Assembly: GCA_031275735.1 (NCBI GenBank)
Contig: JAISOJ010000001.1
Span: forward strand, 1-52,460
Reading direction: 5' to 3'
Length of the DNA stretch: 52,460 nt
Source of the DNA: Dysgonamonadaceae bacterium
Lineage (GTDB): Bacteria; Bacteroidota; Bacteroidia; Bacteroidales; Azobacteroidaceae
Shown here: positions 1 to 52,460 of the stretch, piece by piece
How the letters are laid out: every line of letters begins with the position of its first letter
How positions within the stretch are numbered: position 1 is the stretch's first letter
Made by a program: the position numbers and the translations under genes
The notes under the pieces: generated by a model
What the model saw: the letters and a program-made list of their open reading frames with translations, nothing else
What the model was told of the DNA's origin: nothing
The model's database searches: none

Positions 1-171
1 CTTCGTCGCCAACGCGCTGCTGTTCCCTCCCTCATTTTTTATGGGGTCATCGTCCTGTCGACCAAAGGAGCGTAGCGACTGCGTGGAGACATCTATATTA
101 TTTTCGTGCGTTTGCCCTGTAATTTTTTCAATTATTGAGGCAAAAAAAAGGGAGAGAGGAGAGAATGGGGA
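1..171. other. Window edge without a recognisable gene
   Basis: Bases 1-75 are open in frame 1 of the plus strand up to a TAG at 73-75, but the 24 residues match no family I know, so they could be the end of a gene that starts outside the window or chance. From 120 on the sequence is AT-rich, with a purine-rich run (about 140-168) just beyond the stop codon of the helicase gene. No convincing terminator hairpin is visible. Confidence 0.4.
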
Positions 172-3069
172 TTAATCGCCAAACAGATTTTCAATTTCGG
201 CGCTGCTCAGATGTTCCATCGGATTGTTGGAGGTAATAAACGTTTCCGACAATTGATTTTTTTCGTTTTGCAGATGAAGAATTTTTTCTTCGATGGAATT
301 GTTGGAGATAAAACGATAAACCATAACTTTCTTTTCTTGTCCGATACGATGCGCCCGGCTCAAAGCTTGCATTTCGGCCGCAGGATTCCACCAAGGGTCA
401 ATGATAAATACATAATCAGCTACAGTCAAGTTTAATCCGGTACCTCCTGCTTTCAATGAAATAAGAAAAGCGTTTACATCGTCATTTTCGGTGAAGCGGT
501 TAATTTCGCTTTCCCGATCGGAAGTCTGTCCTATGAGCATAGCATATTTCCAAGCCTTTTCATCGAACGATTTTGCCAACAAACGGAGGTATTTTACAAA
601 GGAAGAAAAAATCAAAACTTTGTGTCCGCTTGCCTTGATTGTTTCAAAATAAAGGATAATTTGGTCAAATTTGCCCGAGTCGCCGCTATATTCAGCATAA
701 GTCAGCGATGGGTGATTAGACAAAAGACGAAGCCGCATGAGGCTTTTCAAAGCAAGCATGTTGTTTTTTACGAATAATTCCTTGTTTTCCAACAATTGAT
801 TACGGATACTATTTTTTTCGCCGATATATATCCGCTCCTGTTCTTCAGTCATATCGCAGTAAACAATTTCTTGCGATAAAGGCGGTAATTCGGGCGTGAC
901 TTCCTCTTTTGTCCGGCGAAGCAAAAAAGGCCGAATCATCCGGAGCAGAGTTTCCTCCGTTTTTTTATTTTTCTCTTTTATTTTGTTGATATAAGTGTTC
1001 TTAAAAAAAGACAGATTTCCCAGTAAACCCGGATTAATAAAATTGAACTGTGCCCAGAGGTCTAATAGCGAATTTTCTATCGGAGTTCCGGTAAGCGTTA
1101 GTTTATGCTCGGAAGTAAGGTGTTTAACGGCATGATAAATGATGGAATCAGGATTTTTGATGTATTGACTTTCATCCAAAACGATATAATGAAAAGAATA
1201 ATGGCTGAAATATTCAATATCGCTTCGCACCATTCCATAGGAAGTAATGATAAGATGGTAAGAATTAAACAAATCTTTTATATTTTTCTGTTTCAACCGT
1301 TTAGCTCCTGAGTAAATATAAGATTTCAGTCGAGGGGCAAACTTCTTTATTTCGTTTTGCCAATTGTGCAATAAGGAAACCGGGGCAACAATCAAAGAGG
1401 CCGGAAGCGTCGATTCCATTTCATCGAAAAGCGAAAGTTGTCCGGAAGGATCAGTATCTTTTTTTTCTTCTCCGGATTGCGAATAAATGGATTCCAGCAA
1501 AGTGATGGTTTGAATGGTTTTACCTAATCCCATATCGTCGGCCAAACAGCCGCCAAAATGCATTTTTCTCAAATGCGTCAACCAATAAAAGCCTTCTTTT
1601 TGGTAGGGACGCAAAATAGGTTCCAGGTGTTTCGGAAGGGCGGGATATTCCAAAGGCGTTTCGTTGAATTGATCCCAAACTTTTCTTCGGTCTTTATCGA
1701 AAAAAATGTCCACCGCCGGATATAGAAAACGGGTATGTATTTTTCTCAAGCGAATAGTCGTTTCATTATCGTCCGTATGTTGAAAAAAATCGTGATAACG
1801 TTGAAACCATTCTTCCGGCAAGATAAAAATAGTCCCGCCAGGAAGTACATATTCCGGATTTCCCGTCAGGATATGTTTCCTGAAGTAGTTGAAAGGCAAT
1901 TTGAAGCCATCGAAAACCACTTCGATTTCCAAATCGAACCAGTCGATTTTTTCGCTAATCTTCGATTGCAGGCTGATTTTTCCTTTATAATAGATTTGCG
2001 TCGTTTTTTGTTCAATAAGAAAATCCTTGAGTTTATTGAGATTCAGGTTCATCCAATCAATCAGGCCGAAGCGTTGCAGGATTTCCGGGTTTTGTTTCAG
2101 ATAAAAACGATTATCGCCTTCGCTCTTTAAACCCCATTCTATTAAATTTCCCTGCAATTTCTCCTCCCAACTCAAATCCCTGTCAAACCAACAAATATTT
2201 TCTGTTCCGGACGTTTCTTCCAAAGCAACTACCCGCCGTTTCTTCGGGTTCAACGTAGGAAGAAAGCGTTGAATATCGTACTGGAAAAACAAAGAAAAAA
2301 CCAAACGGGAATAAAAGTCTTCTTCCAATACCAGAATAGCCTGTTTTACAGGTTTTTTTTCGTTCATTTCGATGCCTTCGATCCGTACTTCGTATTTGGG
2401 AATAGTCTTCAAGATAAATTTTTCGAGGTACAATTTTTCGGAAGAAGCAGGGACGTTTATATGGGTTTTATTGAAAAAAGGGAGCAACTTCTTCGAATCA
2501 ATATTTTCTACGCGATGAATTTTATCGCCCAAGAGGACGATGCAAGGTTTATCCGACAAAACAACAGCCGGGTGCTGTTGCAATACTATTTCTTCATTTC
2601 CATAGGTCAAAGTAATAAAATAGCGTAATCCTTTTTCATCTTTGATGAAGTTGAAAAGGCAACGACTTGTTTCGGGGAGCAACTCAATTCGATTATGGGC
2701 ATAAACAACCCTGTTGGCGGCAACGTCACGAAAAAAAAGAGGAATTTGCGTCCGTCGGGCCAAATTCAATATTTTGAGGCAATTCATTTCAATCCGGGGA
2801 CGAATCAAATTATCAATTGTACTTTGAGGGATTTTCGACTTATCTTTCGTTTTGGAATAAGCCTTTAGCAGCGCTTCGTCCGAAACTTCGTTTGCTGCTT
2901 TTAACAAAGCGATTCCATGTTCATCAGTTCCTTTTTCTATTTCCCCTTGAATGTTAGGAAGTCCCAGAATACGAAAGCTGGAGCCTGATTGCAAAATTGC
3001 CGAATAAAGATTAATTTTCCATCCAAAAGGACGGTGTTCGGTAACAACCAGAACTAATTTATCCTCCAT
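172..3069 (-). CDS. SNF2/RapA-type DEAD-box helicase (Swi2/Snf2 ATPase)
   Basis: A large Swi2/Snf2-family ATPase of about 965 residues. The first ~480 residues match no domain I can name; bacterial family members carry a family-specific N-terminal region there. The ATPase core follows: Walker A DDMGLGKT near residue 515, DESQ (DExx box) near 631, then LTGTPIENS. The helicase C half has GGTGLNL, the conserved DPWWNP and the arginine-finger motif SRAHRIGQ. Such proteins translocate on double-stranded DNA to remodel protein-DNA complexes; the target is unknown. A longer reading from a GTG at 3108 would overlap polA by 35 bp. The ATG at 3069 lies just past the polA stop and is preferred, giving a polA-helicase transcription unit. 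Family assignment is firm, cellular role is not. Confidence 0.93.
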   Translation of the reverse strand: MEDKLVLVVTEHRPFGWKINLYSAILQSGSSFRILGLPNIQGEIEKGTDEHGIALLKAANEVSDEALLKAYSKTKDKSKIPQSTIDNLIRPRIEMNCLKILNLARRTQIPLFFRDVAANRVVYAHNRIELLPETSRCLFNFIKDEKGLRYFITLTYGNEEIVLQQHPAVVLSDKPCIVLLGDKIHRVENIDSKKLLPFFNKTHINVPASSEKLYLEKFILKTIPKYEVRIEGIEMNEKKPVKQAILVLEEDFYSRLVFSLFFQYDIQRFLPTLNPKKRRVVALEETSGTENICWFDRDLSWEEKLQGNLIEWGLKSEGDNRFYLKQNPEILQRFGLIDWMNLNLNKLKDFLIEQKTTQIYYKGKISLQSKISEKIDWFDLEIEVVFDGFKLPFNYFRKHILTGNPEYVLPGGTIFILPEEWFQRYHDFFQHTDDNETTIRLRKIHTRFLYPAVDIFFDKDRRKVWDQFNETPLEYPALPKHLEPILRPYQKEGFYWLTHLRKMHFGGCLADDMGLGKTIQTITLLESIYSQSGEEKKDTDPSGQLSLFDEMESTLPASLIVAPVSLLHNWQNEIKKFAPRLKSYIYSGAKRLKQKNIKDLFNSYHLIITSYGMVRSDIEYFSHYSFHYIVLDESQYIKNPDSIIYHAVKHLTSEHKLTLTGTPIENSLLDLWAQFNFINPGLLGNLSFFKNTYINKIKEKNKKTEETLLRMIRPFLLRRTKEEVTPELPPLSQEIVYCDMTEEQERIYIGEKNSIRNQLLENKELFVKNNMLALKSLMRLRLLSNHPSLTYAEYSGDSGKFDQIILYFETIKASGHKVLIFSSFVKYLRLLAKSFDEKAWKYAMLIGQTSDRESEINRFTENDDVNAFLISLKAGGTGLNLTVADYVFIIDPWWNPAAEMQALSRAHRIGQEKKVMVYRFISNNSIEEKILHLQNEKNQLSETFITSNNPMEHLSSAEIENLFGD

Positions 3070-3073
3070 ATTG

Positions 3074-5848
3074 TCAATGCGCTTCCAACCAGTTTTTTCC
3101 GAATCCACAGTCGGCTACGAGCGGTACCTGCAATTGAACTGCGTTTTCCATTTCATAAACCACGATTTCTTTCACTTTTTCCAATTCATCGGCAAAGACA
3201 TTAAAATTCAATTCGTCGTGTACCTGCATAATCATCCTCGATTGCAAGTTTTCTTCCTTAAAACGCCGGTAAATTCTATTCATTGCAACTTTGATAATGT
3301 CTGCCGCCGAGCCTTGAATCGGAGCGTTGATCGCGTTTCGTTCAGCATATCCCCTGACGATAGCATTACGTGAATTGACGTCGGGCAAGAAACGTTTTCG
3401 ATGAAAAATTGTTTCCACATAGCCCTTTTTGCGAGCTTTCTCAATGCTTTTATCCATGTATTCTTTCACTCCCGGATAAGTTGCAAAATACCCGTCGATC
3501 AATTCTTTTGCTTCGGATCGGGGAATTCGCAACTGTTCGCTCAGCCCAAAAACGGAAATGCCATATATAATTCCGAAATTAGCGGTTTTAGCTTTACGAC
3601 GCATCTCGCGCGTTACTTTGTTGATCGGCACGCCAAAAATCTTTGACGCGGTGGCTGCATGGATATCCTGTCCACTCCGGAAAGCCGCAATCATATTTTC
3701 ATCCCGGCTCAAATCGGCCATAATCCGTAATTCGATTTGAGAATAATCGGTCGATAAAAAGAGGCAGTTTTCATCAGGAATGAATGCTTTTCGAATTTCT
3801 TTTCCATCCTCGTCTTTGATGGGAATGTTTTGAAGGTTTGGATTGGTGGAACTCAGACGTCCTGTCGCCGTTGTCGCCTGATTATAAGTTGTATGTACCT
3901 TCCCGTCATTCGGGTTTATCAACGCAGGCAAAGCATCTATATAGGTTGTGAGTAGTTTCTTAACTTTTCGGTATTCCAGGATTTTTTCGACGATGGGATG
4001 CTTGCTTTTTAAGTTTTCCAATACATCTTCGCTCGTAGTGTACTGACCGGATTTGGTTTTTTTTGAATTTTCGACAATTTTCAGTTGGTCGAATAAAATT
4101 TCCCCCACCATTTTAGGAGAACTGATATTAAATTCTTTTCCGGCCATTTCGAAGACTTCAATTTCAATATTTTTTAATTGTTTCGATAAAACAACCGACG
4201 ATTCTTTCAGGGCGGGAATGTCTAAGCGTACGCCGCTTTCTTCCATATCGGCCAAAACCGAAACTAAAGGCATTTCAATTTGATACAGCAAATCGGAAAA
4301 ATTATTTTGTTCAACCAGCTTTTCAAAAATATTTTTCAATTTCAACGTAACGTCGGCGTCTTCACTTGCATAGTCCACCAAAAGGTTTAAAGGAACCTGC
4401 CGCATATTCAATTGATTTTTCCCCTTGGGGCCAATCAGTTCTTCGATATGAACCGGTTGATAATTTAAATAAGTTTCGGCCAGATAATTCAGATTATGGC
4501 GGTATTCCGGATTAATCAAATAATGAGCGAGAAGCGTATCGAACATCGGGCCATCCATTCGTACCTTGTATTTTTTTAAGACGTTCATATCGTATTTGAT
4601 GTTTTGCCCGATTTTCAGGATGGATTTGTCTTCTAAGATTTCTTTGAATAAATCGATCGTTTTTTGAGTTTCTTCTTTATTTTCTTGAACTGGAAGAAAA
4701 TACGCTTCGCCTTCCTCAACGGCAAAAGACATGCCTACTAGTTCGGCTAATAACGAATCGGTTCCGGTCGTTTCCGTATCAAAAGATACAAACTTTTTAT
4801 CTTTGATTCTACCAATTAAATCGGCTATTTTCTCTTCACTATCCAATAACTGATAGGTATGGGGAACGGTATGGATATTTTCAAGCGTTGAATGATTATC
4901 ATTAGGCTCTATCGACGCTTTCCCTTGCTCCAAATCATCGAAAAGAGAGGTTTGAACCGGTATTTTTTTCGGAACAACCGGTTTATTTTCACCTAAAACA
5001 CGAACAGCCAGTTGTCGGAACTCCAATTCGTCAAAAATTTCCCGGAGTACCGCTTCATTGAAATCTTTCCTAACTAATTCATCCAAGCTAAAGTCAATAG
5101 GCACATCCGTTTTAATAGTTGCCAGAAATTTAGAAAATATGATAAGGTCTTCATTTTCTTCAATTTTTGTTTTCAGGGCGCCTTTCAGTTTTGCCGTATT
5201 CTGCAAAAGATTTTCGATGCTTCCAAAATCAGCTATTAATTTTTTGGCAGTCACCTCCCCTACCCCCGGGCAACCCGGAATATTATCCGATTTATCGCCC
5301 ATTAAACCTAAAAGATCTATGATTTGTAAAGGACTTTGTAATTCGTATCTTTTCTTGACTTCTTCTACGCCCAGCACTTCAAAGTCATTAACCCCATATT
5401 TCGGTTTATAGATAAAAATATGATCATCCACCAATTGTCCGTAATCTTTATCGGGAGTCATCATGAAAACCGTACAATCTTTAGACACTTTTTTGACAAT
5501 CGTACCGATAACATCATCGGCCTCATAATAAGGAACTTCTAAAATAGGTATATGGTAAGCTCTAATAATATCTTTGATAATAGGAATCGATGCGCGGATT
5601 ACTTCCGGAGTTTCTTCCCGCTGCGCTTTGTATTCTTTATAAATATCATGTCGGAATGTTGGCCCGGCAGGGTCGAACGCGATGCCGATATGCGTGGGAT
5701 TTTCTTTTTTGAGTACTTCTTCCAGCGTATTGACAAAACCAAAAATGGCGGAGGTGTTAAACCCTTTGGAATTCATTCTCGGCATTTTTATCAAAGCATA
5801 ATAGGACCTGTAAATCAATGCATAAGCGTCTAATAAAAACAATTTCAT
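3074..5848 (-). CDS. polA: DNA polymerase I
   Basis: Family A DNA polymerase of 924 residues, the usual full length. Three domains are visible. The 5'-3' flap nuclease covers about residues 1-255. The 3'-5' proofreading domain runs from about 340 to 510 and keeps its DEDD residues (DTETTG near 358, IGQNIKYD, and YASEDADVT), so it should be active, unlike the inactive version in some bacteria. The polymerase domain has motif A DYSQIELRI near 704, motif B (RRKAKTANFG) and motif C QVHDE. It fills gaps in repair and removes Okazaki primers. The helicase gene follows after 4 bp, so the two are probably co-transcribed. About 180 bp upstream lies a candidate small RNA or leader with its own terminator. 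Confidence 0.98.
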   Translation of the reverse strand: MKLFLLDAYALIYRSYYALIKMPRMNSKGFNTSAIFGFVNTLEEVLKKENPTHIGIAFDPAGPTFRHDIYKEYKAQREETPEVIRASIPIIKDIIRAYHIPILEVPYYEADDVIGTIVKKVSKDCTVFMMTPDKDYGQLVDDHIFIYKPKYGVNDFEVLGVEEVKKRYELQSPLQIIDLLGLMGDKSDNIPGCPGVGEVTAKKLIADFGSIENLLQNTAKLKGALKTKIEENEDLIIFSKFLATIKTDVPIDFSLDELVRKDFNEAVLREIFDELEFRQLAVRVLGENKPVVPKKIPVQTSLFDDLEQGKASIEPNDNHSTLENIHTVPHTYQLLDSEEKIADLIGRIKDKKFVSFDTETTGTDSLLAELVGMSFAVEEGEAYFLPVQENKEETQKTIDLFKEILEDKSILKIGQNIKYDMNVLKKYKVRMDGPMFDTLLAHYLINPEYRHNLNYLAETYLNYQPVHIEELIGPKGKNQLNMRQVPLNLLVDYASEDADVTLKLKNIFEKLVEQNNFSDLLYQIEMPLVSVLADMEESGVRLDIPALKESSVVLSKQLKNIEIEVFEMAGKEFNISSPKMVGEILFDQLKIVENSKKTKSGQYTTSEDVLENLKSKHPIVEKILEYRKVKKLLTTYIDALPALINPNDGKVHTTYNQATTATGRLSSTNPNLQNIPIKDEDGKEIRKAFIPDENCLFLSTDYSQIELRIMADLSRDENMIAAFRSGQDIHAATASKIFGVPINKVTREMRRKAKTANFGIIYGISVFGLSEQLRIPRSEAKELIDGYFATYPGVKEYMDKSIEKARKKGYVETIFHRKRFLPDVNSRNAIVRGYAERNAINAPIQGSAADIIKVAMNRIYRRFKEENLQSRMIMQVHDELNFNVFADELEKVKEIVVYEMENAVQLQVPLVADCGFGKNWLEAH

Positions 5849-6030
5849 TTTTCTTAATTTTTTATTTTCAATGATTCATGGGGATAAAGATATAAAAAAA
5901 TCATTATAGACTAAGCAAAACAAAAATAATTGATTTTTACAGCCTATCTATAAATTGGATAATTTCACCGTATGCCGGCAAATTTAGCTATCAATAAAAA
6001 AACTATGTTCGGTTAGAAAAGAGCGTAAAA

Positions 6031-6056
6031 AAGAAAAGGTTGTCATCCCGACAACC
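6031..6056 (-). terminator. Rho-independent terminator
   Basis: On the minus strand GGTTGTC and GACAACC form a 7-bp stem around a 5-nt loop, followed by TTTTCTTTTTT. It would end both the candidate small RNA and any read-through from the rRNA methyltransferase gene, insulating polA. Confidence 0.75.
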
Positions 6057-6097
6057 AATCTTCATTGTTAACCTTAAATCTAATACCATGAAAAACA
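6031..6097 (-). ncRNA. Candidate small RNA or transcribed leader (~67 nt)
   Basis: On the minus strand a perfect -7 box (TATCTTTG, 6103-6110) is followed about 50 nt later by a 7-bp GC-containing hairpin with a U-rich tail (6031-6056). A transcript from about 6097 to 6031 would therefore be a free-standing RNA of roughly 67 nt. Its single-stranded part contains ATGGTATTAGATTTAAGG, which could also begin a short leader peptide (MVLDLRLTMKIG...) that runs through the hairpin. That would allow attenuation of polA, 180 bp downstream. Promoter, spacing and terminator are seen in the sequence; an sRNA or leader function is inference. Confidence 0.5.
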
Positions 6098-6102
6098 CGA
6101 TG

Positions 6103-6110
6103 CAAAGATA
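6103..6110 (-). promoter_or_regulatory. -7 promoter element of the candidate small RNA
   Basis: TATCTTTG on the minus strand matches the Bacteroidetes consensus TAnnTTTG exactly. About 20 bp upstream is an AT-rich near-palindrome (ATGTTTTATAACAT), but only a poor TTTG. Start of transcription is expected near 6097. Confidence 0.5.
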
Positions 6111-6183
6111 ATAGATTTTATGTTATAAAACATAATTTTTGAGCATAAATTTTATGCGTTTAATAAAATTTAACTTTTAAGAT

Positions 6184-7368
6184 CTATTCAACAGCGAGTA
6201 CTAATCCCTTAAGATACTCTCCTTCGGGATGATATATATTAATAGGGTGATCGGCCGGTTGAGCGAGTTGATGGAGAATTTTTACTTTTCTTCCCGATCG
6301 CGCCGCCGCACTGAAAACCGCCAGACGAAAATCGTCCTTGGATACGGCTTGCGAACAAGAAAAAGTAAACAAAATTCCACCGGATTGAATTTTCTCGAAA
6401 GCGGCGACATTCAGTTTCCGGTAACCTTGTAAGGCATTTTTCAGCACATTGCGATGTTTGGCAAAGGCGGGCGGGTCTACTACCAGCAAATCGTATTGAC
6501 CACCGGCTTTTTCCAAATATTTAAAAGCATCTTCGGCAAAAGATTGATGCCGCTTGTCGTCGGGAAAATTCAAAGCGACATTTTCGTCCGCGAGGAGAAC
6601 CGCTTTCAACGAACTGTCTACCGAATGAACCAGACGGGCGCCTCCCCGCAAGGCATAACAGGAAAATCCTCCGGTATAGCCAAACAGGTTCAGCACATTT
6701 CGCCCTTGCGCATATTTTTCCAAAAGACTCCGGTTGTCTCGTTGATCTACGAAAAAACCTGTTTTTTGACCTTTCACCCAATCGACCCGAAAGTTTAAAC
6801 CGTTTTCAAGGATAAGGCCCGACACGTTTGTTCCTCCCAGCAAATAAGTATTTTCAGGTTCTAATTCCGCTTTGAAGGGAAGTGTATTTTCCGATTTGTA
6901 ATAAATATGTTCAATTGCGTCGCCCATGACTTCCTTCAATGCCTGCGCCAGTTCTTTCCTCATTATATGCATCCCTGCCGAATGGGCTTGCACGACGGCC
7001 GTATTTCCATAAATATCGACAATCAATCCGGGCATATTGTCGCCTTCTCCGTGAATTAAGCGGTATGCATTATTGAGCGGATGAATCAAATGAAGCGATT
7101 GGCGAAGTTGATAAGCAACTTCGAAGCGTTTTCTCCAAAATTCTTTATTTACAGGTTCATTTCGAAATGTAAGAATCCGAACGGCAATCGATCCGATTTG
7201 GCAATGTCCCAGTGCAAGGAAACGCTTTTGGGAATCATAGACTTCCACAATTTCGCCTTCTTCCGGCGTACCATCGGCGTGATGAATCGCCCCGGAAAAT
7301 ATCCAGGGATGAAAACGTTTGATTGATTCTTCTTTTTTCGGATTTAGATATATTTTTTTGTAGGACAT
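6184..7368 (-). CDS. Class I SAM-dependent rRNA methyltransferase (RlmI/RlmK-like)
   Basis: A 394-residue protein with an N-terminal PUA-like RNA-binding domain (about residues 1-75, motif FHPWIFSGAI) and a C-terminal Rossmann methyltransferase. The SAM site is FGYTGGFSCYAL, the catalytic loop DPPAFAK, and a Cys lies in the late motif TFSCSQ, as in RlmI-type enzymes that make m5C in 23S rRNA. The ATG at 7368 is chosen because the homologous sequence begins there; an in-frame TTG at 7452 would add 28 unrelated residues. It overlaps the end of the exonuclease gene by 25 bp, so it is last in that operon. Family is sure; the target base is inferred. Confidence 0.9.
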   Translation of the reverse strand: MSYKKIYLNPKKEESIKRFHPWIFSGAIHHADGTPEEGEIVEVYDSQKRFLALGHCQIGSIAVRILTFRNEPVNKEFWRKRFEVAYQLRQSLHLIHPLNNAYRLIHGEGDNMPGLIVDIYGNTAVVQAHSAGMHIMRKELAQALKEVMGDAIEHIYYKSENTLPFKAELEPENTYLLGGTNVSGLILENGLNFRVDWVKGQKTGFFVDQRDNRSLLEKYAQGRNVLNLFGYTGGFSCYALRGGARLVHSVDSSLKAVLLADENVALNFPDDKRHQSFAEDAFKYLEKAGGQYDLLVVDPPAFAKHRNVLKNALQGYRKLNVAAFEKIQSGGILFTFSCSQAVSKDDFRLAVFSAAARSGRKVKILHQLAQPADHPINIYHPEGEYLKGLVLAVE

Positions 7369-7925
7369 AGTTTTTCGTAAATTTTCAGGCAGGCCCAGGC
7401 GTCTAATGCCGCGTATTTTTTTTGCGATTCCGTTAACGATTCTGCGTCCCAATTGCTTAGGCGCTGACTTTTGGATATTTTCTTTCCAAACAGCAAAGCA
7501 TAAATCTTTTGTAAACTGATATCATCAATACCATGCTCTTTCACAATGTTTTGAAGATCAATAAAACCGGCCGGAACAAATTGCAATCTCCGCCCCATAG
7601 AAGAAAAATCATCTCGCAACGACAAACCGATTTTCAATATGGAGGGATTGGATAACAAGCGAATAAGTGGAACAGGAAAGCCGATTTTATTCAAACGGAA
7701 AAGAAAACAGCTATTGTCCGTAGCCAGTTGGATAAGCGAAACTCTGTACGAATTTCCTCTCCTGAAAGAAGGACGTGTTTCTGTGTCAAATCCCAAACGG
7801 CTAAATCCGGATAAATAACGAATTGCCTCATTGGTGTCTTCCGGATTTTCAATTTCACAGATCCGTCCTTTGAATTTTTCATTTTCAAATACAGCTATTT
7901 CCTCTTTTGTTATTGTTCGTCCCAA
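7344..7925 (-). CDS. 3'-5' exonuclease, RNase D/WRN-like DEDDy
   Basis: A 193-residue single-domain exonuclease. The three motifs are present: FDTETRPSF (ExoI), IGLSLRDDFSSM (ExoII) and YAALDAWA (ExoIII, DEDDy type). Without HRDC or helicase domains it belongs to the small bacterial WRN-exonuclease-like group; substrate (RNA or DNA 3' ends) cannot be told from sequence. No in-frame ATG exists near the expected start, and the gene appears to use TTG at 7925, 4 bp past the DUF5063 stop. It sits between DUF5063 and the rRNA methyltransferase in a tightly packed operon, which hints at an RNA-related role. Confidence 0.87.
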   Translation of the reverse strand: MGRTITKEEIAVFENEKFKGRICEIENPEDTNEAIRYLSGFSRLGFDTETRPSFRRGNSYRVSLIQLATDNSCFLFRLNKIGFPVPLIRLLSNPSILKIGLSLRDDFSSMGRRLQFVPAGFIDLQNIVKEHGIDDISLQKIYALLFGKKISKSQRLSNWDAESLTESQKKYAALDAWACLKIYEKLCPTKKYI

Positions 7926-7929
7926 AATA

Positions 7930-8448
7930 TTATGCTTCTATTTCCTGTTTATATTTGATGAAATGCAATGCACGTAAGGCATTCACCGTTCGTTGTCCCC
8001 AAAAGCGTCGGAAATTGTCGATGCAAAGAAGCAGCGAATCATTCATTGTTTCCTTTTGTCCATTCTTGAATATGGCGATAAAATTGCCCAAATCTTGATA
8101 AATATCCGCTAAATCTTCTGATATTTTAACGGCTACAGGCGAGTCGCTTAGCTGTATATCCGGGTGAAATGTCTCCAAGTAAAGATCGTCGCCACCTAAA
8201 AGTCCGGCTATATTTTCCTGCACCTGCTCATACATACTTTCGGTAACCTTATTTTCCATTTCCGAGTCGTAACAGGTTTTTATTTCGGGAATAACGGATA
8301 TTTTCAGATAGAGTAGCGGCAGTACCTTGGTCATATTATCTACAAAAGTCTTTTTGTCGCTTTCTTTTATTTTTTCTACAAATACACAATATTCTAATGC
8401 AACTCGTGCAAAATCAATTGTATAATTTGAAAATACGATATCTTCCAT
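7930..8448 (-). CDS. DUF5063 family protein
   Basis: A 172-residue, mainly helical soluble protein with no signal peptide. It resembles the Bacteroidetes DUF5063 family, which has no known function. Conserved-looking features are the acidic N-terminal helices and the end FRRFWGQRTVNALRALH. The ATG at 8448 is preferred over an in-frame TTG at 8466, which would add six residues and nearly touch the pseudouridine synthase stop. In this window it lies between an RluA-type synthase and the small exonuclease, so an RNA-linked job is possible but unproven. Confidence 0.8.
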   Translation of the reverse strand: MEDIVFSNYTIDFARVALEYCVFVEKIKESDKKTFVDNMTKVLPLLYLKISVIPEIKTCYDSEMENKVTESMYEQVQENIAGLLGGDDLYLETFHPDIQLSDSPVAVKISEDLADIYQDLGNFIAIFKNGQKETMNDSLLLCIDNFRRFWGQRTVNALRALHFIKYKQEIEA

Positions 8449-8468
8449 AAATTTGTTTTGCCACAAAG

Positions 8469-9143
8469 TTAATCATTCTTTTCAAAGTTTTGCCACAATT
8501 TGTCATTCGGGACAGGAGCTGTTAATTCCAAACCTTCTTGCGATACCGGATGGATAAAGCTGATTTTTCGTGCGTGCAGGCTGATTCCTCCATCCGGATT
8601 GGAACGGTCGAAACCATATTTCAGATCGCCTTTGATGGGACACCCGATATGCGCCAATTGACAACGAATTTGGTGATGCCGCCCGGTTTTCAAATTGATT
8701 TCCAAGAGGTAATAATGTTTAGAATGAGCAATCAGGCGATAAGAAAGGAGAGCTTTTTTCGAGCCGGGTTTTTCGAAGTCGTAAACGTACGATTTATTCT
8801 GTCGTGTATTACGAAACAAATAATGCGTCAACTCGCCTTCGCTTTTTTCAGGAGGATTTTTAACAATTGCCCAGTATGTTTTTTTTATTTTTCCGTCGCG
8901 AAACATTTCGTTCAAGCGCGCTAGCGCTTTGCTCGTTTTGGCGAAAAGGACCAGTCCCGAAACGGGACGGTCCAAACGATGCGTTACTCCGATAAACACA
9001 TTGCCCTGTTTGTTGTATTTCTCTTTCAACCATTGTTTTACTATTTCAGAAAGAGGGATATCGCCAGTTTCGTCGCCTTGAACAATTTCCGAACATGCCT
9101 TGTTCACTGCCATAATATGATTATCTTCGTAAATAACCTCCAT
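8469..9143 (-). CDS. RluA-family pseudouridine synthase
   Basis: A 224-residue RluA-type pseudouridine synthase. The catalytic motif is HRLDRPVSGLVLFAKT, with the nucleophilic Asp in HRLD; the later motifs RTGRHHQIRCQL-like (KTGRHHQIRCQL) and the PIKGDLKYG loop are also present. There is no S4 domain at the N-terminus, so it is closest to the RluC/TruC-like short forms that modify rRNA or tRNA. The start ATG at 9143 is the only reasonable one. It heads the subset of rRNA/RNA genes (synthase, DUF5063, exonuclease, methyltransferase), 64 bp after fabG. The exact target uridine is unknown. Confidence 0.92.
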   Translation of the reverse strand: MEVIYEDNHIMAVNKACSEIVQGDETGDIPLSEIVKQWLKEKYNKQGNVFIGVTHRLDRPVSGLVLFAKTSKALARLNEMFRDGKIKKTYWAIVKNPPEKSEGELTHYLFRNTRQNKSYVYDFEKPGSKKALLSYRLIAHSKHYYLLEINLKTGRHHQIRCQLAHIGCPIKGDLKYGFDRSNPDGGISLHARKISFIHPVSQEGLELTAPVPNDKLWQNFEKND

Positions 9144-9160
9144 GGGAATTAAAAATTAAA

Positions 9161-9198
9161 AATTAGGAATTTAAATTCCTTATAAATTATTCCTAATT
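9161..9198. repeat. Intergenic nested palindrome between fabG and the pseudouridine synthase
   Basis: A perfect 16-bp palindrome (AGGAATTTAAATTCCT, 9165-9180) overlaps a wider inverted repeat, AATTAGGAAT (9161-9170) with ATTCCTAATT (9189-9198). There is no U-run, so it is more likely a repeat-derived or processing hairpin than an intrinsic terminator. Confidence 0.5.
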
Positions 9199-9207
9199 CT
9201 TAATTGA

Positions 9208-9954
9208 TTACGTGTTCATTCCGCCATCAATTTGGATTACTTGTCCGGTGATATAGGAAGAAAGGTCGGACGCGAGGAAGAGAGCGGCATCGGCGACGTC
9301 GTCCGGTGTTCCTGCTCTGCGTAAAGGAATCTGTTTCGCCCATTCTGCCCTGACTTCTTCCGAGAGCTGGTGTGTCATTTCCGTTGCAATAAATCCGGGG
9401 GCAATTGCGTTGGCACGAATGCCGCGCGAGCCTAATTCGCGGGCAATCGATTTGGCCAAGCCAATCATGCCCGCTTTGGAGGCCGAATAATTGGCTTGGC
9501 CTGCATTGCCGTGTACGCCGACTACCGAACTCATATTAATAATACTTCCCGTTTTCCGTTTCATCATCACAGGCGTAAGGGCATGGATAAAGTTGAATGC
9601 CGATTTGAGGTTTATGTTGACGACCAAATCCCATTGTTGTTCCGACATGCGCATCATCAAACCGTCGCGTGTAATACCGGCGTTATTGACGAGGATGTCC
9701 ACTCGTTCGAAATCTTTAACAATTTCATCTACGACCGCATGTGTTTCTTCAAAATCGGCTGCATTCGAGGCATATCCCTTTACTTTCACTCCGAATGTCG
9801 CAATTTCCGCTTCGGTTGCCTGCACGTTTTCGTCTATTGCCAAATCGGTAAAAGCAATTGCACATCCCTCTTTTGCAAAGCGGACCGCAACCGCTTTGCC
9901 AATACCCCGGGCAGCTCCTGTTATCACTGCCACTTTTCCTTCTAATAATTTCAT
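9208..9954 (-). CDS. fabG: 3-oxoacyl-[acyl-carrier-protein] reductase
   Basis: A 248-residue classical short-chain dehydrogenase. The NADPH-binding motif TGAARGIG is at the N-terminus, NNAG near residue 89, the catalytic Ser in NMSSVVG, and the YSASK catalytic Tyr-Lys pair near 155-159. The end (YITGQVIQIDGGM) is typical of FabG. It reduces beta-ketoacyl-ACP in each cycle of type II fatty acid synthesis. It follows the TetR gene by 15 bp and is likely controlled by it. Related SDRs share these motifs, so a different 3-oxoacyl substrate cannot be excluded, but length and motifs favour FabG. Confidence 0.93.
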   Translation of the reverse strand: MKLLEGKVAVITGAARGIGKAVAVRFAKEGCAIAFTDLAIDENVQATEAEIATFGVKVKGYASNAADFEETHAVVDEIVKDFERVDILVNNAGITRDGLMMRMSEQQWDLVVNINLKSAFNFIHALTPVMMKRKTGSIINMSSVVGVHGNAGQANYSASKAGMIGLAKSIARELGSRGIRANAIAPGFIATEMTHQLSEEVRAEWAKQIPLRRAGTPDDVADAALFLASDLSSYITGQVIQIDGGMNT

Positions 9955-9969
9955 GTTAATAAAATGTTT

Positions 9970-10563
9970 TTATTTTTTCTTGATTCCATTGAATAACAAA
10001 TTCACAATATCGTTGGTTCTTTGCCGGTCGCTAAAAGAAAAACCTTTCAGAACACCTCTTATATAAGGAACTTCCAATCCCTTGAATGCATGATGAAGCG
10101 CTACGGCTATTGACTCCGGATTTTCAATTTCGAACAAGCCGGCGACGATTCCTTCATTTAAAATAGAGCGGATACACGCAATTTCTCTCCGGTCGAAATT
10201 TTTCCTTACATTTTCCACGCGCCAGATATCACGAAAAAATTTGGCTCGCAATGTTCCATTGCGGGAAACGGCATTTTTGATTGATTCCAGACGGATATAG
10301 ATGAATTCCTCCAGCTTTTCATCAGCCGGAATATTTTTATTGACCACGGTTTCCAGCGATTGGTTGAGTATTTTCAATTCGGACTGGACAACGGCGCTAT
10401 AAATTTCTTCTTTGCTTTTAAAATAGGTGTACAAAGTACGGCGGCCTTTTTGAGAAGCCTGAGCAATATCGTTCATAGTCGTATCTTCCACGCCTGTTCG
10501 CGCAAACAATTGGCGGGCTACTTCCACGAGTTTATCCCTTGTCTTTGCTATTGTTACCTGCAT
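9970..10563 (-). CDS. TetR/AcrR family transcriptional regulator
   Basis: A 197-residue regulator. The N-terminal helix-turn-helix is clear: ARQLFARTGVEDTTMNDIA followed by GRRTLYTYFKSKEEIYSAV. The rest is the helical ligand-binding and dimer domain. An upstream in-frame start at 10725 is impossible, since it would run through the tRNA gene; the ATG at 10563 matches the family. It lies 15 bp before fabG. Its own promoter (10591-10621) is overlapped by the near-palindrome TGCACA-N13-TGTGCA, which suggests autoregulation. By context it may sense acyl-ACP or acyl-CoA and tune fatty acid synthesis; the ligand is inference. Confidence 0.9.
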   Translation of the reverse strand: MQVTIAKTRDKLVEVARQLFARTGVEDTTMNDIAQASQKGRRTLYTYFKSKEEIYSAVVQSELKILNQSLETVVNKNIPADEKLEEFIYIRLESIKNAVSRNGTLRAKFFRDIWRVENVRKNFDRREIACIRSILNEGIVAGLFEIENPESIAVALHHAFKGLEVPYIRGVLKGFSFSDRQRTNDIVNLLFNGIKKK

Positions 10564-10567
10564 AACC

Positions 10568-10592
10568 TGCACATTAATTATATAATTGTGCA
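10568..10592. promoter_or_regulatory. Candidate TetR autoregulatory operator
   Basis: Arms TGCACA (10568-10573) and TGTGCA (10587-10592) surround a 13-bp AT spacer, giving an imperfect 25-bp palindrome. It covers the expected transcription start of the tetR-fabG unit, five bases before the ATG. Size and position suit a TetR dimer site; binding is not shown. Confidence 0.5.
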
Positions 10593-10621
10593 AAATTAAA
10601 ATAAAAAGCGGTTTCAACAAA
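10591..10621 (-). promoter_or_regulatory. Promoter of tetR-fabG
   Basis: On the minus strand TTTG (10618-10621), a spacer of exactly 19 bp and TAATTTTG (10591-10598) fit the Bacteroidetes -33/-7 consensus fully. Transcription would start near 10584, giving a leader of about 20 nt. Confidence 0.75.
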
Positions 10622-10648
10622 GGAAAAGTAAAAAAGATTTGAAATATA

Positions 10649-10679
10649 TTTGTTTTTTCGGAAAATACGCTTACCTTTG
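10649..10679 (+). promoter_or_regulatory. Promoter of the initiator tRNA gene
   Basis: TTTG (10649-10652), 19 bp, TACCTTTG (10672-10679): a full match to the Bacteroidetes promoter. The mature tRNA begins 11 bases after the -7 box. Confidence 0.8.
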
Positions 10680-10689
10680 CAGTCCAAAA

Positions 10690-10762
<73 letters not shown>

Positions 10763-10930
10763 CAAAAACCGATTAACCAAGTGTTTTAAATATTTTCTTG
10801 TTCCTAATCAAATAAAAAAGAAAAAAATGTGTTTTTTAAAAAATAAACGCCAATTGCTAAAACCGAATTTTTTCGACAAAAAAATTACGAATATACATTG
10901 ATTACATTTCAGCTGTTTTCTAATTCAATG

Positions 10931-10950
10931 CCTTTCCTTTAAAGAAAAGG
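10931..10950. repeat. 20-bp imperfect palindrome
   Basis: CCTTTCCTTTAAAGAAAAGG is self-complementary except for one mismatched pair. It directly precedes the 28-bp inverted repeat and could form part of the same regulatory region. Confidence 0.45.
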
Positions 10951-10952
10951 AG

Positions 10953-10980
10953 TAATTGTGAAAAAAAAATTTCACAATTA
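10953..10980. promoter_or_regulatory. Candidate operator upstream of the AraC gene
   Basis: Perfect 11-bp arms TAATTGTGAAA and TTTCACAATTA around a run of six A. The core ATTGTGAAAA recurs as a direct repeat at 11012-11021, close to the -7 box (11029-11036). Repeated sites before a regulator's promoter suggest an operator for the AraC protein or another factor; the binding protein is unknown. Confidence 0.5.
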
Positions 10981-11091
10981 AAATTTAATATTTTTGTCAA
11001 TAATATACAATATTGTGAAAATTATATCTATATTTGCACAAAATTATGAGAAAGAATTTGTTTGATTCAAAAAAAGCACAAACAATAAATA

Positions 11092-11934
11092 ATGGTAAAT
11101 CAAAAGGAGGAGAAAGTATCGGATTTTAAGGAGAAAGAACTATGGAAGTCTTATTCCTTAGCTAAAGGATTCAGCCAAAAAATAGCTAAAGGAGGTGGTA
11201 TATCTATTGTGTTCCTAATAAAAGGAAGCGTAGAAATATCTATCAACGACGGAGAAATTCATATTATCAACTCAAGAGAGATGTTTATAACACAGGACGA
11301 TTACTCCTACACAATAAAAGCTTTGAGGCAAAGCCAAATAATGACCTGTCTTTTTCATATCGAAACTTTACTGTCCGAGCAAGCATTTATAAATGAGTTA
11401 GTTCCTTTATGCAACAAAAATAAAGAGACTTTTATTAAACTTCCTGTTAAAGAAATGATTTTTTCTTTTCTTTCTCTTTTGCAAAGATTTATGAAAGACA
11501 ATATCAACTCATATTATTTTTTTGATTTAAAAAGGCAAGAGTTACTTATTTTATTATTTGTTTATTATTCAAAAGCAGAATTGGCACAATTTTTGTATTT
11601 CATCATAAGTGAAAATATACGATTTAAAGAATTTATAATTAATAATTATCTAAACGTAAGGAATGTTCAGGAATTAGCTGCATTAGCTAACTATTCGACT
11701 TCAGGCTTTATCAAACGATTTCAGAAATGTTTTAAAGATTCTCCTTATGGATGGATGCAAAAACAACGAGCAAGGCAAATATTGAACGATATAAAACAAG
11801 GGGCAAAATCTTTACAGGAAATTGCTGTTGAATACAAATTTTCGTCATATCAACATTTTTCTAAATTTTGTAAAAAACAGTTTGGTTTTCCTCCCACAGA
11901 AATAAATAGCTATAAAAAAATGAGAGTAGAATAA
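11092..11934 (+). CDS. AraC-family transcriptional regulator
   Basis: A 280-residue protein. Residues about 1-170 look like a cupin-type sensory half (short beta strands such as GGISIVFLIKGSVEISIN). Residues about 185-275 form the AraC double helix-turn-helix: VRNVQELAALANYSTSGFIKRFQK, then LQEIAVEYKFSSYQHFSKFCKKQFG and PTEI. It faces the polysaccharide locus and ends 147 bp before its first gene, which has its own -7 box (11998-12005). That makes it the obvious candidate activator of the locus, as an inference from position only. The inverted repeats before it could be its own sites. The signal it senses cannot be read from sequence. Confidence 0.9.
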   Translation: MVNQKEEKVSDFKEKELWKSYSLAKGFSQKIAKGGGISIVFLIKGSVEISINDGEIHIINSREMFITQDDYSYTIKALRQSQIMTCLFHIETLLSEQAFINELVPLCNKNKETFIKLPVKEMIFSFLSLLQRFMKDNINSYYFFDLKRQELLILLFVYYSKAELAQFLYFIISENIRFKEFIINNYLNVRNVQELAALANYSTSGFIKRFQKCFKDSPYGWMQKQRARQILNDIKQGAKSLQEIAVEYKFSSYQHFSKFCKKQFGFPPTEINSYKKMRVE

Positions 11935-11997
11935 TTTATGGTAAAAATATATGTCAGAAAGGTTACAATTTATGAGCAAAGATATGTCAAATGGATT

Positions 11998-12005
11998 TAC
12001 CTTTG
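11998..12005 (+). promoter_or_regulatory. -7 element before the polysaccharide locus
   Basis: TACCTTTG fits TAnnTTTG exactly, 77 bases before the first gene of the 12082-20251 unit. No good TTTG lies at -33, as expected for a promoter needing an activator. The leader would be about 70 nt. Confidence 0.5.
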
Positions 12006-12081
12006 TTGCAAGGTTATAATGGCTTGATAAATAATAAAAAAATATTTAATTACTAAACAAATTCTATAAAATTTTAGTTAT

Positions 12082-12363
12082 ATGTTAAAACAAACATCAT
12101 TTGCACATCAAAAACAAGTTTTGGAGCAATTTTCATCCTTGCTTTCAACTTTTGAAAACGAATTTAAAGAGTTAGTTCGCCGATTTGAAGAAGGTTTAAC
12201 TTCATTGTATGAAGAACAGGGGCTTATGGAAGAAATCTACGAAGATTACAAAAACATGTATTTGCAATCTTTGAAATCTTCCTTAGCAGAGTTATTATCG
12301 CGGATTCAAGAAGAAGACATTCCGTTCATTGAAAAAGAAATAGATTTTATTTCGTCCCGCTAA
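12082..12363 (+). CDS. Small coiled-coil protein, unknown function
   Basis: A 93-residue, highly charged, almost entirely helical protein with no signal peptide or membrane segment. Leu/Phe heptads run through it (QVLEQFSSLLSTFENEFKEL, then LLSRIQEED), so it probably forms a coiled-coil oligomer in the cytoplasm. I do not recognise the family. It is first in the unit leading into the HU/LysM-like protein (15 bp gap), the T9SS cargo and the export genes. A role with the cytoplasmic HU-like part of its neighbour is possible. Codon use and composition match the flanking genes, so it looks real. Confidence 0.7.
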   Translation: MLKQTSFAHQKQVLEQFSSLLSTFENEFKELVRRFEEGLTSLYEEQGLMEEIYEDYKNMYLQSLKSSLAELLSRIQEEDIPFIEKEIDFISSR

Positions 12364-12378
12364 TTTATTAAATAAGAA

Positions 12379-13530
12379 ATGAATAATCAGTCAGGAGTAA
12401 GTAATAGTTTCCAAAACATAAAAGATACTACAATTAACACACTGGATATCGTTATAGCGAATGCTTTACTGAAAGGCCAGGACGTAGTAATTCCCGGTTT
12501 TGGATACTTGGAATTGAAGCTTTTTCCTGATCGTCGTACCGTATTATTCAAATCGGCTAATCCGCAAGATTTACCCTCAGAATTATATCTTGAGGGTTTA
12601 GACGAAAAAGATCATTTCTTTATTTTGAAAATGTGTATCTCAAACCCACTTGAAGAAGGAAAAGTGGTTTCAATGCCCGGTTTAGGTATTTTCCGTCCTC
12701 TCAAACGAGAGGACGGGAGTTTTCATGTTTCTTTTACACCGTCTTCTTTTCTTCGTCAGCGGTTGAACGAAGAAAAAACGGAAAATAAACAAACGATAGG
12801 AAACGTAAAAATAGAACCGGAATTACCAACCGCAAAAAGCGAACAAGAATTGATAGTCGGAACAACCGAAGGACTTTCCTCGGAGAGTGAAGTAATCTGC
12901 CAGGAATCTCCAATAGTTGAAAAATCGGAAGTAAGTGAAGAAAAAAAACAGGTATTGCCGGATATAAATGCTGCGGAAGATAATACTTCCAATAAGAGTC
13001 GTAAAAAGAGATCAATTGTAACGCCTTTAGCAAATTTGAAAATACAAACAAGCGACGCTGATCAGAATGGTATTTTTCAGGTAAATAACGATAATAATAA
13101 AAGACAAGAGGGTAACGAGGATTTTTATCGAAACGAAACGCCATTTGAAATAATTAAAACAAAAAGAAAAAATATATCAGGAATTTTATTGGGAGTCGTT
13201 TGTTTGATAGCCATCATAGTTATTATTTTTACCATTTTTTTTCAAGGTAAAGAAAAAGAAAATACGGTCGCCAATCCTCAATCCGAATCATTAAATTTAG
13301 TGGATTTAGCGAGAAAAAATTATGGTAATCCGGCTTTTTGGGTATATATCTACGAAAGTAATAAGGACAAGTTGACTTCTCCTGTAAATATACCCCAAAG
13401 CGTAACTTTGACAATTCCTGATCTATCAGAATATAACATTGATATAAAAGATAGTCTTGAAATAATACGAGCTAATATACGCTCCGAAGACATTTTAGAA
13501 AAATATATAGAAAATAAAAATAATAATTAA
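12379..13530 (+). CDS. HU-like domain / single TM / LysM-like protein
   Basis: A 383-residue protein with an unusual build. Residues ~15-125 contain two HU/CCDC81-like half repeats (VVIPGFGYLELK near 36 and VVSMPGLGIFRP near 96), as in Bacteroidetes HU-CCDC81 proteins. Residues ~130-265 are a low-complexity charged linker. A single membrane helix spans about 266-288 (GILLGVVCLIAIIVIIFTIFF region). The C-terminal part (about 305-350) resembles LysM: NLVDLARKNYGNPAFWVYIY, then NIPQSVTLTIP. Predicted topology is HU part in the cytoplasm, LysM-like part in the periplasm. Whether the HU part binds DNA or has become a protein-binding module is open. It lies between the coiled-coil gene and the T9SS cargo (9 bp gap). 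Confidence 0.75.
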   Translation: MNNQSGVSNSFQNIKDTTINTLDIVIANALLKGQDVVIPGFGYLELKLFPDRRTVLFKSANPQDLPSELYLEGLDEKDHFFILKMCISNPLEEGKVVSMPGLGIFRPLKREDGSFHVSFTPSSFLRQRLNEEKTENKQTIGNVKIEPELPTAKSEQELIVGTTEGLSSESEVICQESPIVEKSEVSEEKKQVLPDINAAEDNTSNKSRKKRSIVTPLANLKIQTSDADQNGIFQVNNDNNKRQEGNEDFYRNETPFEIIKTKRKNISGILLGVVCLIAIIVIIFTIFFQGKEKENTVANPQSESLNLVDLARKNYGNPAFWVYIYESNKDKLTSPVNIPQSVTLTIPDLSEYNIDIKDSLEIIRANIRSEDILEKYIENKNNN

Positions 13531-13539
13531 CATTGTATT

Positions 13540-15189
13540 ATGAAACGATTAATTGCTCTTTTACTTTTGTTCATAGGATTTATGGTTCATTCTTTAGGAC
13601 AAACTCCATCTCCAATGACAGTTGTAGGCGATATGTACATAAAGGGTTCAATGGTTACAAAAGGCGCTGTACATGTGAAAACGGCAAATCCGGATTCACT
13701 GAGAGGCATTATTGACAATCATGGTACGCTTAAGTTAGATGCCGGCATTATTCTTTATTCCAACGACACAATTGATGGTTTATTGAGAAATGAGGGTACC
13801 GTAAATACAAATAAGGTAACTATACGTAAAACGTTTGCAAAATCCGCAGGTTATTATTACACGTTCTCTTTCCCTTTCAATGTAGGCTTAGATGGGGGAA
13901 GCATTACTAATAATACATGGGATAGCAACATAACTAAACCTAATTCCAATAATGCCGTTGCCCAATTATGGACCGATTATTATGCGGCTTATTATAGTGG
14001 TGAACGTAGGGCGAAAGTTACGGGTGATCCTAATGGTAATTGGGTGTATCTTAATGAAGACAGCTTGACATACCTGACAAAAGGAGAAGGATTCAGAATT
14101 GCGACTGTATCGGAAAATGTATTGGATTTTAATCTTACAAAATCCGTTGCGATCGACTCTTTATTTAGCTATAGCGATAAACCCAAACAGCTTATTTATT
14201 GGAACGATCCTCAGACTCGTTTTGCCGATAATACTCCCAGTGAAGGATGGAATCTTTTAGGTGGGCTTAACACTACTTCTTTTCTTTTGAAAAATACTAA
14301 CATAGCATACTCCGAATCTGAAAGCGAACCCAATTTGCTCTATTTCTGGAATAATAAAGATGCGGAGTGGGAAGAACTCTATTATGAACAAGAAGAAGCC
14401 GTTCTCTCTCCTTACGTTACTTTCTATCTTCAGACAAACAAAGACAGAAATTTTATCTTCAAAAAGGGAGGACTTATAACGCGTAAAGCAGACCCTATCG
14501 GTTTCCGTTCCGCAGAAGTTGCCACAAAAGATGTGTTGCGTTTAACAGTTTCCAAAGCAGTTAATCCTCAACTTTCAGATAGATTTTACGTAGAACTGAG
14601 AGATGATTATGATACAGAATTTAAATTAGGTGAAGATGGACTTAAAATGCTTAATGAAGGAGGTTCCAAACCGCAAATATTTTCATGGTATCAAAACGAA
14701 ACAACCTATAATCTTGCCTTAAATCGTATTCCCAGCAAAAATCAAGAAATTAAATTAGGATTGTATGTGCCGGAAGCGGGAGAATATATTTTTAGTCTAG
14801 ATAATATACAAAACAGGGTTATTGAGAAAGCTATACTAAAAGATCAAGGCACGGAAGTTGCCGACTTAATAACAGGCTCAACTTACAAGTGCTATGTAGG
14901 CGAAAATAATTTAGATCGTTTTGTTTTAGAATTTAGTACGAATATCGTACCTATCGAAGACATCGTTGTAAAAGGACAGGATATTTTTGCTTATTCAAAC
15001 AATAACATATTGACTGTTAAAAATTTACAAGAAGGCGATCAAATAAAAGTTTTAGATTTAAGTGGACGCGTTGTTGCCTCTGGGATAGCTTCCGGAGATG
15101 AATATTCTGTAGCTTTAGCTCAAAAAGGGATTTATTTAGTGAATGTCAAAAGCGATAAAATCGTTGTATTGAAGGTTCTGAATAAATAG
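13540..15189 (+). CDS. T9SS type A sorting-domain protein
   Basis: A 549-residue exported protein. Residues 1-20 form a signal peptide (MKRLIALLLLFIGFMVHSLG, then QTP). The long middle is beta-rich with no catalytic motif that I can identify; it begins with strands resembling a repeat-rich adhesin or autotransporter-like head. The last ~75 residues (from VKGQDIFAYS, through IKVLDLSGRVV and GIYLVNV, to VLKVLNK) have the immunoglobulin-like shape of the Por-secretion C-terminal domain that directs cargo through the type IX system to the surface. It lies between the HU/LysM-like gene and the small PID-CTERM-like gene, in the same unit as wza and wzc, so it may be a surface protein that holds or organises the polysaccharide. 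That role is inference. Confidence 0.82.
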   Translation: MKRLIALLLLFIGFMVHSLGQTPSPMTVVGDMYIKGSMVTKGAVHVKTANPDSLRGIIDNHGTLKLDAGIILYSNDTIDGLLRNEGTVNTNKVTIRKTFAKSAGYYYTFSFPFNVGLDGGSITNNTWDSNITKPNSNNAVAQLWTDYYAAYYSGERRAKVTGDPNGNWVYLNEDSLTYLTKGEGFRIATVSENVLDFNLTKSVAIDSLFSYSDKPKQLIYWNDPQTRFADNTPSEGWNLLGGLNTTSFLLKNTNIAYSESESEPNLLYFWNNKDAEWEELYYEQEEAVLSPYVTFYLQTNKDRNFIFKKGGLITRKADPIGFRSAEVATKDVLRLTVSKAVNPQLSDRFYVELRDDYDTEFKLGEDGLKMLNEGGSKPQIFSWYQNETTYNLALNRIPSKNQEIKLGLYVPEAGEYIFSLDNIQNRVIEKAILKDQGTEVADLITGSTYKCYVGENNLDRFVLEFSTNIVPIEDIVVKGQDIFAYSNNNILTVKNLQEGDQIKVLDLSGRVVASGIASGDEYSVALAQKGIYLVNVKSDKIVVLKVLNK

Positions 15190-15259
15190 ATTCTTGAAGT
15201 GTTAAATTTTTTAGGAGAAAAAGATTTATTTTGTTACACAATAAAAAAATATTATACAA

Positions 15260-15568
15260 ATGAAACGGCAATTAAAGTTTATATTAATAATTATATTATT
15301 CTTTTTATCAAATTCGATAAATGCCCAAGGCATTTATAACAACAATAGTAATAATTCGGGCGGTGATTCGGGATCATCTTCTCCCGGACTAAGAGGAGGC
15401 CCTCCGGGCGGCGGTCCTGATCCGAATGGACCAGGCGATCAAGGCGGTGAACCGGGAGGCAATAGCACAGGGACTCCGATAGGGGAAGGATTGTTTATTC
15501 TCACTTTTTTGACAGGAGGATATGCCCTATTAAAAAAACAAAATACAAAAAGAAAATATGAAATTTAG
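15260..15568 (+). CDS. Small Gly/Pro-rich protein with PID-CTERM-like sorting tail
   Basis: A 102-residue protein. It has a signal peptide (residues 1-22, ending NAQ), a disordered Gly/Pro/Asn/Ser segment (about 24-72), and a three-part C-terminus: PIGEGL (73-78), a short hydrophobic helix (about 78-91) and a basic end (KKQNTKRK). This order of Pro-motif, helix and basic cluster is that of Bacteroidota PID-CTERM tails (usual motif PIDGGL or PLDGGL) and is parallel to PEP-CTERM and LPXTG signals. No sortase or exosortase is present in the window. The gene overlaps wza by 11 bp, so translation is coupled to the export lipoprotein, tying it to polysaccharide export. The family match is from memory of the motif; function is unknown. 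Confidence 0.72.
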   Translation: MKRQLKFILIIILFFLSNSINAQGIYNNNSNNSGGDSGSSSPGLRGGPPGGGPDPNGPGDQGGEPGGNSTGTPIGEGLFILTFLTGGYALLKKQNTKRKYEI

Positions 15569-16370
15569 TGTGAAATTTTTTTCGTTATGTCTTTTTTTGA
15601 TCATGGTAGCATCTTGTACTTCCTATAAAAAAGTACCTTATTTTCAAATGAAAGATCAAAAAAAAGGAGAAGTAGAGATCTCTTCTTTTTACAAGGAAAG
15701 TAGTGCTCGGTTTCAGCCTGACGATATTCTGGCTATAACCGTTAATCTTCCAGGTAGCGGGCAAGCGGTCGCTTTTGATTTTAATTTACCCCTTCAACCG
15801 GTAACTACCGAAATAAGCGAAGAAGTAGTGAATACGGGTATTGGACGACAAACATACATGGTCGACAAAGAGGGAAAAATTGATTTTCCTATTATTGGTC
15901 AAATTAGAGTAATCGGCTATACTGCTAATGAATTGCAAAGGCATCTTAAAAATTTGATATATCCTAGGCTACTGAAAGAAGAACCGGTAGTGACTGTTCG
16001 TTTAATAAATTTTCGCATAATAGTTACAGGAGAAGTAAATCGTCCGGGTCAAATCTCTGTACCTAAAGATCATATTAATTTATTGGAAGCTTTAGCGTTA
16101 GCAGGTGATATGACTCTCTATGGCCGGAGAGATAATATAGAATTACACCGCGAAATGCCGGATGGATCTGTAAAAATAGTGTATCTGGATATCAGCAAGT
16201 CAGATATAATTTCATCGCCCTATTACTATCTCCATCAAAATGATGTAATTTATGTTGTGCCAAATAAAGTACGTGCTCAACTTACCGACATCAATCCTCA
16301 GCTGGGAACAGTAATGAGTATCGGTTCATTCCTAATGTCATTGATTACGTTTGCTTTGTGGCTCAAGTAA
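15558..16370 (+). CDS. Polysaccharide export outer-membrane lipoprotein (Wza/BexD type)
   Basis: A 270-residue lipoprotein: the signal ends in the lipobox VASC with Cys20, so the mature N-terminus is acylated. The Poly_export domain follows (about 45-150, DDILAITVNLPG... TYMVDKEGKIDFPIIG), then an SLBB domain (about 155-235, VTGEVNRPGQISVP). The end (from MSIGSFLMSLITFALWLK) is a single membrane helix, as in outer-membrane polysaccharide translocons that span the membrane as an alpha barrel. With Wzc, 35 bp downstream, it should make the envelope-spanning export channel for capsule or EPS. Size is that of the short Bacteroidetes homologs. Confidence 0.93.
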   Translation: MKFSVKFFSLCLFLIMVASCTSYKKVPYFQMKDQKKGEVEISSFYKESSARFQPDDILAITVNLPGSGQAVAFDFNLPLQPVTTEISEEVVNTGIGRQTYMVDKEGKIDFPIIGQIRVIGYTANELQRHLKNLIYPRLLKEEPVVTVRLINFRIIVTGEVNRPGQISVPKDHINLLEALALAGDMTLYGRRDNIELHREMPDGSVKIVYLDISKSDIISSPYYYLHQNDVIYVVPNKVRAQLTDINPQLGTVMSIGSFLMSLITFALWLK

Positions 16371-16404
16371 TTTAAAAATGGAAGAAATTAATAAATAAAA
16401 GATA

Positions 16405-18816
16405 ATGGAAAGTTATAAAAATAAAAGAGAGAGCGTAAAAAATTCTAAAAAAGAAGTTGATTTTCAGTGGTTTTTTATAAGTTTTTTTATCCATTGGAAA
16501 TGGTTTTTACTTTCAATTATCTTGTTTCTTATGTGGGGATTTTTACGTTTACGCTATTCAACGCCCATATACAATGTACAGGCAAAAATTATTTTGAAAG
16601 ACAGTAGACGAGGAGGATTAAATAATAGCGAGCTTTCTGTTTTTCAAAGTATGGGTATTCTCCAAAATAATACAAGTGTAGAAAATGAGATCGAAATACT
16701 TACTTCTCGTAATTTAGCGGAAAGCGTAGTCATTGAGCAAGAGCTATTTATTCGTTACGTAGTCAAAGGCAAATTTAAAGATACAGAATTATATGGCAAC
16801 GGAAATCCCAAGTATTATTATACATCTCCGGTGAAAGTATTTGTTGACTCTTCAGTTATATCAGCCTTAGGGTCAACAATTTTGCTTAAAGTATCTACTA
16901 CGGACAACCACAATATTCTTGTGGAAGGTAATTATGGCGGTAATGTATTTTCGGGAGAATATTCTTTTCTTCCGGCAGTTGTGGCAACTCCTATCGGTGA
17001 ATTATTGCTTTTGGGCGATGAAACATCCACTTTAAGAGCAGAATATCCGGTGGAAATACAAATAATTCCGCCCCTTAGCATAGCTCAATGGTACTTAGGG
17101 ATGCTAAGTGTGAGTTTAACGGATAATAATACTTCGGTCGTTCGCTTATCACTAAACGAAACAAACAGCCAACGAGGCGGAGATTTTCTTACCAAACTAA
17201 TTAATTTGTACAACAGCGACACAATGGCAGATAAAGATAAGGCAGCCAACAGCGCCTCTCGCTTTATTGATGAACGGTTGAGCGAATTAGGCGGCGAACT
17301 GATTCATTCGGAGAAAGAGGTTCAAGCTTATAAGCAAGCAAACGACATTGCTGATATCAGTTATGAAGCTGACTTAGTCATTGGAGAGAAAAATGTATAT
17401 GAAAAGATGGAAAGGGAAATAGAGTCAAAATTAATGATGCTTTCTTTTTTGGATGATGAATTTAAAAAGAACGAAGAATCTTCCCTATTACCTATTACTT
17501 TAGGAATAATTATGGATACTCCCCCTCTTTCTACAAGTTTGGATCAGTACAATAAACTTATACAGGATAAGAAACGCATGTTGGCTTATACCGATATAGA
17601 AACTCCGATTATCAAACGGATAGATGAACGTTTATCTACTTTGAGAGAAAATATTCGTATGAATATAGAGTCTTTACGATATAGTTTGGAAGAACAAAAA
17701 AAGGATTACGCAGATTTAAGAAAAATATATAGCGAAGGAATAGAGGAGGTTCCGCGTAAAGAACGGGAACTTACCGAGATTGTCCGCCAACAGATGATTA
17801 AAGCAGATCTTTTTGTTACTTTACTTAGTAGAAAAGAAGAAATTGCCCTGACGCTAGCTGTTACTGCTCCAAGCGCTAAATTGTTGGAAAGTCCTTTGTC
17901 TTCCGGCGCTCCGATTGCTCCCCGTAAAATGAGACTCTATATGTTATGTTTATTGGGAGGTATTGTATGTCCTTTTGTTGTGATAGGTATACGGGAATTA
18001 TTTAATTATAAAATATCCAATGAAGAAGAAGTCCGTCGTTTTTCAGAAGTACCGGTTGTTGTATCGCTTCCGATGGTAAAATCGAAAGAAACATTAGTGA
18101 TTTCTTCCCATTCAACTACGGCTATTGCCGAGCGTTTCAGGCTTTTGAGAACAAATTTGCAATTCCTGCTAGGTAATCCGGATAAAAAAGTAATACTGGT
18201 TACTTCCGCTATTAGCGGGGAAGGAAAAACATTTGTATCTATTAATCTGGCTATGACCTTTTCTTTGAAATATAAAACTATTTTAGTGGGTTTGGATATT
18301 CGTCGTCCTAAAATAGGCATATACCTTGATCTACCTAAAGAAGCCGGTTTTATTTCATATTTAACAGGTAATAACACTGATATAGATAAGTTAATTAATA
18401 AAAATATAAAAGGAACAGAATTGGATGTCCTGATTGCCGGAGTTGTTCCACCGAATCCAAATGAACTTTTAATGGAAAAAACGTTGGATGATTTGTTTGT
18501 TTTGCTACGGAAAAAATATGATTACATTATTATTGATACGTCGCCAGTGGGAAGCGTATCGGATGCATTTTTAGTAAACAGAGTTTCGGATGTTTCACTT
18601 TATATTGTGCGAGGTAACTTTTCACCAAAATCATCAGTGACTTTGATAAATAATATTTATGACGAAAAGCGTTTAAATGATGTAAATATTGTATTAAATG
18701 CATTTAATAACAAAAAATCCGGTCATTATGGATACGGATATGGAGGATACGGGTATGGATATGGCTACGGATACGGAAATTATAGAAATTACGGATATGG
18801 TTACACGACAGAATAA
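16405..18816 (+). CDS. Wzc-type polysaccharide co-polymerase and BY-kinase
   Basis: An 803-residue inner-membrane protein. TM1 lies near residues 28-47, followed by the periplasmic Wzz domain with long coiled coils (about 270-470), TM2 near 510-530, and the cytoplasmic kinase. The kinase has all three nucleotide motifs: Walker A (SGEGKT), Walker A' (ILVGLDIRRP) and Walker B (YIIIDTSPVG). The last ~30 residues are almost only Tyr and Gly (GYGYGGYGYGYGYGYG-type), the autophosphorylation cluster of bacterial tyrosine kinases. Phosphorylation state of this tail governs polymer length and export. A tyrosine phosphatase gene (50952) lies in the window but far away. The Tyr tail is encoded by an imperfect hexamer repeat. 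Confidence 0.95.
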   Translation: MESYKNKRESVKNSKKEVDFQWFFISFFIHWKWFLLSIILFLMWGFLRLRYSTPIYNVQAKIILKDSRRGGLNNSELSVFQSMGILQNNTSVENEIEILTSRNLAESVVIEQELFIRYVVKGKFKDTELYGNGNPKYYYTSPVKVFVDSSVISALGSTILLKVSTTDNHNILVEGNYGGNVFSGEYSFLPAVVATPIGELLLLGDETSTLRAEYPVEIQIIPPLSIAQWYLGMLSVSLTDNNTSVVRLSLNETNSQRGGDFLTKLINLYNSDTMADKDKAANSASRFIDERLSELGGELIHSEKEVQAYKQANDIADISYEADLVIGEKNVYEKMEREIESKLMMLSFLDDEFKKNEESSLLPITLGIIMDTPPLSTSLDQYNKLIQDKKRMLAYTDIETPIIKRIDERLSTLRENIRMNIESLRYSLEEQKKDYADLRKIYSEGIEEVPRKERELTEIVRQQMIKADLFVTLLSRKEEIALTLAVTAPSAKLLESPLSSGAPIAPRKMRLYMLCLLGGIVCPFVVIGIRELFNYKISNEEEVRRFSEVPVVVSLPMVKSKETLVISSHSTTAIAERFRLLRTNLQFLLGNPDKKVILVTSAISGEGKTFVSINLAMTFSLKYKTILVGLDIRRPKIGIYLDLPKEAGFISYLTGNNTDIDKLINKNIKGTELDVLIAGVVPPNPNELLMEKTLDDLFVLLRKKYDYIIIDTSPVGSVSDAFLVNRVSDVSLYIVRGNFSPKSSVTLINNIYDEKRLNDVNIVLNAFNNKKSGHYGYGYGGYGYGYGYGYGNYRNYGYGYTTE
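18726..18803 (+). repeat. Imperfect GGATAY hexamer repeat coding the Wzc Tyr tail
   Basis: About a dozen imperfect copies of GGATAC, GGATAT, GGGTAT or GGCTAC, each coding Gly-Tyr, interrupted by short Asn/Arg units. Slipped-strand gain or loss of a unit would keep the frame and change the number of phosphorylatable tyrosines. Confidence 0.75.
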
Positions 18817-18847
18817 CAATAAAAATCACAATAAAATCAAAGAAATT

Positions 18848-20251
18848 ATGAAAAAGGGGGTTGTTTTATTTTGTACAGCGTTCTTGTTCTCTGTTTTTAC
18901 TATTTTTGCACAAGAAAAAAAAGATTCAAGTAAAGAAATAGAAGAGCTTGGTAAAGGACAAAAAGCTAAATATTGGGATAATTGGTTTATTACGGCGGGA
19001 ACTAATGTTAATTTATTATGGGGAGAGCAAGATAAAGAAATTGCAAGTTTGACAAGTCGGTTAAAGTTCGGAGGAGGAAATTTTTCCATCGGGAAATGGT
19101 TTACTCCTACTTTGGGGATGCGTATTCAGGCAATATCAGCGGCTCTTAAAGGATTTAATTATATTATACCGATGGGGCGTTATGCTTTTTATTATCATCC
19201 TGCTTCTCCTCTTGCCAAATCTATAGTTCCGATAGGATTTAGCGAACCTAGCGAACTTCATGCTGAGTATATTATTCCAGATGACTATTTTACCATACAG
19301 GATACCAAAGAAATCGTAGAAAACGAGGGAAATTGGCATAATTTTAAATTAGTAAATAGCCCTAAGGGCAGGGCATTTACACAAGAAATGAGTTATTATT
19401 CAGTTACCGTCGATGCTATGACTAATTTTACATATCTTTTTCATGGCTCTTATAAAGAAGGGATGCTGTTGGATGTTATACCTTTTGTAGGCGCTGGATT
19501 TCTACATGCTAAAGAGGGCTTATCGAATCCTGCTTATACGTATGGGGTTGTGAAGGCTGGTCTTCAAGCAAGTATTAATTTGGGGAATTTAGCTATTTTT
19601 GCGGAAATACAAGGAAATATAACCTCTCACGATTTTGACGGTTACGTTGGCGATGAATTATTTGATATGGTGTTTCATGGGATGGCTGGCCTGCAATATA
19701 CATTCAATAAGCGTTTTGCAACAGTACAAACGGGAGGCGCTTCTCTGTCATTGGATGAAATTAATTATTTGAATGAAAAGATCAATAATAATCGTACGAT
19801 GATTGAAAAACATCAGAATATTTTGGATCGTCATCAGGATTTGCTTGATCGCTTGAACCAATGTTGCGAGGAAGAAGAAGGAGTTAGAACCGAAAAAGAA
19901 ATAATAACTAAAACCGAGGTTATAACTACAAAGTATTTACCCGAGTATATCCGGTTCACCTTAAATTCGGCTCAAATTCAACTCACAGAAGAAAGCAAAC
20001 TGAAAGACGCTGTTGAATTTATGAAAGCGAATCCGTCAAGTAAATTACTTTTAGTAGGATATGCTGATAAAAAAACAGGTGCAAGTAGTTACAATTATGA
20101 CTTAAGTCGCAAACGCGTTGAAGGCGTTAGTCAAGAATTAATCCGTAGAGGAGCAGATCCTAAACGTTTGATTTTAGAATGGAGAGGCGATACTGAACAA
20201 CCATATGCCCCAAATGATTGGAATCGAGTAGTGATTATGGTTGAACGATAA
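18848..20251 (+). CDS. OmpA-family outer membrane protein (beta-barrel plus OmpA_C)
   Basis: A 467-residue exported protein. The signal peptide starts MKKGVVLFCTAFLFSVFTIFAQ, which fixes the start at 18848; an open frame continues upstream into the Wzc Tyr repeats but reads only repeat-derived Met/Asp/Thr codons. The mature N-terminal part (about 45-300) is beta-rich with alternating aromatic strands and should form an outer-membrane barrel. A coiled-coil segment (about 310-345, MIEKHQNILDRHQDLLDRL) leads to a C-terminal OmpA-like peptidoglycan-binding domain (FTLNSAQIQLTEESKLKDAVEFM; GYADKKTGASSYNYDLSRKRV; final GDTEQPY...NRVVIM). Following wzc by 31 bp, it probably stabilises the export machine in the cell wall. 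Confidence 0.9.
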   Translation: MKKGVVLFCTAFLFSVFTIFAQEKKDSSKEIEELGKGQKAKYWDNWFITAGTNVNLLWGEQDKEIASLTSRLKFGGGNFSIGKWFTPTLGMRIQAISAALKGFNYIIPMGRYAFYYHPASPLAKSIVPIGFSEPSELHAEYIIPDDYFTIQDTKEIVENEGNWHNFKLVNSPKGRAFTQEMSYYSVTVDAMTNFTYLFHGSYKEGMLLDVIPFVGAGFLHAKEGLSNPAYTYGVVKAGLQASINLGNLAIFAEIQGNITSHDFDGYVGDELFDMVFHGMAGLQYTFNKRFATVQTGGASLSLDEINYLNEKINNNRTMIEKHQNILDRHQDLLDRLNQCCEEEEGVRTEKEIITKTEVITTKYLPEYIRFTLNSAQIQLTEESKLKDAVEFMKANPSSKLLLVGYADKKTGASSYNYDLSRKRVEGVSQELIRRGADPKRLILEWRGDTEQPYAPNDWNRVVIMVER

Positions 20252-20269
20252 TTTATTATAAATGAACCG

Positions 20270-20312
20270 AAAGTGTCTCTAATGGTTCTATTATCATAGG
20301 AGGCACTTTTTT
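20270..20312 (+). terminator. Intergenic terminator inside the polysaccharide locus
   Basis: AAAGTGTCTC (20270-20279) pairs with GAGGCACTTT (20300-20309, one G-T pair), followed by a T run to 20312. It lies only 12 bp before the initiating transferase gene, so it either separates two transcripts or works as an attenuator. I see no -7 consensus in the short gap after it. Confidence 0.8.
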
Positions 20313-20324
20313 AGTTATTAGACA

Positions 20325-21638
20325 ATGAAAAGGATATTATTCATTATTGTTGACTTATTAATTATTTATGGAAGTATTCTTCTGTCTTTTTATTTACTCG
20401 CTGAAATTGATATGCTGGAAGATTTTCAACAAAATTTTGAAGCATTTACAATTGTAGCTCCATTTATTGGTCTTTTTTACTTCATCTTAATGTATGTTTT
20501 CGAGCTATACAACCTTACACATAAAGAAATTGGAGAATTAGTTTATACCGTTCTACTCATATCCATATCCTTGATGATAGGTATTATGGGCGTTTGTTTT
20601 TTGGTACGGGATGTGGCGATGGCTTTTCCGCGTAGCGTTATTCTTCTGAGTACTCTTACTTATTTTGTGGTATTAACTTTATGGCGAGCGCTTCTTTGGT
20701 ATGTCAATCATAAATTACATGGAAAAAAGAAAATAATCATTATTTATAATGAAACAAATGAGTTATCGGAAACCATAAAAAGAAAATGCGCCAATTTTTA
20801 TCAAATTCTGTATGAATGTAAAGGGAAAGATCCTTTACTGTCTGCTAAGATTGAAGCATCGGACGAAGTATTTATATGTTCAGACGTAGGGCAAAAGACA
20901 CGCGAAAAAATTTTACCTATTTGCATTAATTACAAAAAAAATGTTTGTTTCGTTCCTAAATATTTTGATGTGAGTATTATGTCGTCTATTTTTTATAAAA
21001 CGGACGATATTCCTACTTTTTGCATATCCAATATGGAACTTTCTCCGGAAGAACGTTTTCTTAAACGTTTCATCGATTTATTGTTTGGCGTGATTGCCGT
21101 AATCGTAACGTTTCCTTTTGCTTTGATAACGTTTTTGTTTGTTAAATTAGATGGAGCTCCTGCCTTCTATACTCAAGAACGGCTTACTGAAGGAGGTAAA
21201 ACATTCAAAATTTTCAAATTCAGGACAATGGTTCCTAATGCGGAAAAACTTTCAGGTCCGGTTTTGGCGGAGGAAAAAGACCCTCGCATCACCAAAGTAG
21301 GAAAATTTTTGCGAATGGTGCGCTTGGACGAACTCCCGCAATTGATTAATATTTTGAAAGGAGAAATGAGTATTGTCGGCCCTCGTCCGGAACGTCCTTT
21401 TTTCACAGAGCAATTTGAACAAGAGCTTCCGGAATATCATTACAGACTTAAAGTAAAAGCCGGATTAACCGGACTAGCGCAAGTAGAGGGAAAATACAAT
21501 ACGACGGTAGAAGATAAATTGCGTTATGATTTAATCTATATCAATAATTATTCGATATGGAAAGATTTCCTTATCATGTTGCGAACAATCAAAATATTGT
21601 TCCTTAAAAGCAGCACGGAAGGAATCGATTCTAATTAA
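20325..21638 (+). CDS. Initiating sugar-phosphate transferase (PHPT, WbaP/WcaJ type)
   Basis: A 437-residue polyprenol-phosphate hexose-1-phosphate transferase. The N-terminal half has about four membrane helices (near residues 5-25, 42-65, 75-98 and 105-125). A fifth, re-entrant helix near 245-270 leads into the catalytic bacterial-transferase domain: FYTQERLTEGGKTFKIFKFRTM, KFLRMVRLDELPQL, GEMSIVGPRPERP and the final GLTGLAQVEGKY. It puts the first sugar phosphate on undecaprenyl phosphate at the inner membrane, starting the repeat unit. It sits after a terminator and first in the glycan block, so it may set overall flux. Donor sugar cannot be told. Confidence 0.95.
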   Translation: MKRILFIIVDLLIIYGSILLSFYLLAEIDMLEDFQQNFEAFTIVAPFIGLFYFILMYVFELYNLTHKEIGELVYTVLLISISLMIGIMGVCFLVRDVAMAFPRSVILLSTLTYFVVLTLWRALLWYVNHKLHGKKKIIIIYNETNELSETIKRKCANFYQILYECKGKDPLLSAKIEASDEVFICSDVGQKTREKILPICINYKKNVCFVPKYFDVSIMSSIFYKTDDIPTFCISNMELSPEERFLKRFIDLLFGVIAVIVTFPFALITFLFVKLDGAPAFYTQERLTEGGKTFKIFKFRTMVPNAEKLSGPVLAEEKDPRITKVGKFLRMVRLDELPQLINILKGEMSIVGPRPERPFFTEQFEQELPEYHYRLKVKAGLTGLAQVEGKYNTTVEDKLRYDLIYINNYSIWKDFLIMLRTIKILFLKSSTEGIDSN

Positions 21639-21646
21639 GAGTTATA

Positions 21647-22669
21647 ATGAGAGGAGCAAATGTTGAAATATCGGTAGTCATGGCTGTTTATAACGGCGAA
21701 AAGTATCTGAAAGAAGCGATTGATTCTATTCGATCCCAAACATTCGGCAACTTTGAGTTTATTATTATTAACGACGGTTCTACAGATACTACTTCCGAAA
21801 TTATTTTTAGTTATTCCGATCCACGAATTGTTTATTTAGAGAATGAAACGAATAAAGGCTTGGTTTATAGCTTAAATAGAGGCCTATCCTCCAGCAAAGG
21901 AAAGTATATCGCCCGTATGGACGCCGACGATATTGCATTGCCGCAAAGATTGCAGATCCAATTTAATTATATGGAAGCGCATCCGGAAATCGGAATTTGC
22001 GGAAGCAATGTTGAAGCTTTTTTCAACACAAAGAAAAAAAGTGTGATTATTCGATTTCCCAAAACCGATAAACTAATTAAAGTTTTTCCTTTCTTCCAAT
22101 CGCCTTTTTCTCATCCTTCTGTTATAATGAGAAAAGAAACGCTGGTTAAAAATAATTTGAGTTATACCGACAAATTCCTTCATGCGGAAGATTACGCTTT
22201 GTGGGTGGAACTGTTGAGATACACAAAGGCTTATAATATTCCGCGTGTCCTGCTGCGTTATCGTATACATGAAGCAAGCGTTACGGCAGGTACGAGGACG
22301 GATAAAAGCTTTATTAATTCGGTACTAATTCAAAATAAATATATTCAAGATAAAAACATAACTATCTCTTTTGATGATACGGTTCTTTTTTCACGTTTTA
22401 CCAATCGTCATGAAAATTACAGTTTAAATGCGGACGACCAACAAACAATCGACCGGATATTGGAAAACTTTTTTTCCCAGTTGTTTGAAAAACAAAAGAA
22501 AGATTATCCGGTAGCGATGGATTTTGTTTCTTCGGCTTGTTTTTACCGTTTTTTAAAAGGGCGGAAATATCCTCAAATGCCTTTTCTGAAAAAACTGTAT
22601 TGGAAAGGTTTGAGAGTCTTTATTAAGAAATTACCGATTTACCTGAATCGTTTTTTAACTCAATCTTGA
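21647..22669 (+). CDS. Glycosyltransferase family 2 (copy A)
   Basis: A 340-residue GT-A fold enzyme with a classic GT2 start (ISVVMAVYNGEKYLKEAIDSI), INDGSTD, and the metal-binding DADD in ARMDADDIALPQR. A predicted acceptor part follows, then a basic C-terminus (PFLKKLYWKGLRVFIKKL) that could be membrane-associated. It adds one sugar of the repeat unit in the cytoplasm. It is paralogous to the next gene along its whole length. It begins 8 bp after the PHPT stop. Donor and linkage are unknown. Confidence 0.93.
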   Translation: MRGANVEISVVMAVYNGEKYLKEAIDSIRSQTFGNFEFIIINDGSTDTTSEIIFSYSDPRIVYLENETNKGLVYSLNRGLSSSKGKYIARMDADDIALPQRLQIQFNYMEAHPEIGICGSNVEAFFNTKKKSVIIRFPKTDKLIKVFPFFQSPFSHPSVIMRKETLVKNNLSYTDKFLHAEDYALWVELLRYTKAYNIPRVLLRYRIHEASVTAGTRTDKSFINSVLIQNKYIQDKNITISFDDTVLFSRFTNRHENYSLNADDQQTIDRILENFFSQLFEKQKKDYPVAMDFVSSACFYRFLKGRKYPQMPFLKKLYWKGLRVFIKKLPIYLNRFLTQS

Positions 22670-22672
22670 TTT

Positions 22673-23686
22673 ATGAATAATCCGGTAAAAATATCTGTAA
22701 TAATGTCGGTCTATAATGGCGGAAAATACTTGAAAGAAGCGATTGATTCTATTTTGAATCAGACATTTAAGGATTTTGAGTTTTTAATTGTCAACGATGC
22801 TTCAACAGATTCTACTTCAGCCATTTTGTCGCAATATACCGATTTTCGAATCAAAATAATTGAGAACGAAACGAATAAAGGTTTGACTTATAGTTTAAAT
22901 TTAATGCTGGCTCAAAGTCGTGGCGATTACATTGCCCGAATGGATGCCGATGATATCGCATTGCCGAACCGGTTGGAAATTCAGCATCAATTTATGGAAA
23001 TGCATCCGGAAATAGGTATTTGCGGCAGTTTTGTTGAGTCTTTTATTCAAGGCACGAAGAAAAGGCAAATCGTCCGTTTCCCAAAAACAGATATAGAAAT
23101 TCGCGCTTTTGCTTTTTTTCAGTCGCCGTTTTGCCATCCTTCTACGATGTTCCGGAAAAAAATTAAAGATAAATATCACTTGCAATATTCTCCTTTATAT
23201 ATTAAGAGCGAAGATTACGCTTTATGGGTAGAATTACTGAAATATACCCAAGGGGCGACTATTCCACAGGTTTTGTTAAAGTACCGGCGGCACGAACAAT
23301 GTTTTTCCCGTTGGGAAAATGAAAAAGCGAATGGAAAGATTGAAATGATCACAGCTATTCAAAAAAACTATTTGGCTTGTTATCATATTCATTTAGATGA
23401 TAGTAATTTGTCTGTTTATACTCAATTCGTTGATCGTTCTCTCCCTTTTGAACTGAATATTCGTAATCAAAAAGCGGTAGCGCATGTCATTCGGGACTTT
23501 CTTTCTCAGCTTTCTCTCAACCAAAAGTGTTTGGAAAAAAAAGCGGTTTATAATCTTTCAATGATTTGTTTCTTCAAATTTTGGGTAAAGAAGAGATATC
23601 CTCTCCCTTTTTTATTACAAAAATTATTTTTGAAAGGAACGTTTATCTATATGAAACGTATGGCCGGAATAAAGGATTTTAATTAA
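22673..23686 (+). CDS. Glycosyltransferase family 2 (copy B, tandem paralog)
   Basis: A 337-residue GT2 enzyme beginning 3 bp after copy A. The same blocks recur in the same order: VYNGGKYLKEAIDSI, VNDASTD, ENETNKGL, ARMDADDIALPNR, HPEIGICGS, FPKTD, FFQSPF, SEDYALWVELLKYT. Divergence lies mainly in the C-terminal third, where specificity usually sits. This looks like a tandem duplication followed by specialisation, which would let two similar but distinct linkages be made. Donor and linkage are unknown. Confidence 0.93.
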   Translation: MNNPVKISVIMSVYNGGKYLKEAIDSILNQTFKDFEFLIVNDASTDSTSAILSQYTDFRIKIIENETNKGLTYSLNLMLAQSRGDYIARMDADDIALPNRLEIQHQFMEMHPEIGICGSFVESFIQGTKKRQIVRFPKTDIEIRAFAFFQSPFCHPSTMFRKKIKDKYHLQYSPLYIKSEDYALWVELLKYTQGATIPQVLLKYRRHEQCFSRWENEKANGKIEMITAIQKNYLACYHIHLDDSNLSVYTQFVDRSLPFELNIRNQKAVAHVIRDFLSQLSLNQKCLEKKAVYNLSMICFFKFWVKKRYPLPFLLQKLFLKGTFIYMKRMAGIKDFN

Positions 23687-23704
23687 AATAAAAGAATTAA
23701 GCCA

Positions 23705-24994
23705 ATGAAATTAGCATTTAAAGTCATCCTGTTATTCCTGATCGTTTTCAACTTCAGAATACCTTTGGTATATAATTCGGTATTTGTGACCGTTATTTTG
23801 TCTACCTTTTATTATTTAATTACAAAAAAATCCATTCCTTTTACCTATTTTAATTACCGTCATAATGCCGTAATTATCATAGCAACTCTTATGCTGGCGC
23901 TGGTTGTATTTACTTTTACAACTCTTCATGAACAAGATATCGCCGTAACTATCAGGCGAATATTCGTTCAGTTATCTATGCTGCTTGCTCTTATTTATAT
24001 ATTTCCTATTCTTTTGGAAGAAATTCAAGAGTCTAACGCCTTTGAGGAAGCGATGCTGATTGTATGCTATACTTTTGCTTTACAAGGGGGAATTCATTTA
24101 GCGGCTTATTTTATTCCGGCTTTAGGCGATTTTATGATATCCATAAAGCCGGAGGGTTTTCAAGAAGGTATGGCGGAGCGAAATATTAACCGTTTCAGAG
24201 GATTTGCCCTTTCCGGCTCTGTCTATTTTGAGCTTCCATCGGCTTACGGCGTTGCTTTTATTTTGTATATAAGATTACAATTGATTGAAGGTCAGAAATA
24301 TTTGACCGGATATAAGAACTATATTGTTCTTTTATTAATCGTATCGGGTATTATGTTAACAGGAAGGGTTGGATTTGTCGGAATAGGAATCGGTATGCTA
24401 TTGTATTTCCTTTTTGTAAAAGATCCGATCGTCATTGTGGGACGAATCTTTAAAAATGCCATTGCTTTTTCTCCTTTTATAATAATAGGCTGGTTCATTC
24501 TTCTTTCTCCCAGTCAACGTACATCCATTGAAAATGAAATTTTTCCTTTTGCACTCGAATTTTATTATAGATTCAGGGATACCGGTGAAATCGGAACCTC
24601 CTCCTCCGACGCAACATTCAAAGCTTTTTATTTTCCTTTAAAAGATGAAACCTTATTGTGGGGACATGGAACAGACGATGTTTATAAATTACTTGACCAA
24701 TATAACTTTACCGATGCAGGCTATATGCGAACATTGATGTTTGGCGGAATTCCTTATTTTATCTGTTTATTCATTTATCAATTTCTTTATTTCTCTATGC
24801 CGATAAAGGCGGCTTCGTGGCTTCGGGAGAAAGAAAGCAAGAAAGACTTGTATTGTTTCCTATTTTTGTTTGGCTATATTTTAACGCTTCATATCAAAGA
24901 TACGGCTTTAGCTCTTCAGCATCTGACGGAGGTACTTTTCCTTTATATCGGTTTTTCTTACCTTATTAAGTATTACGCAAAGTCAGAAAAATAA
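23705..24994 (+). CDS. Wzy-like O-antigen/capsule polymerase (multi-TM)
   Basis: A 429-residue polytopic membrane protein with about 11 hydrophobic helices and no soluble enzyme domain. Features fit O-antigen polymerases and ligases: the loop RFRGFALSGSVYFELPSAYG, the TM motif LTGRVGFVGIG, and a large periplasmic loop before WGHGTDDVYK ... DAGYMRTLMFGG. Wzy joins lipid-linked repeat units on the periplasmic side. Position between glycosyltransferase and acyltransferase genes supports this. Wzy proteins are poorly conserved, so the call is by topology and context. No Wzx flippase is seen nearby. Confidence 0.75.
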   Translation: MKLAFKVILLFLIVFNFRIPLVYNSVFVTVILSTFYYLITKKSIPFTYFNYRHNAVIIIATLMLALVVFTFTTLHEQDIAVTIRRIFVQLSMLLALIYIFPILLEEIQESNAFEEAMLIVCYTFALQGGIHLAAYFIPALGDFMISIKPEGFQEGMAERNINRFRGFALSGSVYFELPSAYGVAFILYIRLQLIEGQKYLTGYKNYIVLLLIVSGIMLTGRVGFVGIGIGMLLYFLFVKDPIVIVGRIFKNAIAFSPFIIIGWFILLSPSQRTSIENEIFPFALEFYYRFRDTGEIGTSSSDATFKAFYFPLKDETLLWGHGTDDVYKLLDQYNFTDAGYMRTLMFGGIPYFICLFIYQFLYFSMPIKAASWLREKESKKDLYCFLFLFGYILTLHIKDTALALQHLTEVLFLYIGFSYLIKYYAKSEK

Positions 24995-25011
24995 TACTCG
25001 GAAAGGTTTCT

Positions 25012-26448
25012 ATGCTATTTAATTCATTTATATATTTATTATTTTTCCCCATAGTTTGCCTCCTGTACTGGTTATTTCCAAAGCAATACCGCAATGCGCT
25101 TTTGTTGCTTGCAAGCTATTATTTTTACATGAACTGGAATCCCTTATACGGACTGCTGATTTTATTTTCAACCATCGTAACCTGGCTTTGCGCCTTATTT
25201 TTGAATCAAAAAGAAAAGAGGGAAAAAAAGAAAATCATTCTATTTTGCGCTTTAATACTTAATCTGGGAATTTTAGTTCTATTCAAATACGCTGATTTTA
25301 TAACGCTTAATATCAACGATCTATTTCAAACGTTCCATATTAAATGGGAAGTTCCTTTTTTGGACTTATTATTACCGGTAGGGATTTCATTTTACACTTT
25401 CCAGGCGATAGGCTATACTATCGACGTGTATAAAGGAACTATTTCCGCCGAAAAAAATTTTATTACATATGCTCTGTTTATCTCTTTTTTCCCACAGTTA
25501 GTAGCAGGGCCTATCGAAAGAGCTAAAAATTTATTACCGCAGTTTCATCGCACACATCATTTCGACACAGCCAATTTCGTACAAGGCGCGAGATTGATCC
25601 TTTGGGGCTATTTTATGAAAATAGTTGTTTCCGATCGATTGGCCATATACGTAAATTTTGCATATGGCAACATTTCTTACCATAATACTATTACCTTGAT
25701 TGTCGCCACGATTTTTTTTGCTTTTCAAATTTATTGTGATTTCGGCGGGTATTCCAACATAGCTATCGGTTGCGCCAAAATTATGGGGTTTGATTTAATG
25801 GCTAATTTCAAAAGGCCTTACCTATCGACTTCCGCGATTGAATTTTGGCGAAGATGGCACATCTCTTTGTCCACCTGGTTCAGGGATTATGTATATATTC
25901 CGCTAGGCGGAAATCGTTGCAGTAAGGGGCGAAATTACTTGAATATATTTATTACTTTCACGATAAGCGGTTTATGGCATGGCGCGAACTGGACATTTAT
26001 TGTATGGGGCGCCTTGAATGGTATTTTTCAGATTATCGAAAAATTTACCGCCGGTTTTCGAAAAAAATGGGCGGATTTTTTTTGTTTATCCAAAATTCCG
26101 ATTGTTGTCTACGGCTTTAATGTGTTATTCACATTTACCATTATTACGATTACATGGGTGTTTTTCAGGGCAGGAAGTATGAATATCGCTCTGCAAATAT
26201 TTGATAAGCTATTGAATGTCCATAGAGGGCCTTTGTTCACGCTTCCTCTTCAAGCTTTATTGTATGGTTCTTGTTTTACACTCGTCCTGATTGTTTCCGA
26301 CTTCCTTCAAGAAAGGAATGGAGATAAGCATTTTTTTCTTGAAAACAAATCGGCTTTAGTCAGATATGTTACTTATTTGTCGCTCGTGATAATCATTCTG
26401 TTATTCGGCGTTTTTGACAGTTCGCGGTTTATTTATTTTCAATTTTAA
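25012..26448 (+). CDS. MBOAT-family O-acyltransferase (AlgI/DltB-like)
   Basis: A 478-residue polytopic membrane protein of the MBOAT family. It has an N-terminal multi-TM part, the motif WRRWHISLSTWFRDYVYIP (first conserved His), and the catalytic His in SGLWHGANWTF. Members such as AlgI move acetyl groups across the membrane for O-acetylation of polysaccharides; DltB acts on D-alanine. Here the partner is the SGNH-like protein 11 bp downstream. The pair therefore probably O-acetylates the polymer, with acetyl donor in the cytoplasm. The acyl group is inferred from family and context. Confidence 0.93.
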   Translation: MLFNSFIYLLFFPIVCLLYWLFPKQYRNALLLLASYYFYMNWNPLYGLLILFSTIVTWLCALFLNQKEKREKKKIILFCALILNLGILVLFKYADFITLNINDLFQTFHIKWEVPFLDLLLPVGISFYTFQAIGYTIDVYKGTISAEKNFITYALFISFFPQLVAGPIERAKNLLPQFHRTHHFDTANFVQGARLILWGYFMKIVVSDRLAIYVNFAYGNISYHNTITLIVATIFFAFQIYCDFGGYSNIAIGCAKIMGFDLMANFKRPYLSTSAIEFWRRWHISLSTWFRDYVYIPLGGNRCSKGRNYLNIFITFTISGLWHGANWTFIVWGALNGIFQIIEKFTAGFRKKWADFFCLSKIPIVVYGFNVLFTFTIITITWVFFRAGSMNIALQIFDKLLNVHRGPLFTLPLQALLYGSCFTLVLIVSDFLQERNGDKHFFLENKSALVRYVTYLSLVIIILLFGVFDSSRFIYFQF

Positions 26449-26459
26449 AATTCTTGTAA

Positions 26460-27380
26460 ATGAAAGTAAAGACGTTGATATTAAAATTTTTCGGATTTCT
26501 TATTTTTTTGTTTATACTGGATTTTGGGATAGGAAAAATCTTAAACTATTACTATTTTAAACAAAAATATGGAGAATACGCCGTCTTGACAAAAACCATA
26601 GAAAATCCTACAAATCAACGGATTGAAATATTAATTATGGGTTCTTCCCGGGCAAGGAGACACTACCATCCGGGAATAATATCCGCTACATTAGGCAAAT
26701 CGTGTTATAATGCTGGATATGACGCCCAATCTATCCTTTTCCATAAAGCGTTGCTGGATATTATCGAGGAAAAATATAAACCCGAAATCATAGTTTTAGA
26801 TGTGAATATGAACGAATTGGATAATGAGGAAATTTCTTATGATCAGTTATCCGTACTTTTGCCTTATGCCTCCCGTTATCCGAAGTTATGGAATACATTA
26901 TTGTTGAAATCGCCTTTTGAAAGAATAAAGGCGATCTCCCGAATTTATCCCTATAATTCGCTGCTGGACAAAATCGTCAAGGGAAATATTATCTATCAGG
27001 AGAGTGATATCAATGGTTTTATGCCTTTTTATGGCATGTATGGAAACGATTTGGTAGAAAGAACCTTTCCTGAAATCGATTTAGACCCCAATAAGGTAAG
27101 CGCTTTCAATGCTTTTCTGGCTATTTGCAGGGAAAAAAATATTCAACTGTATATTGTTTATTCCCCCGAATATGTGAAATCTTTAAACACTTCGTCTTCG
27201 ATGAACTATATTATTGAAACATGCCAAAAGCAGGGCATTGAATATATTTCGTATCAAAATAATGAATCTTATTTAAAGAATGAATTATTCAGGGAGTATT
27301 TGCACTTGAATAATGTCGGCGCCGAAAAGTTTTCTTTAGAAATAGCCTCAAAAATAAAAGAAAAGATGAATGAAGAATAA
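26460..27380 (+). CDS. SGNH-like protein, partner of the MBOAT acyltransferase
   Basis: A 306-residue protein with one N-terminal membrane helix (about residues 5-25) that would place the rest in the periplasm. It has the SGNH block I GSSRARRHY (Ser of GSSRA, near residue 62) and a C-terminal block with His in YLHLNNVGAEKF. In most SGNH enzymes an Asp lies three residues before this His (DxxH); here that position is Glu (EYLH). It therefore resembles AlgJ/DltD-type partners of MBOAT proteins, which complete acyl transfer to the polymer. It overlaps the next gene by 11 bp, so it is translationally coupled. Function is a good inference, not proven. Confidence 0.8.
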   Translation: MKVKTLILKFFGFLIFLFILDFGIGKILNYYYFKQKYGEYAVLTKTIENPTNQRIEILIMGSSRARRHYHPGIISATLGKSCYNAGYDAQSILFHKALLDIIEEKYKPEIIVLDVNMNELDNEEISYDQLSVLLPYASRYPKLWNTLLLKSPFERIKAISRIYPYNSLLDKIVKGNIIYQESDINGFMPFYGMYGNDLVERTFPEIDLDPNKVSAFNAFLAICREKNIQLYIVYSPEYVKSLNTSSSMNYIIETCQKQGIEYISYQNNESYLKNELFREYLHLNNVGAEKFSLEIASKIKEKMNEE

Positions 27381-28545
27381 AAAGAAAATCGTATATTTGC
27401 TTCCGGGCGGACTTTTTAATTCGGGCGGAATGGAACGGGCAATAACGATTAAAGCGAATTATTTAGCGGAAGTTTCAGGCTATGATGTTTCAATTGTAAC
27501 GACAGAGCAAATGGGGCTTCCTGTTTTCTATCCTGTCTCAGGAAAAGTACATCTCTATCATTTGGATATCGGAATCCATAAAAATTTCGGTAAAGAGTCT
27601 TATCCGCAGAAAGTAATTTCCCGCTATTTTAAAACGAAAGAATATAAAAAAAAGCTAAACGCTCTATTGAATGAGTTGAAACCGGATATAACCATTTCTA
27701 CTTTGGGATTGGACATTGGTTTTATACACCAATTGAAAGACGGAAGTCTTAAAATCGGCGAATTGCATTTCCCTGGAAATTTCCGGCAATTGATGGCAAA
27801 CAAACTTTCTAAAGATTTTATATCCAATTATATAGCTAAATTGCGTACACAGGAGTTAAAAAGAAAAAGCGTTCTGCTGGATCGCTTGGTTGTATTGACT
27901 CAAGAAGAAAAGGCTTCGTGGAAACAGCAGGATAATATTTCCGTCATCCCGAATCCTTTGCCGTTTTATCCGGAAACACAATCGTTGTTAATGAATAAGC
28001 AGGCGATTGCCGTTGGCCGCTTAGTTTATGAAAAAGGTTTCGACATCTTGATTGATGCGTGGCAGATCGTTTCGGAAAAGTATCCCGACTGGATGCTCAA
28101 TATATTTGGCGATGGAAATCAAAAACAAAATTTATTACAACAGATTACCGATAAAGGCTTAACGGGAGTAATCAAAATTCATGAGCCGGTAGAAAATATT
28201 CAAAGCCGCTATATGGAACATTCCATGCTAGTTTTTCCTTCCCGCTACCTGGATGCGCTTCCAATGGTTCTGATTGAAGCAATGGCGAGCGGATTACCAT
28301 TGGTTTCTTTCAATTCGCCTTGCGGACCGAAAGACCTCATCAGGGATGGAGTCAATGGTTTTTTGGTCGAAACCGGCGATATAAACACTTTGTCGGAAAA
28401 AATAATTACACTGATCGAATCGGAAGCCTTGCGGCAATCCATGGGAAAAGTGGCAAGAGCATTTTCCACTCGCTTTAGGATTGAGACGATAATGAAACAT
28501 TGGATTGATTTATTTGAAACGCTTGATAAAAATGATTTATATTAA
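27370..28545 (+). CDS. Glycosyltransferase family 4
   Basis: A 391-residue GT-B retaining transferase. The Gly-rich N-terminal acceptor site is GGLFNSGGMERAITIKANYL. The C-terminal donor half contains IAVGRLVYEKGFDILIDAW and the EX7E region FPSRYLDALPMVLIEAMASGLPLV. It adds one sugar to the repeat unit at the inner face of the membrane. It overlaps both neighbours (11 bp with the SGNH gene before it, 14 bp with the next GT4), so the genes are tightly coupled. The donor sugar cannot be told. Confidence 0.93.
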   Translation: MKNKKKIVYLLPGGLFNSGGMERAITIKANYLAEVSGYDVSIVTTEQMGLPVFYPVSGKVHLYHLDIGIHKNFGKESYPQKVISRYFKTKEYKKKLNALLNELKPDITISTLGLDIGFIHQLKDGSLKIGELHFPGNFRQLMANKLSKDFISNYIAKLRTQELKRKSVLLDRLVVLTQEEKASWKQQDNISVIPNPLPFYPETQSLLMNKQAIAVGRLVYEKGFDILIDAWQIVSEKYPDWMLNIFGDGNQKQNLLQQITDKGLTGVIKIHEPVENIQSRYMEHSMLVFPSRYLDALPMVLIEAMASGLPLVSFNSPCGPKDLIRDGVNGFLVETGDINTLSEKIITLIESEALRQSMGKVARAFSTRFRIETIMKHWIDLFETLDKNDLY

Positions 28546-29593
28546 CGGACGTTTTCTTACTCATCATATAGCCGGTATTCCTCGTTTTAGCTACGAGATG
28601 TGCCGGGCAATGAGTCGATCCGGTATGGCGATAACGGTGGTAGCTCCTTTTGATACGCCTCGGAAAGATTATCCCTTTCCTGTGGAATATTACGGAAAAA
28701 GGAAATCCCATCTTTGGGAACAAGTGGATTTGTACTGCTTCATGAAAAGGAAAAACGGCGCTTTATTAATCAGTTTCAGTGGTTTAGGGCCCGTATTATA
28801 TAAAAATCATTTGCCGACTATCCATGATTTGTCTTTTTGGAGATACCCCGAATGGTTTTCATTTTCTTATACCTTGGTTTATAAGATACTGACGCCGATT
28901 TTGGCGCGGAAAGCCGTTTCGGTTCTTACAGTAAGTCAATTTTCCAAAAATGAAATTGTTGATTTACTGAAAATAAAAGAAGATAAAGTGGCGGTAATCC
29001 CCGATGCTGTTCCTCCGGAACTTTGCCCGAAGCAAAACGAAACAGACAGGAATAATCCTGAATGGAAAGAACGTTATGTACTGATGGTTTCGGCTCGCGA
29101 TCGGAGAAAAAATTTTTCCCGGACAGTAGAAGCTTTTCTTTCTTTGAACTTGGAAAATATAAAATTGTATATTGTCGGCGATTCGGGTACCGTATTCAAA
29201 GAGAAAGGTATGATTGATTTTCATCACCCTTCGATAAAACTTTTGGGCAGGGTCAGCGACGAAGACTTATCGTTTTATTACCGTCGTGCCGTTTTTTTCG
29301 CTTATCCTTCTATGTATGAGGGATTTGGATTGCCGCCAATAGAAGCGATGGCTCAGGGTTGTCCTGTTCTGGCGTCAGACATTGAACCGTTGCGGGAAGT
29401 TTGCGGAGAAGCCGCTTATTACTGTAACCCGAAAGATACTTCGTCCATTGCCGAAGGCATGAAAACATTATTAACCGACAATGCTTTAAGGCAACACTTA
29501 ATTAAAGCCGGTTACCGGCAGATCAAAAATTACGATTGGGAATTATCTACTCAAAAAATACAGACATTACTTGCTAAAATAGGATATTTATGA
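28532..29593 (+). CDS. Glycosyltransferase family 4
   Basis: A 353-residue GT-B enzyme of the mannosyltransferase-like GT4 group. N-terminal motif NGRFLTHHIAGIPRFSYEM; donor half VSARDRRKNFSRTVEAF and the EX7E region AYPSMYEGFGLPPIEAMAQG. The ATG at 28532 is preferred over an in-frame one at 28505, which adds nine basic residues and lengthens the overlap with the preceding gene. It is the last intact gene of the polysaccharide locus. Its stop codon overlaps the ATG of a broken glycosyltransferase stub. Confidence 0.92.
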   Translation: MIYINGRFLTHHIAGIPRFSYEMCRAMSRSGMAITVVAPFDTPRKDYPFPVEYYGKRKSHLWEQVDLYCFMKRKNGALLISFSGLGPVLYKNHLPTIHDLSFWRYPEWFSFSYTLVYKILTPILARKAVSVLTVSQFSKNEIVDLLKIKEDKVAVIPDAVPPELCPKQNETDRNNPEWKERYVLMVSARDRRKNFSRTVEAFLSLNLENIKLYIVGDSGTVFKEKGMIDFHHPSIKLLGRVSDEDLSFYYRRAVFFAYPSMYEGFGLPPIEAMAQGCPVLASDIEPLREVCGEAAYYCNPKDTSSIAEGMKTLLTDNALRQHLIKAGYRQIKNYDWELSTQKIQTLLAKIGYL

Positions 29594-29673
29594 GAAAATG
29601 CGCTTTCACGATATGTGCCAAAAATTACATCGGATTGGCAAAAGCAGTCGAATTTTGTAACAGTATCATATAA
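29590..29673 (+). pseudogene. Truncated glycosyltransferase stub at the end of the locus
   Basis: An ATG overlapping the previous stop (ATGA) opens 27 codons that read MRKCAFTICAKNYIGLAKAV and then stop. This is the start of a capsule glycosyltransferase family that I know from Bacteroidales; the rest is missing and the frame runs straight into the 3' end of the oppositely oriented ZIP gene. This is best explained by a deletion or rearrangement at about 29650 that removed the rest of the locus. The family assignment rests on 20 residues. Confidence 0.6.
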
Positions 29674-30466
29674 ACAAAAATAAGCTTAGAGCCATTACCA
29701 ACATACCTGATACTACGCCAATAATAGAAAGATGATGTTTTCCGTATTTTTCGGCAGAAGGCAATAATTCGTCTAAGGAAATAAAAAGCATGATGCCCGA
29801 AACAGCAGCCAAGATCAATCCGTTTAAAGTAGGCGTCCAAAAATGAGTAAGAAATAAAAAGGCGAGTAGCGCGCCTGCCGGCTCTGAGAGGCCGGATAAG
29901 AAAGAAAGCCAGAAAGCTTTTTTCCGGTTGCCTGTGGCATGGTAAATCGGTACGGCGACAGCAATCCCTTCGGGGATGTTATGGATGGCAATTGCTACCG
30001 TAATAGGAATAGCCACATCCAAAGCGCTTAAAGCAGAAGTAAATGTTGCAATTCCCTCAGGAAAATTATGAATGCTGATAGAAATAGCCACCATAATTCC
30101 GGTTCTTTTCAACTGGGTACTCTTATACATCTCCTCCACTTCGTGAGCCTCGTGAGGATTGATTTGTTCCGGTATAAGAAAATCGATCAGATTTATTAAG
30201 ACGATTCCGGCAAAGAAAGCGAAAATCAGGTATAAAGTGCCTGTTTTTTCTCCATAACCGGCAGATAACTCTTGCAAGGCTCGGGGCATCATTTCCATAA
30301 AAGAAACATAAATCATGATTCCTGCAGAAAATCCCAAGGAAATGCTGAGAAAGTTTTTATTGGTTTTCTTTGCCAGTAAAGCGATTAAACTACCGATTCC
30401 GGTCGACAAACCGGCAATGGCAGTTAGAAAAAACGCAAATAATATTTGTGAATGTGTAAAGTCCAA
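29666..30466 (-). CDS. ZIP-family divalent metal transporter (ZupT-like)
   Basis: A 266-residue inner-membrane protein with about eight helices. Both metal-site helices are present: HNFPEGIATFTSAL and HNIPEGIAVAVP, with EPAG following. A His/Glu-rich cytoplasmic loop (HEAHEVEEM) lies between TM3 and TM4. It imports zinc, and in some cases iron or manganese. No in-frame ATG is near; an upstream stop forces use of TTG at 30466 or a later codon. A -7 box TACATTTG lies 18 bp before it, within an inverted repeat that could be a metal-regulator site. It faces the end of the polysaccharide locus and is not part of it. Confidence 0.9.
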   Translation of the reverse strand: MDFTHSQILFAFFLTAIAGLSTGIGSLIALLAKKTNKNFLSISLGFSAGIMIYVSFMEMMPRALQELSAGYGEKTGTLYLIFAFFAGIVLINLIDFLIPEQINPHEAHEVEEMYKSTQLKRTGIMVAISISIHNFPEGIATFTSALSALDVAIPITVAIAIHNIPEGIAVAVPIYHATGNRKKAFWLSFLSGLSEPAGALLAFLFLTHFWTPTLNGLILAAVSGIMLFISLDELLPSAEKYGKHHLSIIGVVSGMLVMALSLFLFI

Positions 30467-30483
30467 TTATTCTGTTTTTTGGG

Positions 30484-30505
30484 CAAATGTAATATTTTTT
30501 ACATT
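30484..30505 (-). promoter_or_regulatory. ZIP promoter with overlapping inverted repeat
   Basis: On the minus strand TACATTTG (30484-30491) is a perfect -7 box, giving a leader of about 12 nt. It overlaps AATGTAA-N6-TTACATT (30486-30505), a perfect 7-bp-arm inverted repeat of a size typical for Zur, Fur or DtxR-type metal regulators. The regulator is not in the window. Confidence 0.55.
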
Positions 30506-30531
30506 ACTTTGCAACAATATTCGGATTTTGC

Positions 30532-30563
30532 ACGAGGCAAACTTGAGGTTTGCCTCGTTTTTT
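30532..30563 (+). terminator. Strong free-standing terminator
   Basis: A perfect 11-bp stem ACGAGGCAAAC / GTTTGCCTCGT with loop TTGAG and six T. No plus-strand gene lies directly before it: the nearest upstream plus-strand stop is 0.9 kb away, behind the antisense ZIP gene. It would end any read-through from the polysaccharide locus or a short unannotated RNA starting near 30515. Confidence 0.85.
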
Positions 30564-30577
30564 CCCCAAATTGATAT

Positions 30578-30608
30578 TTTGATAGTATAAATATTTTTAT
30601 TTACTTTG
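30578..30608 (+). promoter_or_regulatory. Promoter of the secreted protease gene
   Basis: TTTG (30578-30581), 19 bp, TTACTTTG (30601-30608): correct spacing, one mismatch in the -7 box. It lies just past the free-standing terminator and 24 bases before the first ATG. Confidence 0.65.
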
Positions 30609-30631
30609 TAACTTCAATTAAATATATCAAT

Positions 30632-33600
30632 ATGTTAAAACAAACAATGAAAACAGGGAGTAAAATATGCAGCTTAAAACTAATTGTTATTTCATTAATA
30701 ATAGTTTGGGCAATGCCTTTGGGGGCGCAAATCAGTGAAGGAGGAATGCCGCCAAGTCTTTCTTTTAATAATTTCAATTTAAAAAGTTCCATACAAACGT
30801 ACGAAGCTGTAATTGATTTTGATATAGATCAACTTTTAGCAGAAGATAATGAGCTGGATAGTTTAGGAATGCCTCCTCGCTGCGCTAAAATTATTTCATC
30901 CGATTTAACGGTCGAAAATAGCGGTAAATGGTCTACGCTTCCCGATGGACAACACATATGGAATTTGGAAATATATGCTCCGGAAGCGCTTGCTATCTTG
31001 TTGCATTATGATGAATTTATCATCCCTGAAGGAGGTAAGTTATTCATTTACAATCCTGATTATTCAAAAATATTAGGCGCCTACACTTATCGGACCAATG
31101 CAAAAAAAAGCGGGTTTGCAACTGAATTTATAAGTGGCGACCGGATAATTTTGGAATATGTTTCTCCGGAGGTTTCTTCAGGTGAAATTGTTTTTCCTCA
31201 AATAAAAATATCGGGAATTGCTTACGGTTATAATCATTTGATAGTTCCGAAAGGAGAGGGTCTTTCAAAAATACGGGGAGAATCCGAATCTTGTATGATT
31301 AATATAAATTGCCCGGAAGGGGATGATTGGCAAAATCAGAAACGAGGCGTTGCGAGGGTAGTAATTCCTCAAAATGGATATATATATTTTTGTACCGGCT
31401 CTATGATTAATAATACCTTGAGCGATTTTGATCCCCTTTTCTTAAGCGCCTTCCATTGTTTTGAAAATATAAATCAATCGTCAATGGATAAAGTCATTTT
31501 TTATTTCAATTATGAATATGAGGGATGTATCAATTTAGGCACCGATCCTTCATGTCCTACAATGACCGGAGCGCAAATATTAGTTAATTTGGATATGCAA
31601 GGAAGTTCCGATGGAGCGCTTTTGCGTCTGAATAATCCTATACCCGAACATTATGATGTCTATTTTAATGGATGGGATAGAAGGAACATTCCTGCTACAA
31701 GCGGCGTATGTATCCACCACCCGGCCGGCGACGTAAAAAAAATATCTACGTTTACTTCTCCGCCCTCTTCTACGATGTGGCCGGGAGATGGTGGCCCCGG
31801 AGCGCCGGATGCACATTGGCTTCTTTATTTTGTTGAGACTGCTACCGGACATAGCGTAACGGAAGGAGGCTCTTCCGGATCGCCTTTATTCAACCAAAAT
31901 AAATTAATTGTAGGCACATTAACAGGAGGAAATTCAAGTTGTAATTATAAAAATGGGTCGAATTATTATGGTAAATTGTGGTATCATTGGGATAAAGGAT
32001 CTGAAAAAATGGTTACATATCTTGATCCCTATAATACAAGAGAAGAATTTGTAGAAGGCGTTTTTTTGGATTATGAATACGTAAAAGCCAATTTTACTAC
32101 TGATGAGAAAAGGGATGAAATGTATGCAAGTAAACCTATTAAATTCACTAATCTTTCTCGTAACGCCAATACATGGGAGTGGAATTTTGAAGAGGGAACG
32201 CCCGCTGTTTCAACCGACGAAAATCCACCATTAGTTACCTTCAATAATCCGGGCGTATATACCGTTTCATTAACAATTAATAAAGGAACTGAAACTGAAA
32301 ATACTAAAACAAGAACGATCGAGATTGTTGCAAAAGAGTATTATTGTGACGAAGAAATTATTTCCGGAAATGGGTCAGGGACGTCACAGTATCCATTAGG
32401 AGCCTCTCAAAGGCAAGCCCTCAGTTCGGCAATTTATACTCCTCAAGAATTAGGCTTGGAAAAAGGCGCATTAATTGACAAGATATCATGGTATGCCGAA
32501 AACGCTTCTTCAAGAACACGCACGCTTCTTGTTTATTTAACAGAAACAGAAGATGATGTTTTAACAGCTACGAAATGGAGTAATGAAATAGATGGAGCGA
32601 CTTTAGTTTATGAAAGCTCGAATGATTGGGTTAATGAAGCCGGTTGGGTTACGATTACGTTTCCTGAGCCTTTTAAATATTCAGGAAAAAAGAATTTAAA
32701 AGTATTAGTTCGTATTTATACCTCCGGAAGTTCCGAATATTCTAGTTCCAATTGCCATTATTCGACAGCAGTCGATAAGCATTTACGTTGGACTTCAAAT
32801 GCGACTATCGTCCCGACAAGTAATGGGACGCTAAACAGCAATCGTCCCGACATTAAGCTTTCTGCCTCCATTCCCTGCGGTGCAGAACCTCCTGCGGCAA
32901 ACTTTCTTGCAGGTACATATACTCCGGAGGAAGTTGCTGAATTTCTTGCAGATGAAGAGATTTTATTTACAGACCGCTCTACAGGTCCGGTGGTGAATTG
33001 GGAATGGCTCTTCCCTGGAGGAGTTCCGGAAAGAAGCGTTGAAGCAAATCCATCCGTAAAATATCCTGAAGACGGAACTTATATCGTTACATTAAATGTG
33101 TCGAATCATTTGGGATCCTCTTCTTTAAAAGATACGGTTTTTATTAATAAAAGAATTCCTGTTGCCGGATTTTCCTCTTCATCGACAGGTTTCACAACTT
33201 ATCCGGATCATGGACAACTATTACCTTTTGCGGGCGGGACGGTTACGTTTACAGACAAATCATCGTATGCACCTAATCAATGGGAATGGCATTTAGAGGG
33301 TGTAACTCCCAACACATCTAATAACTCTACATTTGTCGTAAATTATCCGCAAGGCAATAATGCCTATGCTGTTGCTCTTACAGCAAGCAATGAAGCAGGT
33401 TCCAATACAATAACATTGGACGATTATATAAAAGTAGGCGGAGAGGCTAAAGTGTGGAATATTCCATATGGAGACGAAGGAAACACTATACACCAGTTTG
33501 CTGATGGAACTTACCTTACCGGTACTAACACTACTTATGCTATATTAGCTGAGAAATTTATCAATCAGGCAAATGGAACTATCTCTCAAATAGATTTACT

Positions 33601-34225
33601 AATGATTGTCATCAATGCTACCGGAATCAATGGAAGGACTTACACCATTTCTATTTATGACGAAAAAGATAATAAGCCTGGAAGTGTTTTAGCATCAACC
33701 ACTTTCAAAGGTTATGACATTAATCTTTCGGGTTATACAACCGTGGTTTTTCCTCAACCGGTATCAGTGCTGGGTAACTTTTACATAGAGATAAAAGGGA
33801 TGTCTTCGGTCAATACGGAAGTTGCCATTGCTTCATCTAAAGAATCCATTCATTCTACCGTTTATGTGTATAAAAGTCAAACGTGGAAACCTATTGAAGA
33901 TTATGATCCTGAAAAACGGAAAATATCAATGAATATAGTTCCGGTTTATATGCATGCTTCGGGGGCAAATTTGGTAAATCCCGGCCTTGTAGATGAAAAT
34001 AAGGTAAAATTATATCCTAACCCTATAGATAATTATTTGAATATTTTGAGTCAATATCCGGTTAAAAAAGTCATTGTTCAAGATACTCAAGGTCGGTCAA
34101 TACAAATTATTAATGATTTGAACAAAGAAGAAACGATTTCAACTTCAAATTGGGAGAAAGGAATTTATATTGTGAAAATACTCACAGAGAAAGGCAATTG
34201 TAATTATAAAATTATTAAAAAATAG
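30632..34225 (+). CDS. Secreted lysyl-endopeptidase-like serine protease with PKD repeats and T9SS domain
   Basis: A 1197-residue exported protein. A signal peptide covers about residues 6-33 (KLIVISLIIVWAMPLGAQ); ATG at 30647 is an alternative start. Residues ~195-470 are a chymotrypsin-fold protease of the Achromobacter lysyl endopeptidase type, with the full triad: His275 (SAFHC), Asp327 (SSDGALLRL) and Ser417 (GGSSGSP). Three PKD-like domains follow (about 490-570, 760-850, 855-935), each with the WEW(N/L/H) core, with a jelly-roll-like insert between the first two. The last ~75 residues (VKLYPNPIDNYLNI ... GIYIVKI) are the T9SS sorting domain. It should be a surface or secreted peptidase for protein feeding. 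Cleavage after Lys is inferred from family. Confidence 0.9.
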   Translation: MLKQTMKTGSKICSLKLIVISLIIVWAMPLGAQISEGGMPPSLSFNNFNLKSSIQTYEAVIDFDIDQLLAEDNELDSLGMPPRCAKIISSDLTVENSGKWSTLPDGQHIWNLEIYAPEALAILLHYDEFIIPEGGKLFIYNPDYSKILGAYTYRTNAKKSGFATEFISGDRIILEYVSPEVSSGEIVFPQIKISGIAYGYNHLIVPKGEGLSKIRGESESCMININCPEGDDWQNQKRGVARVVIPQNGYIYFCTGSMINNTLSDFDPLFLSAFHCFENINQSSMDKVIFYFNYEYEGCINLGTDPSCPTMTGAQILVNLDMQGSSDGALLRLNNPIPEHYDVYFNGWDRRNIPATSGVCIHHPAGDVKKISTFTSPPSSTMWPGDGGPGAPDAHWLLYFVETATGHSVTEGGSSGSPLFNQNKLIVGTLTGGNSSCNYKNGSNYYGKLWYHWDKGSEKMVTYLDPYNTREEFVEGVFLDYEYVKANFTTDEKRDEMYASKPIKFTNLSRNANTWEWNFEEGTPAVSTDENPPLVTFNNPGVYTVSLTINKGTETENTKTRTIEIVAKEYYCDEEIISGNGSGTSQYPLGASQRQALSSAIYTPQELGLEKGALIDKISWYAENASSRTRTLLVYLTETEDDVLTATKWSNEIDGATLVYESSNDWVNEAGWVTITFPEPFKYSGKKNLKVLVRIYTSGSSEYSSSNCHYSTAVDKHLRWTSNATIVPTSNGTLNSNRPDIKLSASIPCGAEPPAANFLAGTYTPEEVAEFLADEEILFTDRSTGPVVNWEWLFPGGVPERSVEANPSVKYPEDGTYIVTLNVSNHLGSSSLKDTVFINKRIPVAGFSSSSTGFTTYPDHGQLLPFAGGTVTFTDKSSYAPNQWEWHLEGVTPNTSNNSTFVVNYPQGNNAYAVALTASNEAGSNTITLDDYIKVGGEAKVWNIPYGDEGNTIHQFADGTYLTGTNTTYAILAEKFINQANGTISQIDLLMIVINATGINGRTYTISIYDEKDNKPGSVLASTTFKGYDINLSGYTTVVFPQPVSVLGNFYIEIKGMSSVNTEVAIASSKESIHSTVYVYKSQTWKPIEDYDPEKRKISMNIVPVYMHASGANLVNPGLVDENKVKLYPNPIDNYLNILSQYPVKKVIVQDTQGRSIQIINDLNKEETISTSNWEKGIYIVKILTEKGNCNYKIIKK

Positions 34226-34265
34226 CCGCATTAAATATTTCTTTTTAAATTTGTTTTATGAGAAG

Positions 34266-34317
34266 GAAAACCAAAGTGATCCGGAAATTTTTCTCCGGAG
34301 AGTTTTGGTTTTCGTTT
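34266..34317 (+). terminator. Terminator after the protease gene
   Basis: GAAAACCAAA (34266-34275) pairs with TTTGGTTTTC (34304-34313), with an inner CCGG/CCGG stem, and is followed by GTTTTC. The A-rich flank on the other side could let it stop minus-strand transcripts too. Confidence 0.7.
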
Positions 34318-34419
34318 TCTAGTGATAGAATCTAAACGGAGTGATGAAAGAAACTTTTCGAGCAGGCGGTTATCAAATTTTTCGAGAACATACCAGTCAG
34401 GCAAGAGTTGGAAACGTTT

Positions 34420-34439
34420 CTATACTATGCTCGGTATAG
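34420..34439. repeat. Copy 1 of an 18-nt repeat shared with 50917-50934
   Basis: CTATACTATGCTCGGTATAG has 6-bp self-complementary ends. Bases 34421-34438 recur exactly, in reverse orientation, at 50917-50934; in both copies a TTATTACAC motif flanks it. Both are between genes. It lies next to a 10-bp palindrome (GAAACGTTTC, 34411-34420). Confidence 0.6.
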
Positions 34440-34497
34440 TGTAATAATCAAGATTTAATCTGACAGTTACAAAAAATTATATTGTTCTTTGACTTTT

Positions 34498-37047
34498 TTA
34501 CTCGAACTCTACAACGGTAATTCCGGCGCCGCCAAACTGAACATGTTCGTCTTGAAACCGTTTGATTCCGTCTACCGTTTTCAGATAATCGCGAACAATT
34601 TGCCGTAAAGCGCCGCTCCCCGTCCCGTGAAGGATACGGACTCGTCCGGCATTGCATTGGATAGCATCGTCGATATAATAAGTAACTGTTAGCAAAGCTT
34701 CTTCGCTCCGCATTCCTCGAATATCAATTTCCGGTTTGAATTGTAATTTTGTTTTCGATAGGGAATCGGAAGCATTGGAGGAAATAACGGAATGTTGTAT
34801 TGTTCCTTTCTTGATTTGATTGTTACTGATTTTTTCGATTTGTTCTGTCTTGACGGTTGTTTTAATTGATCCGAAAGCAATGACCAAGGTTTTATCTTTT
34901 TTTTCAATCACTTCGCCGACTGCTCCCTGGCTTTTTATTCTGACAGCATCTCCCACTTCGATGATTTCCGAATTGAAAACCGGTTGCCGTTCCGGCTTTT
35001 TGTTCCTCTTCCGCGCTTCTCTGTCCTTTATTTTATTGATTTTACGAACGATTTCATTTTCCGTATCCGCTTCTTCTTTTAATGATTCTTTGAACGCTTC
35101 CAACGACCGACGGGTTTCCTTTGTTTTCTCTTTATCCGCTTGCGTTTCACGAATTTGTTTAATGGTATTTTCGATCCGGGCGTTAGCCTCTGAAAGTAAG
35201 CGTTCGGCTTCGGTTTTAGCTTGGGTAATCAATTCTTTTCTATGCATTTCCATCTTTTCCAAATTCGATTGGTAATGTTTGGTTAAGTCCTCCAAACGTT
35301 TTTCCTGTTGACGGATTTGCTGTCGTTTGGATTCCCAGTATCGTTTGTCACGAGCAATATCCAGTAAATATTTGTCCATGCTGACATAATCTTGTCCGAC
35401 CTTTTCGGAAGCTTCGGAAATGACGTCTTCCGGAAGACCAATTTTACGAGCGATTTCAACAGCGAACGACGACCCCGGATTGCCGATAGATAATTGGAAC
35501 AAAGGTTGCATCTTGTAACGATCATACAACATCGCTCCATTAACAACGCCTTCGCGCCCTTCAGCGAAGATTTTCAGGTTATGGTAATGTGTCGTGATAA
35601 CGCCAAAGCTGCCTTTTTCGTTGAAACGATGAAGCAAGGCTTCTGCAATAGCCCCGCCGATTTGAGGCTCGGTGCCGCTTCCGAATTCATCAATTAAAAT
35701 CAGAGAATCCGGACGTGCGTTTTTAAGCATGAACTTCATATTGGTCAGGTGTGAACTGTAAGTCGATAAATCGTTTTCGATGGATTGTTCATCCCCTATA
35801 TCCAAGAAAATATCGTTGAAAATACCCACCTGTGAACGTTCGTTAACCGGAATCAATAAGCCCGATTGCAACATGTATTGCAATAAGCCTACCGTTTTGA
35901 GAAGAACCGATTTACCGCCGGCGTTGGGTCCGGAGATAATCAGGATTCTTTGGTTTATTCGACTTCCGTTTTCCTGCTTCCGTTTCTCTATCCCTTTTTC
36001 TTCATACTCCTTTCTCCTCACTCCTTCTTCCGCGCCTCCTTCGAGTTTGATATCAAGCGGAACTACCGGTTTATTTTGTTTTCTGTGCGAAAGATACAAC
36101 AAAGGATGAACCGCTCCCATCCAGTTGATTTTCGGTCGGGATTCTACAATGGGAGAAATAGCTTCTACTTCGATAGCAAACAATGCTTTGGCTCGAATAA
36201 AATCAATGACGCCTAAGAATTGATAAGAAATCTCAATTTTCGGTATCAAGGGGCGAATTTGATCGGTAAAAGCTGTGAGAATACAGACAATTTCGCGTTT
36301 TTCCTTGCTTTCCAGTTCACGAATTTTATTATTTGCTTCAACTACTTCGGCAGGTTCGATGAAAACCGTTTTACCGGTAGCCGATTCGTCGTGGACAATT
36401 CCCTTGAGTTTGCGTTTGTAAGCAGGTGAAACGGGAATCATCAAACGCCCGTCGCGCAGGGTCGGCGTCGCCTCCTTATCAACGAAGCCTTCCGATTGCG
36501 CAGTGCGTAAAATGCTTTGCAAAGTATGGGATATACTATTGGCCGTTTGGGTTAACTGTTTCCGGATATCCGCCAAAGCGGGTGAAGCGCTGTCTTTTAC
36601 TTTTCCAAATTTATCCAAGATGGCATTGATTTGCTTAATCAATTGGGGAAAAGAAGGAACGTCTGCCGCCAATGCTTGCAAATGAGGGTAAATCGGATTA
36701 TCCGATTCTTGTTTCAATTGAAAGAAGCGGAGAATTTCGTCGATGGTTTCCATCGAACGAAGAATATCAAACAACTCTTTTTCAATCAGATAAGCTCCTT
36801 CAATTCGAATCTTTTTCAAGGCGCCGCGAACATCGTAAAAATAGTTGACAGGGAAACGGTCTTCCTCTCGAATAATCCGGATAAATTCCTGTGTTTGGTA
36901 CAATTGAGTTTGGATAAAATCAACGTTGGAAGAAAAAAACATGGCTGCAACTTTTTCTTCTCCGAGCGAGGATAAACATCGAGCGGTAATTAATTGCCGT
37001 ATCTTATCGAAACCTATTTTTTGCTCAAAATTTTCGGGATATATCAT
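34498..37047 (-). CDS. mutS2: MutS2 endonuclease/ATPase
   Basis: An 849-residue MutS2-family protein. It has the lever and clamp helices (about 100-310), the ATPase with Walker A (SGPNAGGKSVLLKT), Walker B region SLILIDEFGSGTEP, long coiled coil (about 555-660), KOW-like strands, and a C-terminal Smr nuclease domain (IDIRGMRSEEAL, then LHGTGSGALR). It lacks the mismatch-recognition domain of MutS. Recent work in other bacteria ties MutS2 to rescue of collided ribosomes as well as to suppression of recombination. It begins 2 bp after iorB, so it is the third gene of the ior operon. Confidence 0.95.
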   Translation of the reverse strand: MIYPENFEQKIGFDKIRQLITARCLSSLGEEKVAAMFFSSNVDFIQTQLYQTQEFIRIIREEDRFPVNYFYDVRGALKKIRIEGAYLIEKELFDILRSMETIDEILRFFQLKQESDNPIYPHLQALAADVPSFPQLIKQINAILDKFGKVKDSASPALADIRKQLTQTANSISHTLQSILRTAQSEGFVDKEATPTLRDGRLMIPVSPAYKRKLKGIVHDESATGKTVFIEPAEVVEANNKIRELESKEKREIVCILTAFTDQIRPLIPKIEISYQFLGVIDFIRAKALFAIEVEAISPIVESRPKINWMGAVHPLLYLSHRKQNKPVVPLDIKLEGGAEEGVRRKEYEEKGIEKRKQENGSRINQRILIISGPNAGGKSVLLKTVGLLQYMLQSGLLIPVNERSQVGIFNDIFLDIGDEQSIENDLSTYSSHLTNMKFMLKNARPDSLILIDEFGSGTEPQIGGAIAEALLHRFNEKGSFGVITTHYHNLKIFAEGREGVVNGAMLYDRYKMQPLFQLSIGNPGSSFAVEIARKIGLPEDVISEASEKVGQDYVSMDKYLLDIARDKRYWESKRQQIRQQEKRLEDLTKHYQSNLEKMEMHRKELITQAKTEAERLLSEANARIENTIKQIRETQADKEKTKETRRSLEAFKESLKEEADTENEIVRKINKIKDREARKRNKKPERQPVFNSEIIEVGDAVRIKSQGAVGEVIEKKDKTLVIAFGSIKTTVKTEQIEKISNNQIKKGTIQHSVISSNASDSLSKTKLQFKPEIDIRGMRSEEALLTVTYYIDDAIQCNAGRVRILHGTGSGALRQIVRDYLKTVDGIKRFQDEHVQFGGAGITVVEFE

Positions 37048-37049
37048 AA

Positions 37050-37628
37050 TTAGTGTTCAACTGCACACTTTTTCCCTGCTCGCAATGCGTTCAAATTCAT
37101 TTCTACTATTTCCTGCCCTTTTCGTTCGAATATCTGCCGGATACCGCTTTCCAATTTAGCAAAATCAATTCCTATATAGGGAGATGCAGATCCCAATAAA
37201 ACCACATTACCGGAACGGGGCGTACCTAAATCCTTGGCTATTTGTTCCGTATTCAAAATGACTTTATTAGGTAAGCGGTTGTATTCTTCCAACAATTTTT
37301 CCATTTCCGGATAATTGGAAATATTTTCATAAGGCTTGCTATTTGTTACTACCCAACCGTCTTTTTTCAAATAATGCAAATGACGCAAAGTCTCCATAGG
37401 TTCGAGCGAGATGATAATGTCTGCGCTTCCTAAAGGAATCAAGTCGGAAGCGACTGGTTGATCGCTGATTCTCAAATGCGACTGAACATCGCCTCCCCGT
37501 TGACTCATTCCATGTACTTCGGATTGTTTCATATAAAGATCAGCTTCCAGAGCAGCTTTCCCAATAACGGCGGCAATAGAAAGAATACCTTGACCGCCGA
37601 CTCCCGCTAAAATTATATCTGTTTTCAT
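37050..37628 (-). CDS. iorB: Indolepyruvate ferredoxin oxidoreductase, beta subunit
   Basis: A 192-residue pyruvate-ferredoxin-oxidoreductase gamma-type domain: GVGGQGILSIAAVIGKAAL at the N-terminus, SQRGGDVQSHLR in the CoA/ketoacid loop. With IorA (16 bp upstream) it oxidises aryl pyruvates (from Trp, Phe, Tyr) to aryl-acetyl-CoA with reduction of ferredoxin. This is an anaerobic amino-acid fermentation step. Full length for Bacteroidetes versions. Confidence 0.92.
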   Translation of the reverse strand: MKTDIILAGVGGQGILSIAAVIGKAALEADLYMKQSEVHGMSQRGGDVQSHLRISDQPVASDLIPLGSADIIISLEPMETLRHLHYLKKDGWVVTNSKPYENISNYPEMEKLLEEYNRLPNKVILNTEQIAKDLGTPRSGNVVLLGSASPYIGIDFAKLESGIRQIFERKGQEIVEMNLNALRAGKKCAVEH

Positions 37629-37644
37629 TGATTAATCATTTTTT

Positions 37645-39288
37645 TTAATTATTCTTATTTTTTGCTTTTGCTTTTCTCGCATGTGTTTGGATACATTCTC
37701 TACAAGGAACAATTACCGAAACGCCTTGATATTCTATTTCTTTGCGAATGATTTTTTTCATTTCTTCGTAATTTTTTTTCAAAGGAACAATTTCCAGCAA
37801 ATGTTCCGGACTTACACCTATACCCTTGCAAATAGAATGAATACGTCCTGTGGCAGCCGATTCTTGCCCGCCGGTCATACCAGTCGTTTCGTTATCGGAA
37901 ATAATAATCAGCACATTAGCGTTTGCATTGACACAATCCAAAAGACCGGTCATTCCCGAATGCGTAAAAGTCGAATCGCCAATGACTGCTACCGACGGAA
38001 AAATACCCGCTTCGGCGGCGCCTTTAGCCATAGTAATGGACGCGCCCATGTCGATGCAGGAATCAATAGCGCGGAAAGGTGGTAAGGCTCCCAAGGTATA
38101 ACAACCAATATCACTGAACACCTTAGCTCCTTCGTATTCTCTTAACACTTCATTCAAAGCTTCGTATACATCGCGATGACCGCAGCCTGCGCACAAAGCG
38201 GGCGGACGTGATTCAACAACTGCCGGCGTTTGATAATAGGAAGCTACTTCCATTCCTAACGCCTTTCGGACGCTATCAGGAGTCAATTCTCCATCGCGAG
38301 GAAGCGTTCCGTCTAAACGACCGTGTATCTTTAATCCGATTCCCAAATAGCCTTTCAATTGTTCTTCCACAACCGGGTATCCGTCTTCCAAAACCAGGAT
38401 TTCATCGCAAGCTTCAGTTAATTGAAACAATTGTTTTCGAGGAAGTGGATACTGGCTGATTTTCAACACAGGATTTTCAAATCCGTCCGGATAATTTTCA
38501 CGTAAATAATTAAAAGCAATACCACAAGCCACAATACCTAAACGGCATTTTTTGTGTGCTGCATTCATATTTTCGTTATCGAGCGAATCGGATAATCCGA
38601 ATAATTGATTGTATTTGGATGTTTCGGAAGCCTGGAGAAATTCTTTTTGTTTTTTGAGTAGAGCCTTGAAACGTTGACGAGCAATGACCGGCAACAAAAT
38701 ATATTTCATGGGCGCATCTTTTTCCAACCGGATAGGATTTTGCACTTTCGGTTCACGAGTTTGAACTCCTGCACGCGAATGTGCCATACGAGTTGTAATG
38801 CGGAACAGAATAGGATATCCCCATTTTTCGGACCAATCATATCCTTCATAAATCATATCGTAGGCTTCTTGTTGATTGGAAGGTTCGAAAATCGGGAGCA
38901 TGGCAAAATTTCCATATGTCCTATTATCTTGCTCGTTTTGAGATGAATGCATAGATGGATCGTCAGCTGTAACAATAATCATTCCTCCGTTGATACCCGA
39001 CATAGCAACGTTCATAAAAGCATCAGCAGCTACGTTTAATCCCACATGCTTCATGCACGAAAGCGTCCGCTTTCCGGCATATGACATTCCTAAAGCGGTT
39101 TCTACGGCTGTTTTTTCATTGCTACACCATTTGGAATAAATACCCCGTTTTTGAGCGGTTGGAGAGTTCTGGATGTACTCGGTAATTTCGGTTGAAGGCG
39201 TTCCCGGATAAGAATAAACGCCCGATAAACCCGCGTCGATTGCGGCTTGGGCAATAGCTTCGTCTCCTAAAAATAATTGTTTCTTCAT
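37645..39288 (-). CDS. iorA: Indolepyruvate ferredoxin oxidoreductase, alpha subunit (no ferredoxin domain)
   Basis: A 547-residue protein with the pyrimidine domain first (GDEAIAQAAIDAG; YPGTPSTEIT) and the TPP-binding domain later (CAGCGHRD near residue 372, and GDSTFTHSGMTGLLD). Archaeal IorA ends in an 8-Cys ferredoxin domain; this protein stops after VPCRECIQTHARK with only two Cys there. The absence of the 4Fe-4S domain is seen also in Bacteroidales homologs as I recall, so electrons must leave through another carrier or subunit. A good promoter lies just upstream (39314-39343). It heads the iorA-iorB-mutS2 operon. Confidence 0.92.
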   Translation of the reverse strand: MKKQLFLGDEAIAQAAIDAGLSGVYSYPGTPSTEITEYIQNSPTAQKRGIYSKWCSNEKTAVETALGMSYAGKRTLSCMKHVGLNVAADAFMNVAMSGINGGMIIVTADDPSMHSSQNEQDNRTYGNFAMLPIFEPSNQQEAYDMIYEGYDWSEKWGYPILFRITTRMAHSRAGVQTREPKVQNPIRLEKDAPMKYILLPVIARQRFKALLKKQKEFLQASETSKYNQLFGLSDSLDNENMNAAHKKCRLGIVACGIAFNYLRENYPDGFENPVLKISQYPLPRKQLFQLTEACDEILVLEDGYPVVEEQLKGYLGIGLKIHGRLDGTLPRDGELTPDSVRKALGMEVASYYQTPAVVESRPPALCAGCGHRDVYEALNEVLREYEGAKVFSDIGCYTLGALPPFRAIDSCIDMGASITMAKGAAEAGIFPSVAVIGDSTFTHSGMTGLLDCVNANANVLIIISDNETTGMTGGQESAATGRIHSICKGIGVSPEHLLEIVPLKKNYEEMKKIIRKEIEYQGVSVIVPCRECIQTHARKAKAKNKNN

Positions 39289-39313
39289 GTAAATTAAATT
39301 AAAAAGTAATGAA

Positions 39314-39343
39314 CAAAGGTAATGAATTTCTATCTATTTCAAA
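39314..39343 (-). promoter_or_regulatory. Promoter of the iorA-iorB-mutS2 operon
   Basis: On the minus strand TTTG (39340-39343), 18 bp, TACCTTTG (39314-39321). Consensus in both boxes. Start near 39308, leader about 20 nt. Confidence 0.7.
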
Positions 39344-39423
39344 ATTTATACTTATTTTTGTTTTTAAATGTAGGCATGAGCAGCTATATTAAATTGTAAT
39401 AATTGTATAATATTTGTATTATT

Positions 39424-40599
39424 ATGGATAATTTTAAATTTTGGAGTCCTACCGAATTTATATTCGGTAAAAACACCGTCAAACATGTAGGCGCTTTAAT
39501 CAAAAAGTATGGCGGTACGAAAGTATTGGTTCATTACGGCAGTCAATTTGCTGTTAAAAGCGGTCTTCTGGCGGAAGTAAAGAATTATTTGCGTGATGAA
39601 TTTATCGACTATGTTACTTTAGGCGGCGTGCAACCCAATCCGGTTGATACCTTAGTGTATAAGGGTATTGAATTGTGTCGGAAAGAAAATGTTAATTTCA
39701 TTTTGGCGGTAGGTGGAGGAAGTGTTATTGATTCTGCTAAAGCCATTGCCGCCGGAGTTCCTTATGCCGGCGATTTCTGGAATTTTTTCGACGGCAAAGT
39801 GACGATCAACCGGTCATTGCCGGTAGCGACTGTTTTGACTATTCCTGCAGCGGGTAGTGAAGGTTCTCCCAACACAGTAATTACCAAAGAAGAAGGAGCT
39901 TTAAAACGAGGACATGGAAGCCCTCTTCTCCGCCCCGTTTTTTCTATTATGGACCCTGTATTAACTTTTACTTTACCGGCTAGCCAAACAGCCAATGGTA
40001 TCGCAGACATGATGGCACACGTAATGGAACGCTATTTTACCCAAACGTCCGGCGTAGAAGTGACCGACCGGTTGTGTGAAGCGGTTTTATTAGCGATAAT
40101 CAAAGAAGCGCCGGTTGTATTGAGAGAACCGGAAAACTACGATTCCCGCGCCAACATTATGTGGGCAGGAACTATTGCCCACAATGGGATATGCGGCGTT
40201 GGACGAGAAGAAGATTGGGCCACACATGGTTTGGAACATGAATTATCCGCTTTGTATAATGTGGCTCATGGCGCCGGTTTGGCAGTTATGTTTCCGGCTT
40301 GGATGCAATATGTATATACTTCCGGAATCGACCGGTTTGTACAATTTGCCATACGCGTCTGGGGTATCGAAGATACCGGCAATAAAAAAGAAACGGCTTT
40401 AAAAGGTATTCAAGCTTTGAAAGATTTCTTTTCGTCTCTTGGGCTGCCGGTTAATTTTGAGCAATTAGGCGCTAAAAAAGATGATATCGATCAATTGATT
40501 TGTAAATTGAAAATCAATTCGGGCGGAGCTTTAGGTAATTTCCGCCGGTTAGACATGGCGGATGCACGGGCTATTTTTGAGATTGCAGCAAAAAGCTAA
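39424..40599 (+). CDS. Iron-containing alcohol dehydrogenase (BDH/YqhD type)
   Basis: A 391-residue group III alcohol dehydrogenase. The N-terminal start is FWSPTEFIFGKNT; NAD(P)-binding GGGSVIDSAKAIA; metal-binding region with Asp/His in DMMAHVMERYF, and the later His motif (HELSALYNVAHGAGLAVM). These proteins reduce aldehydes to alcohols, often butanol-type, with NADPH, consistent with fermentation. The ATG at 39424 is preferred; an earlier in-frame ATG at 39403 adds seven atypical residues. It stands as a single gene, divergent from the ior operon; a TATTTTTG at 39353-39360 is a possible promoter element. Physiological substrate unknown. Confidence 0.93.
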   Translation: MDNFKFWSPTEFIFGKNTVKHVGALIKKYGGTKVLVHYGSQFAVKSGLLAEVKNYLRDEFIDYVTLGGVQPNPVDTLVYKGIELCRKENVNFILAVGGGSVIDSAKAIAAGVPYAGDFWNFFDGKVTINRSLPVATVLTIPAAGSEGSPNTVITKEEGALKRGHGSPLLRPVFSIMDPVLTFTLPASQTANGIADMMAHVMERYFTQTSGVEVTDRLCEAVLLAIIKEAPVVLREPENYDSRANIMWAGTIAHNGICGVGREEDWATHGLEHELSALYNVAHGAGLAVMFPAWMQYVYTSGIDRFVQFAIRVWGIEDTGNKKETALKGIQALKDFFSSLGLPVNFEQLGAKKDDIDQLICKLKINSGGALGNFRRLDMADARAIFEIAAKS

Positions 40600-40881
40600 A
40601 AGAGCATAGATCAATACCTAATGCCACCGTAAATAATAAAATGGTTATCCGCAATACGTCCTATGAAATATAACAAGATTCATAAAATCAAATAATAGTA
40701 TCAATTATTGAATTTTAATATCTTCGCAACAGATATACGAGAGATACTGTCTATATGCTTCAATTCAACCATTTTGTCTACCGGCAGGCGAAGAGACCAT
40801 TAAGCAAATCCGGCGGACAGCTCGCTATAGCGATATCAATCTTGCCTCGGCAACTACGTCTATCTTTTTTTCATATTGCGT

Positions 40882-41178
40882 CTACAGAGGCTCGCAATGT
40901 AGAAACGGTGTATAAAAGGGGGTATGCCCCCTTGTCGAATCATTTCTTGATGACTGCCCGAATAAAACAGATGATTGGTAGTAGCAAAAATTCAGCAAAT
41001 GCTTTTCTTCTTTTCTTTTGACTGACTTTTGGTCCTCACTTCCGTAGCCGATTTGCGCATTTCTTCTAATGAAATTCCGCACGGTTTTGAGTTGATTTTT
41101 ATCGCCAATCTGTTCATTTCCAAGAATGATACGCGGCATCGGTCCCGTACCGCTAATAGTTAATGTCCCGTCGGACAA
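40882..41178 (-). pseudogene. Possible remnant of a BspA-like leucine-rich repeat protein
   Basis: The frame opens, without ATG, as SDGTLTISGTGPMP (41134-41178), which is the characteristic lead-in of Bacteroidales BspA-type surface repeats. It then loses all similarity. A stop lies just upstream, so it cannot be expressed from further up. I read it as a decayed fragment; the rest of the open frame is probably chance. Confidence 0.35.
40914..40932. repeat. GC-rich hairpin
   Basis: Seven-bp stem AAGGGGG / CCCCCTT around GTATG. No T run follows on either strand. It could be a repeat unit or a two-way transcription block between the convergent alcohol dehydrogenase and murF genes. Confidence 0.5.
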
Positions 41179-41192
41179 TTTTTAAGGCTATT

Positions 41193-42485
41193 TTACAGAA
41201 AATCAATGGTTTTCTCCAACTGGTTTCCGCGCGACCCTTTTATTAATAGGGTATAACCTTTGATTTCTATTCCGGCAAGATAACTTATCAAATCAGTTGT
41301 TTGTTGGAAAACCGTCCACTCTTCGGGAAGTCCCGTTAATTTCGTGAACCCTTCTCCTACTAAAATAACTCGGTCGATTTTGTTTTGAATTAGGATTTCG
41401 ACAATTTTTCGGTGTTCCTTTTCGCTGTATTTTCCCAACTCTCTCATTTCCCCCAGTATCACCATACGGGGAGATACCGGCAAAGAAAGAAAGTTATCCA
41501 ATGCAGCTTCCATACTGCTCGGATTAGCGTTGTACGCATCGATAATCAATTGGTTTCTATCGGTCTTTCGACTTTGCGAACGGTTGTTCAAGGGAATATA
41601 ATTTTCAATGGCTTGGTTGATTCGTTGATTTTCAATTTTGAAATAAGAAGCGATACAAATAGCTGCCAATACATTTTCAAAATTATAAGTTCCTGCCAAA
41701 GCCGTTTTTATTTCGTACGTTTCTTCATTTTTCGTCCATTTCAAATGGAGATAAGGCGAAGATTTCGTGATTGTACCGTAAACAAAAGCTTCTTGCGTCG
41801 TTCCATAATATACGGTGGAAAGGTAATCGGACAAACCTCTCAATAGTGGATTATCCGAATTGCAAAATATTATTCCGCCTTTTTCGCGGAGAAAATCGTA
41901 AAGTTCGGTTTTTGTTCGAACAACGCCTTCAAAAGAGCCGAATCCTTCCAGATGGGCTTTTCCCAGGTTGGTGATCAGGCCATAATCCGGTTCGGCAATC
42001 CGGCACAAATTCCGGATTTCGCCCGGATGATTCGCTCCCATTTCAATAACGGCGAAAGCATGTCCGGATTGTAATTGCAACAAAGTCAAGGGGACGCCTA
42101 TATGGTTATTTAAATTTCCCTGTGTATAAAGGACAGGGTATTGAGACGATAGAGCGGCTGCTATTAGTTCCTTTGTCGTCGTTTTACCGTTCGTTCCGGT
42201 AATTGCAATTACCGGCTTTTTCAATTGCTTGCGATGGTAATTCGCCAAATCTTGCAAAGACCGAAGAGCGTCATCGACTTTGATAATTCGTTCCGATCGA
42301 GGTAGATTGTTTCGATCGCCCACCGCGTAAGCCGCACCGCTTTCGAGAGCTTGTTCGATATAATCGTTTCCATCAAATTTATCGCCTTTCAATGCGAAAA
42401 AAAGGGCATTACCCGGGCAATTCCGGCTGTCGGTCGATATTACCGGGTATTTTTGAAAAATAGAATAAAGTTCAGCGATATTCAT
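41193..42485 (-). CDS. murF: UDP-N-acetylmuramoyl-tripeptide--D-alanyl-D-alanine ligase
   Basis: A 430-residue Mur ligase. The N-terminal domain includes STDSRNCPGNALFFALKG; the ATP-binding motif is ITGTNGKTTTKE; NHIGVPLTLL and EMGANHPGEI are MurF hallmarks. The C-terminal domain has YNANPSSMEAAL. MurF adds D-Ala-D-Ala to UDP-MurNAc-tripeptide, the last cytoplasmic step of peptidoglycan precursor synthesis. In this window it is last in the START-LptF/G-ribBA-aminotransferase series, 39 bp after the aminotransferase, and not in a mur/fts cluster. Confidence 0.96.
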   Translation of the reverse strand: MNIAELYSIFQKYPVISTDSRNCPGNALFFALKGDKFDGNDYIEQALESGAAYAVGDRNNLPRSERIIKVDDALRSLQDLANYHRKQLKKPVIAITGTNGKTTTKELIAAALSSQYPVLYTQGNLNNHIGVPLTLLQLQSGHAFAVIEMGANHPGEIRNLCRIAEPDYGLITNLGKAHLEGFGSFEGVVRTKTELYDFLREKGGIIFCNSDNPLLRGLSDYLSTVYYGTTQEAFVYGTITKSSPYLHLKWTKNEETYEIKTALAGTYNFENVLAAICIASYFKIENQRINQAIENYIPLNNRSQSRKTDRNQLIIDAYNANPSSMEAALDNFLSLPVSPRMVILGEMRELGKYSEKEHRKIVEILIQNKIDRVILVGEGFTKLTGLPEEWTVFQQTTDLISYLAGIEIKGYTLLIKGSRGNQLEKTIDFL

Positions 42486-42524
42486 TTTGATGACACCCGT
42501 CTCTTTTTGTAAGAAACAATTCTT

Positions 42525-43718
42525 CTATTCCAACTTTTTCAAGGCTTCTTTCACTCTTTGCATAGCTTCTATCAATTGTTCGTCCGAAGTAGCATAAGAA
42601 AAACGGATGTAATTAGGTGCTCCGAAAGCCGAACCAGCCACAGCTGCTACATGTCCTTCTTCTAAAAGGAACATTGACAGGCTCGTAGAGTCTTCGATTT
42701 TTTTACCTTGGAACGATTTCCCGAAATATGCACTACAATCGGGGAATAAATAGAATGCTCCTTGCGGTTGATTTACTTTGAATCCGGGAATTTTTTTCGC
42801 TAATTCGACCATTAAGTTACGGCGTCGCTCGAACGCAGTACGCATCGTTTCCACACAATCTTGCTGACCCTTGTAGGCTGCTTCGGAAGCTTTTTGGGCA
42901 ATCGAATTTGGACCGGAAGTGTATTGCCCCTGCAATTTATTGCAAGCCGAAGCAATCCATTGGGGGGCGGCAATCCATCCCATGCGCCAACCGGTCATGG
43001 CATAGCCTTTGGATACGCCGTTAACCACCACTACCCTATTTCGGATTTCCGAAAACTGGGCGATGCTTTCATGTTTACCTATATAGTTGATATGTTCATA
43101 AATTTCATCGGAAATAATAACGATATCCGGATACTTAGCCAAAACGCCGGCTAAGCCCTCTAATTCTTCCCGAGTATACACGCTTCCCGTCGGATTGGAA
43201 GGCGAACAGAGGATAAGCGCTTTTGTTCGGCGAGTGATAGCTGCGTCCAATTGGGTCGGCGTGATTTTGAAATTTTGCCCTATATCGGCAGAAATGATCA
43301 CGTTGGTTCCTCCTGCCAATTTTACCATTTCCACATAGCTAACCCAATAGGGAGCCGGAACAACAACTTCGTCGCCCGGATCAATAATAGAAAGAATAAC
43401 ATTACAAATCGACTGCTTGGCGCCATTGGAACAAACAATTTGTTCGGGTTTGTAATCCAAGTTATTTTCCCGTTTCAGTTTATCCACAATAGCATTTCTC
43501 AGAGAAAGAAAACCCGAAACAGGCGAATAAAATGAAAAATTATCTTTTATCGCTTTATTAGCAGCATCTTTAATAAAATCGGGCGTATGAAAATCAGGTT
43601 CTCCTACGCTTAAATTGATTACATTAATCCCCTGTGCCTTTAATTCTTCGCTTTTTTGGGACATCGCCAAAGTTTCGGAAGGAGATAAAACGGCTAAACG
43701 TTCGGAAATTTGTGACAT
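42525..43718 (-). CDS. Class I pyridoxal-phosphate aminotransferase (aspartate aminotransferase type)
   Basis: A 397-residue fold-type I aminotransferase. The PLP Lys is in VNGVSKGYAMTGWRMGW, substrate-binding SPSNPTGSVY and final RFSYATSDE (Arg for carboxylate). These features mark the Igamma (thermophilic AspC/AspAT) subgroup, which transfers the amino group between aspartate and 2-oxoglutarate. Substrate preference is inferred. A -7 box TATCTTTG (43748-43755) precedes it, so it may have its own promoter besides read-through from ribBA. Confidence 0.92.
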   Translation of the reverse strand: MSQISERLAVLSPSETLAMSQKSEELKAQGINVINLSVGEPDFHTPDFIKDAANKAIKDNFSFYSPVSGFLSLRNAIVDKLKRENNLDYKPEQIVCSNGAKQSICNVILSIIDPGDEVVVPAPYWVSYVEMVKLAGGTNVIISADIGQNFKITPTQLDAAITRRTKALILCSPSNPTGSVYTREELEGLAGVLAKYPDIVIISDEIYEHINYIGKHESIAQFSEIRNRVVVVNGVSKGYAMTGWRMGWIAAPQWIASACNKLQGQYTSGPNSIAQKASEAAYKGQQDCVETMRTAFERRRNLMVELAKKIPGFKVNQPQGAFYLFPDCSAYFGKSFQGKKIEDSTSLSMFLLEEGHVAAVAGSAFGAPNYIRFSYATSDEQLIEAMQRVKEALKKLE

Positions 43719-43747
43719 ATTTTTATTCTAAAATTAAATTATGAATA

Positions 43748-43755
43748 CAAAGATA
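43748..43755 (-). promoter_or_regulatory. -7 element before the aminotransferase gene
   Basis: TATCTTTG on the minus strand fits TAnnTTTG exactly, 30 bases before the ATG. No good -33 box is visible. Confidence 0.4.
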
Positions 43756-43775
43756 CACAAGATTTTTTAAATTCG

Positions 43776-44990
43776 TCATTTAATATTCCTCAGGTTATGC
43801 CCCATCTTTTCTTTCTTTGTTCGCATATAAGCTTCATTGTACGGATTGACAGGTATTTCGATGGGAAGATTTTCTACAATTTCTAAGCCATATCCTTCCA
43901 AAGCGGCGCGTTTTACCGGATTGTTGGTTATAAGCCGGATTTTGGAGATATGGATATCCCGCAAAATCTGAGCGCCTACCCCGTATTCGCGTTCGTCGGA
44001 ATCATGTCCCAAATGAAGATTAGCATCGACCGTATCCAAACCCTCTTCTTGAAGTTTGTATGCCTTCATTTTATCCATCAAACCAATGCCCCGGCCTTCC
44101 TGATTGAGATAAACAATAACTCCTTTTCCTTCTTTTTCAATTATTTCCATTGATCGATGCAATTGTTCACCACATTCGCAACGCAAAGAACCGAAAATAT
44201 CGCCCGTTGCACAAGAGGAATGCATACGCACCAAAACCGGTTCGTCTTTCTTCCATTCCCCTTTTATTAACGCAATGTGTTCTAAGCTATTGGATTTTTG
44301 CCGGAAAGGAATCAATTTGAAATGTCCATACAGGGTAGGCATATTTACCGTTTCCCCTTTTTCTACTAGAGATTCGTATTTCAGACGATAAGCTATTAAA
44401 TCTTTGATAGAAATAATTTTTATCCCTGTTTTTTTGGAAAGCTTCAATAATTGAGGTAAGCGAGCCATTGATCCGTCGGGATTGATAATTTCGATCAAAG
44501 CGCCGGCAGGATACAAGCCTGCCAAACGAGCTAAATCGACCGTAGCCTCCGTGTGTCCCGCCCGTTTCAAAACGCCCCGGCTACGCGCTCGTAAAGGATT
44601 GATATGTCCCGGACGTCCTAAATCTTCGGGTTTCGTATTGGGGTCGGCTAATGCCCGGATGGTCGCCGCCCGGTCATACATGGAAACGCCGGTAGTGCAT
44701 CCTCCCCCTAATTTATCGACGGTTATGGTAAAAGGCGTATCAAAAATGGAAGTATTCTTGGAAACTTGCATTTCCAATTCAAGTTCGACACAACGCTCTT
44801 CTGTGATTGGAGCGCACAGAACTCCCCTACCCTGAGTCATCATGAAATTAATTTTTTCAGGAGTCACTTTTTCGGCAGCAATAATAAAATCGCCCTCGTT
44901 TTCTCTATCTTCGTCATCTACTACAATCAAAAATTTCCCTTCTCGGAAATCTTCGATTGCCTCCTCAATCGTATTTAATTGGTACATCAT
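43776..44990 (-). CDS. ribBA: Bifunctional DHBP synthase / GTP cyclohydrolase II
   Basis: A 404-residue fusion. RibB half (about 1-205): [18 protein letters not shown] (metal site), [19 protein letters not shown]. RibA half (about 206-404): zinc Cys in [21 protein letters not shown], then QEGRGIG and [16 protein letters not shown]. It makes 3,4-dihydroxy-2-butanone-4-phosphate and the pyrimidine precursor of riboflavin. Both halves keep active-site residues. The start overlaps the LptF/G stop by 4 bp (ATGA), showing translational coupling with an unrelated envelope gene. No FMN riboswitch is seen. Confidence 0.96.
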
Positions 44991-46894
44991 TTCTCTATTA
45001 TTTTTTTTAATTCTTCCTTTAATTCGTTATTTACCTTACAAACCATTTTCAAATCATTATTTATCCGTTTTTGCCTAAAAAAAGCGATAGTATACAACAT
45101 TAATCCGAGGGGTAACAAAAGAGCGCATATCCAACGCAATAACGGTTTATTCAAAAAAGCGGGGAAAACCGTTCCTATAATCGGATAATCCATTAATTTA
45201 CTAATGATCAAGTTTTCATCCGAATTTAACAGATCTTCAATATAGTTATTCATCAAACAAATAAGGATTTCAAGTTCCTCGTCTCTATTTTTTTTCCAAA
45301 AAACAGTGTAGAACGAAATTCGTTTGTGTTTCATTAAATAATTATTCGACAATATATTCCACTCTTCTATTTTTTCCATATCCTCCTTGTAAACGGGAGG
45401 AGTCATAATCACTTCTTTCCGTATATAATTTCGAATGTTTCTTTTCCCTGTAAGTCTTTGGAAGAATGTTTTCCAAGCGTCCGGATTCATCACTACCGAA
45501 TCGTTCACCGCTTTGTATGTAAAGAAAATTCCTAAAGACGCCAGGCACGCCGTACTTAACCACATTCCTTCCCAAACCGGCCATACCCCTTGCCTGGCCA
45601 TTTTAAGCCCAAAAGTATCGACTGTATAATAAAATATAAACAAGAAAACCGATAAAACAGCCGGCATCCCCAAGCCTCCTTTGCGGATGATTGCACCCAA
45701 AGGCGCCCCAATAAAAAAGAAGAGAAAACAGGCTAATGATAATGAAAACCTCTTATGTCGTTGTATATCATGGCTTCTAAGCATTCTAATTTTATGAGAT
45801 TGATTTCCGGACGAGTAAATGTATTCACTATTGATATTTTCGACTTTTGTATTGGCTTTACGAACATAATCTAATTGGTTATTTATACTTAAATTGTCGA
45901 AATAGGCTTGGAATCCTTTTGCAAAAAGCGTATCATTCTTTTGAACATTCTTTTGTCCGGTGGAAGAAGTTTGTTTGAATTTATTCAAATAGATACGATT
46001 TTTAAAATAAGGAGTGCTCAAGGTATTGATGCTATCCATTTCATATCTTACAGAATCAATAAAAGAAGTTAATTCCGTTATGTTTTTTCCGATGTCCCTG
46101 CTACCCATGATCGATTCATCGGCCATATTGAAGCTCGTATCGAAAGGAATCAGGATCGTTCTTAAACTGAAAATTTCACGCTCATAAGGGATATTTTCCT
46201 GTGGAGAACGGGTTTTGCGCGTTTTCAGATTTTGATACAATTCGCCGCTATAAAGAGAAAGTACCAGATTTTTTTGATCGTTCGATACGCTCATTTTACC
46301 TGTATCGGCAACAATAATCACCGTGTTTTCAAACCCTTTGGAATAATCGTAAATCATCATATCAAACAAAAGACCGCTTTTTTTATCTTTATGCCTGACA
46401 TACACGTTGTAACCGGTTATCTCCCGACAAAATATACCTTCCGAAATATCTAACTCCGGCGATTTTTGCTTTAAAGAAAGAATAATGGTATTCATCTTGA
46501 CATGAGCCTTGGGCAAGATATTGTTTTGAAAATAAAAGGAAATAAAAACAATAAAAATAACCGTGACAATGAGAGGTTTCATTATTTTAAGCAAAGAAAT
46601 TCCCGAAGCTTTCATCGCCAGAAGTTCAAAATGTTCGCCCAAATTACCAAAAGTCATCAATGAAGCTAAAAGAATGGAAAGGGGTAAAGCCATGGAGGTA
46701 AAAGTAAGCGCCGCATAAAAAAATAATTTGGCTAATACAACTATGCCTACTCCTTTCCCTACCATATCGCTCACATACATCCATAAAAAATGCATTAACA
46801 GAATAAAGAGACACACGCTGAACGTAGCCAGCAATAGGGGGAAGAAACTTTGTAAAATAAAAGAATATAGCTTTTTTATTCGAAACAGATTCAT
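44987..46894 (-). CDS. LptF/LptG-family (YjgP/YjgQ) lipopolysaccharide export permease
   Basis: A 635-residue protein. Three membrane helices at the N-terminus (about 10-35, 50-75, 100-120), a large periplasmic beta-jellyroll (about 130-370), and three more helices (about 385-490; [24 protein letters not shown] is the conserved YjgP/Q motif). An extra ~150 residues end in another membrane helix and a charged tail. It is the transmembrane part of the ABC machine moving LPS or LOS to the outer membrane. Standard LptF or LptG are ~360 residues; Bacteroidetes proteins of this length are common. It sits between the START-like gene and ribBA. Confidence 0.92.
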
Positions 46895-46939
46895 TCAATT
46901 TTTACTCTTAAAATAAACGCGTTCCTGTTATTTGTTAAT

Positions 46940-47323
46940 TTACAGCCCCAACAACCTTTTCAAATCTTTCACTTGTTTATCCCAAAGTATGATACCCGCT
47001 TCTTTTTCTTCCGGCTCGGCAAAATCCGTAATTTCCAGCATCAGTCCTCCTGTCAATTCATTTTTATGAAGCCTGAATTCGAAGTAAGAATTGGGATTTT
47101 CGTCCTCCAACCAATGAAACCGGATGTAAACGTTCGGATTAATCCCAGTCATTTCAGCATTAATGGCATGCCCATCCCACGTAAACGTAAATATTTTACC
47201 ATCATCAACAACTTCATCGGCAAACCATTCGGAAAGACCGATAGACGTTCCTATATGAGTCCAAAGACTATTTTTAGACGCATTATCGAAAACATATTCC
47301 ATGCGTATTTTTTCTTTTTCCAT
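46940..47323 (-). CDS. START-like (AHSA1-type) domain protein
   Basis: A 127-residue small soluble protein with the SRPBCC helix-grip pattern: an N-terminal strand (KIRMEYVFDN), SIGLSEWFADEV, the central strands ending WDKQVKDLKRLL. It matches the START-like family of Bacteroidetes, often found near envelope genes; no ligand is known. Two in-frame ATG (47323 and 47302) are possible; the first is used here. It leads the five-gene minus-strand series ending with murF. Confidence 0.82.
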   Translation of the reverse strand: MEKEKIRMEYVFDNASKNSLWTHIGTSIGLSEWFADEVVDDGKIFTFTWDGHAINAEMTGINPNVYIRFHWLEDENPNSYFEFRLHKNELTGGLMLEITDFAEPEEKEAGIILWDKQVKDLKRLLGL

Positions 47324-47414
47324 CTTCCCTTTTTAATTTTTCAGATTGTTGCACAAGATACAAATAAAAATGAAATATTCAACTATTTTTTATCAAAACC
47401 TTAATTATTTAAGA

Positions 47415-49082
47415 TTAATACAAGAAACTACTGCCTCCTAAAAATTCCCTAAGAAGCGATGTGTTAGGTAATTCCTCCAAATTTATATGATTGAAAAAAC
47501 GAAGGAACTTCAACAAACGGCGAGCTTCCGAATATTCGGGAACCGTTTGCGGAACTTCCTGTAAAATAGGTTCCGCCATACGTCTTAGGGCGGCAAATTC
47601 ATATAACATCGCCGAATTGACCATAACGTCGGCATTTTCCTGGTAAGGAAAAATCCACTTATCTTCACCTCGACGAACCGAAGGCCAACGGGCAATCGTT
47701 TCTACTGCAGAATAGCCTCTGAATTGGAAATCGCGAACAATTCGCCGGAGCAAACGGTTATCGGTGGTCGATATCCAGTTGTGATTGTCCAATGAAATGG
47801 AAGTTAAAGCCGATACATAAATTTTGTAAATGGAAGCAGGATCAATGCAGGGAAGTAAATCCGGGTTCATGGCATGGGTGCCTTCCATTATGATGACCGC
47901 ATTTTTTCCCATATGCACGTTATTTCCTCTATAAACACGTTTCCCCTGTGTGAAATCGTAAGAGGGAAGAGCAACCCTTTCCCCTGCCAATATTTTTTTT
48001 AAATCTTCGTTAAATTTAGGCAAATCAATTGCATAAAGAGATTCATAATCATATTCGCCGGTTTCGTCTAAAGGCGTATCCACTCGGTTCACATAATAAT
48101 CATCTAAAGAAATACCGACCGGCCAGAGGGTATTAGCCACCAATTGTACTTGCAATCGTTTACACAAAGTGGTTTTCCCTGAAGAAGAAGGGCCTGAAAT
48201 AAGTATAATTCGAACCCCTCCGGCATACTTGGCCAATATTTCATCGGCAATTCGGGCGATTGTTCTTTCTTGCTTGGCTTCTGCTACTTTTACAATCATG
48301 GAAATTTCTCCTCTTGCAATGGCTTTGTTCAAATCGCCGGCATTAGTCATTTGCATTGTTTTCTGGTATTGTAACAATTCCTGGAAAACAGACAACATCT
48401 TTTCCTGTTTTACATAAGGCTGCAACTCTCCTGGATTATCCGGATTAGGAATGCGCAACAAAAGACCGTCGTTGCATTTTTCAAGCCCGAACAAACGAAT
48501 CCATCGCGTGGAGGGTAATAAAGCGCCGTAATAACTGTCGACGAATCCGTCTAAAGAATTGTATTGGGAATAAACCTCTTTGATGGTTTCCAGCAAACGG
48601 GCTTTGTCTTCTAATCCTTTTGAACGGAACAAAGCAATCACTTCTTCGCTCTTCTCTTCATGTGTGAGAAAAGGGTAGTCGGCTTCAATGATTTCTTGCA
48701 CCCGTCGAAAAATAGCCTTTACATCTTCCTCTTCTATTTTGCGTTTCAAGTCAATTTCACAATAGTATCCTTTCGAAAGCGAATGTTTAATGTACAAGTT
48801 TTGTCCCGGAAACAGATCTTCAACCGCCTTAGCAAACACAAAACACAAGGAACGAACGTAAACTCTTTTCCCCGACGGGTCGCTTATGTCTATAAATTCG
48901 ACTGTTTTGGATTGATAACAAATGTAATTTAACGATTCGGTTTTATTGTTTACCCGAGCGCAAATCAAAGGATACGATAGCTGTATTCCTAAATTTTTGC
49001 CTATATCTATAAGACTAACACCGGCATTGAAATACCGCGTAATATTGTTATTTTTACAATAGATTTTAATCAAATTTTCCAT
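47415..49082 (-). CDS. Nucleoside kinase with TGS/SAD-like N-terminus (uridine kinase family)
   Basis: A 555-residue protein. Residues ~1-60 are TGS-like and ~60-210 resemble the tRNA-synthetase second additional domain (GYYCEID, VKAIFRRVQEI). A phosphoribulokinase/uridine kinase domain fills ~280-500, with Walker A SGPSSSGKTT and lid TRWIRLFG-type helices before it. Such proteins in Bacteroidetes and Thermotogae phosphorylate nucleosides. A TTG at 49088 would add two residues; the ATG at 49082 is chosen. It diverges from the FKBP gene. Substrate is inferred. Confidence 0.86.
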   Translation of the reverse strand: MENLIKIYCKNNNITRYFNAGVSLIDIGKNLGIQLSYPLICARVNNKTESLNYICYQSKTVEFIDISDPSGKRVYVRSLCFVFAKAVEDLFPGQNLYIKHSLSKGYYCEIDLKRKIEEEDVKAIFRRVQEIIEADYPFLTHEEKSEEVIALFRSKGLEDKARLLETIKEVYSQYNSLDGFVDSYYGALLPSTRWIRLFGLEKCNDGLLLRIPNPDNPGELQPYVKQEKMLSVFQELLQYQKTMQMTNAGDLNKAIARGEISMIVKVAEAKQERTIARIADEILAKYAGGVRIILISGPSSSGKTTLCKRLQVQLVANTLWPVGISLDDYYVNRVDTPLDETGEYDYESLYAIDLPKFNEDLKKILAGERVALPSYDFTQGKRVYRGNNVHMGKNAVIIMEGTHAMNPDLLPCIDPASIYKIYVSALTSISLDNHNWISTTDNRLLRRIVRDFQFRGYSAVETIARWPSVRRGEDKWIFPYQENADVMVNSAMLYEFAALRRMAEPILQEVPQTVPEYSEARRLLKFLRFFNHINLEELPNTSLLREFLGGSSFLY

Positions 49083-49155
49083 CAACAAAAACTAATAATT
49101 TGTTAAAATACACATTTAGGATTACAAAAATACAAAATATATTGGATATTTTTAT

Positions 49156-49184
49156 TACTTTTGACAGGAAAAGTATTACTTTTG
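49156..49184 (+). promoter_or_regulatory. Tandem -7 boxes before the FKBP gene
   Basis: Two copies of TATTACTTTTG, each with TACTTTTG (49156-49163 and 49177-49184), are spaced 21 bp apart, one DNA helix turn doubled. The second is 53 bases before the ATG. The first could serve as -33-like element for the second or both could be starts. Confidence 0.5.
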
Positions 49185-49236
49185 CACAGTTTTAAGAAAA
49201 TATGTTTATACACTATAAAATTAAAAAACAAAAAAA

Positions 49237-50118
49237 ATGAAAAGTTTATTAAAAAGTACAATTTTATTGATGATGGTTTTCGCCATGGTAACTATGGTTT
49301 CATGCAATGCTCAGGCCCCAAAAGCTGATTTGAAAACGGATATTGATTCTCTTTCTTATGCAAAAGGAATTGATCTTGTTTATGCACAAGGCTTAGGTCA
49401 ATATTTGTCGCGAATGGGAATTGATTCGATTTATGTAAATGATTTTATTAAAGCCTTCGAAGAAGGATTCTATGTGGACAAAAACGACAAGAAAATGTTT
49501 GCCCGCGCTTTAGGCCTTCAAATTGGACAACAAGTCGGTAGTCAGTTTATTTTACAAATGAACCAGCAAGTCTTTGGTGATGATACTACCCATACGCTTA
49601 ATAAAAATAATTTTGCTTCCGGTCTTATATCCGCTTTATTAAACAAAAATCTTTTGATAGACAAAGACAGCATTCCTATGTATATTTCCGAAACCGAAAA
49701 TGCAATATTTTTAAAGCAACATGTAAAAGAAAAAACCGAAAACCTCCAGTTCCTGGAAGAAAACAAATCCAAAGAAGGAGTGATAACTACGGAAAGCGGG
49801 TTGCAATATAAAGTGATTAAAGAAGGGAAAGGCGCTAAACCGGCGGAGACCGATATTGTAAAAGTAGATTATGTAGGAACTACTATCGACGGAGAGGAAT
49901 TTGACAGTTCCATTAAAGCAGGAAAACCGGCAGAATTTCCACTTAATAGAGTCGTTAGAGGATGGACGGAAGGAATCCAATTAATGCCGGTCGGTTCCAA
50001 ATATATTTTTTATATTCCTTACGATTTAGCTTATGGCGAGCGAGGAAAACCGGGTTCGATTCCTCCTTTCGCAACACTTATTTTTGAGGTTGATTTACAT
50101 GAAATTGTAAAGAAATAA
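49237..50118 (+). CDS. FKBP-type peptidyl-prolyl isomerase lipoprotein
   Basis: A 293-residue lipoprotein. The signal ends in the lipobox MVSC (Cys23). The FKBP_N dimerisation region (about 35-170) resembles Mip/FkpA: SLSYAKGIDLVYAQGLGQYL, AFEEGF. The FKBP domain (about 195-290) has VKVDYVGTTIDGEEFDSS, FPLNRVVRGWTEGIQLMPVGSKYIF-type core and IPPFATLIFEVDL. It folds envelope proteins in the periplasm, anchored to a membrane. It is followed by the Lrp gene after 34 bp. Confidence 0.93.
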   Translation: MKSLLKSTILLMMVFAMVTMVSCNAQAPKADLKTDIDSLSYAKGIDLVYAQGLGQYLSRMGIDSIYVNDFIKAFEEGFYVDKNDKKMFARALGLQIGQQVGSQFILQMNQQVFGDDTTHTLNKNNFASGLISALLNKNLLIDKDSIPMYISETENAIFLKQHVKEKTENLQFLEENKSKEGVITTESGLQYKVIKEGKGAKPAETDIVKVDYVGTTIDGEEFDSSIKAGKPAEFPLNRVVRGWTEGIQLMPVGSKYIFYIPYDLAYGERGKPGSIPPFATLIFEVDLHEIVKK

Positions 50119-50152
50119 TAACGAAAGGATATCTTTCTTATATGGTAATATT

Positions 50153-50614
50153 ATGGAAAAAATTGATAGATTAGACCGGAAAATTCTGGAAATTATCTCC
50201 CAGAATGCCCGTATCCCTTTCAAAGACGTAGCGGAAGAGTGCGGCGTTTCGAGGGCCGCCATCCATCAGCGCATTCAAAAAATGATTGAAATGAAAGTCA
50301 TCGTGGGTTCCGGTTATCACGTTAATTCTAAAGTATTGGGATACAATACTTGCACTTATATCGGAGTAAAATTGGAAAGAGGCTCCATGTATAAAGAAGT
50401 GGTTCCTGAATTTGAAAAAATCCCGGAGGTAGTGGAGTGTCATTTTACAACCGGACCCTATACCATGTTGATCAAACTTTTCGCTAAGGATAATGAGCAT
50501 TTTATGGAATTATTGAATGGCCGCATTCAGGAAATTCCAGGTGTAATTTCAACAGAAACTTTGATTTCTTTGCGTCAAAGCTTTAAACGCGAAATTCCTG
50601 TATTAACCAACTAA
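50153..50614 (+). CDS. Lrp/AsnC family transcriptional regulator
   Basis: A 153-residue protein. N-terminal winged helix (LDRKILEIISQNARIPF, VSRAAIHQRIQKM) and a C-terminal RAM domain (YIGVKLERG, VVECHFTTGPYTMLIKL, IPGVISTETLISL). Members sense amino acids, often leucine or alanine, and regulate amino-acid metabolism. It lies 34 bp after the FKBP gene. A target cannot be inferred from position; IorAB fermentation genes are 11 kb away. Confidence 0.92.
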   Translation: MEKIDRLDRKILEIISQNARIPFKDVAEECGVSRAAIHQRIQKMIEMKVIVGSGYHVNSKVLGYNTCTYIGVKLERGSMYKEVVPEFEKIPEVVECHFTTGPYTMLIKLFAKDNEHFMELLNGRIQEIPGVISTETLISLRQSFKREIPVLTN

Positions 50615-50624
50615 AAATGAATAG

Positions 50625-50701
50625 TTAACAATGAGCGATGAATATCAAACAATAAACAATGAAATATTTTTTACTGTTAATTGTTCATGGCTCATTGTTA
50701 A
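50625..50701. repeat. 77-bp inverted repeat (TTAACAATGAGC arms)
   Basis: TTAACAATGAGC (50625-50636) and GCTCATTGTTAA (50690-50701) are perfect 12-bp arms. The interior carries further copies of the unit (AACAATGA, TTAATTGTTCAT), so the whole is an imperfect palindrome built from one short word. Such AACAATGA-rich palindromes recur between genes in some Bacteroidales. Confidence 0.6.
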
Positions 50702-50768
50702 TTGTTCTTAATATGATTTTCTCCTCTAATTTTTTTCCCTATTTTTGTTCTAACATCTTAACGTGGGG

Positions 50769-50919
50769 ATAATTTTGTGCATTGTACAGGATACAGGAGA
50801 AAGGAGAGAAAAGAGAAAAGGAAAAGAGAAATCACAATGTGTTCTTTACAACTAACGAAATGATGCGTGTTTCCTTCCTCCCGTATCCTTTTCTCTTAAT
50901 TTATTACACACAAAATTAT
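50769..50919. repeat. MITE-like imperfect inverted repeat (~150 bp)
   Basis: Two paired blocks share order on both arms: ATAATTTTGTG (50769-50779) with CACAAAATTAT (50909-50919), and GGATACAGGAGAAAGGA (50789-50805) with TCCTTCCTCCCGTATCC (50872-50888, two mismatches). The left arm is purine-rich, the right pyrimidine-rich, and the centre (50836-50870) is unpaired. No coding frame is inside. Structure resembles a miniature mobile element. Confidence 0.55.
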
Positions 50920-50934
50920 ACCGAGCATAGTATA
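50917..50934. repeat. Copy 2 of the 18-nt repeat (inverted relative to 34421-34438)
   Basis: TATACCGAGCATAGTATA is the exact reverse complement of 34421-34438. It is attached to the right arm of the inverted repeat element and ends 17 bases before the phosphatase ATG. Confidence 0.6.
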
Positions 50935-50951
50935 CATAAAAGTTTTATTTT

Positions 50952-52016
50952 ATGATTAAAAAAGCGTTCTTCCTATTTTTGCATTTAGCTGTCTTTTCTT
51001 CCTGCACCAAAGAAAAGCCGGATATCCATGCTGTATGCGAATTAACGCCATCCGGTATTTACTTAATTAAGTGGGAAATATATCCTCCTTTAGAGGGATC
51101 TGTAAAAATTTATGAATCTTCAAGACCCGATTCTTTCGATCTTAACTCTCCTGTAGCCGAACAAAATATTTCCGTGGGATACAAAAATGTATTGTCTATG
51201 CCGAGTATTGCCCGCACCTATTTTAACCTTGTTTTCAATAAAGAATATTCGGTTATCACGACCAGCCGGTCGGTACCCATGCAGAAAATACTTAATTTCA
51301 GGGATATCGGCGGTTATTTCAATAAAACAAAAAAACAAATCCGGTGGGGTAAGCTCTACCGTTCAGGTTCATTAGCCCCGGCAAACAGATACGATATCTA
51401 TGTGTTGAATAGCCTGGGAATAGAAACGATTATTGATCTCCGGACAGAAAACGACAATTATTTTCACCCGATAAAATACCAACCCGAACGTATTTTTAAT
51501 CTCCCGTTGAGAGGTAACAATCACAGTGTTTTTTACGATAAAATATTGGCAGGGGAAATGAAAAAGAGAGATGCTTTTATACATTCTCAAGATTTTTTTT
51601 CTTTTTTGCTCGAAAACAATACGGATTATTTTATAAAAATGTTTGATATCTTATCCGATGAAAAAAATTACCCGCTTGTGTTCTTTTGTTCTCTGGGAAG
51701 AGACCGTTCTGCCATTGCGACTGCTTTGATTCTTTCGGCTTTAGACATTGATCGTGAAACGATACTCAACGACTTCATGCTATCTAATGATCTTTTAGTC
51801 GATTTTTATTCGTTAATGGAAAATGCCGATTTATTTTCGTCGCAAGAAGTACAGGAAACATTGACGGCTTTGTTCAATTCAAACAGGGAATATCTTACCT
51901 ACGCGCTGGAACGAATAGAAAAAGAATACGGTTCCATACAAAACTATTTGGAAAAGGAATTGAAATTAACCCATAAAAAACGTGAAAAATTGAAAGAGAT
52001 TTTGCTTTCCGAATAA
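50952..52016 (+). CDS. Lipoprotein tyrosine phosphatase (Y_phosphatase3 family)
   Basis: A 354-residue protein. Lipoprotein signal with lipobox FSSC (Cys18). The C-terminal domain (about 110-350) has the family motif NFRDIGGYFN, WGKLYRSGSL, TIIDLRTENDN, and the active site CSLGRDRS (CX5R). The residue before the Cys is Phe (FFCSLGRDRS) where HC is usual, so activity may be altered. It belongs to the tyrosine-protein phosphatase group with members in many Bacteroidales, located in the periplasm or at the surface. A link with the Wzc kinase is only suggestive, since Wzc phosphates are cytoplasmic. Confidence 0.87.
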   Translation: MIKKAFFLFLHLAVFSSCTKEKPDIHAVCELTPSGIYLIKWEIYPPLEGSVKIYESSRPDSFDLNSPVAEQNISVGYKNVLSMPSIARTYFNLVFNKEYSVITTSRSVPMQKILNFRDIGGYFNKTKKQIRWGKLYRSGSLAPANRYDIYVLNSLGIETIIDLRTENDNYFHPIKYQPERIFNLPLRGNNHSVFYDKILAGEMKKRDAFIHSQDFFSFLLENNTDYFIKMFDILSDEKNYPLVFFCSLGRDRSAIATALILSALDIDRETILNDFMLSNDLLVDFYSLMENADLFSSQEVQETLTALFNSNREYLTYALERIEKEYGSIQNYLEKELKLTHKKREKLKEILLSE

Positions 52017-52460
52017 ATTATTTAGGAAGAAGGAGGAAAGAAATAATCACTCCTGGCGCTTTTTTCCCAAAAGGAATCTGTGTGTTAAAGCTATACAGCA
52101 AGGATAACAACCAGGTAAATATCCATAAAATTATTTTGTAAAAAAATCGACATAAAATTTAAAAATAGTTGCTGAATTTCGTTTTTATTTGTAGTTTTAC
52201 ACAATAATTTTAACAAACGCGTAATTATATGAAATATGTTTTGACCCCCATAGCGCTCTTCTCTTTTTACGGGAAAATTTTCCGTTCCGGTAATTACGGC
52301 ATGTTGTTTCCACGCTCCGGCATTTTATCCGGCTCTCCTCAAAATGTTTGAGATGACGCAAAATTTCTGCCTCAAAATACCTCAGGAGGGCAATATTCAA
52401 AGGTAAGAAAACAAAATTCCAACAACAAAGCGAATCTTTTCTTGCGTTACCGGCAGAAAG
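52017..52460. other. Window end without a clear gene
   Basis: No convincing gene in the last 444 bases. A short plus frame starts at ATG 52230 (about 40 codons, MKYVLTPIALFSFYGKIF, signal-like) and ends at a TGA at 52350-52352. A 67-codon minus frame overlaps it. GGAAAATTTTCC (52272-52283) is a palindrome. A gene beyond the window may begin here. Confidence 0.4.

Follow-up and report, generated by a model that had tools for sequence, protein, structure and literature searches.

Why do four genes stand directly in front of wza and wzc, and what do they do there? They lie within a 52,460-nucleotide stretch of a Dysgonamonadaceae bacterium contig, here called the window. In our study, the locus is best read as an EPS-linked variant of the exosortase/PID-CTERM system in which a T9SS cargo has the substrate as its dedicated partner, with predicted cleavage and function. 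We give a probability of roughly 60% to the last two genes being one copy, linked to EPS, of a cassette widespread in Bacteroidota, composed of a T9SS type A cargo and a very small exosortase substrate whose tail is PID-CTERM-like, the XrtX-like exosortase that serves it being encoded at another place in the genome.

Table 1. Genes and domains at the locus (positions in the window).
Feature	Position	Strand	Remarks
AraC-type regulator	11092..11934	+	directly 5' of the four-gene set; PF12833 E 4.5e-14
Coiled-coil gene (CC), 93 aa	12082..12363	+	charged, probably helical, cytosolic
HU-like N-terminus / one TM / LysM-like C-terminus, 383 aa	12379..13530	+	LysM assignment weak
T9SS type A cargo, 549 aa	13540..15189	+	signal peptide to C-terminal domain; TIGR04183 above cut-off
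T9SS sorting domain of cargo, C-terminal, residues 487-543	14998..15168	+	TIGR04183 match
PID-CTERM-like protein, 102 aa	15260..15568	+	signal peptide, Gly/Ser/Pro/Thr/Asp-rich linker, tail TPIGEGLFILTFLTGGYALLKK
Exosortase-type tail of PID-like protein: motif, hydrophobic stretch, basic end	15476..15565	+	profile-profile match to PID-CTERM tails, E 1.8e-11
wza (Poly_export + SLBB)	15558..16370	+	PF02563 E 2.8e-13
wzc (Wzz + tyrosine autokinase)	16405..18816	+	TIGR01007 above cut-off
OmpA-domain protein	18848..20251	+	PF00691 E 8.9e-11; ORF opens at 18698, likely start (~18848) set by eye from the signal peptide
EPS genes	20325..29593	+	sugar-phosphate transferase, four glycosyltransferases, MBOAT acyltransferase

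The four genes (12082-15568) are co-directional and closely spaced, with gaps of 15, 9 and 70 bp followed by an 11-bp overlap of the PID-like gene with wza, as the first-pass annotation had described. Its statement that none of them is a sugar enzyme was also confirmed, no match to sugar-enzyme families being found above cut-off for any of the four in NCBIfam and Pfam searches. Its domain calls held for the T9SS C-terminal domain (CTD) and the PID-like tail, whereas the HU match fell below its cut-off and the LysM match was weak. Among the EPS genes, 23705-24994 was without a match in the Pfam search, and the sole Pfam match of 26460-27380, DUF1574, was below cut-off. The CTD of the cargo scored 24.3 bits with TIGR04183 (cut-off 23) and 21.5 bits with PF18962 (below the cut-off of 27), and the C-terminal half of the cargo family profile matched the T9SS cargo RemZ (8gl8_D, E 3.4e-11). 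The window genome (G000) was found to contain PorU (NF033707) and 78 T9SS CTD matches. A type B cargo with PorP/SprF was ruled out, as no TIGR04131 or PorP/SprF match was found among the four genes.

The 31-residue tail of the PID-like protein was aligned by hhalign to PID-CTERM proteins of the curated type (probability 97.3%, E 1.8e-11). The protein itself gave no NCBIfam match, the NF046080 cut-off of 26 bits not being reached, and among 27 diverse relatives NF046080 was matched weakly in three (best E 0.0015); some weak PID matches are confined to the signal-peptide region of the model. The tail columns are far more conserved than those of the linker (mean entropy 0.98 vs 2.12 bits), and the tail motif of the window protein is PIGEG, with no PEP motif.

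Throughout the phylum the PID tail accompanies T9SS cargo. TIGR04183 was matched by the gene 5' of the tail in 44 of 55 informative loci, chosen regardless of their neighbours, which corresponds to 44 of 51 upstream genes; the upstream gene was defined as the longest ORF on the same strand that has 100 aa or more and ends no further than 800 bp before the tail match, and it is not always the nearest gene. Five loci with less than 300 bp of upstream sequence had been left out before this count (L135, L136, L137, L157 and L166), four of the 55 had no qualifying upstream ORF (L154, L180, L183 and L186, with PID followed by exosortase in L183) and seven upstream genes had no TIGR04183 match. The background frequency of TIGR04183 is roughly 3.3% of genes in 29 PID-positive genomes, or 5.2% with all first-look candidates; the 3.3% refers to 29 of the 30 locus genomes (G176 left out), with 0.85 genes per kb assumed and at most about 137 candidates scored per genome. 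Moreover, none of the 16 genomes without PorU was PID-positive (p 0.003). The T9SS and PID signals do not stand side by side independently. The cargo and PID pair is found across Bacteroidota without the first two genes, often in several copies per genome. T9SS cargos far outnumber PID genes, and no PID match was found behind the 1197-aa cargo gene of the window (30632-34225). Neither a PID-CTERM partner of a T9SS cargo nor the pairing of PID-CTERM with T9SS cargo and wza-wzc was found described in the open-licence PMC papers searched.

A partner enzyme for the tail had been proposed as something to look for, and an exosortase was found. In the window genome it is encoded on another contig (G000:C64:50398-51048) and is the only match there of a profile built from 19 exosortase sequences. 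It scored 61.5 bits with TIGR04178 (cut-off 23), 21.2 bits with PF09721 (below the cut-off of 25.7) and 79.8 bits with exosortase X (XrtX, NF046081), which is below the cut-off of 170 bits but still its highest-scoring match; XrtX was matched by 18 of the 19 aligned exosortases. C116, R157 and H179 are invariant in this alignment, and the conserved Cys and Arg with the third residue are presumably catalytic. The PDB comparison of the exosortase gave no match.

PF09721 was found in 44 of 62 PID-positive vs 24 of 136 PID-negative genomes (both/PID only/exosortase only/neither 44/18/24/112, p 8e-13). The association was also seen by family (36/13/14/57, p 6e-9), in a second sample drawn from the whole phylum (26/7/23/92, p 9e-10, PF09721 being absent in 7 of 33 PID-positive genomes) and in the genus (21/4/3/6, p 0.009, with four PID-positive genomes without exosortase and three with exosortase without PID). 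PF09721 misses exosortases in G038, G053 and G419, and the more sensitive 19-sequence profile left 12 PID-positive genomes without a match. The counts from this profile (50/12/32/104, or 31/12/32/104 minus its 19 training genomes) are secondary to the PF09721 counts because it was trained on PID-positive genomes. The two genes are also physically linked, lying within 1 kb of each other in at least 6 of the 44 double-positive genomes of the order sample. An operon of cargo, PID and exosortase in this order is present in G122, G108, G085 and G164 (L190-L193), the cargo being judged by its C-terminus in G164 and by profile in the other three, and also in G211 (L194), with the tail 50 bp ahead of the exosortase. 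In G407, G446 and G489 too, the tail and exosortase genes adjoin on one strand.

An unlikely alternative is that the PID-like protein stays uncut and serves as a helper that spans the inner membrane once, such as a tether or chaperone by which the cargo is presented to the T9SS motor or the translocon. The link with the exosortase would then be indirect, through a shared lifestyle. It agrees with the 18 PID-positive genomes without a PF09721 match and with the T9SS cargo pairing being equal in strength to the exosortase link. Further, the motif begins 24-41 residues from the chosen start in 15 of 18 aligned PID proteins, so little would be left to sort after an ordinary signal peptide. However, the tail shows the three-part layout of exosortase signals, and in several genomes the exosortase gene is directly adjoining, which a correlation of lifestyle would not predict.

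The order AraC, coiled coil, HU/TM/LysM-like, T9SS cargo, PID-like, wza, wzc and ompA was found to be conserved in Dysgonomonadaceae, Ca. Symbiothrix, Ca. Azobacteroides and other Bacteroidia, presumably termite-gut bacteria. This order is beyond chance, since it recurs in many genomes at protein identities of 27-81%. Among 17 coiled-coil loci with enough contig, wza is present in 13 and all four genes in 12; thus 12 of the 13 wza-linked loci hold all four, in order. An AraC orthologue lies 5' of the coiled-coil gene in 12 of 19 loci (L059-L077). The conserved AraC gene and the ordered loci favour the view of the first-pass annotation that the four genes are one envelope-assembly unit coupling sorting to polysaccharide export. 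Against it, each pair was found without the other and without wza: the coiled-coil and HU/LysM pair occurs without wza in L073-L076 and L054 and beside wza without the cargo and PID pair in L062, whereas the cargo and PID pair stands beside wza without the first pair in L110 and L113. The first two genes are a pair separate from the cargo and PID pair, and a single four-gene unit is considered improbable.

Surface-protein sorting and polysaccharide export look linked. EPS genes lie beside the PID tail in G164, G419 and G465, and in G164 and G419 the exosortase is also within or beside the EPS locus. Tail genes adjoining wza/wzc were found in three other lineages, in two cases together with an exosortase. 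In the genus sample, which includes several incomplete MAGs, an exosortase is present in 14 of 14 genomes with PID beside wza vs 10 of 20 others (p 0.0017). Most cargo and PID loci examined have no wza/wzc close by, as screened within 1.5 kb per side for most loci, and EPS genes are near only a small number of the cargo-PID pairs. Restriction of the PID tail to EPS loci was ruled out, most copies examined sitting behind T9SS-type cargo elsewhere. It is very improbable that the four are co-regulated surface-coat genes whose functions are unrelated and whose place is set by the AraC gene and the EPS promoter. In favour of this view, the pairs can be separated, and the majority of the PID pairs examined lie away from EPS loci. 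Against it, the spacing is tight, the PID and wza frames overlap in 9 of 10 relatives compared as well as in the window, and PID beside wza/wzc recurs in other lineages.

Returning to the exosortase-substrate reading, a possible mechanism can be proposed. Both the cargo and the PID-like protein would be exported by Sec, and the latter would remain anchored in the inner membrane through its tail. Cutting of this tail by the exosortase is predicted at the PIGEG-type motif, and the enzyme may transfer the Gly/Pro-rich product to an acceptor, which is probably a glycan linked to a lipid or polymer. The cargo would cross the outer membrane via SprA/PorV and be cut by PorU. The two may afterwards come together on the cell surface or within the polysaccharide coat that the adjoining Wza-Wzc exports. 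More tentatively, a split two-signal sorting can be speculated, in which many T9SS type A cargos each have their own exosortase substrate (in some lineages almost only a sorting signal), the exosortase hands it to a glycan or lipid acceptor, and the resulting product keeps the cargo in place, or positions it, on the envelope or within the exported polysaccharide. If so, T9SS, exosortase and Wza-Wzc export would form one coupled surface-assembly route in Bacteroidota. A tail family tied to T9SS cargo and exosortase provides concrete candidate exosortase substrates, and the three-gene operons make a link of T9SS with exosortase and polysaccharide export open to testing. The coat could also double as an attachment layer in ectosymbionts of termite-gut protists.

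The closest known system is PID-CTERM (NF046080) with exosortase X (NF046081), which curators appear to have paired, as the adjacent accessions suggest. It shares small secreted proteins with a P-I-[DG]-x-G tail, a hydrophobic stretch and a Lys/Arg end; in the window genome too an exosortase accompanies the tail, with XrtX as its top match. The window differs in that its tail gave no match, its exosortase scored well below the XrtX cut-off and its Gly/Pro linker is longer. PEP-CTERM/EpsH, an exopolysaccharide-associated sorting system (Haft 2006, PMC1569441), is alike in its exosortase-type tail, EPS locus and wza/wzc neighbours, whereas in the window the PEP motif is absent, the substrate is a very small protein that partners a T9SS cargo and the exosortase lies outside the EPS locus. 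In case of T9SS type B cargo, PMC12618676 states that the cognate PorP/SprF is encoded directly downstream and assigns type A to PorV. A cargo-specific partner gene directly 3' is common to both arrangements, but the window cargo is type A and its partner is a tail-anchored mini-protein with no likeness to a PorP/SprF shuttle. In Flavobacterium johnsoniae, XrtF is needed for surface colonisation and biofilm, as are T9SS genes and a LysM protein, and the exosortase substrates are left for future work, according to PMC10936215. XrtF is likewise a Bacteroidota exosortase, but it belongs to a different subfamily from the exosortase of the window genome.

The coiled-coil protein shows 49-81% identity over 93 aa in 18 other aligned sequences. 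It has no family above cut-off in NCBIfam and Pfam, no hydrophobic segment was found in it, and its PDB matches were at chance level only. Its neighbour contains one hydrophobic segment (about residues 263-293). The HU match in the window protein (PF00216, E 0.00096) reached 19.8 bits against a cut-off of 22.4, and at E 0.1 HU was found in 13 of 16 aligned members, the window included (best E 1.9e-6). LysM was indicated in the window protein by NF008399 alone (E 0.0096), Pfam LysM being absent from it and from the 16 Pfam families matched by the aligned members. The pair would consist of a cytosolic helical protein and an HU-TM-LysM protein, and the latter may tether a cytosolic partner to peptidoglycan beneath the export site. 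The HU-HIG and HU-CCDC81 proteins of Pfam also carry HU-like domains before a TM, whereas the matches of the window family are below cut-off and its pairing here is with a conserved protein of 93 aa ahead of an EPS operon. Relatives of the HU/LysM protein were also seen beside a small HU-like ORF elsewhere in Bacteroidales, by Pfam at L054 and by eye at L056 and L058.

The four genes preceding wza in the window (see table) are separated by 15, 9 and 70 bp. The fourth encodes a small protein with a PID-CTERM-like tail (PID) and overlaps wza by 11 bp. A gene for an AraC-type regulator precedes the set by 147 bp, and wza is followed by wzc, an OmpA protein and EPS enzymes.

Coordinates of the genes discussed, in the window and in other loci of the analysis (L-numbers; source genomes as G-numbers)
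Sequence	Feature	Positions	Strand	Description
Window	Gene 1 before wza	12082-12363	+	93 aa, helical, without TM
Window	Gene 2 before wza	12379-13530	+	HU-like, one TM, LysM-like end
Window	Gene 3 before wza	13540-15189	+	T9SS type A cargo, 549 aa
Window	Gene 4 before wza (PID)	15260-15568	+	102 aa; signal peptide, Gly/Ser/Pro/Thr/Asp-rich linker, tail TPIGEGLFILTFLTGGYALLKKQ
Window	Second T9SS cargo	30632-34225		PKD repeats; PF18962 37.2 bits
L061	Extra secreted protein	13080-13853		~260-280 aa, between cargo and PID gene
L067	Extra secreted protein	8297-9136		~260-280 aa, between cargo and PID gene
L072	Extra secreted protein	13854-14648		~260-280 aa, between cargo and PID gene
L054 (G165)	Distant 93-aa relatives	960-11456		Behind TerY-C/VWA, PP2C, kinase and PRTase genes
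L055 (G295)	Distant 93-aa relatives	2047-3916		Three in tandem, ahead of VWA-like gene (by eye)

The 93-aa protein was used as a query against public genomes and retrieved 19 loci, i.e. 20 with the window, whose own genome is a 2.43-Mb assembly of 75.9% completeness. By name these are nine Dysgonamonadaceae, four Ca. Symbiothrix, two Ca. Azobacteroides and four Bacteroidia bacterium; Ca. Symbiothrix dinenymphae is an ectosymbiont of termite-gut protists, according to the title of a reference in PMC2717939. The HU/LysM gene follows the 93-aa gene in all 20 loci (in L077 the match to the first gene is partial). The AraC gene is found upstream in the window and in 12 of the other 19. Three loci (L059, L060, L077) were left out of the wza count as their contigs end too early. 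The first-pass annotation called for measuring how well the order of the four genes beside wza-wzc is conserved: wza was found downstream in 13 of the 17 informative loci, and cargo and PID genes lie in between, in order, in 12 of these 13. L062 has neither of them before its wza; in L065 the PID gene overlaps the wza frame and is present on the same contig (L039). In the remaining four loci (L073-L076) wza is absent, and in L073 and L074 the next gene encodes a Wzz/Wzc-like protein (the Pfam Wzz match of L073 is below cut-off). Conservation is highest for the 93-aa protein (49-81% identity vs 43-56% for wza). It is rare in an evenly drawn sample of the order, where 4 of 344 genomes have it; two of the four belong to the window's genus, which is thinly sampled there. 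In the extra secreted proteins of three loci, a T9SS C-terminus was not evident by eye.

The suggestion of a single four-gene module did not hold, since the first pair (93-aa and HU/LysM) and the second pair (cargo and PID) each occur without the other. No EPS genes accompany the first pair in the examined sequence of L075 and L076 or in L054, and the second adjoins wza in L110 and L113, where the first is missing. Outside the genus, wza-wzc is divergent from cargo > PID > exosortase in G164, PID > exosortase is divergent from wzc in G419 (tail assigned by position just upstream of the exosortase, unlisted as an ORF), and G465 carries a flippase-like gene (by eye) > PID > wza > wzc. EPS linkage is thus recurrent but not general, as PID is beside EPS export genes in only 3 of 58 out-of-genus loci, most of them screened 1.5 kb on each side.

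The pairing of PID with a T9SS cargo is phylum-wide. In 20 PID regions from genus genomes, a subset of all matches picked before their neighbours were known, PID usually comes right after the gene of a large secreted protein, whose C-terminus often looks T9SS-type by eye. Searched with a profile built on 27 PID-like proteins, 62 of 198 Bacteroidales genomes gave a match (E 0.01), and the curated PID-CTERM model (NF046080) matched 33 of 148 over the phylum (E 0.01). From 60 loci (30 per set, one per genome), five with less than 300 bp upstream were left out. An upstream gene, taken as the longest ORF of 100 aa or more on the same strand whose end lies no further than 800 bp before the PID tail, was present in 51 of 55 loci; 44 of the 51 matched the T9SS type A C-terminal domain model TIGR04183 and 39 Pfam Por_Secre_tail. 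The background of the T9SS domain is roughly 3.3% of genes in 29 PID-positive genomes (5.2% with all first-look candidates). Among 18 aligned PID members of the phylum sample, 15 have a motif that begins only 24-41 residues after the start codon chosen, so that little besides the sorting tail would remain after the signal peptide. Genus genomes carry up to 12 PID-like matches (E 1). The window's genome has five near-identical tails, on contigs C70, C31 (near end), C64 (start), C66 (end) and C9 (start); four are at or near contig ends, a cargo is upstream where visible (C70, C31), and they form a repeated family that probably broke the assembly. Behind the second window cargo the profile search gave no PID match, the only one on the contig being 15260-15565.

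For the tail-linked enzyme that the first-pass annotation proposed to look for (a sortase, rhomboid or exosortase), the candidate is an exosortase (PF09721), present in 68 of 198 Bacteroidales genomes: 44 of the 62 with PID vs 24 of the 136 without (odds ratio 11.4, p 8e-13). As counts with both, PID only, exosortase only and neither, the association was retained after collapsing to 120 families (36/13/14/57, p 6e-9), among genomes sampled over the phylum (26/7/23/92, p 9e-10) and within the genus (21/4/3/6, p 0.009). Cargo, PID and exosortase share one operon in G122, G108, G085 and G164 (cargo called from its C-terminus in the last); G211 has the same arrangement, with the tail 50 bp before the exosortase, and in G407, G446 and G489 the two are same-strand neighbours. 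Among the 44 order genomes positive for both, at least 6 have them within 1 kb. Cys, Lys, Asn, Arg and His are kept in 19/19 aligned exosortases. The enzyme of the window's genome (contig C64, 219 aa) has as its nearest named subfamily exosortase X (XrtX, NF046081), whose accession directly follows that of PID-CTERM. A profile from 19 exosortases of PID-positive genomes matched 24 of 34 genus genomes (E 0.001), and exosortase is present in 14/14 genus genomes with PID beside wza vs 10/20 others (p 0.0017). The 16 genomes lacking PorU include no PID-positive genome (0 of 62; p 0.003), a weak test because PorU is present in most genomes. G003 and G021, the smallest genomes of the genus (1.0-1.2 Mb) and nearly complete, gave no HU/LysM, PID or exosortase match, and PorU, tested in G003 only, is absent there; these absences would fit loss in endosymbionts. 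Among the loci listed for this profile, an Xaa-Pro-aminopeptidase-like gene (named from sequence) follows the XrtX-like gene in 21/23 genus loci, with abutting or overlapping frames, and in 0/7 others (loci L209-L237, L188 and L241).

Proteins of the window's genome align with the curated PID-CTERM and XrtX models but fall below both cut-offs. According to PMC12618676, type B cargos have PorP/SprF as downstream partner, and PorV serves the type A cargos; our literature search found no paper describing a PID-CTERM partner for a type A cargo. A concrete mechanism for this variant can be proposed: the small PID protein would be cut by the exosortase and joined to an acceptor, either a glycan or a lipid, the cargo would exit via the T9SS, and both may together contribute to a surface coat. 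The placement of this pair with Wza-Wzc in the window parallels PEP-CTERM/EpsH systems.

As a guess based on the order of its domains, the first pair could tether the export site to peptidoglycan. In L054 it lies behind a cluster of TerY-C/VWA, PP2C, kinase and PRTase genes. The Ter-type or VWA neighbours of the distant 93-aa relatives in G165 and G295 suggest a tie to Ter-type signalling.
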